Below the pieces are notes generated by a model. The model worked only from the letters and a program-made list of their open reading frames with translations, was not told the origin of the DNA and did no database searches. Shown piece after piece: positions 1 through 64,000 of a DNA stretch of 64,000 bases (positions are counted from its first letter, which is position 1; each line of letters opens with the position of its first letter). This DNA is from Paenibacillaceae bacterium (GTDB lineage Bacteria; Bacillota; Clostridia; Lachnospirales; Lachnospiraceae), in contig SVDU01000002.1 of the NCBI GenBank assembly GCA_015057705.1, positions 62,001 through 126,000 on the forward strand, given 5' to 3'. A program made the position numbers and the translations under genes.

Positions 1-626
1 GCGGCAACTGCTGCCAGTCCGGAACCAATGGCAAAGGTGACGGTAATGACTTTATTTACATTAATTCCTGCAAGAATGGAGGCATCCCGGTCCTGGGGAA
101 CTGCCCGCATCGCTTTTCCCATTCTGGTTCTTTTAATAAAAAGCTGCAGCGCTGCCATCATAAATATACCAATACCAATTGTCAGTACAACGTTCAAAGG
201 GAGACTTGTTCCAAACACACTGATAGAAGGAAGGTCAAAAATTTTCTGTATATTACGAGGCTTTGCTCCAAAAAGAACCATGGCAAGATTCTCCAGAAAC
301 AGGCTCATGGCAAGTGCCGTAATAAGAGCGGACATGGCGCCTGCTTTCCGTACCGGCTTATATGCCACAACCTCCACAACCACACCTGTTCCGGCGCAGA
401 TTACAATGGCCAGAAATACGGACAGCCATGGGGGCATTCCGGCATTGATCATAAGCGGAATGGTATAAAACAGGGTATAGGAACCGATCATGATAAAATC
501 CCCGTGGGCAAAATTAATCATACGGATTATTCCGTATACCATCGTATAGCCCAGCGCAATCAGGGCGTAAATCGCGCCCTGGTTCAGTCCGTTTATCAGG
601 CTCTGAATAAATAATGAAAATGTCAT
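1..626 (-). CDS. livH: LivH-type branched-chain amino acid ABC permease (3' end outside window)
   Basis: Inner-membrane permease of a high-affinity branched-chain amino-acid-type ABC importer. Reading the minus strand from the ATG at 626 gives about 208 codons running off the window edge. The N-terminus carries the LivH hallmark MVYGIIRMINFAHGDF (residues about 28-43), followed by several hydrophobic segments and a KRTRMGKAMRAVPQD loop typical of the family. An AGGAGAAAGGA ribosome site lies just upstream. It sits 88 bp downstream of the livJ-like binding-protein gene, the usual livJ-livH order; livM, livG and livF would lie outside the window. The family also includes urea and amide importers, so the substrate is not fixed. 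Confidence 0.93.
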   Translation of the reverse strand, partial: MTFSLFIQSLINGLNQGAIYALIALGYTMVYGIIRMINFAHGDFIMIGSYTLFYTIPLMINAGMPPWLSVFLAIVICAGTGVVVEVVAYKPVRKAGAMSALITALAMSLFLENLAMVLFGAKPRNIQKIFDLPSISVFGTSLPLNVVLTIGIGIFMMAALQLFIKRTRMGKAMRAVPQDRDASILAGINVNKVITVTFAIGSGLAAVA

Positions 627-652
627 AGGCCGTTTCCTTTCTCCTTCAAATG

Positions 653-693
653 GAAAATGTGCACCAAAGACATTTTCATGCTTTTATGCACAT
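653..693 (-). promoter_or_regulatory. Competing hairpins between livJ and livH
   Basis: In the 88-bp livJ-livH gap, GAAAATGT (653-660) pairs perfectly with ACATTTTC (670-677). An overlapping ATGTGCA (657-663) pairs with TGCACAT (687-693). The two stems share bases, so only one can form at a time. There is no long U-tract. This may be a processing or partial-attenuation signal that lowers livH expression relative to livJ; function is inferred. Confidence 0.45.
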
Positions 694-714
694 CTCCTGA
701 TTGTCTTTTTAATA

Positions 715-1929
715 CTATTTTTTTGTTCCTTCCGGTGACAGGGTCATCAGCCATTTTACCTTGCCGCCCTCAAAGGTATTGATGGCAACCGATTTTTCAG
801 GATCCCCGTTTTCATCAAGAGTGAAGGTTCCCCCTACGCCGGTAAAGGTCATTTTCGTCATTCCCTTAATTAAGGAAGGGGTGTCTGTTGCCTTACCGTT
901 TTTCGCTGCTTCGGCAATCATATAGACGGCATCATAATAAAGCGCCGCACAGGCATTTAAGCTTTCTGTCCCGTATTTTTCCTTATATTTGGACACGAAA
1001 TTAGAAACAGCAGGAGCGGTGTCTTCGGATGAATAGTGGTTGGTAAAATAGCAGTTGTCAAACTTGTCTTCCACGCCTTTCGTATCTGCACCGTCCCAAC
1101 CGTCACCACCCATAATGGCACCGGTAAAGCCTGCATCTCTGGCCGCTCCCACTAACAGAGGAACCGTATCTAAGAAACAGGGATAAAACAGGAAGTCTGC
1201 TCCCTTTGCCACAACCTGGGAGGCCTGGGATGAGAAGTCCGTATCTTTTGTGGTACATTCTCCAGTATAGACAACCTCAATTCCATTTGCCTTGGCATTC
1301 TCTATAAATGCATCTTTTAATCCATTGGAATAATCATCGTCCTTTGCATAGATAACGGCTGCTTTTTTCCAGCCTTTTTCTTTTGCAAACTGAGATGCCA
1401 TTTTTCCCTGATAGGGATCGATGAAGCAGTCGCGGAAAATGCTGGGACCTTTTAATGTAACATCTTTATTGGTAGCTCCAGTTGCAAGAAGGAGCATATT
1501 ATCCTTGGAAGCCTGTTCTGCAATGGGGAGGGTTACTGATGAGAAAAAGCATCCCACTATGGCATTTGGGCTTTCCTTCATCAGACTGTTATACGCATTG
1601 ATCGCCTGTTTTGCATCGCTGGCATCGTCAACGACTTTTCCGCCGTTTACAATCTCAATTTTGTATTCCGAATTACTGGAATTGATTTCTTCTGCTGCCA
1701 TGGTAATGGCATTCTGAGCGCCTTCTCCATAGATGGCAGAACCACCTGTCAGAGAACAGATCGCACCGATTTTAATGGTTTTCGACCCATCGCCGGCAGC
1801 TTTTGTTTCCCCCGAAACCGCTTTTGTACCTGCCCCTGCTGCACTTTGCTGTGCAGATGATCCGCACCCGGTCAGAAGACTGCTGGCCATAGCTCCAATT
1901 AGCACAGCTGATAATAACTTTTTCTTCAT
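715..1929 (-). CDS. livJ: Branched-chain amino-acid-type ABC substrate-binding lipoprotein
   Basis: Extracellular solute receptor of the LivJ/AmiC type (Peripla_BP_6 fold), 404 aa. A lipoprotein signal ends in LLTGCG (Cys about 22), followed by an S/A/G/K-rich linker. The mature part begins IKIGAICSLTGGSAIYGEGAQNA, the family start with the ligand-contact SLTGG segment. It precedes livH in one transcription unit. ATG at 1929 has GAGGAGG seven bases upstream. Leucine/isoleucine/valine is the default ligand, but urea- and amide-binding relatives share this fold. Confidence 0.93.
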   Translation of the reverse strand: MKKKLLSAVLIGAMASSLLTGCGSSAQQSAAGAGTKAVSGETKAAGDGSKTIKIGAICSLTGGSAIYGEGAQNAITMAAEEINSSNSEYKIEIVNGGKVVDDASDAKQAINAYNSLMKESPNAIVGCFFSSVTLPIAEQASKDNMLLLATGATNKDVTLKGPSIFRDCFIDPYQGKMASQFAKEKGWKKAAVIYAKDDDYSNGLKDAFIENAKANGIEVVYTGECTTKDTDFSSQASQVVAKGADFLFYPCFLDTVPLLVGAARDAGFTGAIMGGDGWDGADTKGVEDKFDNCYFTNHYSSEDTAPAVSNFVSKYKEKYGTESLNACAALYYDAVYMIAEAAKNGKATDTPSLIKGMTKMTFTGVGGTFTLDENGDPEKSVAINTFEGGKVKWLMTLSPEGTKK

Positions 1930-1980
1930 ATTCCCATCCTCCTCATGCTTTTTTTGTTATATAAAACGGTTTTTTGTCAA

Positions 1981-2020
1981 ACAAAAAGAGGCTTTCCCGC
2001 TAAATACTGGGGAAAACCTC
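1981..2020 (-). terminator. Terminator/attenuator hairpin in livJ leader
   Basis: On the minus strand GAGGTTTTCCC (2020-2010) pairs with GGGAAAGCCTC (1998-1988), one G-U pair, with an 11-nt loop, followed directly by TTTTTGT. This is a canonical intrinsic terminator about 60 bp upstream of the livJ start and inside its predicted leader, so it probably works as an attenuator. Confidence 0.6.
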
Positions 2021-2064
2021 CTTGTTCTCCAAAAAGAAACTGGGATGCTTTAAGTAGACATCAT

Positions 2065-2111
2065 GTCTCAAAAAGCAAAAGAAGCCGCAACTGCATTCTT
2101 GCAGTTGAGAC
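2065..2111 (-). promoter_or_regulatory. Nested hairpin in livJ leader
   Basis: CAACTGCA-AGAA-TGCAGTTG (2107-2088) forms a perfect 8-bp stem followed by a U-rich stretch. An outer pairing GTCTCAA/TTGAGAC (2111-2105 with 2071-2065) partly excludes it. Together with the downstream terminator-like hairpin this resembles an attenuated leader. I could not match it to a named riboswitch class. Confidence 0.4.
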
Positions 2112-2143
2112 TCCATTGTTCTCTCGCTTTATATGTTGGGAGC

Positions 2144-2179
2144 ATTATACCACTTGCAGGTAAAAAGCACAAGTGGTAT
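2144..2179 (-). promoter_or_regulatory. livJ promoter with overlapping dyad operator
   Basis: On the minus strand TTGTGC (2172-2167) and TATAAT (2149-2144), preceded by TGG, are separated by exactly 17 bp. A perfect 10-bp inverted repeat, ATACCACTTG/CAAGTGGTAT (2147-2156 and 2170-2179), spans the -35 to -10 region, so it looks like a repressor operator. The transcript would start near 2137 and have a leader of about 200 nt. Confidence 0.6.
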
Positions 2180-2200
2180 TTGGGTTTTTTCCATACAAAA

Positions 2201-3418
2201 CTATTCGTTACCGTGATGACCATACCCCTCTATATTATAAGAGCAGGGAATGAAACATGAAAATGTAATCAGCAGAAACAGCACCATAGCATAAACAGAG
2301 GAAAATAGAAAAATAATCACAAGTAAAAACAGCAAAATCCCGATTCCAATCCGTATCACGATATGAGGAATGAGTTTAAAACCACTTGCCAGTCCCAGAA
2401 CGGCATTCCCGATAAACATGGTATTTGCAATTCCTACAATATTCTGAAATGACAGAATTCCAGAGGCATGAAGAAAGAGTACCAGATAATTCACCGCCAG
2501 AAGCATAAGGGCTGTCAGCCATTTATGGTGAAATATTTTGGGTAACCCAACGTTTTTAAACCGAGTCGCAGTCTGGCGCACAACTGCCCCTGTAAAAGTT
2601 GACACAGTACAGATACAAAGACCTGCAGCCAGCCCGGAAAAGACTGCTCCTGAAAATCTGCCTGCGACTGGTATTAATAGATCAGGCATGGAATGACTGG
2701 GGCTGTTTTGAAATGCGAAAGCAGTCAGCAGATATACCAGAATAATTGCTGTCAGACTAATCTGCATGGCACGCATCATGGTACGTTTGGGATTTTCCAC
2801 ATCCTCCACATAATTTCCCAGTATCTCCCAGCCCACAATCGCCCAGAATATAAGAAGAAGCGTCTGTCCCAAGACCTCCGGTGCCGGCAGGCTGTGGGGA
2901 ATCGACAGATCGGGTAAACGAAACAGAGTCGCACCGCTTCCAGCAAGCAGCAGGCAGGCTGTGATACTGGATAATACCAGCATAAATTTCCCCATAAAGG
3001 AAACATCCGATATAACAATCATGGCACAAATAAAAAGTACCCCTCCGGCTATAACCCATGGATTTACGTGAAAGACAGAGGTAACAGCCGGCCCAATAAA
3101 CTCTGCCGCAGTAATTGCCACTGCAACAGGACCAAAAAAGACCGCTACCGTAAGGTAATTGGCTGCAAGTGTTCCAAATCTGCTGCCAAACATATCCCCG
3201 ACAATGGTACTGATTCCCCGGTTATCTGATGCAATTATTGTCATCTTTGCAAAGACATAGGCAAATAAAATATTAAGTGCCATAATAATGATCCATGCAA
3301 AAATCGCATGCTCACCCAGCATTTCATAAGCCAGAGATGGCAGAAAGATAATGCCGGAGCCCAGAATCGGCCCGGTCATCAGCCCACTTACCGTAAATAC
3401 ATTTAATTTTTTCTTCAT
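2201..3418 (-). CDS. APC-superfamily amino acid permease/exporter (YjeH-like)
   Basis: Polytopic membrane transporter of the amino acid-polyamine-organocation superfamily, about 405 aa from the chosen start. The N-terminal MTGPILGSGIIFLPSLA segment is the APC TM1 glycine-rich unwound helix, and about 11-12 hydrophobic helices follow. Overall it resembles the YjeH methionine/branched-chain exporter group more than importers. I chose the ATG at 3418 over 3451 because GGGAG lies at correct spacing and MKKKLNVF precedes TM1. The divergent LysR gene probably controls it. Substrate unknown. Confidence 0.8.
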   Translation of the reverse strand: MKKKLNVFTVSGLMTGPILGSGIIFLPSLAYEMLGEHAIFAWIIIMALNILFAYVFAKMTIIASDNRGISTIVGDMFGSRFGTLAANYLTVAVFFGPVAVAITAAEFIGPAVTSVFHVNPWVIAGGVLFICAMIVISDVSFMGKFMLVLSSITACLLLAGSGATLFRLPDLSIPHSLPAPEVLGQTLLLIFWAIVGWEILGNYVEDVENPKRTMMRAMQISLTAIILVYLLTAFAFQNSPSHSMPDLLIPVAGRFSGAVFSGLAAGLCICTVSTFTGAVVRQTATRFKNVGLPKIFHHKWLTALMLLAVNYLVLFLHASGILSFQNIVGIANTMFIGNAVLGLASGFKLIPHIVIRIGIGILLFLLVIIFLFSSVYAMVLFLLITFSCFIPCSYNIEGYGHHGNE

Positions 3419-3477
3419 ACAAACACATCTCCCTTCCATCGCATTTATCATAATAAAAAATCAAGCATTTGTATAAT

Positions 3478-3520
3478 TGAAGTTACTAAAGATTGACTTC
3501 AGAATAATTGATGATAAAAT
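3478..3520 (+). promoter_or_regulatory. LysR-type operator and lysR promoter
   Basis: The divergent gap contains the dyad TGAAGT-N12-ACTTCA (3478-3501), the usual size of a LysR recognition site. Overlapping it is a plus-strand promoter TTGACT (3493-3498), N16, TAAAAT (3515-3520). The arrangement suits an autoregulated LysR that also acts on the divergent permease gene. Confidence 0.6.
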
Positions 3521-3571
3521 AATGATAACAGGATTATGAAATGAAATAACATCTGGAAAGGGCGATGAGAT

Positions 3572-4453
3572 ATGATTGAGATACGTAATTTAAGAACGTT
3601 GGTTAAAATAGCAGAGCTTGGCAGTTACACAAAGGCGGCTCAGGCTCTGGGATATGCCCAGTCTACTCTGACCTTCCAGGTAGGTGCCATTGAATCCTAC
3701 TATAATTGTCCTGTCTTTGACCGGACTGGTAAGACGCTGAAGCTTACTGCGTTTGGAGAGCAGCTGCTGGAATATTCTAATTCGGTGTTACGGGAGTACG
3801 ATAATCTGGAACAGTTGGGAAAAAGCGATGCCATTCCCCAAGGCTGCTTACGGATCGGGGCCCCTGAATCCCTGACACTGTATCGTTTGTACCCGCTTAT
3901 CATTGCCTATAAATCGGCTTATCCACAGGTGGAGGTTCGTATGATCAACAGCCCGTGTGAGCTGCTGATAAAAGATTTATCCGCCGGACAGCTGGATATC
4001 AGCTTTGTACTTCAGCCCGAGTGTATGGATGAGAATCTGCATACAGAACTGCTTTTGGAGGAGAAAATGTGCCTTGTTGCTCCCGCCGGTCATACACAGC
4101 CAGACTTTTTGCCCGAATCCGGGGAAATGGTGTTCTATACAGAAAAGGAATGCAGCTATCGTCAGGAATTTGAACGATACTTGCAAAAGCACCACTATGT
4201 CCCTACCAATGTACTGGAAACAGCCAATGTGGAGGCAATCAAAAAATACGTAACCAACGGCCTGGGAGTTTCCTATCTTCCCTATTACACCGTGAAATCA
4301 GAAAGTGAAAGCGGATTAATCCGCACAAAATTCATTGAAACAGACCCTGTTTTTTTCACCCAGATTGTGTATCATAAAAAGAAATGGATTTCTCCAGCCA
4401 TAAAGGCACTGATAAATCTCAGCCGCGAATATGGCCAGAAATGGTCCGTCTGA
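3572..4453 (+). CDS. LysR-family transcriptional regulator
   Basis: 293 aa. N-terminal winged HTH (residues 1-60, IRNLRTLVKIAELGSYTKAA then ALGYAQSTLTFQV), linker helix, and a type-2 periplasmic-binding-like effector domain (about 90-290). Start ATG 3572 follows GGAAAGGG. It is divergent from the APC permease and shares its 120-bp promoter region, so it is the likely regulator of that transporter. It converges with the acetyltransferase gene 10 bp downstream. The effector is not predictable. Confidence 0.92.
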   Translation: MIEIRNLRTLVKIAELGSYTKAAQALGYAQSTLTFQVGAIESYYNCPVFDRTGKTLKLTAFGEQLLEYSNSVLREYDNLEQLGKSDAIPQGCLRIGAPESLTLYRLYPLIIAYKSAYPQVEVRMINSPCELLIKDLSAGQLDISFVLQPECMDENLHTELLLEEKMCLVAPAGHTQPDFLPESGEMVFYTEKECSYRQEFERYLQKHHYVPTNVLETANVEAIKKYVTNGLGVSYLPYYTVKSESESGLIRTKFIETDPVFFTQIVYHKKKWISPAIKALINLSREYGQKWSV

Positions 4454-4463
4454 CTTTCACTGA

Positions 4464-4988
4464 TTATTGAAACTCCGATTTTAAAATCCCATATTCATAG
4501 GTATCTTTCCATATGGGATTGCCGTCCTCATCAGTAAAAAAATATACATTTTTAAGCAATGTCCCCTCTCTTCTCATCCCCACTCGCTCAAGCAGTTTCC
4601 AGGAATTAGGATTCTGGGGATCACACATTGCAATCATTCTTCTTACACCAAGCTCATGAAAGCCATATTTCATCAGTGCCAGAAGTCCTTCTGTGGCATA
4701 CCCCTTCCCCCAGTACTGATCATTGAAAACATAACCCACTTCCCATGTTTCAAATTCTTCTTTTGCAAAATAGAAATTACCGATGAGTTTTCCGCTTTTT
4801 AAGCATACAGCAAGAAACCGCTCATCATCAGCCCGCCTTTTTGCTTCTGAGTAAGATTTTTCTCTTGAATATGGCTTGTATGGTTCAAACTCCAACACCT
4901 TTGGATTAGAAAAATACTCATACAAATCTTCCCCGTCATTTTCTGTAAACTTACGTATCACCAATCGGTCTGTTATTATTTCCTTCAT
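4464..4988 (-). CDS. GNAT-family N-acetyltransferase (RimJ/RimL-like)
   Basis: 174 aa, full length for the family. It starts with the RimJ/L signature TDRLVIRKFTENDGEDLYEYFSN. The acetyl-CoA pyrophosphate loop region reads YWGKGYATEGLLALMKYGF, and RRMIAMCDPQNPNSWKLLERVGM follows. It transfers acetyl from acetyl-CoA to an amine, typically a protein N-terminus or a small molecule; the target is unknown. It is monocistronic, convergent with the LysR gene and separated by about 100 bp from the broken EFR1 gene. Confidence 0.9.
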   Translation of the reverse strand: MKEIITDRLVIRKFTENDGEDLYEYFSNPKVLEFEPYKPYSREKSYSEAKRRADDERFLAVCLKSGKLIGNFYFAKEEFETWEVGYVFNDQYWGKGYATEGLLALMKYGFHELGVRRMIAMCDPQNPNSWKLLERVGMRREGTLLKNVYFFTDEDGNPIWKDTYEYGILKSEFQ

Positions 4989-5091
4989 ATAAATTCCCCC
5001 AGTTTTTCAGTTAATGTTACAAATATGTATTATACAGCAATATTCCTGAAATTAAAAAGACTTTGTGACATTGCTGCAAGCAATGGCACTT

Positions 5092-5677
5092 TTACCGGCG
5101 CATAAGATCTTTTACTTCAACATAAGGGTTCCTGTACCTCTGTTTTCCTTCCGACATGTTTCCGTATTGAACAGCCTGCCTGGGGCATAGGTTTAAGCAC
5201 GAAAGACACATCTCACACTGCATGGTACTCATGGGATTTAACTGCCGAGACGATCTCCCGGACTTTCTTCTCCATTGAGTCAAAAAGTTTTTTTTCCTCG
5301 TTTGTTTCATGCAACAATATCATGTTGGTAGGCATGATTATAGAATAACCTGCTGAAAGTTTAAGACCTCTTGCCCCCAGCATTCTGCGTGTAAGTACCA
5401 AAGCTCCGGCTACCCTGCCGCCATTGGTAGCAACGGCAAAAAAATATTTACCCTTAATATCAGATGACAGATGTTTTATAAACTGCTTAACCACATTTGG
5501 CAAGCCAAACGCATATACAGGGAATACAAGGCCAATATTGTCAGCTTTCAAAAGTGCTTTTTTCTCACCTTCAGCCTCAATGGGAACGATTATCGTATCC
5601 CCAAGCAGATCCCCGATCCTTCTGGCACAGTATAGAGAATTTCCTGTCCCTGTAAAATAGTAAATAATTGTTGACAT
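5092..5677 (-). pseudogene. EFR1-type flavodoxin/4Fe-4S ferredoxin, internally deleted and frameshifted
   Basis: The 5' part (5677-5213) encodes a flavodoxin-like domain beginning MSTIIYYFTGTGNSLYCARRI with the FMN phosphate loop TGTGNS. The 3' part, in another frame (about 5235-5092), encodes one 4Fe-4S motif, CEMCLSCLNLCP, and the family tail KQRYRNPYVEV. EFR1 proteins normally have about 260 residues and two CxxCxxCxxxCP clusters. Here about 60-70 residues, including the first cluster, are missing and the frame changes at 5213-5240. A functional two-cluster ferredoxin cannot be made; only a flavodoxin-like stub could be. Confidence 0.8.
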
Positions 5678-5716
5678 CTTAATTATTCTCCTTTTTCAAA
5701 TCTGAAATCCGTCCGC

Positions 5717-7183
5717 TTATTTCCCATCTGCCTGCAGGTTTGAAAGCGATGCCGGTTCAGATTTTTTATACACGGTCAGGAACAGGGTAGGAATCACTGA
5801 CAAGATTGTAAAGCCAACTGACCACCAAAAAGCAACATTGTACGCACTTACAACATTCTGTATTCCCGATGCAGAGTGGCTGGCTAACTGATGCTCTACA
5901 ATTGTTGCAAGAACTGCAGATCCGAACGCACCTCCAATTGTCTGCAGTATTCTTGTGGCAATGCTGGCATGAGGAATCTGCTCACTGTTCAGTCCCACAT
6001 AGGCAGAAACCATAAGCGGAATGAATACTCCGCCCAGACCAGCCCCCCGTATCAGCAGCGCTGCACCTAACAAAATTGCATTTGTTCCGGAATCAGCAAA
6101 CGCAAATGGCAAAGTACCCACCGCTGTGATGATAAGGCTTACCATAACAATGGGACGCGCTCCTATCCGGTCAGTCAGTTTTCCCATCTGGGTTCGTGTT
6201 AGCAGCATTCCAACGCCCTGAGGTATCAGCATAAGTCCGGCGTATAGAACACTTTCACCACGTACCTGCTGATAGAATAGCGGGAGCAGGAGCATACCGC
6301 CATTGGTGATAATACCTGACATGAAAAGCAAAACAGACGTAGCAGAAAAATTGGTTGATTGAAACAAATGCAGATCAAGCACTGGAGATATTTTCGTATT
6401 TAAGGCGTAAAAAATAAATGCAGCCATTACAAGCAGCCCTGTTACTATGGGAACAAATACTGCACTGCTGTTTAATCCACCATGAGAAGCTATCTGTGCA
6501 ATGCCATAAATGAGCAAAGCAAATGCCGGGGACAGCAGTAAAATACCAATCATATCAAGAGGCTGTTTTTCCTCTGCTGGACTGTCCTCTGGTATTCCCC
6601 AAAAAGACAGTAATGCAGCGATGATAGTCACCGGAATATTGACATAAAAGATCCAGCGCCAGCCCAGACTGTTGACTATAATTCCTCCAAGTACCGGTCC
6701 CAGAATCGGTGCTAACAGCATGGGAAGGCTGACAATTGATGCCATATGCCCAATATTTTTACCTCCTGATATCTGAACCAGCATGTTTGTCATGGTCGGC
6801 ATCAATAAACCTGCGCCAATTCCCTGAAGGAGCCGAAAACCGATCAGAGTTCCTATATTCCATGACAGTGATGAAAGAACGGAACCCACCAAAAATAAAA
6901 TCAATGAAAATTCATACAGACGCTTACCACCAAACCGATTAATGGCCCAGCCGGAAACGGGAACTGCAATTGCCATTGCAAGCACATATCCCGTGATGAC
7001 CCACTGTATAACGGAAACCGTACTTTTAAATTCACCTGCAATTGTTTTTATGGCCACATTGACCATTGTAGAATCCAATAGCGGTGCAAGAGAACCAAAT
7101 ACCAGGATTATTGATACCTTAAGCATCATCGGATCAAGCGTATCTTTTTGCTTCCTGGAATCATTTGCTATATTTTCTGCCAT
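5717..7183 (-). CDS. DHA2-family MFS drug:H+ antiporter (EmrB/QacA type)
   Basis: 488 aa with about 14 predicted hydrophobic helices, the DHA2 size. Motif D1-like LDSTMVNVAIKTIAGEF in TM1, motif A-like NRFGGKRLYEFSLILFLVGS after TM2, and motif C-like LLAPILGPVLGGIIV in TM5 are visible. It exports hydrophobic or cationic compounds using the proton gradient. ATG 7183 has AAGGAGG upstream. The divergent TetR gene and intervening dyad indicate drug-inducible repression. Confidence 0.92.
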   Translation of the reverse strand: MAENIANDSRKQKDTLDPMMLKVSIILVFGSLAPLLDSTMVNVAIKTIAGEFKSTVSVIQWVITGYVLAMAIAVPVSGWAINRFGGKRLYEFSLILFLVGSVLSSLSWNIGTLIGFRLLQGIGAGLLMPTMTNMLVQISGGKNIGHMASIVSLPMLLAPILGPVLGGIIVNSLGWRWIFYVNIPVTIIAALLSFWGIPEDSPAEEKQPLDMIGILLLSPAFALLIYGIAQIASHGGLNSSAVFVPIVTGLLVMAAFIFYALNTKISPVLDLHLFQSTNFSATSVLLFMSGIITNGGMLLLPLFYQQVRGESVLYAGLMLIPQGVGMLLTRTQMGKLTDRIGARPIVMVSLIITAVGTLPFAFADSGTNAILLGAALLIRGAGLGGVFIPLMVSAYVGLNSEQIPHASIATRILQTIGGAFGSAVLATIVEHQLASHSASGIQNVVSAYNVAFWWSVGFTILSVIPTLFLTVYKKSEPASLSNLQADGK

Positions 7184-7219
7184 ATTAAAACCTCCTTAAA
7201 ATAAGAACTTTACTTTATC

Positions 7220-7232
7220 CAACAATCTGTTG
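7220..7232. promoter_or_regulatory. Candidate TetR operator
   Basis: CAACA-ATC-TGTTG, a perfect short dyad, lies in the 138-bp gap between the divergent exporter and TetR genes, about 40 bp from the exporter start. It is the best inverted repeat in the gap and so the likely repressor site; the regulator-site pairing is inferred. Confidence 0.4.
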
Positions 7233-7321
7233 TATTATCATATTGTAATGAGACTACGATTTTTCATCAACCGACAATCATAATTTATTTGTTGGATTTT
7301 AAAAGGCAAGGGGGAATTTTT

Positions 7322-7876
7322 TTGATAAAGCAGCCTGAAATCACAATGCAGACCAGAAAAAACTTAGCAGATGCGTTTTGGCAGATCTACTGTGAAAAAC
7401 GAATTGAAAAGATTACGGTTAAGGACATAACAACAAAGGCAGGTTATAACAGAAGTACATTTTATGAGTATTATACAGATGTCTACGATGTGCTGGAGCA
7501 AATTGAAGCCTCTGTATTACCAGATATTGAAAGACACAAAAAAATGATACCGAATGGGAGCATGCAATTTCCACTAAAACATCTTGTGGAAGTGTATAAT
7601 AAAAACAAGCAATATTTTATTGTCCTTTTAGGAAAAAACGGGGATCCGGCCTTTCAGGAAAAGATGAAAAATACATACAAAGACCTGGTACGCCCCATGG
7701 TACAATCGTATGAATCAGATGATTACAAATTAGAATGCAGTCTGGAATATGCCATGTCCGCTATCATTGGAGTGATGACGTATTGCTTTACAAGGGAAGA
7801 ACAACCTGATATTGAAAAAACGGTTGTGCTTCTCAATGACTTTATGAACAATGGTGTAATAGGGCTGCTAAAGTAA
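7322..7876 (+). CDS. TetR/AcrR-family transcriptional repressor
   Basis: 184 aa from the TTG at 7322, chosen because AAGGGGG lies seven bases upstream; an earlier in-frame TTG at 7289 has no ribosome site. The N-terminal HTH reads KITVKDITTKAGYNRSTFYEYY (residues about 28-50), diagnostic of TetR, followed by an alpha-helical ligand domain. It is divergent from the DHA2 exporter, the classical pump/repressor layout, and probably represses both genes. It ends in the terminator that forms one copy of the island-flanking repeat. Confidence 0.9.
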   Translation: MIKQPEITMQTRKNLADAFWQIYCEKRIEKITVKDITTKAGYNRSTFYEYYTDVYDVLEQIEASVLPDIERHKKMIPNGSMQFPLKHLVEVYNKNKQYFIVLLGKNGDPAFQEKMKNTYKDLVRPMVQSYESDDYKLECSLEYAMSAIIGVMTYCFTREEQPDIEKTVVLLNDFMNNGVIGLLK

Positions 7877-7952
7877 ATAAGAAAAATGGGCAAAATCAGG
7901 CCACCCCCCTGATCTCTGCCCATTTTTTATTTTCTCACAACGCCTGGAACCC
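7876..7952. repeat. Direct repeat copy A (island left boundary)
   Basis: This 77-bp stretch is identical, apart from one C in a homopolymer, to 10586-10663. It contains a bidirectional terminator (AAAATGGGCA...TGCCCATTTT, 7882-7927). Read on the minus strand it also contains the last codons (RVPGVVRK-stop) of the response regulator intact at 10638-11324. It is therefore a displaced duplicate of that gene's 3' end, as left by integration into a gene terminus. Confidence 0.85.
7882..7927. terminator. Terminator of the TetR gene (inside repeat A)
   Basis: Outer stem AAAATGGGCA/TGCCCATTTT with inner ATCAG/CTGAT pairing around a C-rich loop, flanked by A- and T-runs so it can work in both directions. 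It lies 5 bp after the TetR stop codon. Confidence 0.8.
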
Positions 7953-8096
7953 ACAAAAAATAAAGTATAAGGTATTTTCAGTATCCTGCATTTGTTCATT
8001 TGAATACCCAGATGCATAAATGTTGGTTGGAAAAAATACAAAAAACATAGTTGCTGCCAATAGGCAGGTAAGTTTAATTATGGAAAACTTTTTCAA
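7935..8096 (-). pseudogene. 5' remnant of a secreted-protein gene (signal peptide plus about 15 residues)
   Basis: A TTG at 8096 overlaps the TGA stop of the M56 peptidase gene (TTGA) and follows AGGGGGG, so translation would be coupled. The product has 53 codons: KKF, a hydrophobic core LTCLLAATMFFVFF, cleavage-like NIYASG, then YSNEQMQDTENT. The last few codons run out of frame into the duplicated response-regulator tail of repeat A. The gene was therefore cut by the repeat junction near 7953. It probably encoded a small exported peptide governed by BlaI/M56, possibly related to the product at 9934. Confidence 0.6.
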
Positions 8097-9238
8097 GGTT
8101 TACCCCCCTCGTTTATTATTTTCAAATGCTTTAGACTATCATCGATCACTGAAATAGTAGCTATTATCTCTCCTTGCTCGTTGTAAAGATCATAACCTGA
8201 ATCTGTCTTTACAAAATAATTTTCACTTGATATTTCAGTCATATTTCCGTAATTCTGTATACTTGGCTCGCTGTAGGGTTGAATAACAAAGGTATATGAC
8301 AGCATAAGCAAAAAAAATGTAATTGGAATAAGCATTTTACTTCTTTGTTTCTTAATTTTTGAATAATTACTTTCAAGTAACATTTTAAATCGTTGTTCTA
8401 GTCGATCGCTTTTCGCTTCTTCAACTAAGCAACAAGTTAATATAGATTTCTTTTGACTTTTTTCCTGATTTTGTATGACTTTAATTATTGCATTTAAATA
8501 ACACATTTGTTGCTGACTATTTAAATAATAACTCACTTTTTCATCAGAATGCATTTCTAAAGTGTGTTCCACTTCCGAGTTGAAATATCTAAAAAACGGG
8601 TTCCACCAAAATATTGTCTGAATAATATCACAAATACTTTTGATTATTACATGTCTCTGATGGTAATGCTGCAACTCATGTAATAAAACTCCAAATAATT
8701 CGTCGTCAGTGAAGTTTATATCTGGAAGAATTATGATTTGTGATTGAAAGCCCACTATTGCCGGTGTCCTTATGCTTTTGTCCACTATTATTTTTATGTC
8801 TTTTCTTATTTCAATAAGGTTTTGTATTTTTTCTAAGGTTAATTTCACGCGTTGATCTTGACAGGCTGGAAAAATACTGAATATATTATATAATCTTCTA
8901 TACTCACTTATCTTAATGCAGAATTTATATAATGCAATTCCTCCACTTATTAGAATCAGAATTGCTAATACGTTAATAGTAATACCTTTGACGGAAATAA
9001 GAGGATAAGTTAGTACATATTGTATAAAGGGCAATAAGTTTTTAGATCTGATAATTTGAGTATAGAATAGTTCTGTTGGCAAAAAGAACCTTATTAAACA
9101 TAAACAAATCAAAAAAAATAAAGGATAAATGGAAAAAGTTCTTAATAAAATCATTTGTCTGCTTAATATTTTAATAACTATTGCAAATATACTTACCCAA
9201 ATAAGTGAAGTCAGGAACGTGAACAATGTTACGCCCAT
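8093..9238 (-). CDS. BlaR1/MecR1-type M56 membrane metallopeptidase
   Basis: 381 aa. Four hydrophobic helices, about three near the N-terminus and one near residue 300, flank a cytosolic zinc-protease domain with HELQH (HExxH) and the downstream glutamate in EHTLEMHSDEKVS. In the BlaR1 family, signal sensing activates this protease, which removes the BlaI repressor. No penicillin-binding sensor domain follows: only about 60 extracellular residues remain after the last helix. The signal is therefore probably not a beta-lactam. It lies 3 bp after blaI and overlaps the following secreted-peptide remnant. Its AT-rich codons differ from the neighbouring genes. Confidence 0.88.
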   Translation of the reverse strand: MGVTLFTFLTSLIWVSIFAIVIKILSRQMILLRTFSIYPLFFLICLCLIRFFLPTELFYTQIIRSKNLLPFIQYVLTYPLISVKGITINVLAILILISGGIALYKFCIKISEYRRLYNIFSIFPACQDQRVKLTLEKIQNLIEIRKDIKIIVDKSIRTPAIVGFQSQIIILPDINFTDDELFGVLLHELQHYHQRHVIIKSICDIIQTIFWWNPFFRYFNSEVEHTLEMHSDEKVSYYLNSQQQMCYLNAIIKVIQNQEKSQKKSILTCCLVEEAKSDRLEQRFKMLLESNYSKIKKQRSKMLIPITFFLLMLSYTFVIQPYSEPSIQNYGNMTEISSENYFVKTDSGYDLYNEQGEIIATISVIDDSLKHLKIINEGGKP

Positions 9239-9241
9239 AAG

Positions 9242-9649
9242 CTAGTCCTCCCTGTATTGGTCTAATAGTTCCTGTAAAACTTCTGCAATTTCCTTTTTGC
9301 ATTTTTTTTTGCCTAAAAGCGTAGATATAAAAGATAAACTATCTTTATCATCTGCCTGATAATATCTATTAAACTGCATAACAGCATATTCATTGGCGGA
9401 TATTGTTGGTCGAAATAGACGACCATAGGACTTTCCGATTTTAGTTATTTCAGCTACTTCGATAGCTTTCTTTTTTTCAAGCGTTCGCAAAGTACTTTGT
9501 ATTGAACTTGAAGGCCAAGTTCTGTTAGGAATTCTTTCTGCAATTTCGGTAGCAGATAAAGGAGTATCTGATGTCCATAGAGCTTTCATAGCAGCTTCTT
9601 CTTTACCTGTAAGAAAAAAACATGAATTCATGCTGTTTTCGGCTTGCAT
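9242..9649 (-). CDS. BlaI/MecI/CopY-family repressor
   Basis: 135 aa from ATG 9649, supported by AGAGG at 8-nt spacing. Winged helix: GKEEAAMKALWTSDTPLSATEIAERIPNRTWPSSSIQSTLRTLEKKKAIE, the BlaI DNA-reading pattern, then a short C-terminal dimerisation region where the paired M56 enzyme would act. It forms an operon with the M56 gene. Palindromes at 9680-9696 and 9783-9803 in the divergent promoter region are its probable operators. Confidence 0.9.
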   Translation of the reverse strand: MQAENSMNSCFFLTGKEEAAMKALWTSDTPLSATEIAERIPNRTWPSSSIQSTLRTLEKKKAIEVAEITKIGKSYGRLFRPTISANEYAVMQFNRYYQADDKDSLSFISTLLGKKKCKKEIAEVLQELLDQYRED

Positions 9650-9679
9650 ATTATTCACCTCTTGTGATTTTTATTAAAT

Positions 9680-9803
9680 TATAATTTAAAATTATAGAAA
9701 AGTCAATTAAAGTCAAAACCATAAATTATAATAAAACGATTTTAATTTTTAAAATCTTTATTGACAAACTAAGTTTACCGTTATATTATATAAATTATAA
9801 TAT
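9680..9803. promoter_or_regulatory. BlaI-type operators and promoter of the plus-strand secreted-protein operon
   Basis: Two dyads lie between blaI and the divergent operon. One is TATAATTT-A-AAATTATA (9680-9696). The other is ATATTATA-TAAAT-TATAATAT (9783-9803). A strong plus-strand promoter TTGACA (9761-9766), N17, TATTAT (9784-9789) has its -10 box inside the second dyad, so repressor binding there would block it. The remaining leader to 9933 is AT-rich and carries AGGGGGG near 9900. Confidence 0.65.
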
Positions 9804-9933
9804 CATAAGTACTAAAACCATAAGAAAGTTGGGGGATTTGAAGGCGAGTCTGGATTCTAGTTGATGTCCAAAGCAGTGAGCGTAAAATAGTACTTTGATA
9901 GGGGGGATTTCATTGTTTTTATGTTAACTTCCC

Positions 9934-10248
9934 ATGGCTTCTGACTATATCTCACCCGGTGGAAGTATCTCACATACTTATACAAAACAAGTTTCAAAAT
10001 CAGCATCCTTCACGGTCGGGGTTGCACCAATAAAGGAAATATCAGCACAGTTAGGATATGGTTCATCAAGTACTTCTACAGTCTCAAAAACTATATCCCA
10101 AAATAACAATACATCAAAAGGAATGTATGTCGATGTATATATAATTTATCAATCATATGATTATTCAGTATATGGCAAACCTTCTGGTGATTATTACGGA
10201 AAAGGAGGTTTTACTGTTGCAACAGGCTTGGGCGTAATAACCAGATAA
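9934..10248 (+). CDS. Beta-rich secreted-protein-like product lacking a signal peptide
   Basis: 104 aa rich in S, T, Y and G with alternating pattern (ISPGGSISHTYTKQVS, SASFTVGV, GYGSSSTSTVSKTISQ, YVDVYIIYQ). It resembles the C-terminal domain of small secreted proteins of Gram-positive bacteria. No signal peptide is present: an in-frame TAA lies 9 bases before the ATG, and the only good ribosome site (AGGGGGG, about 9900) is about 30 bases away. The gene therefore looks 5'-truncated. It follows the BlaI-controlled promoter and precedes a membrane protein, reminiscent of a secreted effector/partner pair, but I cannot assign a function. Confidence 0.55.
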   Translation: MASDYISPGGSISHTYTKQVSKSASFTVGVAPIKEISAQLGYGSSSTSTVSKTISQNNNTSKGMYVDVYIIYQSYDYSVYGKPSGDYYGKGGFTVATGLGVITR

Positions 10249-10263
10249 TGGAAGTAGGTAAAT

Positions 10264-10521
10264 ATGAATAAAATTCCTTTCTACTATATTATATCATTTA
10301 TTTTCGAAGCAATTGGATTCACTTTAATATTAAACTGCTATAATATAGCAGAGTATAAGTTGGATTTAAAGATATTAACAATGCAGAAACTAGATATTCC
10401 ACTTGAATTTAATTATAATTATTTAAATATCATATCAAACAATTATAGAACTGCAGGAATTTTGTTATCATTATTAGGAGGTATTTTTCTAATCAAGATT
10501 TTATTTAGTGGGAAATCATGA
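10264..10521 (+). CDS. Small two-helix membrane protein
   Basis: 85 aa. Hydrophobic segments at about residues 5-25 and 62-82 frame a charged/Asn-rich extracytoplasmic loop. ATG 10264 follows GGAAGTAGG, 16 bp after the preceding ORF, so the two are co-transcribed from the BlaI-controlled promoter. A small membrane protein next to a secreted peptide gene often acts in immunity or export, but no homology is recognised here. The stop codon lies inside the 20-bp palindrome. Confidence 0.55.
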   Translation: MNKIPFYYIISFIFEAIGFTLILNCYNIAEYKLDLKILTMQKLDIPLEFNYNYLNIISNNYRTAGILLSLLGGIFLIKILFSGKS

Positions 10522-10554
10522 CCACCCACTTAGCGGGTGGTCATGATTTCCCAC
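10508..10554. mobile_element. Perfect 20-bp palindrome resembling an IS200/IS605-type end
   Basis: GTGGGAAATCATGACCACCC (10508-10527) and its exact complement (10535-10554) surround the loop ACTTAGC. CCACCC-GCTAAG-like hairpins of this design occur at the ends of IS200/IS605 (TnpB) elements and related palindrome-associated elements. No transposase gene is present. A second small hairpin (GGGTC-AC-GACCC, 10572-10583) lies between it and repeat copy B. It could also serve as the terminator of the upstream operon. Confidence 0.5.
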
Positions 10555-10585
10555 GCTTCCCGAGCTCAACAGGGTCACGACCCAT

Positions 10586-10663
10586 AATAAGAAAAATGGG
10601 CAAAATCAGGCCACCCCCCCTGATCTCTGCCCATTTTTTATTTTCTCACAACGCCTGGAACCC
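10586..10663. repeat. Direct repeat copy B (island right boundary)
   Basis: Partner of 7876-7952. It contains the terminator and the authentic last eight codons plus stop of the response-regulator gene. Identity ends exactly at 10586 on the island side and at about 10663 inside the coding sequence, with weak similarity a few bases further. Confidence 0.85.
10592..10638. terminator. Terminator of the response-regulator gene (inside repeat B)
   Basis: Same hairpin as at 7882-7927 with one extra C in the loop. It abuts the response regulator's TAA on the minus strand and carries T-runs on both sides. Confidence 0.8.
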
Positions 10664-11324
10664 GCAACACATAACCCACACCTCTGACTGTATGAATCAA
10701 TTTTACCGGCTGTCCTTCATCAATTTTCTTTCTCAAATACCGAATGTACACATCAATCATATTGGATTCTCCTCCATAGTCGTAATTCCATATATGCTGA
10801 CTGATCTTTTCCCGGGAAAGCACCACGCCTGTATTACGGATTAAATACTCCAATATGGAGAACTCTTTGGAGGAAAGCGAAATGATTTTCTGATTTCTCA
10901 TCACTCTCCGTGCATCACAGTTTACAATTAAATCACCAACCTCAAATATATTGCTGATATTGCCGTGATACCGCCTTAACATTGCCCGTACTTTCGTAAG
11001 AAGTACTTGTAAGGCAAATGGTTTCAGCAAATATTCATCGACCTGTAATTCCGGATTGGTGCCATGATCGAAAGCAGTATCATCTGCAGTCATCAAAAGT
11101 ACCGGAGTCTTCTTTCCCTGACTTCGTACCTTTTTTAGCAGTTCTATCCCGCTGACCCCTGGAATCATACTATCCAGAATAACAGCATCATAATATTCTG
11201 TCTCCAGATAATCCAATGCGTCAAGACCATTAAGACAGGAATCAACGGTATAATGTTCCAGTTTTAGTTTTCTTACGATCAGCCCATTTAAATCTGGTTC
11301 ATCCTCCACCAATAAGATTCTCAT
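10638..11324 (-). CDS. OmpR/PhoB-family response regulator (orphan)
   Basis: 228 aa from ATG 11324, which has AGAGGAAAG upstream (an upstream ATG at 11345 lacks one). Receiver domain (1-115): acidic pair in LLVEDEPDLNG, phospho-acceptor Asp in AVILDSMIPGVSG, and Lys in YLLKPF. The C-terminal winged helix (about 130-225) ends in SNMIDVYIRYLRKKIDEG and HTVRGVGYVLR. No histidine kinase gene is adjacent, which is unusual; it may have been displaced by the island or lie elsewhere. Its 3' end is the duplicated target of the island. Confidence 0.93.
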   Translation of the reverse strand: MRILLVEDEPDLNGLIVRKLKLEHYTVDSCLNGLDALDYLETEYYDAVILDSMIPGVSGIELLKKVRSQGKKTPVLLMTADDTAFDHGTNPELQVDEYLLKPFALQVLLTKVRAMLRRYHGNISNIFEVGDLIVNCDARRVMRNQKIISLSSKEFSILEYLIRNTGVVLSREKISQHIWNYDYGGESNMIDVYIRYLRKKIDEGQPVKLIHTVRGVGYVLRVPGVVRK

Positions 11325-11445
11325 TGTATGTGTCTTTCCTCTCATTCTTCTGTGCTTTCATTTATGTGTGTATCTTATAAATATTGTATCACATTAATAA
11401 TAAAAGGAATAGGAATTCCTAATGTTTCAGCCTTAGGGCAGGCAG

Positions 11446-12285
11446 TCAGCCAATAATAAAAGGCTCTTTTGCATCAACAAAAATAACAGATTGTGATGGA
11501 AGAATATTTTGCAGCCACCCAGCCAGATGCTTCATACCGGATTCCTCGCTTCTCTCATGACCAATGACAATCATAGACTGGTTAAACCCAAGCATAGAAG
11601 CATCTCTTATATAAGCACTAAGGGTCCATTCAGTTATATCTCCGCATATCACTGTATCTAAATTTTCTCTGCGCACCAACTCCATGGTGTTTTTCTCATC
11701 GCCAAGGCCCAGGCTGCCGCCTCCCACCAGTACTCCGATGCGGCGACAGGTTCCCTCATGATTTCCAAGCACTCTTGCACATTTCACATCCAGAGAATCC
11801 TTTACTTTTATAACCAGATCCTTAAGCTTCATCTCAGGAATCTCATAACACACCTGTGCTTTCACCAGAGGATTTTTCTCCTCTTTTGAGATTTCTTTTC
11901 TTTCTTTATACTCACTCCAGCCCATGTCCTGATCAAATCCCTGATATATCAGGTCATCCGATACTGCATGCATATAATCATGAAAACGCCATATTACCAG
12001 GTGATTTTCTTCAATCAGCTGTTTCTTTTTTAAATAAACCGGATCCTTAATCAGCCATTCTTTTTGATCCCTTCCATTAAACCAGGTTGGTTCATGGGTT
12101 ATAATGAAGTTGGCCCCCAGACTGACCGCCTCTAAAATTACATCAACTGTTGCCATAAACGTTGTTACAATTTTAGTAACCTCCGTATCCGGATCCCCTA
12201 TAATAATCTGGTCCACAGTTTTGACCGGATCCAGAATCACACCAGTCTCCGTGATGATACTGTCAACGATTTCTCTTACTTTCAT
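11446..12285 (-). CDS. Nif3-like dinuclear metal-centre protein
   Basis: 279 aa, Nif3/YqfO (GTP cyclohydrolase I type 2) family. Metal-ligand segments include the FIITHEPTWF motif (HxP variant) and a C-terminal VIGHERSEESGMKHLA. The family forms hexamers with two metals per subunit and has uncertain biochemistry. The ATG overlaps the stop of the PTS gene (ATGA), so it is translationally coupled to the sucrose operon, an uncommon place for this family. A role in sugar-phosphate housekeeping is only a guess. Confidence 0.82.
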   Translation of the reverse strand: MKVREIVDSIITETGVILDPVKTVDQIIIGDPDTEVTKIVTTFMATVDVILEAVSLGANFIITHEPTWFNGRDQKEWLIKDPVYLKKKQLIEENHLVIWRFHDYMHAVSDDLIYQGFDQDMGWSEYKERKEISKEEKNPLVKAQVCYEIPEMKLKDLVIKVKDSLDVKCARVLGNHEGTCRRIGVLVGGGSLGLGDEKNTMELVRRENLDTVICGDITEWTLSAYIRDASMLGFNQSMIVIGHERSEESGMKHLAGWLQNILPSQSVIFVDAKEPFIIG

Positions 12286-14129
12286 AATCCTCCCTCCTGC
12301 TCAACCTGGATTACCGGGTCTTTAAAGGAATCCTGCTCCATTATTTTCACTTCACTAAATTGATCCGTATTTGTTACGATAAGCATCACAGTCGTATCAT
12401 ATCCCGCCTCTTTTACTTTGTCAAACTCCACGCTTCCAATCACCTGGCCAGAGCTGATTTTGTCACCCTCCTTCACAGATATATCAAAATATTTTCCATT
12501 AAGTTCAACCGTATTAATTCCAATATGAAGGATCATCTCCACTCCATAATTGGTCCTCAGACCAATTGCATGCCTGGTAGGGAAGACCGAAACAACCGTT
12601 GCATCTGCCGGTGCGAATATCTCATCACTGACTGGAATCACCCCGATTCCTTTTCCCAATGTGCCTGATGAAAAGACCTCATCGGAAACCTGCCAAAGCT
12701 TAACAACCCTTCCTTTTGCAGGAGCAATCATTGTTTCTTTAAACGTCACAACTTTCTTTAATGAATCCATGTCAGCAGGGGTTTCGGTTGATTTCCCAAC
12801 AAATTCATAGCCAAATACATAAGTCAAAAGAAAAGTTCCGGCAAATGCAACAGACATAGCAATTGCAAAGCTGATTGCCGGAGTATAGGAAGGAATGACC
12901 ATAATGCCTCCTGCCAGCTGAGAAGCGGATATATGGAAAATACCGCAAAGACCACCTGCCACAGCACTCATGGACATGGCATACAGTAACACACGTCTGA
13001 ATTTAAAGAAGATACCATAGATTACAGGTTCTGTAATTCCGGTTAAAAAAGCGGGTACAAATGCAGAAAAAGACAGCTCTTTTAATTTAATATCTTTGGT
13101 TTTTAAGAATACCCCCAGTGCCGCGCCTGCCCCTGCATAAGCAGTCGCCTGAACGGTTGGAAGGAGAAAATCCTGGCCTGTTGTGGATAAATTATTAATA
13201 ATAACAGGAATCAGCGCCCAGTGAAGTCCAAGCATAACCGTAGGAATTCCTATGAAACCAAATACAATGTTTGTAAGAACCGCATTTTTCCCAAGAGCAA
13301 AGGTTAAAACATTGGAAATAAAAGTGCCGGTATAAATTCCAAAAGGACCAAACACAATTAAGGTGATGGGCACTACCAGTATAAGAGACAGCATGGGTAC
13401 AAACAAAACCTGAAATACACCTGGAATAATCCTTTTTAACAGCCGGTCAATAAGAACATAAGTACAGATTGCCAGTATAACAGGGAAAACAGTAGAGGAA
13501 TAATCCATTAGCACCACTGGTATATGCATGAAATTCGTCTTGCCTCCAGCCGCTGTTAAAAGCCGGGTATAGTTTGGCTCTAAAAGTGCTGCTCCTATCA
13601 CACCGGATATGTAAGGATTCACATTCATTCGTGTGCCAAATGTTATTCCCAGAATGATTGGAAGAAAATAAAACACTGCATTTGAGGCAGCTGTTAAAAT
13701 AGCATAAGTTCCTGATGATGACTGCATTATTCCTGCTGCCACAAGAATCTGAAGCAATGCCTTTAACATACCGGAACCTAAAATGGCTGGTATAATCGGT
13801 GTAAAGCTTCCTGAAATTACATTGAAGATCTTTGCTGACAGTTTCTGTTCTTTATCATCTCTGCCATCTCCTCCGCCATTTTCATCTCCTGTCAGTTTTA
13901 TTACCTCTTCATATACATCTTTTACATTGGTCCCGATGACAATCTGATACTGGCCTCCGCCCTTTACCACCTGCATAATGTCTAACTTCTCCAGCGCTTC
14001 TTTATCCGCTTTTTCTTCGTTCTTTAAAACAAAGCGGAGTCTTGTCATACAGTGTGTGAGACTCCTCACATTTTCTTTCCCGCCAATATTCTGGACAATC
14101 TTTTCTGCCAAATTCTTATCGTTCATCAT
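12282..14129 (-). CDS. scrA: PTS sucrose/beta-glucoside transporter, EIIBCA
   Basis: 615 aa, single-chain EIIBCA of the Glc superfamily. EIIB (1-90) has the phospho-cysteine in LTHCMTRLRF. EIIC (about 110-455) has ten or so helices and GITEPVIYG. EIIA (about 475-610) has the phospho-histidine in MILHIGINTVELNG. It imports and phosphorylates a disaccharide. The gene immediately follows a GH32 beta-fructosidase and a LacI regulator, so sucrose (product sucrose-6-phosphate) is the best call; the protein family alone would also allow beta-glucosides or trehalose. Confidence 0.9.
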   Translation of the reverse strand: MMNDKNLAEKIVQNIGGKENVRSLTHCMTRLRFVLKNEEKADKEALEKLDIMQVVKGGGQYQIVIGTNVKDVYEEVIKLTGDENGGGDGRDDKEQKLSAKIFNVISGSFTPIIPAILGSGMLKALLQILVAAGIMQSSSGTYAILTAASNAVFYFLPIILGITFGTRMNVNPYISGVIGAALLEPNYTRLLTAAGGKTNFMHIPVVLMDYSSTVFPVILAICTYVLIDRLLKRIIPGVFQVLFVPMLSLILVVPITLIVFGPFGIYTGTFISNVLTFALGKNAVLTNIVFGFIGIPTVMLGLHWALIPVIINNLSTTGQDFLLPTVQATAYAGAGAALGVFLKTKDIKLKELSFSAFVPAFLTGITEPVIYGIFFKFRRVLLYAMSMSAVAGGLCGIFHISASQLAGGIMVIPSYTPAISFAIAMSVAFAGTFLLTYVFGYEFVGKSTETPADMDSLKKVVTFKETMIAPAKGRVVKLWQVSDEVFSSGTLGKGIGVIPVSDEIFAPADATVVSVFPTRHAIGLRTNYGVEMILHIGINTVELNGKYFDISVKEGDKISSGQVIGSVEFDKVKEAGYDTTVMLIVTNTDQFSEVKIMEQDSFKDPVIQVEQEGGL

Positions 14130-14145
14130 TACACTCCATCCTTAA

Positions 14146-15609
14146 CTATATTCTTAAGTTCCATTTTTGAATTGATGCTTTTACACAACCTTCTCTTGCT
14201 GTAAATACCGTCTCAATACTTGACTTGTCAGGAAATATTCTTAATGAAAAAGAGACCTCTCCCTGATTGATAAAAACCTCTAACGAGGATTCATCAGAAA
14301 AAATACGGACTTCTTTTAACCCGCCTTCCAGCCTGGCCTTACGCAAAAATCCGTAGTCCTCTGCAAACACCTCACCGGAAGCACTTCGGTCTACACAAAT
14401 CATCTTGTCGTTCCTGGAGTACCGGATCATTGTCTTTTCCTGTTTATTCTGTCTTATACTGATCTCAAAAACTCCTGCCGTTTGATCCACGATCTCAACC
14501 AGCAATTCGTAATGTCTGCCATAAAATCTTTTGTCTTCATAGCTTTCGTCATCCATGAGAATCGTCTCATAAACCGGATCACTTCTCATTTGTTCCATTT
14601 CCTTAACCGGATTCTGTCTTAAACGCCCATTTACAACTGTGAGTTCTCTGGGAATTGTCAGGCAGTGGGCCCAGCCATATTGGTCTGTAGGGTATAAAAT
14701 CTCAGGCAGTCCCATCCATCCAAACAATATTCTTCTTCCAAATGGATCCAAAAAGGTCTGCGGGGCATAAAAATCAAAACCATAATCAATTCTCTCATAC
14801 CGGCTTCCATCAAAGGTTAATGTCTCCTCATTCATGGGATTCCCAATTAGATATCCCGTTTCGTAGATATTAGAATTTCCAGGCTCTTCTGTTTCCATTC
14901 CCTGCGGGCACATCATTAAAATGCCATAGCCCTCTGCCTCAAAATAATCCGGACATTCCCACATAAAAGCCTTCGTCTTCCACGGAACTGCCAGCTCACC
15001 TCCATAATCCCACCGTTTTAAATCAGCGCTTTGATAGATTAAAGCCGTACCGGTCTGTGAGATCTTTTGGGCACCGGTTATCATCAGGTACCCGTTCTTC
15101 CCCTTCCACACTTTTGGATCTCTGAAATGCTCTGTGATCCCAGCCGGCGGCTCCGGTATCAGAGGGGTATTCTTCTTTACAATTCTGCCTTCCTGATCCA
15201 TAACCGCCAGGCACTGGCTGCTGTGTCTTACCCAATTATCATCTCTGTGATTACCGGTATAAAACAGGTACAAAAGCCCATCCTTTTCCATACTGCTTCC
15301 TGAATAGACACCATGGCTGTCAGTGCTCTGGTCCGGCGCTAACCCAATCCCTAAGTCCTCCCAGGAAACGAGATCCCTGGAACGTAGATGATACCAGTAT
15401 TTGGTTCCATGAACAGGTCCAAATGGAAACCATTGATAGAATAAATGGTAGAAACCATTGTACCAGGCCAGGCCATTGGGATCATTCAAAAGCCCGGTAA
15501 CAGGCTGTATATGAAAACTTTGCCGCCAGGGACTGTTCTGAACTTTTTTTTCCAGTTCCAAATACTCTTCTTTTGATATAGCATCTAACTTTGTAACACT
15601 TGTTATCAT
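14146..15609 (-). CDS. scrB: Sucrose-6-phosphate hydrolase (GH32)
   Basis: 487 aa. Five-bladed propeller with the nucleophile Asp in FHIQPVTGLLNDPNG (about 36-50), the transition-state stabiliser FRDPKVW, and the acid/base Glu in MWECPDYFEA; a C-terminal beta-sandwich follows. It cleaves sucrose-6-phosphate to glucose-6-phosphate and fructose in the cytoplasm. It is the first gene after the operator-rich promoter at 15632-15699 and lies 16 bp before scrA. Confidence 0.93.
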   Translation of the reverse strand: MITSVTKLDAISKEEYLELEKKVQNSPWRQSFHIQPVTGLLNDPNGLAWYNGFYHLFYQWFPFGPVHGTKYWYHLRSRDLVSWEDLGIGLAPDQSTDSHGVYSGSSMEKDGLLYLFYTGNHRDDNWVRHSSQCLAVMDQEGRIVKKNTPLIPEPPAGITEHFRDPKVWKGKNGYLMITGAQKISQTGTALIYQSADLKRWDYGGELAVPWKTKAFMWECPDYFEAEGYGILMMCPQGMETEEPGNSNIYETGYLIGNPMNEETLTFDGSRYERIDYGFDFYAPQTFLDPFGRRILFGWMGLPEILYPTDQYGWAHCLTIPRELTVVNGRLRQNPVKEMEQMRSDPVYETILMDDESYEDKRFYGRHYELLVEIVDQTAGVFEISIRQNKQEKTMIRYSRNDKMICVDRSASGEVFAEDYGFLRKARLEGGLKEVRIFSDESSLEVFINQGEVSFSLRIFPDKSSIETVFTAREGCVKASIQKWNLRI

Positions 15610-15631
15610 AAATTACCTCAACTTCTCCATA

Positions 15632-15699
15632 TTGGAACCGGTTCCAAAAATGGGTGAAATTATAAGGAACGATTTCGTTTTTGGAACCGGTTCCTTATA
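15632..15699 (-). promoter_or_regulatory. scr operon promoter with two LacI/ScrR operators
   Basis: Palindrome TTGGAACCGGTTCCAA at 15632-15647 and a second GGAACCGGTTCC at 15683-15694, about 50 bp apart, bracket a minus-strand -10 TATAAT (15664-15659). A third dyad TATAAGGAAC/GTTCCTTATA (15661-15670, 15690-15699) overlaps. The centre-CG dyad is a typical LacI-family site; the adjacent LacI gene is the likely binder, by looping or double occupancy. Confidence 0.75.
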
Positions 15700-15716
15700 A
15701 TTGAATTTTACTTCTT

Positions 15717-16703
15717 CTATTGTGGTTTGTCAACACTATTACGTTCAATTAATTCATATGGTGAAACGATTACTTCTTCCGTTTTTTCATGTTCTAATAA
15801 CTTAAGGAGACTATTTGCTGCAATGCCCCCGGCCTCTCTGAAGAAAAACTTAACCGTCGTAATTCCAGGATACACCAGATCAGTAATTTTATCTCCACCT
15901 ACTCCCACAATTGAGATCTGCTCCGGGACTTTTACATTAAGAAGACAGCAGGCTTTTAACACTCCTACTGCAATGTTATCGGTTGCGGCAATAATGGCAG
16001 TCGGCTGATTTTTTCCCCTAAGAATTTTCTTTGCCATAATCACAGCATCCTGGTAAGAGAATGAAGTTTCTTCTATATTAAGAGCTATGTTTTCATATTC
16101 TTTGGAAGCTTTTATCACGCCCTGTTTCCTTTTTATACCAACCGATACATCTGTCTCAGGAATTCCAAGATATGTGACCAACCGATGGCCTTTCTGGAAA
16201 ATATAATTACCCAGGCAATACCCCGCCTCATAATCGTCATGAATCACACTGGGGACACCCGCCACCTGCTGACCGATCACAACGATGGGGATTGAAATCT
16301 CATCAAAAGCTTTTTTATGCTTATCCGTGATTACCGTGGCAGCCAGAATAATACCGGAAACCTTCTGTTTTGCCAGAGAATAAATGCTTTCAATCTCTCT
16401 GTCAATCATTTGATTGGTATTGGAAATAATCATCTGAAATCCATTCAGCTGCAACACATCATCAATGCCAAGCAGTGTTTCCGACATGGCATTGGAATTA
16501 AGCCTTGGAATAATCACTCCAATAATTTTTGTCTTTTTTGCCTTTAAGCTCTGGGCAAACTGATTGGGGGAGTAACCGGTTTTTTTGATGACTGCTTCTA
16601 TCCGCCTGGCTGTTTTTTCACTGACAGATCCCTGATTTAAATACCTGGATACAGTGCTTTTGGCAACGCCGGACATTTCTGCTATTTCTTTAATACTTGC
16701 CAT
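15717..16703 (-). CDS. scrR: LacI-family repressor of the sucrose operon
   Basis: 328 aa from ATG 16703; upstream in-frame codons overlap the neighbouring intergenic DNA and lack the domain. LacI HTH at the N-terminus: ASIKEIAEMSGVAKSTVSRYLNQGSVSEKT, then the PBP1-like effector domain with IGVIIPRLNSNAMSETLLGIDD. It lies directly upstream of scrB, whose promoter has two GGAACCGGTTCC sites, so it probably responds to sucrose-6-phosphate or fructose. Confidence 0.88.
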   Translation of the reverse strand: MASIKEIAEMSGVAKSTVSRYLNQGSVSEKTARRIEAVIKKTGYSPNQFAQSLKAKKTKIIGVIIPRLNSNAMSETLLGIDDVLQLNGFQMIISNTNQMIDREIESIYSLAKQKVSGIILAATVITDKHKKAFDEISIPIVVIGQQVAGVPSVIHDDYEAGYCLGNYIFQKGHRLVTYLGIPETDVSVGIKRKQGVIKASKEYENIALNIEETSFSYQDAVIMAKKILRGKNQPTAIIAATDNIAVGVLKACCLLNVKVPEQISIVGVGGDKITDLVYPGITTVKFFFREAGGIAANSLLKLLEHEKTEEVIVSPYELIERNSVDKPQ

Positions 16704-16731
16704 AAAAAGTTCCAACTTTCTGCTTGGTAAA

Positions 16732-17898
16732 TTAGATTTGATGCTTTCGTTCCATGACAAAATCCTGCAATTGCCGTACACGATCTGTTAATGCATCTCC
16801 AATCACTTCTATCCTCTGCTCATCCATAAATTCAGACTGTTTCAATACTTCATATAAATCTTCTTTCATATTTTTTAAGTTATCAAATGGAATCCACTTA
16901 AAATCTGTAATTAACTCCAACTGCTTTGATTGCTTCGTATAAAAAGGTTTGGACTCTGTTTCATCATATGAATGAATGACTTTTGTTAACTTGTTATGCC
17001 ACAAACTGGTACCTGAATCAAAAACAGGTGCTGCTCCAATCCATTCTAAGGTTTCTACATTTCTAATGGCTCCAAAGTTTCCAAAATGTCTGTCTGTATT
17101 TGCAATTAAATAATCAAATACTAGTAAATAATTGAGAAATTCAATTATATGTGGAATTCCTAATAGTTCACATGCCTGAACAAAATGTTCATATGTCGAA
17201 TTCTGACTTCGTTTCTTCATGGATTTATTAATATTTACTGCACTCACTAATTCTGTATCAGTATTAATAAAGTTTTCGCACACACTATACGGCATTCCAT
17301 TTTCCCATAATAAAGTATAAGGTACATAATTTGTACCGCAAAGGCGTTCATGTAATTTTGTCGCAAATACTTCATTCAGCGGCTCCTGCATATATGGATT
17401 ACTGCCTGATTTTATCAGGCAGCGTTTACCACCTAGAATTTTCCACTTCTTTTTTAACCAGCCATCCGATGTGTTACAGGGTGACATCAAGTCAATTATT
17501 TCATTTTCTGCTGGTTGTCCGAACAAGATATTACCAACATCGTCCGAAAAAGCATGGTCAAAAAAATTGATATCAGACCATTTTAAAGTTGTATGATCCG
17601 GCATCATCCAGTATTGATCTGATAAACTAAGTCCGTAACATTTCGCTAACAACTGCTCAGTATGAGACACGTCCAGTTTTTCCAACGCTTCTCTTATTCC
17701 AGACCGGCTTGCTGGTATGGAACGGCCGTACCACCATTCATTCAAATCTCTTTTATTGGGGATTCCGGATTTATAATCGATTCCTATCGGAAGGTAAGCA
17801 AGTTCCAATGCTTCTGTAATTTTCACAATTGCTGCTGTGTCATCATCAATCTGTAATTTTACAACTGGTGTATTCTTATTCATTAATGTACAATACAT
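16732..17898 (-). CDS. HipA-C-like (CtkA-type) protein kinase homologue
   Basis: 388 aa. The C-terminal half has HipA/CtkA catalytic features: loop DYLIANTDRHFGNFGAIRN and the metal-binding PVFDSGTSLW. The middle KWKILGGKRCLIKSGSN fits the nucleotide-binding strand. There is no classical HipA N-subdomain; instead an N-terminal NEWWYGRSIPASRSGIREAL region occurs in a Firmicutes subfamily. It follows the AlbA-type gene by 17 bp with AAGGAGG, so the pair is co-transcribed. It could be a kinase toxin or a signalling kinase; no HipB antitoxin is adjacent. Confidence 0.75.
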   Translation of the reverse strand: MYCTLMNKNTPVVKLQIDDDTAAIVKITEALELAYLPIGIDYKSGIPNKRDLNEWWYGRSIPASRSGIREALEKLDVSHTEQLLAKCYGLSLSDQYWMMPDHTTLKWSDINFFDHAFSDDVGNILFGQPAENEIIDLMSPCNTSDGWLKKKWKILGGKRCLIKSGSNPYMQEPLNEVFATKLHERLCGTNYVPYTLLWENGMPYSVCENFINTDTELVSAVNINKSMKKRSQNSTYEHFVQACELLGIPHIIEFLNYLLVFDYLIANTDRHFGNFGAIRNVETLEWIGAAPVFDSGTSLWHNKLTKVIHSYDETESKPFYTKQSKQLELITDFKWIPFDNLKNMKEDLYEVLKQSEFMDEQRIEVIGDALTDRVRQLQDFVMERKHQI

Positions 17899-17915
17899 AC
17901 TCTTGTCCTCCTTCC

Positions 17916-19199
17916 TTAAAACTTTGCCACATATTTTGTTAATTTACCATTCCCCACCTTACAAATCAAATCTTTATCGAGCATTTCCTTAAGCATATTA
18001 ATTGCATGAGTTGTCCCAGACCCCAGAATATCTTCAACATCAGAACGGGTAATTTCTTTTTGTTTCTCAAATAATTTAATAATCGGTAAATACTTTTCAT
18101 TCTCATTTGTCAATATTCTGGCATGTGTATTGGGGAGCACAACTCGAAACGCACCTTCCACATTTTCAAACTCAGGCTGCACTGAAAATTCTTTGTAACA
18201 GCTGATTATCTTACTGATACCTGTTCCATATGCTTCAATAAGCTTCATCCTGTAAAATAGTGCTGCAAGCTTTTCATTTCTGGATTGGGATGCTCCTAAC
18301 ATAGCCGCCTCTAATGATAATCCAGATACCATACTTCCTAAGGATATTATCTCCAATCTGTCAGAGTATAGATTAATGAATGTACTGCCGCTAAAAGAGT
18401 AATCCCTGTGAACTATGGCATTCAGCAATGCTTCACGAACAGCATCTTCCGGATAATCTCTTTCATCTGTTCGTAGCAAGTCATGGAAAGAAGCCTTTGT
18501 CCCATTATAAAAATCAATGGTTCTGTAAGCATCAGTAAGCTGAGTAAACAGGGAGCCTGTAAATTCTTTTCTGTCCCTAAAAATCAACTTATCTGTACCC
18601 TGAAACATCGCAAATTTAATAGAATGCTTACATTGATCAGAAACAAGTAATCCCATATTTGTATAAATACCATCTGAAGAAAGAATGTCTGAATTTTTCA
18701 TTTGGATTTCAGTAAATTCTAACTTCCTTTTTTTTAATTCCTCATCAAGACTGTGGAAGGTCAGTTCTTGAATCAGAGAGCGATTTGTTTCAAACGAATC
18801 GCCATCAGTTGTTTTTATCATCATGCGGATTGCATCTTCAGAAGCAGGAGCTGATGTTGTTCCGCTCCTGACATATACTCCTGTAGGTTTAAGTCCTTTA
18901 TCAGACAAGTAGTAAGGTTTTTTTGTCCCCTGACTGACAGTTAGTTTGATAAAAAATTTACTCTTTTCCTGCAGTAACTCAATATTTGTAAACATGGATA
19001 CATCGGGACGTATACTGTCTCTTAATAAATTAGATATCTTCTGCATTACAAAGTCAGCATCATCAAGACCAACTATTTCACTTCCATCATTAATACCTAT
19101 ATAGATTGTTCCACCAATTGTATTGGCAAAAGCAACAATTTCTTTTTTTAAATCTTCAGTATAGATTTCTTTTAACTCTATTGTTTCACTTTCATTCAT
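17916..19199 (-). CDS. AlbA_2 (Schlafen-type) DNA-binding / RecG-like C-terminal regulator
   Basis: 427 aa, COG2865 type. AlbA_2 domain at the N-terminus: ETIELKEIYTEDLKKEIVAFANTIGGTIYIGIND. A GHKL-like ATPase_c_4 segment lies in the centre, REALLNAIVHRDYSFSG through KLIEAYGTGISKII, then a C-terminal winged helix (about 370-427). Such proteins act as transcriptional regulators or stress/defence components. It is the first gene of a two-gene unit with the HipA-like kinase and has a leader made of GATAGAAA repeats. Confidence 0.82.
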   Translation of the reverse strand: MNESETIELKEIYTEDLKKEIVAFANTIGGTIYIGINDGSEIVGLDDADFVMQKISNLLRDSIRPDVSMFTNIELLQEKSKFFIKLTVSQGTKKPYYLSDKGLKPTGVYVRSGTTSAPASEDAIRMMIKTTDGDSFETNRSLIQELTFHSLDEELKKRKLEFTEIQMKNSDILSSDGIYTNMGLLVSDQCKHSIKFAMFQGTDKLIFRDRKEFTGSLFTQLTDAYRTIDFYNGTKASFHDLLRTDERDYPEDAVREALLNAIVHRDYSFSGSTFINLYSDRLEIISLGSMVSGLSLEAAMLGASQSRNEKLAALFYRMKLIEAYGTGISKIISCYKEFSVQPEFENVEGAFRVVLPNTHARILTNENEKYLPIIKLFEKQKEITRSDVEDILGSGTTHAINMLKEMLDKDLICKVGNGKLTKYVAKF

Positions 19200-19212
19200 G
19201 GCTCCACTCCTA

Positions 19213-19264
19213 CTATCAGTTTCTATCAGTTTCTATCTTTTCTATCTTTTCTATCTTTTCTATC
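19213..19264 (-). repeat. GATAGAAAA tandem repeats in the leader of the AlbA-type gene
   Basis: Six GATAG units begin every 9-10 bp (plus-strand CTATC at 19213, 19223, 19233, 19242, 19251 and 19260), and one inverted copy lies at 19285-19289. The array ends at the ribosome site. Its helical phasing suggests cooperative protein binding, or a purine-rich 5' UTR target of the encoded nucleic-acid-binding protein. Confidence 0.7.
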
Positions 19265-19267
19265 ACA

Positions 19268-19296
19268 ATACTAACACGCTAAGCGATAGAAAGCAA
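19268..19296 (-). promoter_or_regulatory. Promoter of the AlbA/HipA-like operon
   Basis: Minus-strand TTGCTT (19296-19291), 17 bp, TAGTAT (19273-19268). Transcription would start near 19261, so the mRNA leader is essentially the GATAGAAAA array. Confidence 0.5.
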
Positions 19297-19421
19297 GAAT
19301 AACCAAATAACAAATTGTGACAAAAGAAATGTAAATCCAGCCCAACTATGATATGATAAATAAATAATAATAACCACACTTCCTATCCCAAACACACCCG
19401 CATAAACAAGGAGGCACTTTT

Positions 19422-20315
19422 ATGGACACCCGCTATCTGACCTACATCCTGACAATCGCCAAAAAAGAGAACATGACCAAAGCTGCCGAAGAACTTTTTG
19501 TCTCCCAATCCACCTTAAGCCAGTACCTCTCAAAGCTGGAAAGTGAGTTGGGCACCCCATTGTTTTACCGGAGCAAAGGTCGGTTAACCCTCACACCGGC
19601 AGGCTCTCTTTATATAGAAGCTGCCGAAAAAGTCATATCCATAAAAAATGTCCTCTATCAGAATATTCAGAACATTGAAAACCGCGGTCATATAACCGTA
19701 GGCGTGACCTCACAGTTCGGGCTTACCATGCTGACCGATATCATTCCGGCTTTCAAAGTCCAATACCCAGATATTATCATTGAAATTTCTGAAACCAATC
19801 TTCCCGGGCTTACCAGATTGATATCTGAAGAAAGCATCGACTGTGGAATCATGGCGATTAATGAAATCGATCCATTTTCTCCTGATCAGGTGACCATACT
19901 CCGGGAGGAAGAAGTTTTATTTTCCATTCCTGTTAATCATCCATATCGAAAGAAAAATCCGGACAGACCAATCCGAATTGGGGAGTTTGCAGAGAGTTTT
20001 GGGGAAGAAAATATTCTACTGTCTAAAAAAGGCTCTACTCTTCGCCGCCTCACCGATATGGTACTGGAAAATGCCGGCTGGATCCCCAGTACGGTTTGTG
20101 AAACCAACAGCATATCCACAACCAGAAGCATGGTCGCCATGGGAATTGGAGTCACGTTTATCAGCGATTCCTGTGCAGCAGACCGGGAACACGTGGCATA
20201 TTATCATGTGGAACCAAAGCTTACCAGGCTAAATGCTTTGGTAACAAGAAAAAACTGGATTCAAAGCCAGGCGAGCCAATGCTTTTGTAATGCCATAAGG
20301 AACTATTTTAAATAA
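19422..20315 (+). CDS. LysR-family transcriptional regulator
   Basis: 297 aa. HTH: RYLTYILTIAKKENMTKAAEELFVSQSTLSQYLSKLESELG (residues 4-44); effector domain from about 90 (GHITVGVTSQFGLTMLTDIIPAF). ATG 19422 follows AAGGAGG. It is divergent from the AlbA-type operon and convergent with the TTT transporter operon, sharing a bidirectional terminator with it. It may govern the transporter in trans; no direct evidence. Confidence 0.92.
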   Translation: MDTRYLTYILTIAKKENMTKAAEELFVSQSTLSQYLSKLESELGTPLFYRSKGRLTLTPAGSLYIEAAEKVISIKNVLYQNIQNIENRGHITVGVTSQFGLTMLTDIIPAFKVQYPDIIIEISETNLPGLTRLISEESIDCGIMAINEIDPFSPDQVTILREEEVLFSIPVNHPYRKKNPDRPIRIGEFAESFGEENILLSKKGSTLRRLTDMVLENAGWIPSTVCETNSISTTRSMVAMGIGVTFISDSCAADREHVAYYHVEPKLTRLNALVTRKNWIQSQASQCFCNAIRNYFK

Positions 20316-20317
20316 AT

Positions 20318-20361
20318 AACAGCCCTGGGTGCCATTTTGAAAACCGGCTCACAGGGCTGTT
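20318..20361. terminator. Bidirectional terminator between lysR and tctC
   Basis: AACAGCCCTG...CAGGGCTGTT stem (20318-20328 with 20351-20361, one bulge), with A/T-rich flanks on both sides, between two convergent genes. Confidence 0.7.
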
Positions 20362-20378
20362 AAATTCAATTAATTTAA

Positions 20379-21437
20379 TTATTTTGCAAGATCATCAGCG
20401 ATCTGTTTAATCTCATTGTAAATCTTTTCGTCATTTGCCTCAGAATCAGAAGAGCTTAAATAGTAAGGCATCATTTCAACTTTTGCAATTGCCTCTTTTA
20501 CTTCCGGATCTTCGGTCATTTTCTTAACCAGCTGATCGTACCAGGCAATGACATCATCAGATGTATCCTTGGGGAAATAGAAGGAAAATTCGCAGTTTGG
20601 ATATACTAAATCTACGCCCTGCTCTGTTAAAGTAGGAATATCCTTGATTAATTCATAGCGCTCTTTCGTTGGAGCTCCCAGGCATACAAACTGTCCTGCT
20701 TCCAGATAATCCTTACAGTTAATATAAGCACCTGGCATTAAATCCACCTGACCGGAAAGCATGGCTGCAACTTTATCGGAGTTGGAACCTACGTCAACCA
20801 GATCCAGATCAATTCCTGCTACCTTTTCAAATGCAAGCAGCTCATAGTAAGTATAAGCACCTACTTCGGTACATGCTTTTAACTTGCCTGGATTTGCTTT
20901 TGCTGCCTGAATGAACTCATCAAGTGTCTTATACTTTTCCGGATTTGCGTAGAACTGCTGTGCCGGATCAAGAGCAAAGGTCGGTCCTAATTTAAAAGCA
21001 GTATAATTATAATCGGTAACACCGGCAATGTTTGCCACGTTTACCAGATTGTGACCATAAAGGAAGGTATGTCCGTCTGCTGCAGCAGAACGAACCTGAT
21101 TGGCTGCTACGGAACCTGCAGCTCCATTGGCATTTACCACGATAAAGTCAGCACCTGTCATTCTCTTTGCATACTCGGCAAATACACGGGCGGAAAGATC
21201 TGTGTTGCCGCCTGCTCCTGCCGGAACCACGATGGATACGGTGGTGGTTGGTTTCCAGGTGGAAGCTGCTGCTTCAGTGGTTGCCGCTTCCGATCCCTTT
21301 GTGGTGGCTGCCTCGGAACTGGCTGCCGCTTTTGTTGTTTCTGCTGCTGTTGTTGACTGTGTCTGGCTGCCCCCGCATGCTGTCATACCAAGAACCATTC
21401 CTGCCGCCATTACTGTTGCCAAAAATCTTTTTTTCAT
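20379..21437 (-). CDS. tctC: Tripartite tricarboxylate transporter solute-binding lipoprotein
   Basis: 352 aa, Bug/TctC family. Lipobox MTACGG near residue 21, then an Ala/Thr-rich linker with repeated EAATT. The mature domain starts TTTVSIVVPAGAGGNTDLSARVFA, the family carboxylate-binding loop, and contains GAAGSVAANQVRSAAADG. It delivers a di- or tricarboxylate or sugar acid to TctAB. It is last in the gud-tctBAC run, so an aldarate such as glucarate is the likely ligand (inference). Confidence 0.9.
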   Translation of the reverse strand: MKKRFLATVMAAGMVLGMTACGGSQTQSTTAAETTKAAASSEAATTKGSEAATTEAAASTWKPTTTVSIVVPAGAGGNTDLSARVFAEYAKRMTGADFIVVNANGAAGSVAANQVRSAAADGHTFLYGHNLVNVANIAGVTDYNYTAFKLGPTFALDPAQQFYANPEKYKTLDEFIQAAKANPGKLKACTEVGAYTYYELLAFEKVAGIDLDLVDVGSNSDKVAAMLSGQVDLMPGAYINCKDYLEAGQFVCLGAPTKERYELIKDIPTLTEQGVDLVYPNCEFSFYFPKDTSDDVIAWYDQLVKKMTEDPEVKEAIAKVEMMPYYLSSSDSEANDEKIYNEIKQIADDLAK

Positions 21438-21455
21438 AGTTTTTGCTCTCCTTTT

Positions 21456-22976
21456 TTATGATTGTTCAGTTGCCTTACCCGCTTTTTTAATTAAGTACAT
21501 CTTGTATTCTTTATAAACCGACCAAACCACTACTCCGATTGCGACAAAAAAGAATGCGTCGAATATCGGTCTCTGGAAAAATGCTCCAAATGATTTGTAC
21601 TGCATGATTCCTCTTCGGAGATATGTCTCCAGCATTTTTCCTATGAGGAAGCATAATACAAACGGTGTAGTTGGCAGTCTGAACTTATGATATAAGTATC
21701 CCACCAGTCCGAATAACAGTATGGACTGTACGTCAAAAATCCGGTTGTTGGTGGCATAAGCGCCCACGCAGCATAAAACCAGGATCAGAGGCATCAGGAT
21801 GTGCTTCGGTATCTTTAAAAGCTGTACAAATGCTTTGATTCCGAAAAACTCAATTAACAGCATCATAGTAATACAGATCATACAGGCTGCAAAAATTCCG
21901 TATACTACATCTGCATTTTTAACAAAGAGAAGGGGGCCTGCCGATAAGCCGTGAATCAAAAATCCTCCAAGCATCATAGCTGTTACTCCGTCCCCTGGTA
22001 TACCAAGAACCAGAAGCGGAATCATTGCTCCTCCGATGGTAGCGTTGTTAGCTGTTTCAGTGGCTACAATTCCGTCAGGACAGCCTTTTCCGAATTCTTC
22101 CGGATGCTTTGACATATTTTTAGCAGTTACATAGGCAAGCATTCCTGAAGTACTTCCACCGATTCCGGGAAGAATACCAATCCCGGTTCCAATGAGAGCA
22201 GAACGAATGGCATTTGGAATCTGATAAACAAATTCCTTCCAGGTAAAGCCGAAGCCTTTAATTGGTTTCATTTTGATCACATCCATCTTCCCATGTCCCA
22301 TGGATTCCGCTGTTATAAGAATCTCTGAAATGGCGAAAATACCAATTAACGTGGGAAGTGTATCATATCCTGCCATCAATGAGCTTGAGCCAAATGTAAA
22401 ACGGGCCGTTCCGTCAATTGGAGCCATACCCACCAGGGAGAACATCAGTCCCAGCATACCCGCAAGGACACCTTTTAACATGGAACCGGACGCCAGTACT
22501 GCAACCATGGTTAATGCAAAAAAGGAAATTCCAAAGTTTTCAGCCGGAGTAAACTTAAGTGCAATATTAGCAAGCAACGGAGCACAGAAAGTTAAAATAA
22601 TAAAGGAAAAAATAGATCCTAAAAAGGAAAATACAATTCCAAATCCAAGCGCTTTACCCGCGTCTCCATTCTTTGCCATTGGATAACCGTCAAAACAGGT
22701 TGCTATGGAAGATGCCGTACCCGGCATGTTAAGAAGAATTGCGGAGATCAGACCACCTGAAATACCTCCAATGTAAACAGCAACCAGTACATTCATACCC
22801 ATAGATGGGGACATACTGAACGTAAGAGGCAAAAACAATGCTACGGCCATGGAAGCCGACAAACCTGGTATGGAACCAAATATAATTCCAACAACCACTC
22901 CTGCTGCCATAAGCAGAAGAGAAGACGGAGTAAAAATTCTTACATAAGCGTTACCTAACGAAATTAATGCATTCAT
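21456..22976 (-). CDS. tctA: Tripartite tricarboxylate transporter large permease
   Basis: 506 aa, about 12 helices. The TctA signature GIIFGSIPGLSASMAVALFLPLTF lies in the first third; GILPGIGGSTSGMLAY and AMIPLLVLGIPGDG complete the pseudo-repeat. It drives secondary active uptake of the acid captured by TctC. It lies between tctB and tctC (19-bp and 11-bp gaps). Confidence 0.94.
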   Translation of the reverse strand: MNALISLGNAYVRIFTPSSLLLMAAGVVVGIIFGSIPGLSASMAVALFLPLTFSMSPSMGMNVLVAVYIGGISGGLISAILLNMPGTASSIATCFDGYPMAKNGDAGKALGFGIVFSFLGSIFSFIILTFCAPLLANIALKFTPAENFGISFFALTMVAVLASGSMLKGVLAGMLGLMFSLVGMAPIDGTARFTFGSSSLMAGYDTLPTLIGIFAISEILITAESMGHGKMDVIKMKPIKGFGFTWKEFVYQIPNAIRSALIGTGIGILPGIGGSTSGMLAYVTAKNMSKHPEEFGKGCPDGIVATETANNATIGGAMIPLLVLGIPGDGVTAMMLGGFLIHGLSAGPLLFVKNADVVYGIFAACMICITMMLLIEFFGIKAFVQLLKIPKHILMPLILVLCCVGAYATNNRIFDVQSILLFGLVGYLYHKFRLPTTPFVLCFLIGKMLETYLRRGIMQYKSFGAFFQRPIFDAFFFVAIGVVVWSVYKEYKMYLIKKAGKATEQS

Positions 22977-22987
22977 AGCTTCTCCTC

Positions 22988-23485
22988 CTATAAGTTAATG
23001 GTAAATATACCGGCAGGCAATATGATCTTAAATCCATACCGGAACAGGAAAAATACAACAAACGTAAATATGACAGAAGTTACTGCCAGCTGTATGATAT
23101 CCTTTTTTGTTTTCTTCTCATCAGGAGCCAGAGCATACATCTGAAGTGGCAAATAAAGAATTGTTGTTACAATAAAGCCAACGGGCTGAAGTAAATAAAC
23201 ATAGACCAGGATCAGCATAAAGCTGGTAAGCATACGTTTGTAATCCAGCTCTTCCTTTTCCATTTTTTCAGCTTCTGCCGTTCTCATTTTTAAATTTTTT
23301 AGATTTAAGAATGCCAGTGCTGCCGCCAGAACAAAGGTCACAAGACCAATACACATTGGCATGAAATCCGGACCAATATCCATAATTGTTGATTTTGGCA
23401 GCATCTTTGCCATTATCATCATTCCGGCGGATAAAATCATAAAAAATCCGCCAACAATCATATCCCCATATTTTTTAATAAACAT
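22988..23485 (-). CDS. tctB: Tripartite tricarboxylate transporter small membrane subunit
   Basis: 165 aa, four hydrophobic helices separated by a charged loop (residues about 70-90), the DUF1468/TctB architecture. Order tctB-tctA-tctC on the minus strand, 17 bp after a glucarate-dehydratase-like gene. Sequence conservation in this subunit is low; the call leans on size, topology and context. Confidence 0.85.
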   Translation of the reverse strand: MFIKKYGDMIVGGFFMILSAGMMIMAKMLPKSTIMDIGPDFMPMCIGLVTFVLAAALAFLNLKNLKMRTAEAEKMEKEELDYKRMLTSFMLILVYVYLLQPVGFIVTTILYLPLQMYALAPDEKKTKKDIIQLAVTSVIFTFVVFFLFRYGFKIILPAGIFTINL

Positions 23486-23502
23486 TGACTGGCCTCCTCC
23501 TT

Positions 23503-24855
23503 TTATCTTACCAGTGCCGGCTTTTTACAGTCATATTTCCAGCCTGGTATTAAATACTGCATTGCAAGAGCATCGTCTCTGTCATGAGAGGTAAGGCTGT
23601 TATATAATGCATTGGCCTCCATAACCCGCTCCATATTAATGGTTACTCCAAGCCCTGGTCTGTCAGGTACCTCCAAATATCCGTTTTTAATTGACGGAGT
23701 ATCGTTTAACAGATTCTGACCATCCTGCCAGATCCAGTGAGTGTCAAGTGCGGTCGGATTTCCCGGTGCTGCTGCGGCCACGTGGGCAAACGCGGTCAGT
23801 GTAATATCAAAATGATTGTTGGAATGACTCCCCCATGTCAGACCCCAGTCATTTAAAATCTGCGCCATTCTCACACTTCCTTCGAATCCCCAGAAATGAG
23901 GATCTGCCAGAACAATATCCACCGCTTTTAATGCTGCGGAATGATAAAACTGTCTCCAGTCTGTGGCGATCATGTTGGTTGCAACTGGCAGATTAACGGC
24001 ATTTTTAAATTCTGCCATGATCTCTCTGCTGGAAAAACCGGATTCCGGACCGCAGGGATCTTCAATGTAAGATAAGATTCCCTCCATTGGCTTACAAAGG
24101 TCAATTGCCTCCTTTAAACTCCAGGCCCCGTTGGGATCTATATTGATACGGCCATTGGGAAATGCCTTCTTCAGTGCCCGAACCGCTTCCATCTCTTCGG
24201 AACCGGAAAGCACACCACCTTTTAATTTAAAGTTGTTAAATCCATATTTTTCATGAAGAACCTCCGCCTGTTCTACAATACGTTCTGGCGTAAGCATCTC
24301 CATGCGGCGAAGGCGGAACCATGGATCCTCACTGCAGCTCTCATTCAGATACCCAAGCTCAGGCAGCGCTTTTTCCTTTTCGCTGACGTAGAATAAATAT
24401 CCCAGTGTTTCTACCTGATTTCTCTGCTTTCCCTCTCCTAACAGTTCACACATGGGAAGCCCTAAGTGCTGTCCCAGAAGATCAAGGAGTGCGCATTCAA
24501 TCGCCCATTCAGCCTTTACAACAAATTTCAGTTTGCTGATGTCAAGGGTCTGAATTCCCTCTCCATCATCCCCTTCTGCTCTCGTTCCCGCTCTATGGAT
24601 TGAATTTAAAATTCCACGGTATTTTCCAATCTGCTGGCCTACCACCAGAGGAGTACAGCTTCTTAATGCTTCACAGGTGTAATCCCCTCCATGTATCTCG
24701 CCAATTCCGGTATTCCCCGCGCTGTCCTTCAAAATCACCAGATTTCTGGTAAACCACGGTGCATGAGCTCCGCTTAATGTCATAAGCATGCTGTCATAAC
24801 CAGCAACCGGAATGACCTGCATTTCTGTTACGACCGGCGTTCCTGAGTGCTTCAT
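23503..24855 (-). CDS. Glucarate dehydratase-like enolase-superfamily enzyme (copy 1)
   Basis: 450 aa from ATG 24855, chosen because AAAGGA has correct spacing there and it gives the family length. Catalytic features are intact: KLKGG (lysine base), NIDPNGAW and EDPCGPESG metal ligands, NMIATDW, and GSHSNNHFD (histidine of the His-Asp dyad). It would dehydrate D-glucarate or a related aldarate to 5-keto-4-deoxyglucarate. It closely resembles the upstream paralogue but differs throughout, so the two may prefer different epimers. It is followed by tctBAC. Confidence 0.88.
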   Translation of the reverse strand: MKHSGTPVVTEMQVIPVAGYDSMLMTLSGAHAPWFTRNLVILKDSAGNTGIGEIHGGDYTCEALRSCTPLVVGQQIGKYRGILNSIHRAGTRAEGDDGEGIQTLDISKLKFVVKAEWAIECALLDLLGQHLGLPMCELLGEGKQRNQVETLGYLFYVSEKEKALPELGYLNESCSEDPWFRLRRMEMLTPERIVEQAEVLHEKYGFNNFKLKGGVLSGSEEMEAVRALKKAFPNGRINIDPNGAWSLKEAIDLCKPMEGILSYIEDPCGPESGFSSREIMAEFKNAVNLPVATNMIATDWRQFYHSAALKAVDIVLADPHFWGFEGSVRMAQILNDWGLTWGSHSNNHFDITLTAFAHVAAAAPGNPTALDTHWIWQDGQNLLNDTPSIKNGYLEVPDRPGLGVTINMERVMEANALYNSLTSHDRDDALAMQYLIPGWKYDCKKPALVR

Positions 24856-24921
24856 ATGTTTCATTTCCTTTCTTTGGTCAAATTGCACATTTTTTATTTG
24901 TCGATTCTTGTTTTCACATGC

Positions 24922-24951
24922 ATTATACCAACGAAATTTCCATAAATCCAA
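24922..24951 (-). promoter_or_regulatory. Internal promoter before the second dehydratase gene
   Basis: Minus-strand TTGGAT (24951-24946), 18 bp, TGG-TATAAT (24927-24922), an extended -10 promoter. It would let the dehydratase and tctBAC be transcribed separately from the upstream paralogue. Confidence 0.5.
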
Positions 24952-24998
24952 TAATTAATACCGATTGCAGCAATAAGAAATGTTAATAATCCTTAAAA

Positions 24999-26327
24999 TC
25001 ATCGAACAAGACAGGGTTTTTTTGGATTAAATTTCCATCCTGGTATCAAATATTGCATACCCATGGCATCATCCCTGCCGCCCAGGCAGTGATCCAGATA
25101 CAACTGGTGAGCCTTTTTAATCTGATCCAGATCTGCCTCTATACCAAGCCCAGGCTTCTTTGGAACTTCCACACAGCCATTTACGATTTGAAGGGGTTCT
25201 TTCGTCAGGCGCTCTATTCCCTCCTGCCAGATCCAGTGGGTATCAAGTGCATTGTACTCCCCTGGCGCTGCGGCTCCTACCTGGGTAAACATGGCAAGGG
25301 AAATATCAAAATGGTTATTGGAATGAGAACCCCATGTATAACCAAAATCATGGCACATCTGTGCTACACGGACGGAACCGTTCATTGTCCAGAAATGGGG
25401 ATCAGCCAGTATGATGTCTACAGCCTGGGATTCCAGGGAATGGCCTACCTCTCTCCAATCGGTTGCAATCATATTGGTAGCCGTGGGGAAGCCGGTACGG
25501 CGGCGGAATTCACTGACAATCTCTCTTCCGGAATAAACACCTTCTGCTCCGCAGGGGTCTTCGCAGTACGTTAAAATTCCCTGCATCCCTTTGACATACT
25601 CCACAGCCTCTTCAAGAAGCCAGCCGCCATTAGGATCTAAATCAATTCGTGCATCAGGAAACGCTTTCTTTAATTCCCGGATTACATCCATCTCTTCATT
25701 TCCAGGAAGCACGCCGCCTTTCAGCTTAAAGTCCTGGAATCCGTATTTTTCTCTTGTAGCTTTTGCAAATGCCACGATCTGCTCCGCAGTAAGAGCCTCC
25801 TCGTGACGGATCCGGTACCAGTCACAGTCTGCATCTGGTTCAGAGTCGTAGGGAAGATCTGTTTTATTTCTGTCTCCCACAAAGAATAGATAACCCAGCA
25901 TGCGTACACTGTCTCTCTGTTTTCCTTCTCCTAACAGTTCACATACAGGAACCTCTAAATATTTTCCCAGAAGATCCAGGCAGGGGGCTTCAATGGCTGT
26001 TATCACATGTACTCCTGTACGTAAATCGAAAGTCTGGTTCCCTCTGACATCTGCTTCTCCTTTGGAATCCAGATATTCCTTCACTTTTAAAAGAGTGCTT
26101 TTGTATTCGCTGATTTTAGTACCTGTAACAAGGGGAACGCATTCTAAGAGTGCATCGGTAATCTTCTTTCCTCCCGGTACTTCTCCCACTCCCATCTCGC
26201 CGTTATCTGCATACAGAATCACAATATTCCTAGTGAAAAAAGGGGCATGAGCTCCGCTTAAATTTAATTCCATGCAATCTTTTCCTGCTACTGGATACAC
26301 TTCCATTTTAGTAATCACTGGTGTCAT
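24999..26327 (-). CDS. gudD: Glucarate dehydratase-like enolase-superfamily enzyme (copy 2)
   Basis: 442 aa. N-terminal capping domain then TIM barrel with [36 protein letters not shown] and GSHSNNHFD, matching GudD catalytic residues. Conversion of D-glucarate/L-idarate to 5-keto-4-deoxyglucarate is the family reaction. ATG 26327 follows AAAGGAG. First structural gene after the PrpR-type regulator and its terminator. Confidence 0.88.
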
Positions 26328-26465
26328 GTTTTATCTCCTTTACCAAAAGCCATTATAGGCTTACTTAATCTGATTATAACTTTCTTTTGTTTCTCATTCT
26401 ATTGACAGACACAACAAGCATTTTGTCTTTTTTTGTCATCTTTCTTATTCTTTCAAATAATGAAA

Positions 26466-26491
26466 TGGGGATTGCAATTATTTGCAATCCC
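26466..26491. terminator. Hairpin after the first PrpR-type regulator
   Basis: GGGGATTGCAA-TTAT-TTGCAATCCCC, perfect 11-bp stem, immediately downstream of the regulator's stop codon on the minus strand. The downstream tract is only moderately T-rich (CATTTCATTATTTG). Confidence 0.65.
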
Positions 26492-26497
26492 CTGCTT

Positions 26498-28405
26498 TTA
26501 TACGTCATAGCTGTTCCCAATTCCGTAACGTTTCATCTTCCTCCACAGAGTGGTGGTACTGATCTTCATTGCTTCCGCCACCTCAGTTCTTCTTCCGTTA
26601 AAACGTTCCAACAGCATCTCAATACGGAGTGCTTCCGGATTCTGGTTTTTTACAATCTGACCGCTTCCATTGTCTTCTCTGGTAATCGGATAGAGCTCCT
26701 GTAACAGATTCTGCACCATCCCTTCTTCCACTTTTCTTCTATGGGCAGTGAGAACCAGCCGCTCGCAGAAGCTCTCCAGCTGCAACAGATTTCCTTCCCA
26801 GAAATACTCTTCCATCACACCCAGGGCAGCCTCACTGATTTCCACATATCTGGAATAGGCAGTATTGTATTTTTCAAGAAATATGCCGGTAAAACGGCGG
26901 ATTTCTTCCGGTTCCTTCCTGATCGGGGGAAGAGAAATCTCTAAAGCAGACAGATAGAAATATAAATCCTCCCGGAATTTACCTTGTTTTACAAGTACTG
27001 CCACTTGTTTTCCGGCGCATGCAATAAGTCGTACTGGCAGAACACGCTTTACCATAGAATCACGATCCCAGAAAAGCCGGTCGCGAACCGCTTTAAAAAG
27101 CAGGTACTGACACTCCAGAGACAACCGGTCCACCTCTTCTAAAAATATGGTTCCAAAAGCCGCGGCTTCCAGAGCACTGACCGGCTTTTTCCTGTTTTCC
27201 TCTCCAAAACCGAACAGAACCTGTTTCTGTTCCTCCGGCGAAAGTGTGCTGCAGTTGATATGAATAAACGGTCCCCCTTTTTGAGAGCTGTTATTGTGAA
27301 TTGCTTCGGCAAAGATTTCTTTTTCCGTGCCAGTCTCTCCGTATATAAAAACCGGGTTTTTAGAAATTCCATACGCTCTTGCCAGCTTAATGCACCGTTT
27401 TATCTCCACGGACTCTCTGAGGATATGATGATAATTATGAACTGCAAGATGACTGCCTGCCAGCTTAGCCCCTGATTCTAACCCTTCCTCCCGCACTGCC
27501 ATACGAACCTTATGGCAGGTCAATATGGCTCCGCTGTAATGTCCGTCGTACTGAATGGGGGCCCCGACTACCATCAGCAGCTGGTTTTTTATGGAAAAAG
27601 AGGTGGAATAAAGTTCTTCCCTTCCGCTTAAGATCCCATTAATACTTTCTGTATCAATTCCATCAAATACCTTGTCAATGGGAAAACCGATCACCTCACT
27701 GGTCGGTCTCCCTAACAGCTGCTCAATCACCCGGTTTACTGCCACTATCTCCTGATAAGCATTTATCTTAATGATTCCGCTAAAGGATGTATCAAGAAGG
27801 GTATCGATCTGCGCTTTATTGTGTTTTTCCTGCTCCGCCAAATCGAGCATATGAACAGCCAGTTGAAGTGCTTTCTTAATGGACTCTTCTCCCGTTTCCA
27901 TAAACAAACTGGGAAAACCGATTTCAAATGCTATCTGATTGGTTTTTACTCCGCCGATAATTAAGTCCACACCGTCAATAATTGCCTGACTGACTAAGTT
28001 TCTCGTATCTTCCAGTTCATTCAGTTTATAAAAATGCAGTTCAAAACCAAACAGCTCGTCCAGTTCATTCAGACTTTCAAACATATTTTCAAATGCCACA
28101 ATCCCAATGGTAGGGTGATCCTTTTTTAGCATATTTTTTGCTTTTAAGATCATAAAACCAATTTCACGTACCGTTATGGGCATTTCCACAACCGGAATAT
28201 TTAAACTTTCTTTAATCAACGTAGCCTGCAGTCCTCTGGCTATAATAACACGGGCGCCTGCCTCGACTGCCTCTTTCGCTTCCACAACCGCATTTGAATT
28301 ATCCACTACCTTTAAAAGCTGAACTTCAGTTTTTTCTTTTTCCAGCACGTTCTGAGCATATTTTAAAATGGTCTGCCTTGGTAGAAGAATCGCTATCTGC
28401 TTCAT
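26498..28405 (-). CDS. PrpR-N/PAS/AAA+/Fis regulator with degenerate sigma-54 motifs (copy 1)
   Basis: 635 aa from ATG 28405 (GAGG upstream). Domains: PrpR_N sensor (about 1-190), PAS (about 200-300), AAA+ (about 325-545), Fis-type HTH (about 590-630, RTEVAEAMKISTTTLWRKMKRYG). The AAA+ Walker A is GETGTEKE instead of GETGTGKE, and the GAFTGA loop that contacts sigma-54 is absent (the region reads LFGFGEENRKK). It is therefore unlikely to open sigma-54 promoters and may act as a sigma-70-type activator or repressor. It precedes the gud-tct genes. Confidence 0.85.
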   Translation of the reverse strand: MKQIAILLPRQTILKYAQNVLEKEKTEVQLLKVVDNSNAVVEAKEAVEAGARVIIARGLQATLIKESLNIPVVEMPITVREIGFMILKAKNMLKKDHPTIGIVAFENMFESLNELDELFGFELHFYKLNELEDTRNLVSQAIIDGVDLIIGGVKTNQIAFEIGFPSLFMETGEESIKKALQLAVHMLDLAEQEKHNKAQIDTLLDTSFSGIIKINAYQEIVAVNRVIEQLLGRPTSEVIGFPIDKVFDGIDTESINGILSGREELYSTSFSIKNQLLMVVGAPIQYDGHYSGAILTCHKVRMAVREEGLESGAKLAGSHLAVHNYHHILRESVEIKRCIKLARAYGISKNPVFIYGETGTEKEIFAEAIHNNSSQKGGPFIHINCSTLSPEEQKQVLFGFGEENRKKPVSALEAAAFGTIFLEEVDRLSLECQYLLFKAVRDRLFWDRDSMVKRVLPVRLIACAGKQVAVLVKQGKFREDLYFYLSALEISLPPIRKEPEEIRRFTGIFLEKYNTAYSRYVEISEAALGVMEEYFWEGNLLQLESFCERLVLTAHRRKVEEGMVQNLLQELYPITREDNGSGQIVKNQNPEALRIEMLLERFNGRRTEVAEAMKISTTTLWRKMKRYGIGNSYDV

Positions 28406-28551
28406 ATGTGTCCTCATTTCACAAAATTAAATGTTGCATATTTTAATATTAATAAATTCTATCTCTTTTATTATAATTGCATGATAAAATTATTTCAATT
28501 TATTGTTTCTTATCCTTTACTAATTTTTTTTAATAGATTCAGGAGGGTATC

Positions 28552-29272
28552 ATGGACTTACGCCAGATTGATAACATCATTGCCATTGAGCAGGAAAAAA
28601 GTATATCAAAAGCAGCGGCGGGGGGAGATCTCCCTGGCCTATTCACCGGAACAGGGGTCTCTTATGTTCTCCAATGTCTATCCCATCTTTCATGCTGCCT
28701 ATCCGGAAATCACCTTCCGGATCGCAGAAGCACGGGTAAAAAAGATGGAACAGCTTCTTCTGCAAAAAGAGGTGACACTTGCATGCCTGGCATATTTCGG
28801 AAACCACAAAAATCCTGCCATTGAATATAACGAGATGGAGGAAGAATTTATTGTGCTTGGACTGCCCATCAGCCATCCTCTTGCCAGTCTTTCAGGAGAA
28901 CGAAGTTATGATACCCTGCCGTCTATTGACTTAACCCTTTTAGAAGAAGACAGCTTTGCATTAATAGCCCGCGACTCCAGAATGAGAGATCTGGTAGATG
29001 AGTTGTTTGAGCGGGCAGGCTTCATTCCCAATATCCTGTTTGAATCTGCCTCTACCCAGACAGTTTTCAACATGGTAAAGCAGCAGATCTGCCCCGCATT
29101 CTTCCCCCAGTCTTATGTTGACCCGGATGCCCCCATCGCCTACTTTACAGTTCCTCCAAGGGATACCTGGGTGCGTACCATTGCATATTTAAAAGGCAGT
29201 TATTTAACAAAACCGGAAAAATATTTCATGTCACTTGCAATTGATTATGTAAAAGGAACATTGGAAAATTAA
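28552..29272 (+). pseudogene. LysR-type regulator with internal deletion
   Basis: The start (ATG 28552, AGGAGG upstream) encodes MDLRQIDNIIAIEQEKSISKAAA, the first half of a LysR HTH. At about 28618-28625 the reading frame changes and jumps directly to the effector domain (ISLAYSPEQGSLMFSNVYPIF to the stop at 29272). About 70 residues, including the recognition helix and linker helix, are missing. The protein cannot bind DNA as a LysR. It is divergent from the first PrpR-type regulator. Confidence 0.82.
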
Positions 29273-29279
29273 GTTCAGA

Positions 29280-29473
29280 AGCAGTGATGAGGCACATTTC
29301 CCAGCGCAGATAATCGATGCAAAAACTGCTATCCGTTTTCTTCGGGCAAATGCTCCAAAATATGAAATTGATCCTGATCGGATCGGTGTATTAGAGGACA
29401 CGGTTCCAGAGAAATTTTTCAGGACGAGGTCAAACAGCTTATGATCTCATTCTTCAATCAGTATTTAAAATAA
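29280..29473 (+). pseudogene. Remnant of an alpha/beta-hydrolase (esterase) gene
   Basis: Frame from 29280 reads FPAQIIDAKTAIRFLRANA then PKYEIDPDRIGVL, the conserved block before the nucleophile elbow of BD-FAE/LipP-like esterases. The serine elbow (GxSxGG) and most of the domain are gone; after 'GVL' the text jumps, with a frame change, to a typical C-terminus EIFQDEVKQLMISFFNQYLK ending at 29473. There is no start codon and no catalytic Ser. This looks like a relic from the same deletion-prone stretch as the LysR pseudogene. Confidence 0.78.
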
Positions 29474-29483
29474 CATGACAAAG

Positions 29484-29525
29484 ATATGCTCCTTCTGAAA
29501 CAGATAAAAGAAGGGGCATATTTTT
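29484..29525. terminator. Bidirectional terminator
   Basis: ATATGCTCCTTCT (29484-29496) pairs with AGAAGGGGCATAT (29509-29521, one G-U) and is followed by TTTTATT on the plus strand. It separates the esterase relic from the convergent aldo/keto reductase gene. Confidence 0.75.
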
Positions 29526-29526
29526 A

Positions 29527-30390
29527 TTAAACAATATCCAGAAATGTCTTTCTTACCGGTTCAGGAAATTCCTGGTTTATTTCCATAAGCTCGTCCGCCG
29601 TCAGAACTATTTCCCACGCCTTTGCATTGTCCAGTGCGTGATCCTTATTTCCTGTGCGGGGAATGGCCACCACATTGTTGCTTCGTATCACAAATGCCAG
29701 AAGAACATTGGAAACCGTACAATGATGGGCATCTGCAATGCGGACCAGCACAGGGTTCTCATAGAGACCCTGTTTTAAATCACCCGCCTGTGCCAGAGGA
29801 CAGTATGCCATGACAGGGACTTTGTGATCTTCCATCCACGGGATTAAATCGTACTCAATTCCTCTGGAAGCCACATGATAGAGAACCTGATTGATCTGGC
29901 AGTTACTTCCTCCTTTCACACTCCATAGTTCCTTCATATCGGCAGTATCAAAATTTGATACTCCCCAACGCCGTATTTTCCCATCTTTTTTCAGCTGCTC
30001 CATACATTCCACCGTCTCACTCAAAGGAATACTCCCTCTCCAGTGTAAAAGATACAAATCCAGATAGTCCGTATTCAGCCGCTCCAGAGTTTTGTCACAG
30101 CTTTTAAATATATTCTTTCTTCCTGCATTATGGGGATATACCTTAGATACCAGAAACAGCCTGCTGCGGTCAAAACCCTGTATAGCCTCCGAAAGAAGCT
30201 CCTCTGCCCTTCCATCACCATACATTTCAGCCGTGTCTAAAATGGTCATCCCGGCTGAAATTCCAGCCTTCAAACTATCCAGTTCATCTTTCCGTCTGTT
30301 TTTTTGTTCTCCAAGAAACCAGGTTCCCTGGCCCAGTGAAGGTACAGCCGTTCCATCGGGAAGTATTACACATTGACTCTTATTTTCCAT
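29527..30390 (-). CDS. Aldo/keto reductase
   Basis: 287 aa, full-length AKR TIM barrel. Catalytic tetrad pieces: Asp/Tyr in TILDTAEMYGDG, Lys in FLVSKVYP, His in YLLHWRGS; the NADPH-binding tail reads VVAIPRTGNKDHALDNAKA. It would reduce an aldehyde or ketone with NAD(P)H. It is last in the garR-aldolase-garK-transporter cluster, so a sugar-acid or semialdehyde substrate is plausible but unproven. Confidence 0.88.
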   Translation of the reverse strand: MENKSQCVILPDGTAVPSLGQGTWFLGEQKNRRKDELDSLKAGISAGMTILDTAEMYGDGRAEELLSEAIQGFDRSRLFLVSKVYPHNAGRKNIFKSCDKTLERLNTDYLDLYLLHWRGSIPLSETVECMEQLKKDGKIRRWGVSNFDTADMKELWSVKGGSNCQINQVLYHVASRGIEYDLIPWMEDHKVPVMAYCPLAQAGDLKQGLYENPVLVRIADAHHCTVSNVLLAFVIRSNNVVAIPRTGNKDHALDNAKAWEIVLTADELMEINQEFPEPVRKTFLDIV

Positions 30391-30432
30391 TTTCTCCTCC
30401 TGTTCTCCTCCTCCAGCCAGGACAGTTGGTAA

Positions 30433-31416
30433 TTAATTATATGAAAAGCCCATGGACCAGAGAGGAATTGTAAGCATGGATAAAAGTGTGGAAATCACCA
30501 CACATTTGGTTGCAAATACATAATCACAGTCATATTTCGCTGCAAGGATAGCCGATGTACTCCCAGCCGGCATCCCGGTCATCAGTACACAGATTGCCGT
30601 AAGATAAGTCTCCATCTTAAATATTCTGCACAATGCCAGGGTTAAGACAGGCAGAACGATTAATCGCATAAGGGATATAAAAAGAGCATCCCGTTGAAAG
30701 AGACTTTTTAAGCTCACTTCTGAAAGCATCATACCGATTAAAAGCATTGTCAAAGCCGTTGTACAGCTTCCTGCCGATCGGACTGCCCTGTCTAATGCCA
30801 GTCCCATTATGTTCAGTATGGTTTGGACAGCAAAAGGCAGATGAGCCATAAAGCCTGCATGAAAAGCCTCCATTGGTGCCTGAAACAATAGCAGAAACAG
30901 GCCGATATAAACGGCTACAATACAGGGATGAACTGCTATTTTTTTCACTACTGACTTAAAATCCGGACTTTCCGTAAAGCATGCAATTCCGGCTGACCAC
31001 ATCATAATCCGCATAGGGATAATAAATATAGAAGCATACATCATCCCTTCCGCACCATAAATTCCTTCTGCAATGGGCAGGCCTAAAAACCCGGAGTTTG
31101 AGACTATGGTTGCGTACTGTAGAACCCGTTTTAATGCATGGGGCCTTTTATTATATAATACCCGGCTTAAAACATAACTCACGATCTGTAAAAGAACAGA
31201 CAGGAAAAGGACTGCCCCGAACCGGAGCAGTATTTTACTGTCAAATTTCATACGGAAAGAATTGATGATATTGCAGGGCAGAAAAAAATACAGCACGGCG
31301 TCTGTAAGCACCGTCTTACCTGATTCCTTTAAAATACCTTTTCTCTTTAATATGGCACCTGCCCCAGCCAGCAAAAACATCATGCACTGAAGAGACCATA
31401 ATCCGGTTATATCCAT
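30433..31416 (-). CDS. AEC-family transporter (auxin efflux carrier-like)
   Basis: 327 aa, about ten hydrophobic helices in two halves. Features of the AEC family: N-terminal LKRKGILKESGKTVLTDAVLYFFLPC and C-terminal MTGMPAGSTSAILAAKYDCDYVFATKCVVISTLLSMLTIPLW. Family members carry malate, malonate or other carboxylates. It lies 13 bp after glycerate kinase, so export or import of an organic acid of the pathway is likely. Confidence 0.85.
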   Translation of the reverse strand: MDITGLWSLQCMMFLLAGAGAILKRKGILKESGKTVLTDAVLYFFLPCNIINSFRMKFDSKILLRFGAVLFLSVLLQIVSYVLSRVLYNKRPHALKRVLQYATIVSNSGFLGLPIAEGIYGAEGMMYASIFIIPMRIMMWSAGIACFTESPDFKSVVKKIAVHPCIVAVYIGLFLLLFQAPMEAFHAGFMAHLPFAVQTILNIMGLALDRAVRSAGSCTTALTMLLIGMMLSEVSLKSLFQRDALFISLMRLIVLPVLTLALCRIFKMETYLTAICVLMTGMPAGSTSAILAAKYDCDYVFATKCVVISTLLSMLTIPLWSMGFSYN

Positions 31417-31429
31417 TTTCTCCCCTTTT

Positions 31430-32572
31430 TTACCCGTTCAGACTCATTCCGGCTCTCAGCATACGAAAGGTACGCTGTGCCGCTCCCCGATAAAGTTCTA
31501 CCGACCGTTCCATTGCTTCCTCTATGGGCATTGCTCCCTGAATGGTTGTGGTAATACTCTCAATTCCGTATTCATAGATTTTTTCGGCCCCATCACCCAT
31601 GCCGCCTACGATAGCAACCGCTGGAATTCCCATTTCCTTACACCGCATGCCGATTCCGCTTGGAACCTTTCCAAAGGCAGACTGCCAGTCCATTCTGCCT
31701 TCCCCGGTGACGACTAAATCGACCCCCTCCAGCAGGGTATCAAACTGAATCAGATCAAGAACCGTTTCAATTCCTGATTTCATATTGGCATTTAAAAATA
31801 CGTTTAAAGCAGCTCCAAGTCCTCCTGCTGCTCCTGTGCCCTTTATCTGGTCTACGTCGATACCTGTTAACTCCAAAAGTTTTCCTGCATAGGATTTCAT
31901 ATCCTTTTCCAGCTGTTCCAGTATTTCCGGCGTCCCTCCTTTTTGTTTCCCAAAGGTATAGGTTGCACCGTTTTGCCCAGTCAGTGGATTGGTTACGTCA
32001 CACATGACTGTAAACTCAGTCTCTTTTACTGCCGGATGTAGTCCGCTTACATCAATGCTGTCCACTTCTCCTAAGTCTCTTCCATAACCAGTCAGCTGGT
32101 TTCCTGCTTTATCAAAGAATTTTACCCCAAGAGCAGTCATGGCTCCCATACCGCCGTCATTGGTTGCGCTTCCACCAATTGCAATGGCAATTTTTCTATA
32201 GCCTTCATCCAAAGCAGCCTTAATCAGTTCTCCGGTCCCATAGGTAGTGGTATGGAAAGGATTTCTCTTTTCTGCCGGAACCATGGGAAGCCCGGAAGCT
32301 TTTGCCATCTCAATAACCGCATGGCCGCCGTCGAACACTCCGTAATCTGCAGTTGTCTCTTCCATCAGCGGGCCGTGTACCAAAACCCTGCGGATCTGTC
32401 CATTCATTGCATCAATTACCGCCTCTATGGTTCCTTCCCCTCCGTCTGCCACAGATACTCCGCTGCACTCACAATCCGGAAAAATACGTTTTGCTTCTTC
32501 TGTCAGGATTCCTACTATCTCTACCGATGATAAGGATCCTTTAAATGAATCAGATGCAAATAAAAATTTCAT
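31430..32572 (-). CDS. garK: Glycerate kinase (GarK/GlxK family)
   Basis: 380 aa, family length. MKFLFASDSFKGSLSS at the N-terminus is the glycerate kinase type-1 signature; IAIGGSATNDGGMGAMTALG and TGEGRMDWQSAFGK form nucleotide and substrate loops. It phosphorylates D-glycerate with ATP to 2-phosphoglycerate, the last dedicated step after GarR. Operon order garR-aldolase-garK. Confidence 0.94.
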   Translation of the reverse strand: MKFLFASDSFKGSLSSVEIVGILTEEAKRIFPDCECSGVSVADGGEGTIEAVIDAMNGQIRRVLVHGPLMEETTADYGVFDGGHAVIEMAKASGLPMVPAEKRNPFHTTTYGTGELIKAALDEGYRKIAIAIGGSATNDGGMGAMTALGVKFFDKAGNQLTGYGRDLGEVDSIDVSGLHPAVKETEFTVMCDVTNPLTGQNGATYTFGKQKGGTPEILEQLEKDMKSYAGKLLELTGIDVDQIKGTGAAGGLGAALNVFLNANMKSGIETVLDLIQFDTLLEGVDLVVTGEGRMDWQSAFGKVPSGIGMRCKEMGIPAVAIVGGMGDGAEKIYEYGIESITTTIQGAMPIEEAMERSVELYRGAAQRTFRMLRAGMSLNG

Positions 32573-32607
32573 CGCCTGCCCCTTTCCTCTAACGCCTGAA
32601 ACGAAAA

Positions 32608-32642
32608 GCAGGCCGGCAGCCTATCAACAGCCACCAGCCTGC
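32608..32642 (-). terminator. Intra-operon hairpin between aldolase and glycerate kinase genes
   Basis: GCAGGCTGGTGGC (32642-32630) pairs with GCCGGCCTGC (32617-32608), with one G-U and one bulge, followed by TTTTCG. It is a weak terminator or an mRNA-end stabiliser in the 84-bp gap. Confidence 0.5.
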
Positions 32643-32656
32643 CCTCTTTCTACTTA

Positions 32657-33556
32657 TTATATCAATCCAGCTGTTTCCATCTCTTTTCTGATCTGACCAA
32701 GAACAGGACCTTCCGGAGTGGCAACATTGGGTTTGTAAGGAAGTCCAACGTTTCTTCCTCTTAAATTAGCCATATCCTTTGCTGCTACCGGGAAGCTTGC
32801 CGGATCCATGGAAAGACGGACCGGATTTAATTTAAACTGAGCTTCCAGAGATCCTTGTAAGTCACCTGCTACAAACTTATTGTAAACATCAGTAATCAGC
32901 TCCGGCATAAAGTTGGCAGCTGTACAGACTCCGCCTACTGCGCCGTGGCACATGGATGCATATAACAGTGTATCCTTTCCGCCGAATACTTTAAAGTCTG
33001 TTCCCCGGGTTCTGCGAATGAACTCTGCGGTCTGGGTGATATCACCGCTGGTATCCTTCATTCCCACAATGTTATCAAATTCCTTTGCCAGACGTTCAAC
33101 CAGACTGGCAGACATGGTATATCCCACACGTCCCGGATTGTTGTAAAGCAGCATTGGAGTTTCTGGTACAGATTCTGCAATTGTTTTAAAATGGTTATAA
33201 AGTTCTGTTTCTGTTGGCTTTAAAAACATAGGCTGAAGAACGGATATACCTGCCGCCCCGTTCTCTACTGCCATTTTAGCCAGACGGCAGCATTTTTTCG
33301 TGCTGATGGCGCCGATCCCAAAGTAAACCGGAACTCTTCCCGCTGCCTGATCTACCATGATCTTTAATCCCCGCTCCATCTCATCATCTTCCACTGCGTA
33401 GAACTCACCGTTGCTTCCAAATGCAAGAATTCCAAGAACGCCGCCGTTAATTACATAATCAACCTGATCTCTTAATTTTGCTTCATCGATCAGTTCATTT
33501 TCATCTATTGGCGTAAGAATTGGCACGATAACGCCTTTAATAAAATCTGTATTCAT
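32657..33556 (-). CDS. DapA-family aldolase, probably for 5-keto-4-deoxyglucarate
   Basis: 299 aa TIM-barrel lyase of the dihydrodipicolinate synthase/N-acetylneuraminate lyase family. Family residues: GSNGEFYAVEDDE (substrate carboxylate loop), Tyr in MLLYNNPGRVGY, and the Schiff-base lysine in IVGMKDTSGD. Between garR and garK, and with glucarate dehydratases nearby, it should cleave keto-deoxy-aldarate to pyruvate plus tartronate semialdehyde. Enterobacteria use the unrelated HpcH-type GarL for this. It is unlikely to be the lysine-pathway DapA because of this context. Confidence 0.8.
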   Translation of the reverse strand: MNTDFIKGVIVPILTPIDENELIDEAKLRDQVDYVINGGVLGILAFGSNGEFYAVEDDEMERGLKIMVDQAAGRVPVYFGIGAISTKKCCRLAKMAVENGAAGISVLQPMFLKPTETELYNHFKTIAESVPETPMLLYNNPGRVGYTMSASLVERLAKEFDNIVGMKDTSGDITQTAEFIRRTRGTDFKVFGGKDTLLYASMCHGAVGGVCTAANFMPELITDVYNKFVAGDLQGSLEAQFKLNPVRLSMDPASFPVAAKDMANLRGRNVGLPYKPNVATPEGPVLGQIRKEMETAGLI

Positions 33557-33579
33557 TATGATTGTCCTCTCCGCCCGGC

Positions 33580-34470
33580 TTATTTTAGTGGCTCTACCGT
33601 GGTATTAGCAATTTTCTCGTAATACTTCACTATGCTGGAATGATCCTCTTTATCAAAGCCGTCTGCTTTCAGTCCCTGCATAATCTCCATTAACTGACCT
33701 GTTAAAGGAACGGGAGAGCTTACATTATGAGCTGCATTCAGTGCATTATTTAAATCCTTGATGTGAAGTTCAATGCGGAAACCTGGCTTGAAGTTTCGAT
33801 TCAGCATCATAGGAGCTTTTGCATCCATAACGGTAGAACCAGCCAGGCCGCCCCGGATTGCCTGATATACAAGCTCCGGATCTGTTCCTGCTTTTTTTGC
33901 AAAGGTAAGTGCTTCTGATACAGCTGCAATATTTACTGCAACAACAATCTGGTTTGCCAGCTTAGCCACATTTCCTGCGCCAAGCTCACCTACATAAACA
34001 ACAGAGCCAGCCATAACCATAAGCATATCGTAATACTTGTCAAACAATTCTTTCTTACCGCCTACCATTACAGATAAGGTTCCGTCAATTGCCTTTGGCT
34101 CTCCGCCAGATACAGGGGCATCAAGCATATCAATACCAAGCTTTTCAAGCTCTGCGCCAATGGCTCTGCTCTCGGTTGGATCAATGGAGCTCATATCAAT
34201 GATTACAGTTCCTGGCTTTGCACCTTCTGCAACGCCGTTCTCCCCTAATACTGCGGCTCTTACATGGGGAGAGTTTGGCAACATGGTGATCACAACGCTA
34301 CACTGGGAAGCCAAATCCTTTCCTGTTTCAGTGGAAGCTGCACCAGCTGAAACCAGATCTGCTACTGCTTCTTTATTAAAATCAAACACAACTAATTCAT
34401 GACCTGCCTTTAACAGGTTTTTTGCCATAGGTCTTCCCATGATTCCCAAACCGATAAATCCAATCTTCAT
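33580..34470 (-). CDS. garR: Tartronate semialdehyde reductase (2-hydroxy-3-oxopropionate reductase)
   Basis: 296 aa, 3-hydroxyisobutyrate dehydrogenase family. N-terminal Rossmann MKIGFIGLGIMGRPMAKNLLKAGH, substrate loop DAPVSGGEPKAIDGTL, and catalytic Lys in GNVAKLANQIVVA. It reduces tartronate semialdehyde to D-glycerate with NAD(P)H. First gene of the operon behind the 11-bp repeat array. Confidence 0.93.
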   Translation of the reverse strand: MKIGFIGLGIMGRPMAKNLLKAGHELVVFDFNKEAVADLVSAGAASTETGKDLASQCSVVITMLPNSPHVRAAVLGENGVAEGAKPGTVIIDMSSIDPTESRAIGAELEKLGIDMLDAPVSGGEPKAIDGTLSVMVGGKKELFDKYYDMLMVMAGSVVYVGELGAGNVAKLANQIVVAVNIAAVSEALTFAKKAGTDPELVYQAIRGGLAGSTVMDAKAPMMLNRNFKPGFRIELHIKDLNNALNAAHNVSSPVPLTGQLMEIMQGLKADGFDKEDHSSIVKYYEKIANTTVEPLK

Positions 34471-34593
34471 ATACTTATCCTCACTTTTTCATTCTGTTTT
34501 CTGTGACCGATGGGTTCTTCCCATCTCTGCTGTGATTATAGATAATAAATAGTGGTTTCGCTATGGGCGGAATCAACGAATGGACAGGATACA

Positions 34594-34664
34594 TTTATAC
34601 AAACTCTCTATAGTTTCATTATCGTTTCATTTTTATATCATTATATTTTCATTTTAATTTCATT
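34594..34664 (-). promoter_or_regulatory. garR promoter with five 11-bp phased direct repeats
   Basis: Plus-strand units of exactly 11 bp, each ending in TTTCATT (third unit ATATCATT), occupy 34610-34620, 34621-34631, 34632-34642, 34643-34653 and 34654-34664. On the minus strand these are AATGAAA boxes one helical turn apart. The array ends 11 bp upstream of a -10-like TATAAA (34599-34594) that lacks a good -35. It also overlaps the stop codon of the upstream regulator gene. It looks like an activator-binding array. Confidence 0.65.
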
Positions 34665-36540
34665 CCAGATGATATTTTTTCATCTTTCTCCATAATGTGG
34701 CCTTACTGATCCCCAGTTCTTTTGCAGTCTTTTCCCGGTTTCCACCCAGCATAAAAAGAGTTTCTTTTATTTTTACCGCTTCCATGGGGAATGAATTTTC
34801 TTCCTTTTCTGTGGAGGTGGGTTCTGATTCCTCCTCTTTTTCGTCCGGATACAGTCTGGCGAGAAGATTTTCTACCGCAGCCTCGTCAAGGCTTCTCTTT
34901 TCTGCTGTCAGTATCAGGCGTTCGCAAAAATTCTCCACTTGAATTAAATTGCCTTTCCATGGATAATGAAGCAGCACCTGATAAGCTCCTTTTGTCAGCA
35001 CATGAAATCTGGAATAATGCTCACAGCAGTCTCTGATGGTTTCCCTGATCTTGAACTCTAAATCTTCTTTCCGGTCTTTTAAGGGTGGAATGGTAACTGA
35101 CAGCCCCTCAAGAAGATAGCAGAGCTCTTTGCGAAACTCTCCCTCTTTTAAAAGCCCGGTAAAAGAAACCATGGAAGTTACCATCACCCGTACCTCTGCT
35201 CCTGGATACCGCTGCCCTTCTCTTCCCATCCTGTGCTTATGCCTTATGAGCTGGTAAAGTCTGTACTGGTTTGCCTTAGTTAAAGCATGGACATCTTCAA
35301 TCAGGAGAGATCCGCCTTTTGCCTGGGCAGCTGCACCCTTATCACCAAATAACAGATCATACTGCGCCTCTTCCCCCAGCCCGTCACAGGAAACATTAAC
35401 AAAAGGGCCATCTTTATGAAGTCCTGCATTATGAATGCATTGCGCCAGAAGCTGCTTCTCCGTTCCCGGTTCTCCTGTTATGAATACTGGCTTTTCTGAG
35501 AGTGCATACAGCTTTGCAAAGCGTATACAGTCCTGCATACTCTTTGATTCCTGCAAAAGATCTCCAAATTCCCCCAGCGCCCCGGCTCCCCGTAACGAAC
35601 TTTTTCCTTTTAACTCCTGCCCCTTATGCTGTTTTCGTTTCATGCGGTGACAGGTAAGTATGGCTCCCTCCACCTTTTTCTCAATCACCACAGGCGCCAC
35701 AATGGCAAATACAGAGGTGCGGTTGATCTCCATAAACAGTGAATAGGATTCTTTTCCGTATTCCAGCACCTGATTGAAGGACTCTCCCAAAAGCTCAGGG
35801 AATACCTCTCCTGCCGCTTTTAAAAGAATTTCCTCCTTTTTCTTTTCCAGAATATCTTCCATGATTGCGTTGATATCCACAATTAATCCATAGGCATCAA
35901 GCCTGGCCACTCCGTTAAACGAATAATCTAAAAGCGTTTCGATCTGGGCAGCACTCCGTTTCTCCACTCCCATGGCATAATCAACACTTTCTGCCATAGA
36001 AAGGGCGTTTCGCATGGAATCTTCCGTATTGGATAAAAACAGAGATGGGATACCTGCCTCTCCTGCAATCCCCACAGCCGTATCCCCTCCAATAATTAAA
36101 TCCACTCCGTCACGAACTGCCTGTCTCGCCATATCCTCCAGAAGATCTCCCTTTTCTGCAAAATATGTCCGCATTTCAATTCCGTATATAAGATCAAAAT
36201 AAGACATGTCACAAAACATGTTTTTAAATCCCACGACTCCAAGAACCGGATTGTCTTTATTAAGAATCTGTTTTGCCTTACTGACTAACAGCGCCATTTC
36301 CTGGGCAGTTATAACGATTTCCACTACAGGAATGTCTGTGTACTGCTTAATGAGAGAAGCCTGAAGACCTCTTGCAATAATGATTGAGGCACCGTTTGCA
36401 ATGGACTGGCGAGCTTCAGAAACCGTATCCTCTGTTTTTATTACACGCATTTCCCCAATCTCATGTTTTTTCTCCTGAAGAATGTTATGCGCCTGATAAA
36501 TCATCTCTTCTCTCGAAACGAGTAACGCAATCTTTCCCAT
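34660..36540 (-). CDS. PrpR-N/PAS/AAA+/Fis regulator with degenerate sigma-54 motifs (copy 2)
   Basis: 626 aa. The same architecture as the product at 26498: PrpR_N (1-190), PAS (200-300), AAA+ (about 330-540), Fis HTH at the end (GNREKTAKELGISKATLWRKMKKYH). Walker A is GEPGTEKQ (Glu for Gly), the GAFTGA loop is replaced by LLFGDKGAAAQAKGG, and Walker B reads GGSLLIEDVHALT. The shared substitutions show a common lineage. It lies directly upstream of the garR operon and its repeat array, so it is the likely regulator. Confidence 0.85.
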   Translation of the reverse strand: MGKIALLVSREEMIYQAHNILQEKKHEIGEMRVIKTEDTVSEARQSIANGASIIIARGLQASLIKQYTDIPVVEIVITAQEMALLVSKAKQILNKDNPVLGVVGFKNMFCDMSYFDLIYGIEMRTYFAEKGDLLEDMARQAVRDGVDLIIGGDTAVGIAGEAGIPSLFLSNTEDSMRNALSMAESVDYAMGVEKRSAAQIETLLDYSFNGVARLDAYGLIVDINAIMEDILEKKKEEILLKAAGEVFPELLGESFNQVLEYGKESYSLFMEINRTSVFAIVAPVVIEKKVEGAILTCHRMKRKQHKGQELKGKSSLRGAGALGEFGDLLQESKSMQDCIRFAKLYALSEKPVFITGEPGTEKQLLAQCIHNAGLHKDGPFVNVSCDGLGEEAQYDLLFGDKGAAAQAKGGSLLIEDVHALTKANQYRLYQLIRHKHRMGREGQRYPGAEVRVMVTSMVSFTGLLKEGEFRKELCYLLEGLSVTIPPLKDRKEDLEFKIRETIRDCCEHYSRFHVLTKGAYQVLLHYPWKGNLIQVENFCERLILTAEKRSLDEAAVENLLARLYPDEKEEESEPTSTEKEENSFPMEAVKIKETLFMLGGNREKTAKELGISKATLWRKMKKYHLE

Positions 36541-36669
36541 ATAGATTCCCTTCTTTCCGTTTATCCTGTCTGGTTCATTTTACTATAAGAAAAAGATGGT
36601 GTCCAGCATGTAAAAAATACGGTTTCCAAGCTGGAAACCGCACTTTTTAAACTATTTTATCTTTTGGAA

Positions 36670-37260
36670 CTAACCGTAAATAGGAAACATGAGGTTTGCT
36701 GCAACTGCCGATGAAATAATTCCAAGTATTGTGTAAGGAATTGTAAATTTCATCACCCTGGCCGGATTGTAACCGCCTGCTGCATAGCAGACTGCAGCCT
36801 CTCCTGAACCGGATGGGAATCCAATTGCCAGCATATTGGCAGTTCCGATTGCAAGTATGATTCCACGGGGATCCCATCCTCCTGCCAGAGCAACCGAAGC
36901 TGCAATGGGGATTAAAACTGTCTGGGTCGCCATATTGGACAGGAATGTAGTCATAATAACAGTAGCAGCAGAGAAAATCAGCATAACTGCTATGGAACTT
37001 GGGTTTTCACCCAGAATTGCAAGAATAAACTGGCCAATTAAGTTTCCTGCACCGGATTTCCCCAGTGCATCCGCAACAACAAGAACACCTGCAATCATCC
37101 ATACCATATCTGATGTCATGTTTTTCACTACATCTTCCACTTTTGCAATTTTTGTATAGATCAGAACGAGGATGCCGATACCAGGTGCCAGATATAATAG
37201 ATTACCATATGCCAGATCCTTAACAGGATGAGGAATTGGTTTCGTACAGCGTAATGGCAT
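36670..37260 (-). pseudogene. C-terminal half of an SLC13/DASS-type carboxylate transporter
   Basis: 196 aa from ATG 37260, which has AAAGGAG and an intact promoter. After MPLRCTKPIPHPVKDLAYGN it encodes only the second half of a DASS carrier: SDMVWMIAGVLVVADALGKSGAGN, the Ser-Asn-Thr motif region FLSNMATQTVLIPIAASVALAGG, and PSGSGEAAVCYAAGGYNPARV. Full-length members have about 450 residues with an inverted repeat, so transport is not expected. The short N-terminus suggests an in-frame deletion that joined the gene's start to its 3' half. Confidence 0.7.
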
Positions 37261-37285
37261 AGTCGTCTCTCCTTTGTGCTTGTTG

Positions 37286-37314
37286 ATTATATGAGATAAC
37301 TTTAACCAGTTCAA
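37286..37314 (-). promoter_or_regulatory. Promoter of the truncated SLC13-type gene
   Basis: Minus-strand TTGAAC (37314-37309), 17 bp, TATAAT (37291-37286), 26 bp before the ATG. Near consensus. Confidence 0.65.
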
Positions 37315-37403
37315 CTTATTAGTTTTTATACAATAACTTAATATCTTTAAGTTTCGATTGGTCATTTTTGAAACATTTTCACTATTTTTGTGAAAAGAGC
37401 ATA

Positions 37404-37458
37404 AAAAAAAGATGTCTTATCCGGCATATTACTGCCAAAACTTAGACATCTTTTTTTC
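37404..37458. terminator. Terminator after the GH42 gene
   Basis: AAGATGTCT/AGACATCTT outer stem with an inner GGCA/TGCC pair; A-run on one side and TTTTTTT on the other, so it can act in both directions. It lies between the beta-galactosidase gene and the SLC13-type gene. Confidence 0.75.
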
Positions 37459-37480
37459 TTTTAACTGCTCATGAAACCTG

Positions 37481-39520
37481 TTATCGGACATACTTCCTTA
37501 CAATCACCGTTTCATAACCATTTATTTTACCATCTTCAAATATTTTTCCAGCCAAAATCGTGCCTTCTTTTATACAGGAAATCGTCTTTTCTACCAGCTT
37601 TACCGCCTTTTCGCTGTAGTTCTGAATAAACAGGTATTCATAATGTTCTGATTCCCTGGAAGAAACCTCAAGTTCCTCCGGTAACCGCCCCTCAAGAAGC
37701 GGCTTTATCCCCGCATCATTGGTCACATTACGAAAGAAATCATCATAGAAATCCTGACCTGCGTCTGCACATACATAATAAGCCGTTCCTTTTCCATAAG
37801 AATTTTTTGTAAGTGCCGGATATCCCTTATAAAAATCCTTCTCATAAATAAGAAGGGGAGCAGCACCAGAAAGACTGACCAGCTCGCAGAGATTTCTGCA
37901 TTCAAACCGTTTTTCCTCACCAGTTCCAGGCAACGAAACCATATAGTTACAGTCTCCGTCATAGAGACCATCAATCTCTGTACTGCGAAGCCCCAGCACA
38001 TCCATCAGTCCATGGGGAACACCGCCCAGAAAGCACTTGTCCTCTTCATCCACGATTCCTGACCAGTAGGTGACCATCAGCTGGCCTCCGTCTTCAACAA
38101 ATCTTTTTAATTTCTCATGGATATGACTTCTGTATAAGTAGATCATGGGAGCTGCTACCAGCTGGTAACCACTTAAATCACTGTCCATGGTAACTACATC
38201 CACATTAAATCCCAGTTTTTTAATGGCGCTGTAGATTTTTACACAGGTTTCATGATAAAACAGCCCGTTATTTCTTGGTCCCTGGGCATCTTCCATTGCC
38301 CACCTGTTTTCTACATCATAGATCACCGCTGCTTTTGACTTCACACCAGTACCAGCTAATTCCTCCAGACAGGAAAGTTCCTTTCCAATCTGGCTGATCT
38401 CTCCAAACACCCGTGTGTCGGATCCCCCATAATGATCAATCACTGCCCCGTGAAATTTCTCTGAACAGCCTCTGCTCTGCCGTATCTGGAAATACAGAAC
38501 GCTGTCCGAACCATGTGCCACTGCCTGCCAGGAAGCCAGCGAAAGAATACCAGGCTTCTTCAGCTTACTCACCCCCTGCCAGTTGGTGCTGCTGGGACAG
38601 GATTCCATGAGGAGAAACGGTTTCCCCTTTAAGCTTCTCATAAAATCATGCTGCATCCCATTGTCCCTTGCTGTCAGAACTTCTTTTTCTTTGTGCCACA
38701 ACGGATAGGAATCCCATGATATCACATCCACGGTCTGGGCCAGTCTCTGGTAGTTAAGTCCCTTGAAATCATACATCAGATTTGTGGTAGTCGGCTGCAG
38801 GGCTCCTGCCTCTTTCAGAGAATTCACTTCCCACAAGGCAAAGTCAGCCGTCTGATCGGTTACAAATCGCTTCCAGTCCAGATTCAGACCATGAACCATG
38901 GTCTCACCAATGGAGGAGGGGCTTTCAATCTGGTCAAAAGACTGGTACATATGGCTCCAAAATGCCGTGCACCATCTGCGGTTTAAATCTTCTATGGAAT
39001 CATATTTCTTTTTCAGCCAGAGACGAAAGGCCTTCTGACATAAAGAGCAGTGACACTCTCCCCCGTACTCATTGGAAATATGCCACATAACCACGCCAGG
39101 GTGAGACGCAAATTCCTCCGCTAATTTTTTATTGATCTTCTTTACTTTTTCCCTGTATACCGGAGAAGTAAAGCAATGATTATGTCTTCCTGAAAACAGC
39201 TGCCTGCGCCCCGTATCATCCACCCGAAGCACCTCGGGATATTTATCAGACAACCACTTTGGACGGGCTCCGGAAGGAGTCCCCATAATGGTATAAATCC
39301 CATTCTGATAAAGTTCATCTACCCGTTCCTTCAGCCAGCCAAGGTCATATCTCCCCTCTTCCGGTTCCAGAAACGACCAGGCGAACATTTCCATGGTTAC
39401 TGTATTGATTCCTGCTTTTTTCATATAATCCATATCCTGCTTCAGTATGTCCGGATGATTTAGCCACTGCTCCGGATAATAATCTCCGCCATACCAGATA
39501 CCAGCATGTTTCATATCCAT
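37481..39520 (-). CDS. Beta-galactosidase, glycoside hydrolase family 42
   Basis: About 680 aa. N-terminal GIWYGGDYYPEQW and TVTMEMFAWSFLEPEEG mark GH42. Acid/base Glu in MWHISNEYGGECHCSLC, which also supplies the metal-binding Cys cluster; nucleophile Glu in FLLMESCPSSTNWQ. Trimerisation and C-terminal beta domains follow. No signal peptide: it hydrolyses imported galactosides in the cytoplasm. The start at 39520 (or 39514) fits the AAAGGAA ribosome site better than 39535. Last gene of an AraC-controlled ABC transporter operon. Confidence 0.93.
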   Translation of the reverse strand: MDMKHAGIWYGGDYYPEQWLNHPDILKQDMDYMKKAGINTVTMEMFAWSFLEPEEGRYDLGWLKERVDELYQNGIYTIMGTPSGARPKWLSDKYPEVLRVDDTGRRQLFSGRHNHCFTSPVYREKVKKINKKLAEEFASHPGVVMWHISNEYGGECHCSLCQKAFRLWLKKKYDSIEDLNRRWCTAFWSHMYQSFDQIESPSSIGETMVHGLNLDWKRFVTDQTADFALWEVNSLKEAGALQPTTTNLMYDFKGLNYQRLAQTVDVISWDSYPLWHKEKEVLTARDNGMQHDFMRSLKGKPFLLMESCPSSTNWQGVSKLKKPGILSLASWQAVAHGSDSVLYFQIRQSRGCSEKFHGAVIDHYGGSDTRVFGEISQIGKELSCLEELAGTGVKSKAAVIYDVENRWAMEDAQGPRNNGLFYHETCVKIYSAIKKLGFNVDVVTMDSDLSGYQLVAAPMIYLYRSHIHEKLKRFVEDGGQLMVTYWSGIVDEEDKCFLGGVPHGLMDVLGLRSTEIDGLYDGDCNYMVSLPGTGEEKRFECRNLCELVSLSGAAPLLIYEKDFYKGYPALTKNSYGKGTAYYVCADAGQDFYDDFFRNVTNDAGIKPLLEGRLPEELEVSSRESEHYEYLFIQNYSEKAVKLVEKTISCIKEGTILAGKIFEDGKINGYETVIVRKYVR

Positions 39521-39602
39521 CTGTTCCTTTCTCAAAAACAGGCGCAGCCACCGAATTTCCGTATCAGGATTCCGGTTACCTCGCCTGTTTGTTTTCTATT
39601 AC

Positions 39603-40418
39603 TTATTTTACAGCTCCCGTAATACCTTCCGCAAAGCTCTTTTGCAGGAGGAAGAAAACGATCACTGTAGGAATGGTACATAACAATACAGCCAGCATTA
39701 AGGTTCCATAATCGGTCACATAACCTGATTTTAAGTTAGCCACCATCATCGGCATGGTGATGCTGTTTGCATCAGACATGATTACCTTGGGCCATAAGTA
39801 ACTGTTCCATGCATTCATAAAAGTAATCGTCATGGCTGCTGCATAAGTGGATCGCATGGTGGGTATGAACATCCGACAGAAAATCTGGAATTCATTTAAA
39901 CCATCAAGCCTTGCTGCCTCCATAATGTCCACCGGAAACGATCTTGCACTCTGGCGGAACATCATGATTAAAAATGGGGTGGAAATACTGGGAAGGATAA
40001 ATCCAAGTGTGCTGTTTAACAGATTCGCCTTTGAAAACATCTGATACAGCGGAATCATAATCGCTGCAAACGGAACCATCATCGCCAGTAATATAATGCT
40101 CATCACCCGGTCTTTCGCCTTGTCATGAAAGATTTCAAAACCATATCCTGCTATGGAGCAGATAAACAGCGAAATCAGTGTCATGACAATGGAATATTTA
40201 AAAGAATTCCCAAGGGCTGCATAAACATTCTGGGAAGCAAACAGCTTTTTCGTATTGTTTAATAATTCCGTCCCAAACATCAGCGTTCCCCGTGATACAG
40301 CCACACTTTTGTTAGTAGCGGCCACCATCATCCAGTACAGCGGAAAAACAGAAAGCAGAGAGACAACCGTTAGAAAACTATATGCAAGAAACTTCTTTCC
40401 TTTAGTCACGTTTATCAC
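39603..40418 (-). CDS. Sugar ABC transporter permease (MalG-like)
   Basis: 271 aa, six helices. The EAA motif reads EAARLDGLNEFQIFCRMFIPTMRSTYAA, which contacts a shared ATPase not encoded here (probably MsmK-like, elsewhere). It overlaps the partner permease by 17 bp. Likely imports a galactoside given the GH42 gene downstream. Confidence 0.93.
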   Translation of the reverse strand: MINVTKGKKFLAYSFLTVVSLLSVFPLYWMMVAATNKSVAVSRGTLMFGTELLNNTKKLFASQNVYAALGNSFKYSIVMTLISLFICSIAGYGFEIFHDKAKDRVMSIILLAMMVPFAAIMIPLYQMFSKANLLNSTLGFILPSISTPFLIMMFRQSARSFPVDIMEAARLDGLNEFQIFCRMFIPTMRSTYAAAMTITFMNAWNSYLWPKVIMSDANSITMPMMVANLKSGYVTDYGTLMLAVLLCTIPTVIVFFLLQKSFAEGITGAVK

Positions 40419-41295
40419 CTACTTTCATCTGCAAAAACGCCAGAACTGCTACCAGGAACAGAATTAAGTAAGACATTGCTGCTGCATACCCAAAGTTGGG
40501 CACATATTTAAACGATACATTGTAAATATAATGAGACATGGTAATTGTGGCATTGGAAGGACCGCCGTAAGTTAAGTTTACAGACTCATCAAACAGCTGC
40601 AGTGTACCATTGGTTGACATAATTGCTGTCAATAAAATCGTTGGCTTTAATAGTGGTACGGTGATCCCCCAGAAAGACTGAATGGGAGAAGCTCCGTCAA
40701 TCTTTGCTGATTCATAAATAGAATACTCAATATTTTGCAGACCGGACAGATAAAAGACCATGTTATAGCCGGTCCATCTCCAGATCAGTGCCAGAATAAT
40801 AACGATTCTGGCACTGTTTGGATGTCCGAGAAAGTTATATCCTGTGGACAAAACTCCAAGTTTTATGAGGACAATATTAATTAGCCCATCCACAGCAAAC
40901 AGGGAACGGAAGATTACCGCATAGGATACCAGGGAGGTAGCGCAGGGCAGGAAAATTGCCGTACGGAACAACCCCTTAAACCGCAGATCTTTATTATTGA
41001 GCAAAGAGGCCAGGATCAGGGCCAGAATCAGCATAATCGGAACCTGAATGATCAGATAAATAAAATTGTTTTTTAACGCCTGCATAAAGACAGGATCCTG
41101 AAACATTCTCACATAATTCGTCACACCGGTCCAGCTTAGATTGGCACCCTTCCCTGATTGAAAGGAAAGAAACAACGCCTGTATCATGGGCAGGAAGCTC
41201 ATGACTGCGATAAATAAAACCGCCGGAGTTAAAAATGCCCAGCCTGCCAGGCTCTGCTTCTGGCCTAATGACAACTTTTTCTTTGAATTGTCCAC
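40402..41295 (-). CDS. Sugar ABC transporter permease (MalF-like)
   Basis: 297 aa, six helices, with the EAA loop ESAKIDGASPIQSFWGITVPLLKPT. Second gene of the binding protein-permease-permease-GH42 operon. A cytosolic N-terminal KKKLSLGQKQSLAGWAFLTPA is typical for the family. Confidence 0.93.
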   Translation of the reverse strand: MDNSKKKLSLGQKQSLAGWAFLTPAVLFIAVMSFLPMIQALFLSFQSGKGANLSWTGVTNYVRMFQDPVFMQALKNNFIYLIIQVPIMLILALILASLLNNKDLRFKGLFRTAIFLPCATSLVSYAVIFRSLFAVDGLINIVLIKLGVLSTGYNFLGHPNSARIVIILALIWRWTGYNMVFYLSGLQNIEYSIYESAKIDGASPIQSFWGITVPLLKPTILLTAIMSTNGTLQLFDESVNLTYGGPSNATITMSHYIYNVSFKYVPNFGYAAAMSYLILFLVAVLAFLQMKVGDKRD

Positions 41296-41319
41296 TGGTA
41301 ATTCCTCCTTACTGACTTA

Positions 41320-42636
41320 CTATTTACCCATTGCGAAATTAACGGTATCCTCTGCTGTCTTAATTTCTGCATCAATATCTGCTCCGGCAACTACGTTGGT
41401 AATTGCAGTTGCAACTGCATCACGGGCTTCATAATAATAAACACCGGTGTTGTTGGAAGGAATCTTTGATGCAAAGTCGGTAATGGTAGCATAAACCGGA
41501 GCATCGCCGAAAAACTTCTGCGGCTCTGCATAAACCTTACTCTGTGCAGCTGGTAAATAAGTAGAAAGTGCACCGGACTTTGGAAGGATGGTCTCATAGA
41601 AGGAAGTGCTTCCTGCAAATGTCTTTGCCATGAAATCGTAAGCCAGATCCGGATTCTTACATACAGAAGTAATTGCCCAGCTGGACCCACCGTTGTTGGA
41701 ATAGTTGGTAGCTCCATCAACACCCTCTAACTTAGGCATGTTGGTAATTGCCCACTTTCCGGACTGATCCTCAGCGGTCTGAATGCTTGCCATGATCCAG
41801 CAGCCGTTAATAGTTCCGCCTACGGTACTGTTGGTAAGAGTTCCCACGTACTGATCCCAGTCATTCACTTCAATCAGAACACCGCTTTTTACAAGAGAAG
41901 CATAGGTTTCCATAACCTTTTTCAGTTTATCGTTTCCAACCATGCTGGGTTTTCCATCTTTATCAAACAAGCTGCCGCCTGCAGACTGGAGCATCATCAT
42001 GATCAAATCTGACTCTCCTGCCTGACAGGATAAAAGAGGTTTTCCAGTTTTTGCAAGAATTTCTTCTCCCATCTGCTGATACTTGCTCCAGGTTATATCC
42101 TTAAAATCATCAACCTTATAACCTGCCTGTTCCAAGACATCGGTACGATAGCAGGCAACCACTGCTCCGTTATCAAAGGGTACTCCGTAATTTTTCCCGT
42201 TTACGACTGAATATGCTGTCTTTGCTTTTGCAAACTGGGTAAAGTCAATTCCGCTTGCTGTTATATCCTTAAATGCATCGGGATAAGTTAAAACATTCTT
42301 CTGAAATGCATTGTCCTGCAAAAGAATAATATCAGGCAGAGTATCCAGCTTACCAGATGTGGCAGCCGTGGTTAACTTGGTCTGAATATCGGCCCAGGGT
42401 GTTTCCACAACGTTTAATTTAAAATCGGGGTGGTCTTTCTGGTATACCTTAGCAGCCTCATTCATGGAATAAATATTAAATGCCGGGTCCCAGCACCAGA
42501 CAGTCAGTTCATTCCCGCCTTTGGCTCCTCCATCTTTTCCTCCTGAAGCCTGTCCTCCTGAACCTGAATTTCCGCAAGCTGTTAAGGAAGCAACCATGGC
42601 TCCTGCAAGTAAGAGTGATACGATTTTTTTCTTCAT
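41320..42636 (-). CDS. Sugar-binding lipoprotein of ABC transporter
   Basis: 438 aa, family 1 extracellular solute-binding protein. Lipobox LTACGN (Cys about 22), Gly-rich linker, then ELTVWCWDPAFNIYSMNEAAKVYQKDHPDF. It captures an oligosaccharide for the two permeases; a galactoside such as galactooligosaccharide is inferred from the GH42 enzyme. Its promoter carries AraC-type direct repeats. Confidence 0.92.
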   Translation of the reverse strand: MKKKIVSLLLAGAMVASLTACGNSGSGGQASGGKDGGAKGGNELTVWCWDPAFNIYSMNEAAKVYQKDHPDFKLNVVETPWADIQTKLTTAATSGKLDTLPDIILLQDNAFQKNVLTYPDAFKDITASGIDFTQFAKAKTAYSVVNGKNYGVPFDNGAVVACYRTDVLEQAGYKVDDFKDITWSKYQQMGEEILAKTGKPLLSCQAGESDLIMMMLQSAGGSLFDKDGKPSMVGNDKLKKVMETYASLVKSGVLIEVNDWDQYVGTLTNSTVGGTINGCWIMASIQTAEDQSGKWAITNMPKLEGVDGATNYSNNGGSSWAITSVCKNPDLAYDFMAKTFAGSTSFYETILPKSGALSTYLPAAQSKVYAEPQKFFGDAPVYATITDFASKIPSNNTGVYYYEARDAVATAITNVVAGADIDAEIKTAEDTVNFAMGK

Positions 42637-42702
42637 AGCAAAACTCCTCCTCTTTCATTAAAAAATTGGCATATGAGATCAATTTCTTTTGAATATAATC
42701 CC

Positions 42703-42763
42703 ATTATACCAATTCTTTTTTTGAAAACTTTTTATATTCAATTATAAAATGCGCATATTCAAT
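42703..42763 (-). promoter_or_regulatory. AraC-activated promoter of the galactoside operon
   Basis: Minus-strand -10 TATAAT preceded by TGG (42708-42703); the -35 is poor. Just upstream are two direct repeats of ATTGAATAT (plus-strand ATATTCAAT at 42734-42742 and 42755-42763) exactly 21 bp apart, two helical turns, as AraC-family activators require. The AraC gene is immediately upstream. Confidence 0.7.
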
Positions 42764-42777
42764 CATATCATCCTGTT

Positions 42778-43704
42778 TTACCAGCCTTTTTGCGCACTAA
42801 TTCTGCAATATAGAAGCTTGCTCTCATAATTTTCAGCCGATCTCTTCCATTGATAAGGAGAAATATTGAGTATTTTTTTAAAATTCCTGTTAAATGAAGA
42901 AATTGAAGAAAATCCCGAAGCAACAGCCACCTCTTCCATGGATTTTTCCGTCTTCTTTAATAGTTCGCAGGCACACTGGATCCGGATTAAGTTGATATAA
43001 TCAACCGGCTTCATATCCATGCTCTCTTCAAACACCCGGCGAAAATGGCTTTCGCTCATACTGGATGCCTCTGCCAGCTGGCATATTTTGATCTCATGGC
43101 CATAGTGATCCGCCACATAATCCAGTGCCCCCGATATCACTGCCCTGTGTGTCTTATTTCTCATGATTCGCTCTTCGTCATCAGACAGTCTTAAAAATTC
43201 CGCCAGGCAGGCCCGAAGCAGGCCGCTGATACAGTCTTTGTAATAAGGCTTTTTCTGGCGTGCTTCCTCCATAACACCTAAAATCAGTCTGGTAAGTCCT
43301 GGGTTTTCCTCTCCTGGCAAAAGGTATCCCACCCGCTGAATCCTTTTTAAAAGCCGTTTCTGAAACATGGGATCATAACGGTTTAGCTCTGAAACAATCT
43401 TTTCCAGATCCACATACATCCACTCCCAGTAGCTTAGAGTCCCCATTTCACTGTTGGTGGTATGTGGAAGCCTTGGAGGTACAATCATAATAGTCCCCGG
43501 TGAATAGCAGACATGTTCCTGGCCAAGAATCACTTCACCAGTTCCCCAGTGGCAGTAACCGATTTCCATCAGATTGTGAAAGTGGAGGCACTTAATTTCC
43601 TTTCCATATTCACGGATCCAGCCTTCCCCAAGGAGTGCTAAAACCGGCTCATCTTCCCCGATTTCATAGTAACGAAACTCTACCTTTTCCCTTTGTTTTG
43701 CCAC
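42778..43704 (-). CDS. AraC-family transcriptional activator
   Basis: 308 aa. N-terminal cupin-like sensor (CLHFHNLMEIGYCHWGTGEVI, PPRLPHTTNS). C-terminal double HTH (about 200-295) with IKICQLAEASSMSESHFRRVFEESMDMKPVDYI and SMEEVAVASGFSSISSFNRNFKKILNISPYQWK. It lies upstream of the sugar transporter operon and is its probable activator. Confidence 0.94.
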   Translation of the reverse strand: MAKQREKVEFRYYEIGEDEPVLALLGEGWIREYGKEIKCLHFHNLMEIGYCHWGTGEVILGQEHVCYSPGTIMIVPPRLPHTTNSEMGTLSYWEWMYVDLEKIVSELNRYDPMFQKRLLKRIQRVGYLLPGEENPGLTRLILGVMEEARQKKPYYKDCISGLLRACLAEFLRLSDDEERIMRNKTHRAVISGALDYVADHYGHEIKICQLAEASSMSESHFRRVFEESMDMKPVDYINLIRIQCACELLKKTEKSMEEVAVASGFSSISSFNRNFKKILNISPYQWKRSAENYESKLLYCRISAQKGW

Positions 43705-43726
43705 TTGCTCATTCTCCCCTTTACTG

Positions 43727-43793
43727 AAAAAAAATGAAAAGCAGCCCCTGTCGGAAAATATTACTTATTTCCCGGCAGAGACTGCTCTTTATT
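43727..43793 (-). terminator. Terminator of the ferritin gene
   Basis: Minus-strand AGCAG...CTGCCGGGAAA (43793 side) pairs with TTTCCGACAGGGGCTGCT, an imperfect long stem, followed by TTTTCATTTTTTTTC. Confidence 0.7.
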
Positions 43794-43820
43794 TAAATCC
43801 TGACGCCTATTTAAGCGATA

Positions 43821-44333
43821 TTAAATCACCAGTGTAGGCGGAGTATAGACTCTGGCTGCCAGCTCCGTATCCAGGAGATAAAGTCCCTTTGCATCATTAC
43901 CGAACAAGTCATATCTCTTAATGATCTCATCCGTATTCTTCTCTTCTTCACTCTGTTCCTTTACAAACCAGTCAAGAAACTGCATAGTACGGAAATCCTT
44001 TATTTCATAAGCAGCTCCGTAAATGTCGTGAATGGAAGCTGTTACCTTGATCTCATGTTCATAGGCTTCCATGGCCGGCTGGCGAAAATCGGTGAATTCG
44101 AAGGAAGGGGCCTTAATATCCGAAAGAACAATCTTTTCTCCATTCTGAAGAAGGTAATCCATGAACAGCATTGCATGGTCCCGCTCCTCCTGAGTCTGTA
44201 TTTTAAACCAGTTTGCAAACCCGTTTAAATTCTGATCTGCATAATAGTTTGATATATCCAGATATACATATGCGGAGTAAAGTTCAAAATTAATCTGTTT
44301 GTTTATCTTAGCAACAATCTCTTTGTTAAGCAT
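43821..44333 (-). CDS. ftnA: Ferritin
   Basis: 170 aa, non-haem bacterial ferritin. Four-helix bundle with ferroxidase residues: Glu in NFELYSAYVYL, ExxH in TQEERDHAMLF, Glu in AYEHEIKVTASI, and Gln/Glu in FVKEQSEEEK. It oxidises and stores iron in a 24-mer. ATG 44333 follows AGGAGG; monocistronic with its own terminator. Confidence 0.95.
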   Translation of the reverse strand: MLNKEIVAKINKQINFELYSAYVYLDISNYYADQNLNGFANWFKIQTQEERDHAMLFMDYLLQNGEKIVLSDIKAPSFEFTDFRQPAMEAYEHEIKVTASIHDIYGAAYEIKDFRTMQFLDWFVKEQSEEEKNTDEIIKRYDLFGNDAKGLYLLDTELAARVYTPPTLVI

Positions 44334-44575
44334 AATCTTAATCCTCCTTTATAATATAATAAATAATTACAAAAACAAGGTTGTCCAATATTTCACATTA
44401 AATTAGTTACTATCAAACATTTCAACTTGTTTATTGCTATATTCTAACATCTTTGATGAAATTTTTCAATACGATATACATAAATTATTGACGTGTTTTA
44501 TAGCTAAACATATTAATTACACTTTATCCTATATATGTAAGCAATGCAATCAGGTAGAGATCTCAATTAACCAGA
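44334..44575 (-). promoter_or_regulatory. Ferritin promoter region
   Basis: A very AT-rich region of about 240 bp. A minus-strand TTGGAC-N17-TATTTA lies near 44355-44390, and TTATATTATAA next to the ribosome site resembles half of a PerR/Fur-type box. Nothing else is recognisable, and no ORF is supported. Confidence 0.35.
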
Positions 44576-44579
44576 TAAG

Positions 44580-44615
44580 AAAAAGAACGAAACTATAACA
44601 GTCCCGTTCTTTTTT
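44580..44615 (-). terminator. Terminator of the transaldolase operon
   Basis: AAAAAGAACG...CGTTCTTTTT stem with a 15-nt loop and T-run on the minus strand, immediately after the transaldolase stop; A-run on the other side. Confidence 0.75.
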
Positions 44616-44620
44616 CAAAG

Positions 44621-45274
44621 CTATTCTCCAAATACAGCTTTATAATCAGCAACAAATTTATCGATTCCCTGATCGGTCAGTGGATGGCGGATCATCTGTG
44701 CCAGTACCCCGTAAGGAACCGTAGCAATATCCGCCCCTGCCTTTGCACAGTCAATCACATGAATGGGATTACGGATACTGGCTGCAATAATCTCCGTCTC
44801 AATTCCATGCTGGGTGAAAATCTCCATAATGTCACGGATTAAATCAATGCCCGGCATAGAGATATCATCGAGGCGGCCTAAAAACGGCGATACGTAGGTT
44901 GCTCCTGCGCGGGCAGCCAGCAAAGCCTGTGCAGCTGAAAATACAAGAGTCACATTTGTTTTGATTCCTTCTTCATTTAAAACCTTTACTGCTTTTAAAC
45001 CCTCTGCTGTCATAGGGATTTTCACTACCATGTTGGGGTGAATGGAAGCAATTTCTCTTCCCTCGCTGATCATGTTACTCGCATCCGTTGTGGTTGCTTT
45101 CACTTCACCGCTTATGGGGCCATCTACAATCGAAGCAATCTCTTTAATTACTTCTGAAAAATCTCTTCCTTCTTTGGCAATCAGAGATGGGTTGGTCGTT
45201 ACTCCACAGATAATCCCCATATCATTTGCCTTTTTTACATCTTCCGTATTTGCCGTATCAACAAAAAATCTCAT
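44621..45274 (-). CDS. fsa: Fructose-6-phosphate aldolase/transaldolase-like (FSA/TalC family)
   Basis: 217 aa, the short transaldolase size. Schiff-base lysine in [30 protein letters not shown] and [13 protein letters not shown] are family signatures. Either transaldolase or fructose-6-phosphate aldolase activity is possible. It is third in an operon with the lipoprotein-isomerase fusion and a VOC protein, a pentose/hexose-phosphate context. Confidence 0.9.
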
Positions 45275-45306
45275 GACAGTTCTCCTTTTCGCTCCGATCT
45301 TCTCAT

Positions 45307-45684
45307 CTATTCGTCAATTTTGCAAAATTCAATCTTTTCTCCATTTGGGCCTTTAAAAAGGAAGAAACGATTAGTTCGTGGAGCAAACATCTCATTGGAT
45401 TCAATTCCATTTGTAATTATCTGGTGGCCCTGTGCCAGAATCTCCTCATAGGCTTCGTCCAGATGTTCACAGATCAGGGCAATGTGATCGATACAGCCAG
45501 CCGGCTTTTCCTCCTGACGTCTGGGATAATATTCAATCACACAGGTCTGACACTGAAGCATTCCTCTGACGCCATGGTCAACCAGTCGGATAAATCCCAG
45601 ATTTTCATAAAAGGAAACGGTTAATTCCGGATCATCGGTGGGAATTGCCACATGGGCAATTCCTGACGGTATATTCTTTATCAT
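45307..45684 (-). CDS. VOC-superfamily (glyoxalase-like) protein
   Basis: 125 aa from ATG 45684 (AGGAG at 7 nt; the preceding GTG is too close). Single VOC unit: [23 protein letters not shown], then [18 protein letters not shown] and [17 protein letters not shown], with His and Glu metal ligands. It may be an isomerase, lyase or dioxygenase; the substrate is unknown. Lies between the isomerase fusion and transaldolase genes. Confidence 0.85.
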
Positions 45685-45694
45685 CACTCAGCTC

Positions 45695-46435
45695 CTAAGC
45701 AAGCAGACTTTTTACATATTCAAGTATTGATGCATCCTTGCAGTTTGCAAAAAACAGTTCTTTGAACTTCTCACCGCTCAGTGCACCCTTTACCAGATCC
45801 TGGTCCAGTCCTTTTAAGCAGGTAATAAGATCCTTTAAATTGTTTTCTCTTACTCCGTCTAAAATCTTTTTATTGCGCTGTTCCGGAACTGCCCGCTCTC
45901 TTGGATAGCCCTGTCCGCTCTCTTCAGAGAACAGTTTTTCAAAAGCGTATTCCAGATTCAGCTCTGCCCCCCAGCCAAAGCCCTTTGCAAATGGCATGGC
46001 AATGGCATTTCCATCATTGATCTGGGCAAACATGTAGCCGTCACTTGGATCCGTTACCAGACCGCAGATCACTCCCGGGAAACTGTTTAATGCCAGCATG
46101 GCTCCCTGTCCGGTTCCGCAGCCGGTCACTACGTAATCCGCTGCTTTGGAATTTAACAGGATTAGTTCATCTTCCGGATTCTGAAGGGATTTCTGCATCG
46201 CCTCTTTAATCTGAATAAAGAAAACATTGGTTAAATCTGGTGCGGAAACCCCGATTTTAACTGGTTTCTGCTTTTCTTCTGTTCCTTTTGCTTCCGTCCC
46301 TTTTGCTTGTGATGTTACAGCTGCAGTTGTCTGTGACTCACTCTGAGTCTGGGCTGTATTGTCTGTAGTCGAACTGCAGGCAGTCAAAGAGATTGCCATC
46401 ATAGCTGATAATACAATTCCAATTACTTTTTTCAT
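45695..46435 (-). CDS. In-frame fusion: sugar-binding lipoprotein N-terminus + RpiB/LacA-type isomerase C-terminus
   Basis: 246 aa from ATG 46435 (GAGAGGTGG upstream). Residues 1-20 are a lipoprotein signal with SLTAC; to about 95 the sequence is that of an RbsB-like ABC binding protein (KPVKIGVSAPDLTNVFFIQI, EDELILLNSKA). From about 97 it becomes the C-terminal two thirds of a RpiB/LacA/LacB family sugar-phosphate isomerase (ADYVVTGCGTGQGAM, DPSDGYMFAQINDGNAIAMP, FAKGFGWGAELNLEYAFEKLF). The N-terminal Rossmann part is missing. The most economical reading is a deletion that fused two operon genes; a cytosolic isomerase carrying a lipoprotein signal would not work normally. Confidence 0.8.
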   Translation of the reverse strand: MKKVIGIVLSAMMAISLTACSSTTDNTAQTQSESQTTAAVTSQAKGTEAKGTEEKQKPVKIGVSAPDLTNVFFIQIKEAMQKSLQNPEDELILLNSKAADYVVTGCGTGQGAMLALNSFPGVICGLVTDPSDGYMFAQINDGNAIAMPFAKGFGWGAELNLEYAFEKLFSEESGQGYPRERAVPEQRNKKILDGVRENNLKDLITCLKGLDQDLVKGALSGEKFKELFFANCKDASILEYVKSLLA

Positions 46436-46543
46436 AATAATCCACCTCTCAACACGTTTAGTCGTTAAATTCCATACATTTTTTGTTACATTTGCTGATA
46501 ACATTGTATGATATCATTCTTTTAAGCTTCCCGGGCTCGCTTT

Positions 46544-46565
46544 TATTGTATGCTGTCATACAATA
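46544..46565. promoter_or_regulatory. GntR/FadR-type operator upstream of the fusion-gene operon
   Basis: TATTGTATG-CTGT-CATACAATA, a perfect 9-bp dyad. It contains TGTCATACAA, ten of eleven bases of the site found in front of the gntR gene at 50243-50253 (FadR consensus TNGTNNNACNA). A further half-site ATTGTATGAT lies at 46504-46513. Confidence 0.6.
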
Positions 46566-46678
46566 TTGTAGATTTATAATACATCTTTACTCGAAATTTG
46601 TCAACATTATTTTTAAAATTATGCAAATCAAACAAAGAGCAGTCATACACCATCATGGAAACTTGTCTTACAATCAAA

Positions 46679-46720
46679 AAAAAGGCCAGGCAGTCAAATA
46701 AACTGACTACCCGGCCTTCG
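46679..46720 (-). terminator. Terminator of secDF
   Basis: AAGGCC-GGGTAGTCA pairs with TGACTGCC-TGGCCTT, loop GTTTATT, followed by TTTTTTT on the minus strand, a few bases after the secDF stop. Confidence 0.8.
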
Positions 46721-46732
46721 CCTAATAACTTA

Positions 46733-48895
46733 TTATTTACCTTTCTTTTTCTCCCACATTGCCCACAGGGTACCTGCCACACAAATTGATGAATAGCAGC
46801 CAGTCAGGATACCAAAGAACATAGGAAGTGAGAATTCCATGATGGACTCAATATGGAAATACACAGAAGCCACCATAAGAATTAATACGCAAATTCCCGT
46901 TGTTGCAGAAGTGTTAATGGATCTTCCCAGTGTCTGAGATGTACTTACGTTAACCAGAGTGTCCACCGGCATCTTGGAATCATGTTTTCTGTTTTCACGA
47001 ATTCTGTCGTAAATTACGATAGTATCGTTAATGGAGTAACCGATGATCGTCAGTACTACCGCAACAAAAGCATCATTTAACGGAATCTGGAACAATACAA
47101 ATGCAAAGAATACCACAAAAACATCATGAACCAGAGCAATCATCGCTGTTATTCCGGCAGAAAGACCGGATATAACTGAGAAACGGATCCAGACATATAC
47201 AACAATAAAGATCAGTGACAGGATAATGGCAGCAGCGGCGTTCTTCAGCGCTTTTGCACCAATATAAGGCTCTACCACAAATGTCTCAGACAGCTTTGCA
47301 TCATTTTTGCCAATGCTACTGTTAATTGTATCAGTGATGGCCTTTTGTTCCTCCGGTGACATACCTGCATTTCCGGCAAGGGTAACAGACAGCCTCTTTA
47401 ATCCGGTCATATTATCTTCTTTAATCTGAACGGTTACGGGACGCTTTGTTTCTTTTTCAATGGCTTCCTGTATTTTACCGGTATCTGCCTGTTCAGAAAC
47501 GGAATAAGACAGAACTGCACCGCCTGTAAACTGGGTATCCAGTTTCACTCCATAGAAGAAGCAGCCCGCGATACCGGACAGGATAACAAATCCTGAGATA
47601 ATCGCAAATATATATTTCTTCTGGTAGAAAGGAATGATTTTTTTATCTTTTCTGATTCGGAACCTTTTTTCATTTCTCCAGAAATCAGACTGAATCAGTG
47701 ACAGTATCAGGTGTTTGGATACGGATACACCAATCAGAAGATTTACCACCATACCAACCAGCAGGGTATAACCAAAGCTTAACATGGTTCCTGATCCAAA
47801 GATCATTAAGATCACTGCTACAATAGCAGTTGTCACATTACCGTCCAGTACCGATGAAAATGCATTCTTATAACCAGAAATGACAGCACCCTTTACCGAT
47901 GATCCCTTCTTCAGTTCATCTGATATACGCTCTGAAATAATAATATTGGTATCCACAGCCATACCAAGTGTCAGAATAATACCTGCAATTCCCGGAAGGG
48001 TCAGGGTATACTGGGGAATCGAAACTGCCAGCATCTGAATTACCATCTGTAAAAGCAGGGTAACGCATGCAACGATACCTGGCATTTTGTAAAACACGAT
48101 CATAAAGAGACAGATCACAAAGAATGCAGCCAGTCCGGCATAGACCATAATTGTTAAAGCATTGCTTCCCAGGGAGGGGCTAATGGTAGAGAAGTTGGTT
48201 GTCTTTAAGGAGAAAGGAAGAGCACCGGCATTAATTTTCTCAGCCAGAGCCTTGGCTTCCTCGTAGTTCTTCATACCAGTGATTACCGCCTGTCCTCCTG
48301 ATATCTGATTCTGCACCGTAGGATTGGAAATCAGATTATTATCCATATAAATTCCGATTCTTTTTCCAATCAGTTTTCCGGTGGCATCTTCAAACAGCTT
48401 TGATCCATTGCTGTTAAAACTGAGAGCTACTACGTATGTCTTGATTCCATTGGATGTATTCGTCTGGGGAGTGGCCTTCTCAACATCTTTACCCTGAATT
48501 AAAACTTTTCCATCGGGGTCCTTAAATGTCAGTTCTGCCATCTCACCTAACTCAGATATTGCATCTTCCGGGTTAAAATCTGTTTCCCCTGATTTCCATG
48601 GGAACTGTACTATGATATAACCAGCCTCTTTATCCACAGTTACTTCACGGTCAGCAATGTTCTGGCTGTCCATACGGCTTTCAATTACTTCCCTTGCCGA
48701 TTCCAGTTCCTGGGGCGTAGGCTTACGGTCTAAATTCTGAGGCTCAAAAATAGCTTCTACGCCTCCGCGTATATCGATACCAAACCGCATATCGAAGATT
48801 CCTTTAACACTATCTCCTGCTCCAAATATAGCAATGCAAACAATGGCTGCAATTGTTAAAAATATCGCAGCAAGCATTTTCTTTCCTGGCTTCAT
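46733..48895 (-). CDS. secDF: Fused protein-export membrane protein SecD/SecF
   Basis: 720 aa. SecD half (1-420): N-terminal helix, large extracytoplasmic P1-type domain starting FDMRFGIDIRGGVEAIF, five further helices including GMAVDTNIIISERISDEL. SecF half (about 425-720): FYGVKLDTQFTGGAVLSYSV, then TIIGYSINDTIVIYDRIRE. Proton-driven assistance to the Sec translocon. It follows a small membrane-protein gene by 21 bp. Confidence 0.96.
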   Translation of the reverse strand: MKPGKKMLAAIFLTIAAIVCIAIFGAGDSVKGIFDMRFGIDIRGGVEAIFEPQNLDRKPTPQELESAREVIESRMDSQNIADREVTVDKEAGYIIVQFPWKSGETDFNPEDAISELGEMAELTFKDPDGKVLIQGKDVEKATPQTNTSNGIKTYVVALSFNSNGSKLFEDATGKLIGKRIGIYMDNNLISNPTVQNQISGGQAVITGMKNYEEAKALAEKINAGALPFSLKTTNFSTISPSLGSNALTIMVYAGLAAFFVICLFMIVFYKMPGIVACVTLLLQMVIQMLAVSIPQYTLTLPGIAGIILTLGMAVDTNIIISERISDELKKGSSVKGAVISGYKNAFSSVLDGNVTTAIVAVILMIFGSGTMLSFGYTLLVGMVVNLLIGVSVSKHLILSLIQSDFWRNEKRFRIRKDKKIIPFYQKKYIFAIISGFVILSGIAGCFFYGVKLDTQFTGGAVLSYSVSEQADTGKIQEAIEKETKRPVTVQIKEDNMTGLKRLSVTLAGNAGMSPEEQKAITDTINSSIGKNDAKLSETFVVEPYIGAKALKNAAAAIILSLIFIVVYVWIRFSVISGLSAGITAMIALVHDVFVVFFAFVLFQIPLNDAFVAVVLTIIGYSINDTIVIYDRIRENRKHDSKMPVDTLVNVSTSQTLGRSINTSATTGICVLILMVASVYFHIESIMEFSLPMFFGILTGCYSSICVAGTLWAMWEKKKGK

Positions 48896-48916
48896 AAGTT
48901 TTCCTCATTTTCTATA

Positions 48917-49360
48917 TTAATTTTCAATCTGCCATAGCCTGCCTGCTGCTTCTTTCTCTCCGTCGGAATTATGAATATAACGTATCACAAACATCCGGCT
49001 TATATATCCCTCCCGCATAAGAACGGTGCGAAGTGACCATAACGCAAACGGTATAAATAAGAAGAATGTTTTTAAACATATATAATCAAGGATTACGCTT
49101 TTTAGATTGGATCGGCTTACAATATTAAGAAATACATCACTTACCGCTTCCTCTTCCAGCACATCCTTCAATTCAATTATTACATCATATCTTTTATGGT
49201 GCAGATTATCGCCAGAAAAACTGCTTACGGAAAAAAAGCCAGGATGTCCCAGGCTCTTGACCACATCAACCGTATTCAGTTGTGTCATTAATACTGCCGT
49301 GCAAAAAAAACATGCCAGTATCAGACGATGTATCCCAGACTTTTTCCTCCTGGTTTCCAA
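48917..49360 (-). CDS. Hypothetical membrane protein upstream of secDF
   Basis: 147 aa, no recognised family. A basic N-terminus and hydrophobic stretch (about 12-28, LILACFFCTAVLMTQL) suggest a signal anchor. A hydrophilic region of about 65 residues follows, then a second helix (about 96-115, LKTFFLFIPFALWSL). It lies in the same unit as secDF, 21 bp apart, so an envelope role is plausible. Its promoter closely copies that of the downstream-facing gntR gene. Confidence 0.6.
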   Translation of the reverse strand: METRRKKSGIHRLILACFFCTAVLMTQLNTVDVVKSLGHPGFFSVSSFSGDNLHHKRYDVIIELKDVLEEEAVSDVFLNIVSRSNLKSVILDYICLKTFFLFIPFALWSLRTVLMREGYISRMFVIRYIHNSDGEKEAAGRLWQIEN

Positions 49361-49420
49361 TGTAGATCCTCCCGCTGCAGGTGTTTTTCCATCTCCCGCA
49401 TACTTCTTTATACATGTTGC

Positions 49421-49448
49421 ATTGTATCACATATTGATGAAAATGCAA
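49421..49448 (-). promoter_or_regulatory. Promoter of the membrane protein-secDF unit
   Basis: Minus-strand TTGCAT (49448-49443), 16 bp, TACAAT (49426-49421), inside a dyad GTTGCATT/AATGCAAC (49416-49449). About 25 of 28 bases match the gntR promoter at 50256-50283. Confidence 0.6.
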
Positions 49449-49458
49449 CGTTAATATA

Positions 49459-49496
49459 CTGACAAAATTCCACAATTCTGGCAGGAATTTTGTCAG
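49459..49496 (-). terminator. Terminator of gntR
   Basis: CTGACAAAATTCC/GGAATTTTGTCAG, a perfect 13-bp stem right after the gntR stop codon; the following tract is A/T-rich rather than a pure T-run. Confidence 0.65.
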
Positions 49497-49501
49497 TTCT
49501 A

Positions 49502-50197
49502 TTACCGTTTTATAATTACATTCATATCAGTGTTAATCAATGAAATATGGCGTTTGGCATAAAGTTCTGCAACCTCTTCATCCCGTGCCTTTAACGCTTC
49601 CACAATGTTATGGTGTGCACGGATCGCGTTCTGGGCATTCTGAGGAACCTGAAACGTTCTCAACCGGAAATCACGAATGCACTCATCAATTTTTTTACTC
49701 ATAAAAATGAGCATCTTGTTTTTACTGGCCTCCACAATCTGCCGGTGCAGCCGTTCATCATACTTTGCCATACCCGCAAAATCATTCTCTTCCACAGCCC
49801 GGATAAACCGGAAATGGGTTCGTTCAATCTGCTCCAGCTCCCCATCCGTCGCCCGTTTGGCGATAATTCTCGCACACAGGGGTTCCACCGCACTTCTTAC
49901 CTCAATGTAATCCTTTAATTCAACTTCATTTTTAAGAAACCACTCAGCCAGTTCTTCCTGACCCAATTCCTTTTTGCTGACCAGAAATGCTCCCCGACCA
50001 GGCTTAATCTCTACCAGCCCCCTGGCCTCCAGAATGCGGAATGCTTCTCTGACTGTTCCTCTGCCAACGGTCAGTTTCTCACACCACTCCTTTTCTGTAG
50101 GCAATTTCTGCCCAACCAAAATTCCATCTGCTGCAATATAATCCTTCATGCTGTTTACTACCTGCTGTACAATGGGAATTCTGGAAAGTTCCTCCAT
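49502..50197 (-). CDS. GntR-family regulator, FadR/FCD subfamily
   Basis: 231 aa. Winged helix (1-75) with VGQKLPTEKEWCEKLTVGRGTVREAFRILEARGLVEIKPGRGAFL. C-terminal all-helical FCD domain with metal-ligand pattern Asp/His (YDERLHRQIVEASKN, AHHNIVEALKARD). Binds sugar acids or phosphosugars in the family. A FadR-type site overlaps its own promoter, and a similar site lies upstream of the fusion-gene operon at 46544, so it probably controls both. Confidence 0.92.
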   Translation of the reverse strand: MEELSRIPIVQQVVNSMKDYIAADGILVGQKLPTEKEWCEKLTVGRGTVREAFRILEARGLVEIKPGRGAFLVSKKELGQEELAEWFLKNEVELKDYIEVRSAVEPLCARIIAKRATDGELEQIERTHFRFIRAVEENDFAGMAKYDERLHRQIVEASKNKMLIFMSKKIDECIRDFRLRTFQVPQNAQNAIRAHHNIVEALKARDEEVAELYAKRHISLINTDMNVIIKR

Positions 50198-50242
50198 CTA
50201 ATTCACTCCTTTAATTGATGTTTTTAGTCTAAATCTTTCATG

Positions 50243-50283
50243 TTGTCATACAATCATTGTATCACATCTGATGAAAACTGCAA
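50243..50283 (-). promoter_or_regulatory. gntR promoter with overlapping operator
   Basis: Minus-strand TTGCAG (50283-50278), 16 bp, TACAAT (50261-50256). The -10 lies in the palindrome ATACAAT-C-ATTGTAT (50248-50262), which is joined to TTGTCATACAA (50243-50253), a perfect TNGTNNNACNA site. This suggests negative autoregulation. Confidence 0.65.
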
Positions 50284-50364
50284 ACATAAACGTGTTTTTT
50301 TACATTTCTTGTGCACATGTCGGACAATTGTTGAGATAAATGGTGGAATCAGTATCAATTTTTT

Positions 50365-50898
50365 CTATGGTAATAATTTCCTTAATAATCTCTCCAGCTG
50401 GTCTCTCTCTTCTTTTTCCAGGCTAGACAGCACTTCTTTGTCTCCACCCGTTATAAATTCTTCTGCCGCTTTTGTTCCTTTATCCGAAAGGGTATACTGA
50501 CATAATCCCTCTGGCTGGGTTTTCTTTTTCACATATTCCTTTTTTTCCAGTTTTTCCAGACATTCCTTCAGCTTCTCATTTATGATTCCCGTCTCAGATT
50601 CCAGTTCTGTTGCAGTCTTTCCATCTGCCTGGAACAATGCTCCCATTACCAGTGCTCTCAATTTTTTACTGCTTAATTCTTTCTCCTTGTGACCAAACAG
50701 TCGGTGAAACCCAAATTTATAGTAAAGAAGAATTCTGTTAAAAGACGGTTCATAGTTTTCAGTCTGCTGTTTGCTGGCCTCTTCTTTCCGTTTTAATGAT
50801 TTTGCATAGACCTTACCTTTACTGCAGTGAAGATCATCAACGGAACAGTGACGTTTACAGCAGGGACAATGAAGATTATCTGATTTTTTATCACTCAT
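50365..50898 (-). CDS. Zinc-ribbon-like, winged-helix protein of unknown function
   Basis: 177 aa. A Cys/His cluster at the N-terminus (LHCPCCKRHCSVDDLHC) probably binds zinc. The C-terminal half resembles a MarR-type winged helix (ALVMGALFQADGKTATELESE, EKLKECLEKLEKKEYVKKK, YTLSDKGTKAAEEFI). ATG 50898 follows AGGAGG. It is placed immediately after the truncated group II intron and shares no operon with neighbours. Probably a regulator; target unknown. Confidence 0.65.
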   Translation of the reverse strand: MSDKKSDNLHCPCCKRHCSVDDLHCSKGKVYAKSLKRKEEASKQQTENYEPSFNRILLYYKFGFHRLFGHKEKELSSKKLRALVMGALFQADGKTATELESETGIINEKLKECLEKLEKKEYVKKKTQPEGLCQYTLSDKGTKAAEEFITGGDKEVLSSLEKEERDQLERLLRKLLP

Positions 50899-50926
50899 AA
50901 TTATTTTCCTCCTATGTCATAATAAT

Positions 50927-51191
50927 CGAGTAGGGGAGACCCGAACCTTTCCCCGTTTACTCGCCTAATTTACGCATTAAGGTTACGATTGCCTTTGGGA
51001 CTTTGTTGCTTGTAGCCAACTTATCCGCTTAATACGCCTTATTATCAGGTTTCTGTCCGTCGAGCCACGGTTTCGCTATTGCTTCTTCTCGCCTGCACTT
51101 CACAGCGCAAACCTTGCAAGTCGCTATCAGGTTCGTCGGCAACTACGCCCTTTGGGACTTTCACCCAAGGTTCGGGACATGCCCGTCATAC
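50927..51191 (-). ncRNA. 5' part of a bacterial group IIC intron RNA, without ORF or domains V/VI
   Basis: Minus strand from 51191 begins GTATGACGGGCATGTCCCG, then GGGTGAAAGTCCC, and later ATAAGCGGATAAGTTGG-type and CAACAAAGTCC motifs. These come in the order of domain I of class C introns such as that of Oceanobacillus iheyensis (recognised from memory, not aligned). It ends in a GGGGA...TCCCC/CGAGTA...TACTCG hairpin at about 50927-50963. No reverse transcriptase gene, domain V or domain VI follows, so it is a 3'-truncated, non-mobile remnant. It sits directly after a terminator hairpin, the class C target. Confidence 0.7.
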
Positions 51192-51193
51192 TA

Positions 51194-51223
51194 CAAAAGG
51201 GCATATACCAACGTATATACCCC
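51194..51223 (-). terminator. Terminator hairpin used as intron target
   Basis: Minus-strand GGGTATATAC-GTTG-GTATATGCCC (one U-G pair) followed by TTTTG, downstream of the ABC ATPase relic and 2 bp before the intron 5' end. Confidence 0.65.
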
Positions 51224-51284
51224 TGAATTCATTATATTCCTCCACAGAATCGATGTCAACGTCCCTATGGATAATATTTCTATT

Positions 51285-51687
51285 TTATTTTCTATCTTCT
51301 CCACAATGCATGGGTACCGGCAGATAGGCAATGCTCAACTCCCCTGTAATGGGATTGGTATAAATTTCGCACTCCACATCATAAACCTCTCCGATCAGCT
51401 GCCTGGTCAGTACCTCCTCTGGAGTTCCATGTGAAATCACTTTTCCCTGCTTCATTACATAAAGATAATCACAGTATTCAGCAGCAAGCTCCAGATCATG
51501 CAGTGCAGCAAGGGTACCAACATTCATTTGTTTTACAATAGATAAAATCTGCAGCTGGTAATAATATCCAGATGATTGGTAGGTTCATCCATAACCAGAA
51601 AGGATGGCTGCTGTGCCAGGGCACGTGCCAGTATGACACGCTGTTTTTCGCCTCCGGACAAGGTAAGGTAGCTGCGATTTTCATGCA
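51285..51687 (-). pseudogene. Truncated, frameshifted FecE/BtuD-type ABC ATPase
   Basis: The minus strand from 51687 reads [22 protein letters not shown] (the ABC signature) and [13 protein letters not shown] (Walker B). A one-base deletion near 51560-51566 then shifts the frame. The original frame resumes with [12 protein letters not shown] and LAALHDLELAAEYCDYLYVMKQGK (switch His) to a normal C-terminus. Everything before the signature motif, including Walker A, is gone: the gene abuts an inverted binding-protein fragment at about 51687. The family energises iron-siderophore, haem or cobalamin uptake. Confidence 0.85.
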
Positions 51688-51942
51688 GCAGGTGAGATCA
51701 CACTGGAGCAGCTTGTCTCAACCAATCCTGATGTTCTATTGATATCTCGTTACGCAGGGGGCCCGGAGACAGAAAAATCTGTTGAAGAAATTTATAAGAT
51801 GCCTGCACTTCAGTCACTTTCTGCAGTTTTGAATAAGCAGATATACATTATAGACTTTAGTCAGTTCTGGGGGTATAGTTATCAGATTCTAGACGGAGTG
51901 GAACAGCTTGCATCGGATATGTATCCAGATCTTATCAACTGA
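51688..51942 (+). pseudogene. 3' fragment of a Fe/haem/cobalamin-type ABC solute-binding protein
   Basis: The open frame from 51688 encodes [25 protein letters not shown] and ALQSLSAVLNKQIYIIDFSQFWG to a stop at 51942. This is the final 85 residues of a Peripla_BP_2 (BtuF/FepB-like) receptor. There is no start, signal peptide or N-terminal lobe. It is head-to-head with the ATPase relic, so an inversion-deletion destroyed an iron/cobalamin transporter locus here. Confidence 0.8.
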
Positions 51943-51967
51943 CGCCTGTATGGCAGTCAGTTGATAA
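51932..51967. terminator. Hairpin after the binding-protein fragment
   Basis: TTATCAACTGAC (51932-51943) pairs with GTCAGTTGATAA (51956-51967), with inner GCC/GGC. It overlaps the stop codon of the binding-protein remnant and lies 22 bp from the end of the convergent GH13 gene. No strong T-tract. Confidence 0.55.
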
Positions 51968-51989
51968 AATCCGGAGAGATTCTATCTGA

Positions 51990-53657
51990 CTAAAATAACA
52001 GCACCAGCACCTGATATCCCTTTAGTAATAACTTCTTCCCAGCTTCTCTGACCGTATCGTAATTATTTAGCAGAATTTCCCGGTACGGTTCCACCAGATC
52101 TACTTCCTGTTCTTCCGTCTTAAAGTTTCCTATGACAAGAATCCGCTCATGTTCCCCGTTTCTATAGTAGGCCATGAGCCGGTCTGTTTCTAAATAAGCG
52201 GGTATCAGCTGGCCGTAAACAAAGGTATCTTTATATTCCTCATTCTTTCTTAGCGCAATCAGTTTTTTGTAAAAGTGAAAAACGGAATCAGGATCTGCAG
52301 ACTGATGCTTAAGATTAATGGCGGGATAGTCCTTACTGACTGGAAGCCAGGCCGTTCCTGTGGTAAAACCGGCGTTTTCACTGTCGTCCCATTGGAATGG
52401 TACCCTTGCATTATCCCGGCTGTAGCGCTTTACAGCCTCCAAAGCCTGTTCCTCTGACAAACCGTTTTTAACTGCTACCCGGTATTCTTCTAATGTGGAA
52501 ATATCGTCATACTGGTCGATACTTTCAAAGGAGACATTCTCCATACCGATTTCCTGCCCCTGATAGATGAATGGCATTCCTTTTAGCAGAAAATACAAAG
52601 CTGCCAGCATCTTTTTTGCAGCATCGGAGCACTCTCCCTCAGGAATATATCTGCTTACTCCCCTGGGTTCATCGTGATTTTCAATAATATTGGAAAGGAA
52701 GCCGATCCCCTCCGCTCTCTTCTGGCTGTCAAAGCAGCACTTTCTGTAATCGTCGGGAGTAACAGGACGATTGTCATACCAGCCTTTTTCACTTGCCCCG
52801 AATACGGTCTGACTGAAGTCAAAGATGCTGGAAAAGCATCCGTCTTCCCCTATAAAATCACACAGTTCTTCCTTTTTCTCATTAAAAACTTCACCCACGG
52901 TAAAAGCATCATATCTGTGAAAGGTGGCGTCCCGCATCTCCTTCAAATAATCCATAACGCCTTCATTTTCTTTTAGCATCAGCCTGCAGTCCGCCAGTCC
53001 GTCCTCCCGGTCAGACTCATAATCATGAAAAGGAAGTGCCTTTTTTATATTCATAATGGCATCAATCCGAAATCCAGCAATTCCTTTTTTCAGCCACCAG
53101 TTGATCATGTCGTAGATTTCTTTTCGCACCACTGGGTTTTCCCAGTTTAAATCCGGCTGTTTTTTATGAAAAAGGTGAAGGTAATAAAGGCCGGTATCCC
53201 CTATTTCTTCCCATGCACTTCCACCAAAATAGGACCGGATATTGGTAGGCTCTTTCCCATCTTTTCCTTCTCTGATGTAAAAATAATCTCCATATTCACT
53301 CTTAGGATCTTTCAATGCCTTCTGAAACCATTCATGTTCATCGGAGCAGTGGTTCACTACCAGATCAAGAATGAGATAGAGATTCCTTTTCTTCGCCTCA
53401 TCAATCAGTTCCTGCAACTCCTCCATGGTGCCGAACCGTGGATCAATCTGATAGTAATCGGAAATATCATATCCCTGATCTGCAAAGGGAGACTGATAGA
53501 TAGGTGAAAGCCAGATAATATCGATACCAAGTTCCTTTAAGTAATCCAGTTTTGAAATCACGCCTTTTAAATCTCCGATCCCGTCTCCGTTAGTATCGCG
53601 AAAGCTTTTCGGATAGATCTGATAGGCAACCTTATCATGCCACCATTGTTTTTTCAT
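51990..53657 (-). CDS. GH13 oligo-1,6-/alpha-glucosidase
   Basis: 555 aa, GH13_31-like. DLVVNHCSDEHEWF (region I), GFRIDAIMNI (nucleophile Asp), TVGEVFNEK (acid Glu), IENHDEPR (stabilising Asp). Cytoplasmic, no signal peptide. It releases glucose from isomaltose-type or maltose-type oligosaccharides. Last gene of an ABC transporter-GH13-GH13 operon. Confidence 0.92.
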   Translation of the reverse strand: MKKQWWHDKVAYQIYPKSFRDTNGDGIGDLKGVISKLDYLKELGIDIIWLSPIYQSPFADQGYDISDYYQIDPRFGTMEELQELIDEAKKRNLYLILDLVVNHCSDEHEWFQKALKDPKSEYGDYFYIREGKDGKEPTNIRSYFGGSAWEEIGDTGLYYLHLFHKKQPDLNWENPVVRKEIYDMINWWLKKGIAGFRIDAIMNIKKALPFHDYESDREDGLADCRLMLKENEGVMDYLKEMRDATFHRYDAFTVGEVFNEKKEELCDFIGEDGCFSSIFDFSQTVFGASEKGWYDNRPVTPDDYRKCCFDSQKRAEGIGFLSNIIENHDEPRGVSRYIPEGECSDAAKKMLAALYFLLKGMPFIYQGQEIGMENVSFESIDQYDDISTLEEYRVAVKNGLSEEQALEAVKRYSRDNARVPFQWDDSENAGFTTGTAWLPVSKDYPAINLKHQSADPDSVFHFYKKLIALRKNEEYKDTFVYGQLIPAYLETDRLMAYYRNGEHERILVIGNFKTEEQEVDLVEPYREILLNNYDTVREAGKKLLLKGYQVLVLLF

Positions 53658-53675
53658 TCTATTTCTCCATTCAGA

Positions 53676-55358
53676 TTATTTCTTTTGCAGGTAAAAGGCT
53701 GCCGCTTCATAGGGTAGCAGCCGGCTATGTCTTTGTTGCAAAGAGTCATTGTAGTTATGAATCAGGCACTTTGCATCCTCTCTAAAAAATTCTTCGGGTA
53801 AGGATACGGCTGCTTCCTCATCAGAAAAATTGCAAACCACCAGCAGTCGTTGTTCTCCCAGACTTCGAAGATAGGCAAATACCCGGGTGTCCTCTTTCAT
53901 AACCAGTTCATAATTTCCGTAAACAATAATCTCATAATTCTTCCGAAGCTCAATCAGCTTCCTGTAATAATGAAACACAGAGTTTTCATCTGCCAGTTCT
54001 TTTTGTGCATTAATTTCAATATAATTAGGGTTTACGGATATCCAGGGTACTGCATTGGTAAATCCGGCCTCCGGGCCATTATCCCACTGCATGGGAGTCC
54101 TTGCATGATCCCTGCTTTTGCACCGTAAATACCGCATCATTTTTTCATGGTTTACAAGGCCTTTTCCAGTAAGCTCTTTATAAGCATTGAGACTCTCAAT
54201 ATCCCGAAACTGGGATAATTCTGTAAATGGATAATTGGTCATCCCCAATTCCTCTCCCTGATAAATATAAGGAGTCCCTCTCATCATATGAAGGCAGGTT
54301 GCCAGCATCTTGGCGGAAACCTCTCTGTAACGGCTGCTGTCGTCGCCAAATCGGGAAACGGCTCTTGGCTGGTCATGGTTATCCCAGTATAAACTGTTCC
54401 AGGCATCGTCTCCCAGCTCCTCCTGCCATCTGGAGAGAATGCGTTTTAACCGCAGCAAATCCGGCTTTTTATCCGTCCACTTTAGAAGTTCTCCATCTCC
54501 CTCCACATGTTCAAAATGAAAGACCATATTTAATTCCTGTTCTCCTGCACCAGCATATTTTCTGGCTTCCTCCACCGTTACCCCTGCAGTCTCACCGACT
54601 GTCATCAAATCATATTTAGACAAAACCTTTTTATACATTTCTTTCAGATAGGTATGCACCTTTGGTCCATGGACTGCGTAGGGGGAAAAATCCCCATAAA
54701 GCCCTTCCTTCACCTCTCCATCTGGAAGGGTAGGAGTTTTGGATATCATACTGATTACATCCATTCGAAATCCATCGATTCCTTTTTTGCACCACCAGTC
54801 CATCATTTCAAAAACTTCATTTCTGACAGCCTCATTCTCCCAGTTTAAATCCGGCTGCTTTGGGGAGAACAGATGAAGGTAAAACATACCGGTTTTCTCA
54901 TCCTTTTCCCATGCAGAACCTCCAAAGCAGGAACCCCAGTTATTGGGCGGATCTTTTTCTCCTTTCCCCTCTCTCCAGATGTAATAATCCCGGTAAGGAT
55001 TCTCCTTGCTGCTCCGGCTCTCCAGGAACCACGGATGCTCATCAGAGGTATGATTTACAACCAGATCCATAATAATCCGGATTCCATTTTCATGAGCCTC
55101 TTTTAACAGATTATCAAAATCATTCATGGATCCGAACTCATCCATAACCTTTTTGTAATCACTAATGTCATAACCATTATCATCATTAGGGGATTGATAT
55201 ACAGGTGACAGCCAGATTACGTCAATTCCTAACAGTCTTAAATAGGAAAGCTTCTGCCTGATCCCGTTTAAGTCGCCGATCCCATCTCCGTTGCTGTCTT
55301 TAAAACTTCTGGGATAGATCTGATATACGATTGCCTCTTTCCACCATTTTCGTTCCAT
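53676..55358 (-). CDS. GH13 alpha-glucosidase (paralogue)
   Basis: 560 aa from ATG 55358, which has AAAAGGAG at 7 nt. Catalytic motifs: DLVVNHTSDEHPWF, GFRMDVISMI, TVGETAGV, WDNHDQPR. It resembles the downstream enzyme but the active-site flanks differ (GETAGV against GEVFNE), so bond preference may differ. Lies between permease and second GH13. Confidence 0.92.
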   Translation of the reverse strand: MERKWWKEAIVYQIYPRSFKDSNGDGIGDLNGIRQKLSYLRLLGIDVIWLSPVYQSPNDDNGYDISDYKKVMDEFGSMNDFDNLLKEAHENGIRIIMDLVVNHTSDEHPWFLESRSSKENPYRDYYIWREGKGEKDPPNNWGSCFGGSAWEKDEKTGMFYLHLFSPKQPDLNWENEAVRNEVFEMMDWWCKKGIDGFRMDVISMISKTPTLPDGEVKEGLYGDFSPYAVHGPKVHTYLKEMYKKVLSKYDLMTVGETAGVTVEEARKYAGAGEQELNMVFHFEHVEGDGELLKWTDKKPDLLRLKRILSRWQEELGDDAWNSLYWDNHDQPRAVSRFGDDSSRYREVSAKMLATCLHMMRGTPYIYQGEELGMTNYPFTELSQFRDIESLNAYKELTGKGLVNHEKMMRYLRCKSRDHARTPMQWDNGPEAGFTNAVPWISVNPNYIEINAQKELADENSVFHYYRKLIELRKNYEIIVYGNYELVMKEDTRVFAYLRSLGEQRLLVVCNFSDEEAAVSLPEEFFREDAKCLIHNYNDSLQQRHSRLLPYEAAAFYLQKK

Positions 55359-55374
55359 CTCGGACTCCTTTTCA

Positions 55375-56265
55375 TTATTTAATTGCCCCATCTACCATTC
55401 CCTGTATAATCTGCCTCTGGGCGCATAAAAACAGAATCACAATGGGAATCATGGCAAGAAACGCGGCTGCCAGGATTAGATCCCACTGTTTGACATAGGA
55501 GCCTACAAAGCTGCTCACTGCGACAGGCAGGGTTTTGATTCTTCCATTGAGCCCCAGCATCAGGGATGGAAGAAGGTAATCGTTCCAGATCCAGATTCCG
55601 TTGAGAATCAGCACAGTCATCTGCACAGGCTTTAACAGAGGAAAAACGATCTGGAAAAATGTATTTTCCGGACTGCAGCCATCAATCCAGGCTGCTTCCT
55701 CCAGTTCTTTTGGAATTCCCTTTATAAATCCATGAAGAATAAACACAGATAAGGAGCCTCCAAATCCCAGATAGGCTGTAATAATACCGGTATAGCTGCT
55801 TAGCAGAGGAATCCCTGTAAATTCTGATACCTTACGAAACGTAGACAAAAGAGGAAGCATGACCACCTGAAACGGGATAACCATGGCTGCCACAAACATC
55901 ATGAAAATAACCTGGGACCATTTTGTCTTGTTCCGAACCAGCACCCATGCCGCCATACTGGAAAATAAGGTCAGTAAAACAAGACTGACTGCGGTGATGT
56001 ACAAAGAACTTCCAAAGGATTTCCAATAGCTGAAATTCTGGTTGCCAATGACATTTTTTAAGTTAATAAACAGTTGTCCCCAGTCAGACGGAGGTGCAAT
56101 GGGGCTGATTACGATATCTGCACTTTTTTTCGCTGCATTAAATATGACAAGAATAAAAGGAGACAGAACAGTCAGTGACAGTATGAGACCAATCAGTTCA
56201 GGAATCAGATGTTTTGACCGATTTGCGTCCCATGTTGTTTTGTTCCGCCGGGAATCTTCTTTCAT
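55375..56265 (-). CDS. Sugar ABC transporter permease (MalG-like)
   Basis: 296 aa with six helices and the EAA loop ELEEAAWIDGCSPENTFFQIVFPLLKP. The start overlaps the MalF-like stop by 4 bp (ATGA), so it is translationally coupled. Likely imports an alpha-glucoside given the downstream GH13 pair. Confidence 0.93.
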   Translation of the reverse strand: MKEDSRRNKTTWDANRSKHLIPELIGLILSLTVLSPFILVIFNAAKKSADIVISPIAPPSDWGQLFINLKNVIGNQNFSYWKSFGSSLYITAVSLVLLTLFSSMAAWVLVRNKTKWSQVIFMMFVAAMVIPFQVVMLPLLSTFRKVSEFTGIPLLSSYTGIITAYLGFGGSLSVFILHGFIKGIPKELEEAAWIDGCSPENTFFQIVFPLLKPVQMTVLILNGIWIWNDYLLPSLMLGLNGRIKTLPVAVSSFVGSYVKQWDLILAAAFLAMIPIVILFLCAQRQIIQGMVDGAIK

Positions 56266-57302
56266 AATTCCACCTCCCTTTTTTTACTGATGGAAACCTG
56301 GGTAAGAGATACGGCTGCCAGAATGAGAAAGAAAACCACTGCCTTTGTCTGCCCTTCCGCATATCTGTTTCTGGCGATTGCCGTATTATAAATATTAAGA
56401 GCCAGAAACTCTGTGGAAGCCACTGCCTTTGCTCCAAGAACCCGGCTGGGCGCTCCATTTGTAATGGCATAGTTTAAATCGAACTGCTTAAAGGAATTGA
56501 CCAGGGTAAGAAAGATACAAACCGTGAAAGTATTGGCAATCATAGGCAGCTTGATGTGTAAGAGAGTTTTTAACGCTCCTGCCCCGTCAACAGCCGACGC
56601 TTCCAGAATATCTCTTGGAACACCCTGAAGACCGGTAACATAAATCATCATAATATAGCCGGCGTACTGCCATGTACTGACAATGAGAATTGCAAAAAAT
56701 GCCAGATTGGGACTGGTCAGCATGGAAACACTTCCTGCCACCAGGCTTGTGTACACTTTATTAAAGATAAACTGCCACACATATCCCAGTACGATTCCTC
56801 CGATTAAGTTAGGGAGAAAAAAGGAAGCTCTGTAGAAATTTCTTCCCTTTACCCCTGAGGTACATAAAATTGCCAGGAAAAACGCAGCTAAATTGACAGA
56901 AACCATATTAAAGACCGTAAATAAGAATGTAATTAACAGCGAGTATAAATAATCAGGAGCATGAAACATCTGTCCATAATTCTTAAGACCAACAAACTGG
57001 GTAAACTTAATTCCATTCCAGTCCGTAAATGAATAAAAAATACCAAATATAAAAGGGATCAGCACGGTTATGAAAAAAGCGCCTATGAGAGGCAGCAGAA
57101 ATAAACCATTTACGATCACCCTGTGCTTTTTTCCAGGAATCAGATAAAGACTAATCAGAAGCAGAAGCAGCCCTCCCGCAAGTAAGGGACCCCTTCCCCA
57201 AAAATCCCTGTTGTAAAAATCAAAATACAGCCCACAGCAAACCATTGCTGCACCTATCACTGCCGGCAGATATGTCGTTATCTTTTTTGCTTTTCCCTCC
57301 AT
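56262..57302 (-). CDS. Sugar ABC transporter permease (MalF-like) with extra N-terminal helices
   Basis: 346 aa, larger than typical 290-300 aa homologues because about two or three additional hydrophobic segments (residues 1-60) precede the usual six. EAA loop DILEASAVDGAGALKTLLHIKLPM. Operon partner of the MalG-like permease. Confidence 0.9.
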   Translation of the reverse strand: MEGKAKKITTYLPAVIGAAMVCCGLYFDFYNRDFWGRGPLLAGGLLLLLISLYLIPGKKHRVIVNGLFLLPLIGAFFITVLIPFIFGIFYSFTDWNGIKFTQFVGLKNYGQMFHAPDYLYSLLITFLFTVFNMVSVNLAAFFLAILCTSGVKGRNFYRASFFLPNLIGGIVLGYVWQFIFNKVYTSLVAGSVSMLTSPNLAFFAILIVSTWQYAGYIMMIYVTGLQGVPRDILEASAVDGAGALKTLLHIKLPMIANTFTVCIFLTLVNSFKQFDLNYAITNGAPSRVLGAKAVASTEFLALNIYNTAIARNRYAEGQTKAVVFFLILAAVSLTQVSISKKREVEL

Positions 57303-57346
57303 ACGATTTCTCCTTTATCTCTGCTTTCACGTTACCATATGGATAC

Positions 57347-57365
57347 GGGCGGCTTTTGGCCGCCC
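57347..57365 (-). promoter_or_regulatory. Stem-loop between binding protein and permease genes
   Basis: GGGCGGC/GCCGCCC perfect 7-bp G+C stem, no U-tract, 9 bp after the binding-protein stop. Such hairpins in sugar ABC operons protect the upstream mRNA and give high binding-protein levels. Confidence 0.6.
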
Positions 57366-57373
57366 CACCCCAG

Positions 57374-58714
57374 TTATTTTTTTACATAGTCTGCAATGGC
57401 CGTCTGCATCATGTTTACGAATCCATCTTTGTCAATCTCACCTTTTGCATACAGCTCAAACACTTTACCTGTGGCATTCATGGAGATTCCTTCCGGCATC
57501 TTCGTCCATTCCCAGGAATAAGTGTTTCCTGCATCCACATAGGTCTTCAGACTCATGGCCAAAGGTGTCCCCGGACTAACTTTGCAGGTAGTATAAGGCG
57601 AAATCATACCGCAGTCACTTACCAGACATTCCTGTCCTTCTTCTGTCAGGGCAAGTTCTTTTAAGAAAGCTTTGCATGCATCGATATTTGTGCCTTTATT
57701 ATAAACAGCCCACCAGGATGGACAGTCTGCAAGAACACCTTTCATCTCTTCCTTTGTAAATGCCAGAGGAGCGATTCCACATTCAAACTTCACACTATAA
57801 TCAGGAAGAGATGGATCAATCCAGTTCCCCTGGGTGATAAATGCAGTCTTTCCCTGTGCCCACAGAGCCAGCTGATCGTCATAAGTTCCGGATATCAGAG
57901 TATTCTTATCCGAATAATCAAACAGAAGCTTCATAAAATCTGCAAACTGTCCAAGACGCTCTGTGTCTGTCTTTCCCGATTTTAACTGATCAATATAAGT
58001 GGTGTCCCCTCTCTTTAACCCGCCTGATAAATAGTAACCAAACAGATGGTTTCCTGTTGACCAGTACATCTGTCCGGATTCAGCTGCAACCGAGCAGACA
58101 GCAGACAGTCCCAGTTCTCCCTTTTTTTGATCGATGACCTCAAAAGCCTTCTTAAACCCGTCATAATTAGTAAGAGAAGCCGGATTGATTCCTGCCGCTT
58201 TTAAAACGTCTTTATTATATGTAATGCCATATCCTTCTACTGCATAAGGAAATCCTACGGTTTTTCCATCCTCTGACTTAAAACCAAACTCTGTCTGGGA
58301 AGCCCATTCCTCCCCGCTTAAGTCGGTCATATAATCTTTCCAGGTCTGATAATCTCCTTCGCCGCCAAATACAAATAAATCCGGCATATTGCCTGCTGCC
58401 AAGTATCCCTTCATGGTTCCATTGATGTCAACTCCGCCTCCAAGGGACTCAATTACAACCTCCTGTCCGGTCTTCTCCTGATACTTTTTAGCAAAGGCCT
58501 TTAAAGGCTCGTCGATTTCGATTTTTCCGTTTACAATCCGAATCGCCTGTCCCCCGGACTTAGCCTGGCTCTGACTCTCGCTCTTGCTGTCTGCAGACTG
58601 GCTTCCCGCAGAGGAGGCCGCGGTTCCATCTGACTGTGCGCTCTTTCCACAACCTGCAAGTGATAAAACAGCCGCTGCTCCCGCCATCGCCATAACCCAT
58701 AAGTATTTCTTCAT
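57374..58714 (-). CDS. Sugar-binding lipoprotein of ABC transporter
   Basis: 446 aa from ATG 58714. Lipobox SLAGCG, Ser/Gln-rich linker, mature domain with IEIDEPLKAFAKKYQEKTGQEVVIESLGG and the MalE-like YNKDVLKAAGINPASLTNYDGFKKAFEVI. Delivers an oligosaccharide, likely alpha-glucoside, to the two permeases. A LacI operator lies in its promoter. Confidence 0.9.
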   Translation of the reverse strand: MKKYLWVMAMAGAAAVLSLAGCGKSAQSDGTAASSAGSQSADSKSESQSQAKSGGQAIRIVNGKIEIDEPLKAFAKKYQEKTGQEVVIESLGGGVDINGTMKGYLAAGNMPDLFVFGGEGDYQTWKDYMTDLSGEEWASQTEFGFKSEDGKTVGFPYAVEGYGITYNKDVLKAAGINPASLTNYDGFKKAFEVIDQKKGELGLSAVCSVAAESGQMYWSTGNHLFGYYLSGGLKRGDTTYIDQLKSGKTDTERLGQFADFMKLLFDYSDKNTLISGTYDDQLALWAQGKTAFITQGNWIDPSLPDYSVKFECGIAPLAFTKEEMKGVLADCPSWWAVYNKGTNIDACKAFLKELALTEEGQECLVSDCGMISPYTTCKVSPGTPLAMSLKTYVDAGNTYSWEWTKMPEGISMNATGKVFELYAKGEIDKDGFVNMMQTAIADYVKK

Positions 58715-58773
58715 AATATACCCTCCATTATAAAATATGCTGTCAAAAAGTGATATTTTAATAAATATATTGT

Positions 58774-58791
58774 AACTTATGCGCATAAGTT
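58774..58791. promoter_or_regulatory. LacI-family operator of the alpha-glucoside operon
   Basis: AACTTATGCGCATAAGTT, an 18-bp perfect palindrome with central CG, adjacent to a minus-strand -10-like TACAAT (58773-58768). It lies between the sugar operon and the LacI gene upstream; that LacI is the likely binder. Confidence 0.7.
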
Positions 58792-58873
58792 CTATATAAA
58801 GTATATTAGCACTTTATGGAGGATATAACAAGAGTTTTTTCGTTCATTTTCCAAGTTATTTTTGAAACAAAAA

Positions 58874-58897
58874 AAGGCTCCTCTGACAGGAACCCTT
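58874..58897 (-). terminator. Terminator overlapping the LacI stop codon
   Basis: AAGG-GTTCC/GGAG-CCTT imperfect stem on the minus strand followed by TTTTTTTG. Confidence 0.6.
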
Positions 58898-59909
58898 ACA
58901 TTTTTCTCACGGAAGAACGCTCTACGATAAAAACCGGAAGCTGTTCAAAATTTGCCCCGTAATCCTCTTCATTTATGATATGAAACAGCTTCTCCACCGT
59001 AATCCGGCTCTTTTCCGTTACATCCTGGTGAACAGTGGTCAGTGCAGGCCTTACCAGACGGCTGCAGACATTATCATCAAACCCTACGATGGAAAGTTCT
59101 TGTGGAATTTTCATTCCACGGTCCTTTAGATCATTTAAAATAAAAGCAGCATAATAATCCGATGCGCAGATAAAGGCGGTAAAGTCCCCTGCTCGTTCAT
59201 ATGCCTGGGATAATATTTGTGACAAATCAGCACCGCTTGGTTTCAGCCTGATAAAATTATCATCGTTCCATGGCAGTCCGGCACTGGTCAGTGCATCCCG
59301 GTATCCCATAAACCGCTGATAGTCTACTCCCATACAGTTATCTGCCAGAAATGCAATTTTGTGGTGGCCGGACTGCAAAAGATATTCTGTAATCTCCCTG
59401 CCGCCTTTTCTGTCATCAATTCCAACATTCACGTATTCAAAGGGAACATCTTCAAAATAGGCATCCACAAAAACCATGGGCTTTTTCATCTTCTGATTTA
59501 ACAATTCCCCGTCTTCCTTCTGCATTCCAAGAAGAATCAGACCATCTACATTCCAGCTGGATACCGAGCTGATAATCTCCCCTATGTCACTGGATACATA
59601 AAGCATGGTAAAATATCCCTTTGCACGTACATACCGTTCCACAGCTCCGATCAGTTCCCCTGCAAAAGGATCTTTTACAAAGTTATCGTACTTATTTTCG
59701 CTGGCTTTCATCGCCAGACCGATGATTCCGGACCGGTTACTGGCCAGATTTCTGGCATTTCTATTTGGAACATAGTCATATTCTTCAATCAGCTTCTTCA
59801 CCTTTTCCACCATAACAGGGGATACTTCCCCCTCTTTTCCATGAATCACATTGGAAACGGTGGTTGTGCTGGTGCCAAGTAATTCCGCCATTTTTTTAAT
59901 AGTAATCAT
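58896..59909 (-). CDS. LacI-family transcriptional regulator
   Basis: 337 aa. N-terminal HTH ITIKKMAELLGTSTTTVSNVIHGKEGEVSP, hinge RNARNLASNRSGIIGLAM, and PBP1-like domain ending GFDDNVCSRLVRPALTTVHQDV. It lies between the alpha-mannosidase gene and the ABC/GH13 operon and probably represses the latter through the palindrome at 58774. Its ribosome site is part of a 12-bp inverted repeat. Confidence 0.93.
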   Translation of the reverse strand: MITIKKMAELLGTSTTTVSNVIHGKEGEVSPVMVEKVKKLIEEYDYVPNRNARNLASNRSGIIGLAMKASENKYDNFVKDPFAGELIGAVERYVRAKGYFTMLYVSSDIGEIISSVSSWNVDGLILLGMQKEDGELLNQKMKKPMVFVDAYFEDVPFEYVNVGIDDRKGGREITEYLLQSGHHKIAFLADNCMGVDYQRFMGYRDALTSAGLPWNDDNFIRLKPSGADLSQILSQAYERAGDFTAFICASDYYAAFILNDLKDRGMKIPQELSIVGFDDNVCSRLVRPALTTVHQDVTEKSRITVEKLFHIINEEDYGANFEQLPVFIVERSSVRKM

Positions 59910-59957
59910 TCCATGCTCCTTCCTCTTCCTGCAAACCCGCTAGAATTTCTCTTATCC

Positions 59958-59986
59958 ATTCTATTACGGGTTGTTGATTTATGCAA
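59958..59986 (-). promoter_or_regulatory. Promoter of the LacI gene
   Basis: Minus-strand TTGCAT (59986-59981), exactly 17 bp, TAGAAT (59963-59958), 49 bp before the start codon. Confidence 0.6.
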
Positions 59987-60011
59987 GCAGGAAGGAGCAT
60001 GAGCAGATTAC

Positions 60012-63000
60012 CTATTTCAGTTTTATTTTCCAGGTTTTAATTTCATAAGGCTTTATGGTATAGGATGCGATGGCATCTGAAAATGGGATTTCCTGTTCTT
60101 CCTCTTCCAGCATGCTGCATTCCCAAACTCCAAGAATCTTAGTTCCAAAGATCATCTTTCCCGTGGTTCGCTGGTTTGCAGTCTCATAGAATCGGATGAT
60201 CATATTATCGCCGTTTCGTTCTTCTTTTACCACTTCAATGATTACATTGTCTGCATCCGTTTTAACAAGAGAAAATGTACCTGGCAGACTGCCTTCATCC
60301 GATTCCTTTATTCTTGCAGTCATGGGATTATTAAGAAGATAAGCCCTTTTTGGGGTACCAGCCTCTTTCCAGTCCCCCTTATGGGGATAAATGGAAAATA
60401 CAAAGCTGTGGTGTTCCTTATCTGCATCTGGATTTGGATATACCGCTGATTTTAACATGGAAATTCCAATCTCTCCATTGTGAACGTGGCAGCCATACTT
60501 ACAGTCATTTAACACACTGACTCCGTAATCCCCCTCGGAAACATCAAGCCATTTATGCATGCAGACCTCAAATCTGGCATAATCCCACATAGTGTTATAA
60601 TGGGTTTTCCGCTTCACATTTCCATACTGAATATCAAAGACTGCCTCGTCTGTATGAACGTCAACGGGTATGATGGCTTTCATAAAGATATTTTTTTCTT
60701 TCCAGTCGATCTCGTTGCGAATTAGAATCTCAGGGCTGTCAAAGTTAAGAGAAATATACTGGCAGATAACAGAATCCAGGTATTTTCTCTTTACACTGAC
60801 CGTGGCACGGACCGGGCCGTTTTCCACCAGTTCCATGGAGGCGACATCGGTAATTTCCCAGGATTTCTCCACATAATAATTATTTACATCCCAGGCATCG
60901 TAATTGTGGGGACGATCTTCATAGGTCATCAGCACATTGGCGCATTTCTGATCCGGAAGGACTTCACGCTCCATAACCTTATCGTAGATGGAGGATATCT
61001 GCCCTTTCTCATTTAAAACAACACGGAGGAACTGGTTCTCCAGATGCTTCACGTCTGCCGTGAGCGTGGTCTCAGCCTCATTTCCATTATCTTCAGTCAA
61101 AACAAAGGTGCGATAGCCCTTTGAAGGTACCCCGGATACCCCAAAGAGCAGAGTTCCATCTTCTGTTATCTGAACCGGCAGCCTGTTCTCTCCGTCTGTG
61201 ACTCCAGGGTTTTTCATGCCTTCCGGCAGCTTTATGGTTACCAGTCCTTCCCCTGAGACACTGTTGGGATTAAAGACAGCCAGAGTGTTTTTAGTCCCGG
61301 CTATCTGTTTCGTCACTTCTTCCAAAGCCAGATCCACTAATTCTTTACCGGTCTTTGTAATCTTCTCATACTCGTTTCTGGAATCCTCATATACCTCTTT
61401 GATGGATGAGCCTGGGAGAATATCATGAAACTGATTTCTTAAAATAACTTCCCAGCTTTCATCTATGGTTTTTTTGGGATAGGAACTGTTTGTCAGTATC
61501 CGGTTCAGCATTCCGAAGCATTCCGCATTTTCAAAAAGGAACTCAGACTTACGGTTGTATTTTTTATTTCTTGCCATAGAGGTATAGGTTCCCCTGTGAT
61601 ATTCCAGGTAAAGCTCTCCTACCCAGGAGGGCAGATACTTTTGTCCCTTTACGTCCTGTTCCAGATTTTCAAAAAATTGTCTGGAGGTTGTCATTTGGGT
61701 TTTAGGACAGCCCGGAATTCCTTTTTCAAGCCTTCTCTGGTTTTCCAGCATATCTTTTGTAGGACCACCGCCTCCGTCACCGTACCCAAAGGACATCAGC
61801 ACTTCATCATTTAAGTATTTCTGACTATACCGTTCCCAGGCACCTTTTACATAGGTGGGATTTAAATACGCGTTATAGGTGGTAAAATGCTCTGTCTCCG
61901 TTCCCCCTAAAACTGCCGCCTTATTATATTCCCTGCTGGGGCTGAAGTGAGTCAGGATTTTAGTTCCGTCAATTCCCTCCCAGTAGAAGGTGTCATAGGG
62001 CATTTTATTAAATTCATTCCAGCTGATTTTAGTTGTCATAAAGTACCGGATTCCACATTTTTTCATAATCTGGGGCAGCGCCGCCGAATAACCAAATACA
62101 TCTGGAAGCCACAAAATCACATTGTCTGTTCCAAACTCTTCCCGGAAGAATTCCTTTCCGTGAAGGAACTGCCTGACCAGTGATTCTCCAGAAGATAAGT
62201 TGCAGTCCGCCTCCACAAACATGCCGCCCTCTGTTTCCCATCTTCCCTCTGTCACACGTTTCTTAATCTCTTCATAGACATCGGGAGCGTTCTTTTTCAC
62301 ATATTTGTAAAGCTGGGGCTGGCTGGACATGAAGACATATTCCGGATACTGTCTCATCAGTTCCAGAACTGTAGAAAAGCTTCTCACTGCTTTATCTTCT
62401 GTAACAGCCAGAGTCCACAGCCACGCCACATCAATGTGGGTATGTCCAACACAGCATATGGTTTTACTTTCTTCGCCACAGTAGCGGTCATAAAATGCTT
62501 CCTTCATATAGCTGGAAGCCTTTTTTAAGCTCTCATAGTATTCCGGTGAATACTCTTTTCTTAAATCCAGCAGATTCAAAGATTCATTTGCTGCCGATAA
62601 AATGGCAATGCAGCTGCTGTCACCGTCAGGCAGCAGTTTTGCTGCTTCATAGGGAACGGATACATCATAAAAATACTGTTCCGTCTCCTGGTCGAGAATG
62701 CGGATTTTAGAATCCATCACCAGCTTAAAATTCTGGTCTCCCGTAAAAGCAGATAAAATAATCCGGAAGGTTTCTCCTGCTTTTGCCTGTCTTGTTAAAA
62801 GCACTTCCCGATGATTTACATCAAGCCCCTGGCGCCTGATTCCATTTATATAAATGGTAAACTGGGGATTGGTAGCATCCCAGAAGCCTTCCCTTCCTGT
62901 CCGCAGTTCATAAACCACACACTGGTCTTCCCATTCCTCCGGTATGGTAACTTCCGTTTCAAACCAGTAATACTCCCTGTGTCCACCCCAAAGTTCTTCT

Positions 63001-63161
63001 TTTGACAGCACCTCCCATGACTGGGTATCCAGATCCCTGACGTGCTCAAACCGTTCTGCCGATTTAAGCATCCGGTACTCTGAAACCAGAATATCTTCTT
63101 TATAGATCAAAGACTGTAAATCACTTAACAGCTTGCCGATTCTCTCTTTTATTAATATCAC
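60012..63161 (-). CDS. Alpha-mannosidase, glycoside hydrolase family 38
   Basis: 1049 aa, class II alpha-mannosidase of about the usual bacterial size. N-terminal ancillary domain (1-230). Zinc/catalytic barrel (about 235-500): metal ligands in VGHTHIDVAWLW, nucleophile region LWLPDVFGYSAALPQI. C-terminal beta domains (about 620-1049) with RNEIDWKEKN. No signal peptide, so it acts on imported mannosides in the cytoplasm. It follows an ABC permease gene by 21 bp, the likely uptake system. Confidence 0.94.
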   Translation of the reverse strand: MILIKERIGKLLSDLQSLIYKEDILVSEYRMLKSAERFEHVRDLDTQSWEVLSKEELWGGHREYYWFETEVTIPEEWEDQCVVYELRTGREGFWDATNPQFTIYINGIRRQGLDVNHREVLLTRQAKAGETFRIILSAFTGDQNFKLVMDSKIRILDQETEQYFYDVSVPYEAAKLLPDGDSSCIAILSAANESLNLLDLRKEYSPEYYESLKKASSYMKEAFYDRYCGEESKTICCVGHTHIDVAWLWTLAVTEDKAVRSFSTVLELMRQYPEYVFMSSQPQLYKYVKKNAPDVYEEIKKRVTEGRWETEGGMFVEADCNLSSGESLVRQFLHGKEFFREEFGTDNVILWLPDVFGYSAALPQIMKKCGIRYFMTTKISWNEFNKMPYDTFYWEGIDGTKILTHFSPSREYNKAAVLGGTETEHFTTYNAYLNPTYVKGAWERYSQKYLNDEVLMSFGYGDGGGGPTKDMLENQRRLEKGIPGCPKTQMTTSRQFFENLEQDVKGQKYLPSWVGELYLEYHRGTYTSMARNKKYNRKSEFLFENAECFGMLNRILTNSSYPKKTIDESWEVILRNQFHDILPGSSIKEVYEDSRNEYEKITKTGKELVDLALEEVTKQIAGTKNTLAVFNPNSVSGEGLVTIKLPEGMKNPGVTDGENRLPVQITEDGTLLFGVSGVPSKGYRTFVLTEDNGNEAETTLTADVKHLENQFLRVVLNEKGQISSIYDKVMEREVLPDQKCANVLMTYEDRPHNYDAWDVNNYYVEKSWEITDVASMELVENGPVRATVSVKRKYLDSVICQYISLNFDSPEILIRNEIDWKEKNIFMKAIIPVDVHTDEAVFDIQYGNVKRKTHYNTMWDYARFEVCMHKWLDVSEGDYGVSVLNDCKYGCHVHNGEIGISMLKSAVYPNPDADKEHHSFVFSIYPHKGDWKEAGTPKRAYLLNNPMTARIKESDEGSLPGTFSLVKTDADNVIIEVVKEERNGDNMIIRFYETANQRTTGKMIFGTKILGVWECSMLEEEEQEIPFSDAIASYTIKPYEIKTWKIKLK

Positions 63162-63182
63162 GTGTATTCCCTCCTTTTTTTA

Positions 63183-64000
63183 TCAGCCCTTGGCTGCTCC
63201 GGCCATATTAAAGCCTTTTGACATGTAATTCTGAGACAGAACATAAAGGACAATGGAAGGAACTGCATAAACTGCGGAATACGCTGCCAACTGTCCATAG
63301 ATCACCATTCCGTGCTGCCCGAAAAACTGATAAAGTGTCACCGAAGCGGGAAACTTATCCAGGGTCTGCAGCAAAATATATGGCACAAAGAAATTGCCCC
63401 AGCTTCCTGAAAAGGTGAAAATAAAAACCACACAAATCCCCGGAAACATGAGAGGTGCAATAATCTTTCTTAAGCTGTCAAAGGCAGAAGCCCCGTCCAC
63501 CCATGCAGCCTCCTCCAGCTCCACTGGCACATTATCCATAAAATTCTTCATCAGCCAGATTCCATACGGCATTGATGTTGCCGTAAGAAATAATATGAGC
63601 CCTCCAATCTTATCATACAACCCAACGGTCAGAAACATTTTATAAACGGGAACCATTACTGCTGTAATGGGAAGTGAGGTCATAAATAAAATCGTATATA
63701 AAAACATGTTCTTATAACGAAGTTCGTATCTTGACAGGGGATATGCCGCAAAACCGGCAATCAGCACCACCAGTACGGACTGCCCTAAAGAGATTAGAAG
63801 CCCATTTCCAAACGCTCTCTGATTTGCCTGATTAAGCAGTATGGTTTTATAATTTTCCATGGACCACTGAGACGGCATCTTCACCGCCTGGGAAGCATTG
63901 GCATCAAAGGAGGCAAGTAAAATCCAGAGAAGAGGCAGGGCAAATATTACAGCTAAAATTGTGAGTACCAGGTAAGGGATTGTTTTACGAAATTTCCAAT
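63183..64000 (-). CDS. Sugar ABC transporter permease (MalG-like; 5' end outside window)
   Basis: The minus-strand frame is open to the window edge, giving more than 270 aa. The N-terminal visible part WKFRKTIPYLVLTILAVIFALP and DANASQAVKMPSQWSMENYKTIL precedes the usual helices; the EAA loop is ELEEAAWVDGASAFDSLRKIIAPL. Operon with the GH38 alpha-mannosidase, so a mannose-containing oligosaccharide is the likely cargo. Confidence 0.93.
   Translation of the reverse strand, partial: WKFRKTIPYLVLTILAVIFALPLLWILLASFDANASQAVKMPSQWSMENYKTILLNQANQRAFGNGLLISLGQSVLVVLIAGFAAYPLSRYELRYKNMFLYTILFMTSLPITAVMVPVYKMFLTVGLYDKIGGLILFLTATSMPYGIWLMKNFMDNVPVELEEAAWVDGASAFDSLRKIIAPLMFPGICVVFIFTFSGSWGNFFVPYILLQTLDKFPASVTLYQFFGQHGMVIYGQLAAYSAVYAVPSIVLYVLSQNYMSKGFNMAGAAKG

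Follow-up and report, generated by a model that had tools for sequence, protein, structure and literature searches.

A duplicated response-regulator 3' end and terminator around an inserted gene cassette, with joints that look like scars of local DNA copying

The locus lies in a 64,000-nucleotide stretch of a Lachnospiraceae genome (the window, part of contig C26), the assembly being a 36-contig draft of 4.53 Mb. Two convergent regulatory genes border it: a TetR-family regulator (7289-7876, forward strand) and an intact OmpR-type response regulator (RR; 10638-11345, reverse strand), recognized by domain scan. Between them, two copies of one sequence flank a 2.6-kb AT-rich segment, placing direct repeats of the RR 3' end on both of its sides. 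Copy B (10586-10663, 78 nt) consists of the last eight RR codons and stop, followed by a hairpin terminator, and is the true RR 3' end. Copy A (7876-7952, 77 nt) holds the terminator and the same eight codons with no RR gene attached, in the native position adjoining TetR. Direct comparison confirmed what the earlier note had reported, that the copies differ by one C, located in the C run of the hairpin loop, and that B is the genuine gene end. No base is shared directly outside either end of the copies, and a search of the own genome with the 77 nt gave just two matches at E ≤ 0.001. Because copy A starts at the final base of the TetR stop codon (7874-7876), the 77 nt represent a terminator common to the two convergent genes.

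Nine same-genus (Lacrimispora) relatives carrying RR were compared at this site; the TetR relatives L107 and L109, in which no RR match adjoins TetR, were left out of the count. RR and TetR are joined by one terminator without an insert in 9/9 relatives; hence the segment between A and B is, judged by sequence comparison, a real insertion at an RR 3' end and terminator that were originally present in one copy. The island-free junction for which the earlier note had suggested a search thus exists, and the arrangement is not shared by all relatives. The longer islands with the same 77-bp boundary that it had envisaged did not appear, as no other element occupies the RR/TetR site in the nine relatives. 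The terminators of the six closest relatives differ from A and B in 5-18 of 85 columns and those of the three others in 23-32; with A and B one C apart, this points to duplication of the site from local sequence. Since there is only one terminator column at which A and B share a state that none of the nine relatives has, the argument that both are the genome's own variant rests mainly on overall closeness.

The insert, single-copy in its own genome, carries five genes. On the reverse strand lie gene 1, a small secreted-type protein (7935-8096), an M56 (BlaR1-like) membrane metallopeptidase (8093-9238; PF05569, 1.8e-23), and a BlaI-like repressor (9242-9658; PF03965, 7.6e-11). They face gene 4, a second secreted-type protein (9934-10248, forward strand, 104 aa), and gene 5, a small membrane-type protein of 85 aa (10264-10521, forward strand). 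The cassette is worn. Gene 1, truncated by the left joint, encodes about 53 aa from a TTG start, versus 83 aa in genomes G019 and G017; gene 4 lacks the N-terminal half found in G019 (212 aa), and at 9922/9923 no counterpart exists to 374 bp present in the G019 copy. The absence of an integrase noted earlier was borne out: no recombinase was found among the four insert ORFs scanned, and the 11 tyrosine-integrase matches that the genome yields are all on contigs other than C26. A plasmid element was rejected, as the 2.5-kb cassette DNA had no match in the plasmid collection, and so was a phage element, since searches with the intact 212-aa G019 protein gave no phage match and confirmed no relative among viral contigs. 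None of the five cassette proteins (M56 and BlaI from the window; genes 1, 4, and 5 in their G019 form) had a PADLOC defence match at E ≤ 0.01. A known RNA at the palindrome was also discarded, the one match being a miRNA at 22.6 bits against a cut-off of 86 bits. The 500-base windows inside 8001-10500 have a GC content of 0.29-0.34, and most of those in 1-7000 and 10501-16750 have 0.38-0.49. The insert is therefore AT-rich, as described earlier, but it is not unlike all of its neighbours, since TetR (7001-8000, 0.35-0.37) and the HipA/AlbA stretch (16751-19500, 0.32-0.39) are AT-rich as well.

Five other genomes hold the cassette. The 212-aa protein has a match in 2 of 397 family genomes (its own and G017) and is carried by G019 and G020 too. 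Cassette genes are 94-97% identical to those of G019, and TetR and RR are 94.0% and 94.5% identical. A site near window position 19300 is occupied by the cassette in three genomes: it adjoins the equivalent of position 19322 in G019, is partly deleted in G020, and survives as a remnant in G018. The window has the cassette-free version of this site (19296-19330), which resembles the cassette-free site of G016 and G003 and not a fresh deletion scar. In G017, the cassette is cargo of a tRNA-Lys island with 97-bp repeats at 96% identity; G024 has a single copy of the repeat. G019 and G023 also contain an older displaced RR tail with terminator (65-71 nt), whose neighbours in G023 are a molybdopterin-dehydrogenase operon (checked in Pfam) and the end of the AlbA gene; part of this stretch also occurs in G016. 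Recombination with the older tail was ruled out, because the tail is 77-87% identical to real RR terminators, whereas A and B are one C apart.

The left joint (7953-7974, forward strand) comprises 6 nt with no assigned source and then a 16-nt patch. The exact left breakpoint is uncertain because 7953-7963 is still similar to copy B at 8 of 11 positions. The patch (7959-7974) is identical to 17309-17324 on the same strand, within a HipA-like ORF (16732-17898) that sits 9.35 kb from the joint; its HipA_C score of 30.4 bits is just below the Pfam cut-off of 30.5. The patch occurs exactly twice in the 4.53 Mb, in the same orientation, with no occurrence of a reversed-pattern control. Of 150 fetched loci, 9 contain it, all from the own genome (G000), and none from other genomes. 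A 21-nt joint segment gave a 15-nt match, or 16 nt with the next base, while the longest match of 600 random 21-nt island segments was 14 nt against 11346-20000 (1/600), and that of a second set of 600 was also 14 nt against the window outside the island (6/600). Of the 24 other genus genomes, some of them incomplete (e.g., G011, 67%; G005, 82%), 23 gave no match to the HipA-like donor gene and G018 gave a partial one of 67%; this distribution points to an event within the window's own lineage.

At the right end, the interval 10514-10585 (reverse strand) is a separate 72-bp IS200-type mini-element without transposase, with its left end at 10585 and its right end at 10514; the island bounds proposed earlier hold for copies A and B, but not all DNA between them is cassette. 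The mini-element lies directly 3' of the T-tract of the copy B terminator, and the final codons of gene 5 extend into it. Its right end was seen in five of the six fuller regions printed (L093 had no match at that offset), and the transposase of one fuller element copy matched NF033573 (2.8e-45) and PF01797 (9.3e-39). Left-end flanks of the element fold as terminator-like hairpins in 12 of 13 cases (≤1/200 shuffles as stable; the exception is L064), as does the copy B hairpin (0/200). The mini-element probably inserted later than the cassette and would thereby hide the right joint. Read on that assumption and from the gene end in G018, this joint would be a 6-nt overlap, AAATAA.

To these features we fit a reading with about an even chance of being correct, namely that microhomology-mediated template switching copied the cassette into the shared convergent terminator and duplicated the terminator. 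Synthesis, during replication or break repair, would have run from TetR through the terminator into the last eight RR codons and then left its template. A short patch would have been copied within the HipA-like gene at 17.3 kb in the window, after which a switch to the cassette, at the 19.3-kb site that it occupies in relatives, would have allowed copying to the end of the last gene. The overlap AAATAA would then have brought synthesis back to where the terminator begins. Because re-entry would lie upstream of the exit point, the terminator and RR tail would be copied twice, and both convergent genes would retain an end. The 72-bp mini-element would have landed 3' of copy B afterwards, masking the right joint. 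The order of these steps and their occurrence in a single event are probable rather than observed, as is the donor arrangement, since no genome searched has the cassette and the HipA-like gene together at one place. The donor cassette may have been lost later; alternatively, the likeness of the 19300 site to that of G016 and G003 suggests that the donor may have been another allele. Further points against template switching are that it does not account for the first 6 nt of the left joint and that a tRNA island of att type carries the cassette in G017.

The main rival, which we consider unlikely, is a relic of tandem RR duplication. A tandem duplication from the RR terminator through the cassette, joined at AAATAA, would have been followed by deletions that left only the last eight codons of the first RR copy and removed the second cassette copy. 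These two steps yield an identical final order, and the displaced tails in G019 and G023, with part of the stretch also in G016, suggest that RR-tail stubs formed here earlier. However, a duplication of 11-12 kb (in window coordinates, if the cassette stood at 19.3 kb) and at least two deletions would be needed, one of which must spare 16 nt of the HipA-like gene, enclosed by breakpoints on both sides, and the left joint showed no RR remnant past the eight codons. Assembly artefact has the smallest probability of the explanations weighed; the genome is a draft, but a typical sequencing read is longer than a 77-bp repeat, the copies are one base apart, the insert is single-copy, and one copy alone has the later mini-element. 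Transposition of the cassette by an IS200-type element is also very improbable. The left end of such an element exactly abuts copy B, yet both ends of the mini-element fall within 72 bp, which leaves the cassette outside and rules it out as the mover; moreover, it is matched in only one of the five other cassette genomes (G020), on other contigs. IS200-type elements are not known to make a target duplication.

Site-specific integration, in which an element carrying an RR tail as its att site entered the RR 3' end and has since lost its integrase, was the mechanism favoured by the earlier note. Insertion into the gene end stands, but this mechanism appears improbable. It is favoured by the long repeat in direct orientation at the RR 3' end, by the AT-rich content and the empty site, and by the presence of the same cassette in the G017 tRNA-Lys island, with its 97-bp repeats and the single copy in G024. 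The left boundary, however, truncates gene 1, which is whole in G019 and G017, and bears a host-derived 16-nt patch, and the right joint probably reads as a 6-nt microhomology. A and B are closer to each other than the repeats of the G017 island are, and no relative has a terminator nearly as similar to either of them. In G017, the cassette faces the other way with respect to the intact gene, and copy A gave 7-nt matches only with the G017 repeat (blastn, word size 7). The lack of tyrosine-integrase matches on C26 and the empty site in every one of the nine relatives also count against it. The att-site reading is not well supported. Under template switching, the insert would be a chromosomal cassette rather than an integrating element.

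When the 3' end of a gene carries long direct repeats, they are commonly read as a sign of integrase action. The RR/TetR locus shows how a copying accident could give the same geometry, and the cut cargo gene, the host-derived patch, and the near-identical copies help to separate the two. Repeat geometry alone is a poor ground for calling integrase-less islands decayed mobile elements. The insert appears to be an instructive yet ordinary rearrangement, whose joins look more like scars of local DNA copying. A wider and doubtful proposal is that strong terminators of convergent genes are hot spots of template switching, at which accessory genes may enter without a recombinase and leave an att-like duplicated 3' end; under that proposal, the older RR tail and terminator found out of place in G019 and G023 would count as another, independent example from this gene.

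Three known systems can be compared with the locus. The 10514-10585 element shares left and right end sequences and terminator-side landing with the IS200 group of the IS200/IS605 family; being just 72 bp without a transposase, it would account for the masked right joint and not for the island. Like tRNA islands, represented by the tRNA-Lys island of G017 with the same cassette as cargo, the locus has accessory genes bracketed by long direct repeats that comprise the 3' end of a gene and its terminator. The G017 island differs in that its repeats are at a tRNA and 96% alike, G021 has other DNA at that site, and neither gene 1 nor gene 4 of the cassette is truncated. The third system is the insertional duplication attributed to FoSTeS/MMBIR (MMBIR model, PMC2621351). 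The same type of scar, with templated insertion, microhomology, and insertion-site duplication, is reported for human complex insertions (PMC5120786), and template switching is inferred for amplification in starving E. coli (PMC3161906). Microhomology would be a likeness to these cases if the right joint does read AAATAA. The present locus differs from these cases as a bacterial allele whose mechanism is read from sequence, and it resembles them in its apparently nearby-copied insert, its templated patch at a joint, and the duplication of its landing site.

The earlier note had described near-identical repeats on the two sides of the insert, and these were confirmed by direct comparison and a search of the own genome. 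Copy A (7876-7952, 77 nt, left side) and copy B (10586-10663, 78 nt, right side) differ by a single C; the bases directly outside both edges are not identical, and the own-genome search returned no third match to the 77-nt repeat. TetR, whose stop codon occupies 7874-7876, converges on the minus-strand gene of an OmpR-type response regulator (RR; 10638-11345), and the repeat is the terminator lying between the two. Hairpin folding gave z values of -4.2 for the plus strand of copy A (0/200 shuffles) and -2.8 for the minus strand of copy B (3/200 shuffles).

A query consisting of RR and its terminator was run against 116 genomes, the own genome counted in, and was matched in 20. Nine same-genus genomes besides the own (G003, G004, G005, G010, G016, G018, G019, G020, and G023) had matches of at least 705 nt, with 77-94% identity. 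As the earlier note had anticipated, the TetR/RR junction without the island exists in relatives: it is a single terminator lacking the insert in 9/9. The sample comprised one genome per species, some of them incomplete; two further TetR relatives (L107 and L109) were left out of this count because they have no RR match beside TetR. Since the relatives include Lacrimispora xylanisolvens, L. defluvii, and L. amygdalina, the genus was taken to be Lacrimispora. A second response regulator, of ~74% DNA identity, lies at position w2231 in three genomes, G023, G003, and G004 (L036:4066-4751, L037:4500-5187, and L038:11166-11851).

The insert carries a cassette of five genes, encoding a small secreted-type protein (gene 1), an M56 (BlaR1-like) peptidase, a BlaI-like repressor, a 104-aa ORF (gene 4), and an 85-aa membrane-type protein (gene 5). 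Gene 1 is whole (83 aa) in G019 and G017, where gene 4 encodes 212 and 205 aa, respectively, with an N-terminal stretch that looks signal-peptide-like by eye. In the window, the left joint truncates gene 1, and the N-terminal half of gene 4 is missing (374 bp present in G019 have no equivalent); the window cassette is therefore worn. Cassette matches were found in 6 of 25 genus genomes, including the own. In G019, the cassette lies on the other side of RR, adjoining w19322, and most of w11416-19240 is absent; the DNA directly after its gene 5 (L034:6975-7250) is unlike the four other cassette copies compared. G018 retains a remnant at the w19322 site, G020 lacks most of M56 and BlaI in its cassette, which is flanked by w16726 and w19328, and the version in G001 is distant, at 68-69% DNA identity. 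The w19322 site is cassette-free in the window, G016, and G003, which are closely similar in sequence there.

At the left joint, copy A is followed by 6 bases, a 16-nt patch, and the truncated gene 1. The patch is identical to w17309-17324, within a HipA-like ORF (16732-17898; Pfam score just below the cut-off), and the own genome contains the 16-mer at these two positions and no others, in both cases on the plus strand. Of the 24 other genus genomes, 23 gave no match to the HipA-like gene, and G018 gave a partial one (67%). This ORF also matches PADLOC PDC-M03A models (best 7e-18), and the Schlafen/AlbA_2 protein at 17916-19199 matches Argonaute-associated PADLOC models (best 1.2e-10).

The right joint contains a 72-bp IS200-type mini-element without transposase (left end 10585, right end 10514), adjoining copy B. 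Fuller copies were found in relatives. All three with listed ORFs contain a Y1 transposase ORF, and of the 6 fuller regions whose sequence was printed, 5 show the right end. The left-end flank folds as a terminator-like hairpin in 12 of the 13 loci with this left end, as does copy B beside the mini-element. The landing of the element 3' of terminators rests on these 13 flanks. IS200 is one of the families that PMC9208149 gives as over-represented where genes converge; the passages used here make no mention of terminators as landing sites. No second match to the mini-element ends was found anywhere in the own genome. The single Y1 transposase of that genome, on contig C10 (L097, G000:C10:24859-25215), has flanks that do not match these ends. 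The mini-element's inner hairpin, lengthened by six bases of the gene 5 end, forms a near-perfect palindrome with 23-nt arms (window positions 10508-10554). Without the mini-element, the native gene 5 end, as in G018, would meet the terminator start, with AAATAA common to both.

The earlier note had read this arrangement as an att-like island integrated at the RR 3' end. Such site-specific integration found little support: the insert lacks clean ends, it holds a patch from a gene that was found in full only in the own genome, and copies A and B are nearly identical. The last point is supportive rather than decisive, because one column alone is private to both copies among the terminators compared, which differ from them at 5-18 of 85 columns in the six closest relatives and 23-32 in three others. 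The window's contig gave no tyrosine-integrase match. In G017, the same cassette (L089:5818-10577) lies in a tRNA-Lys (ctt) island between 97-bp repeats, each covering the 3' end of the tRNA and the sequence downstream; those repeats are 96% alike, whereas copies A and B are one C apart. Among the ORFs listed for that island, no integrase was noticed. G024 has a single copy of the tRNA-Lys repeat, and G021 has different DNA between two copies.

We favor template-switch copying, in which one copying path with three template switches would account for the left patch, the cut in gene 1, the overlap on the right, and the doubling of the terminator; the donor arrangement and order of events are those that we infer. 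Tandem duplication followed by deletions reaches the same end state, is a possible alternative, and has in its favor an older displaced RR tail and terminator between RR and w19240 in G023 and G019 (L036:14441-14508 and L034:3752-3817; 77-87% to RR terminators), the G023 tail having the end of the AlbA gene on one side and, on the other, an operon that encodes molybdopterin-dehydrogenase domains; this alternative needs more steps than the single path. The RR 3' end has thus been stranded on at least two occasions within the group. Human complex insertions have been described with templated insertions, microhomology, and insertion-site duplication (PMC5120786). For template-switch copying, precedents are offered by the MMBIR model (PMC2621351) and by the template switching inferred for E. 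coli under starvation (PMC3161906).
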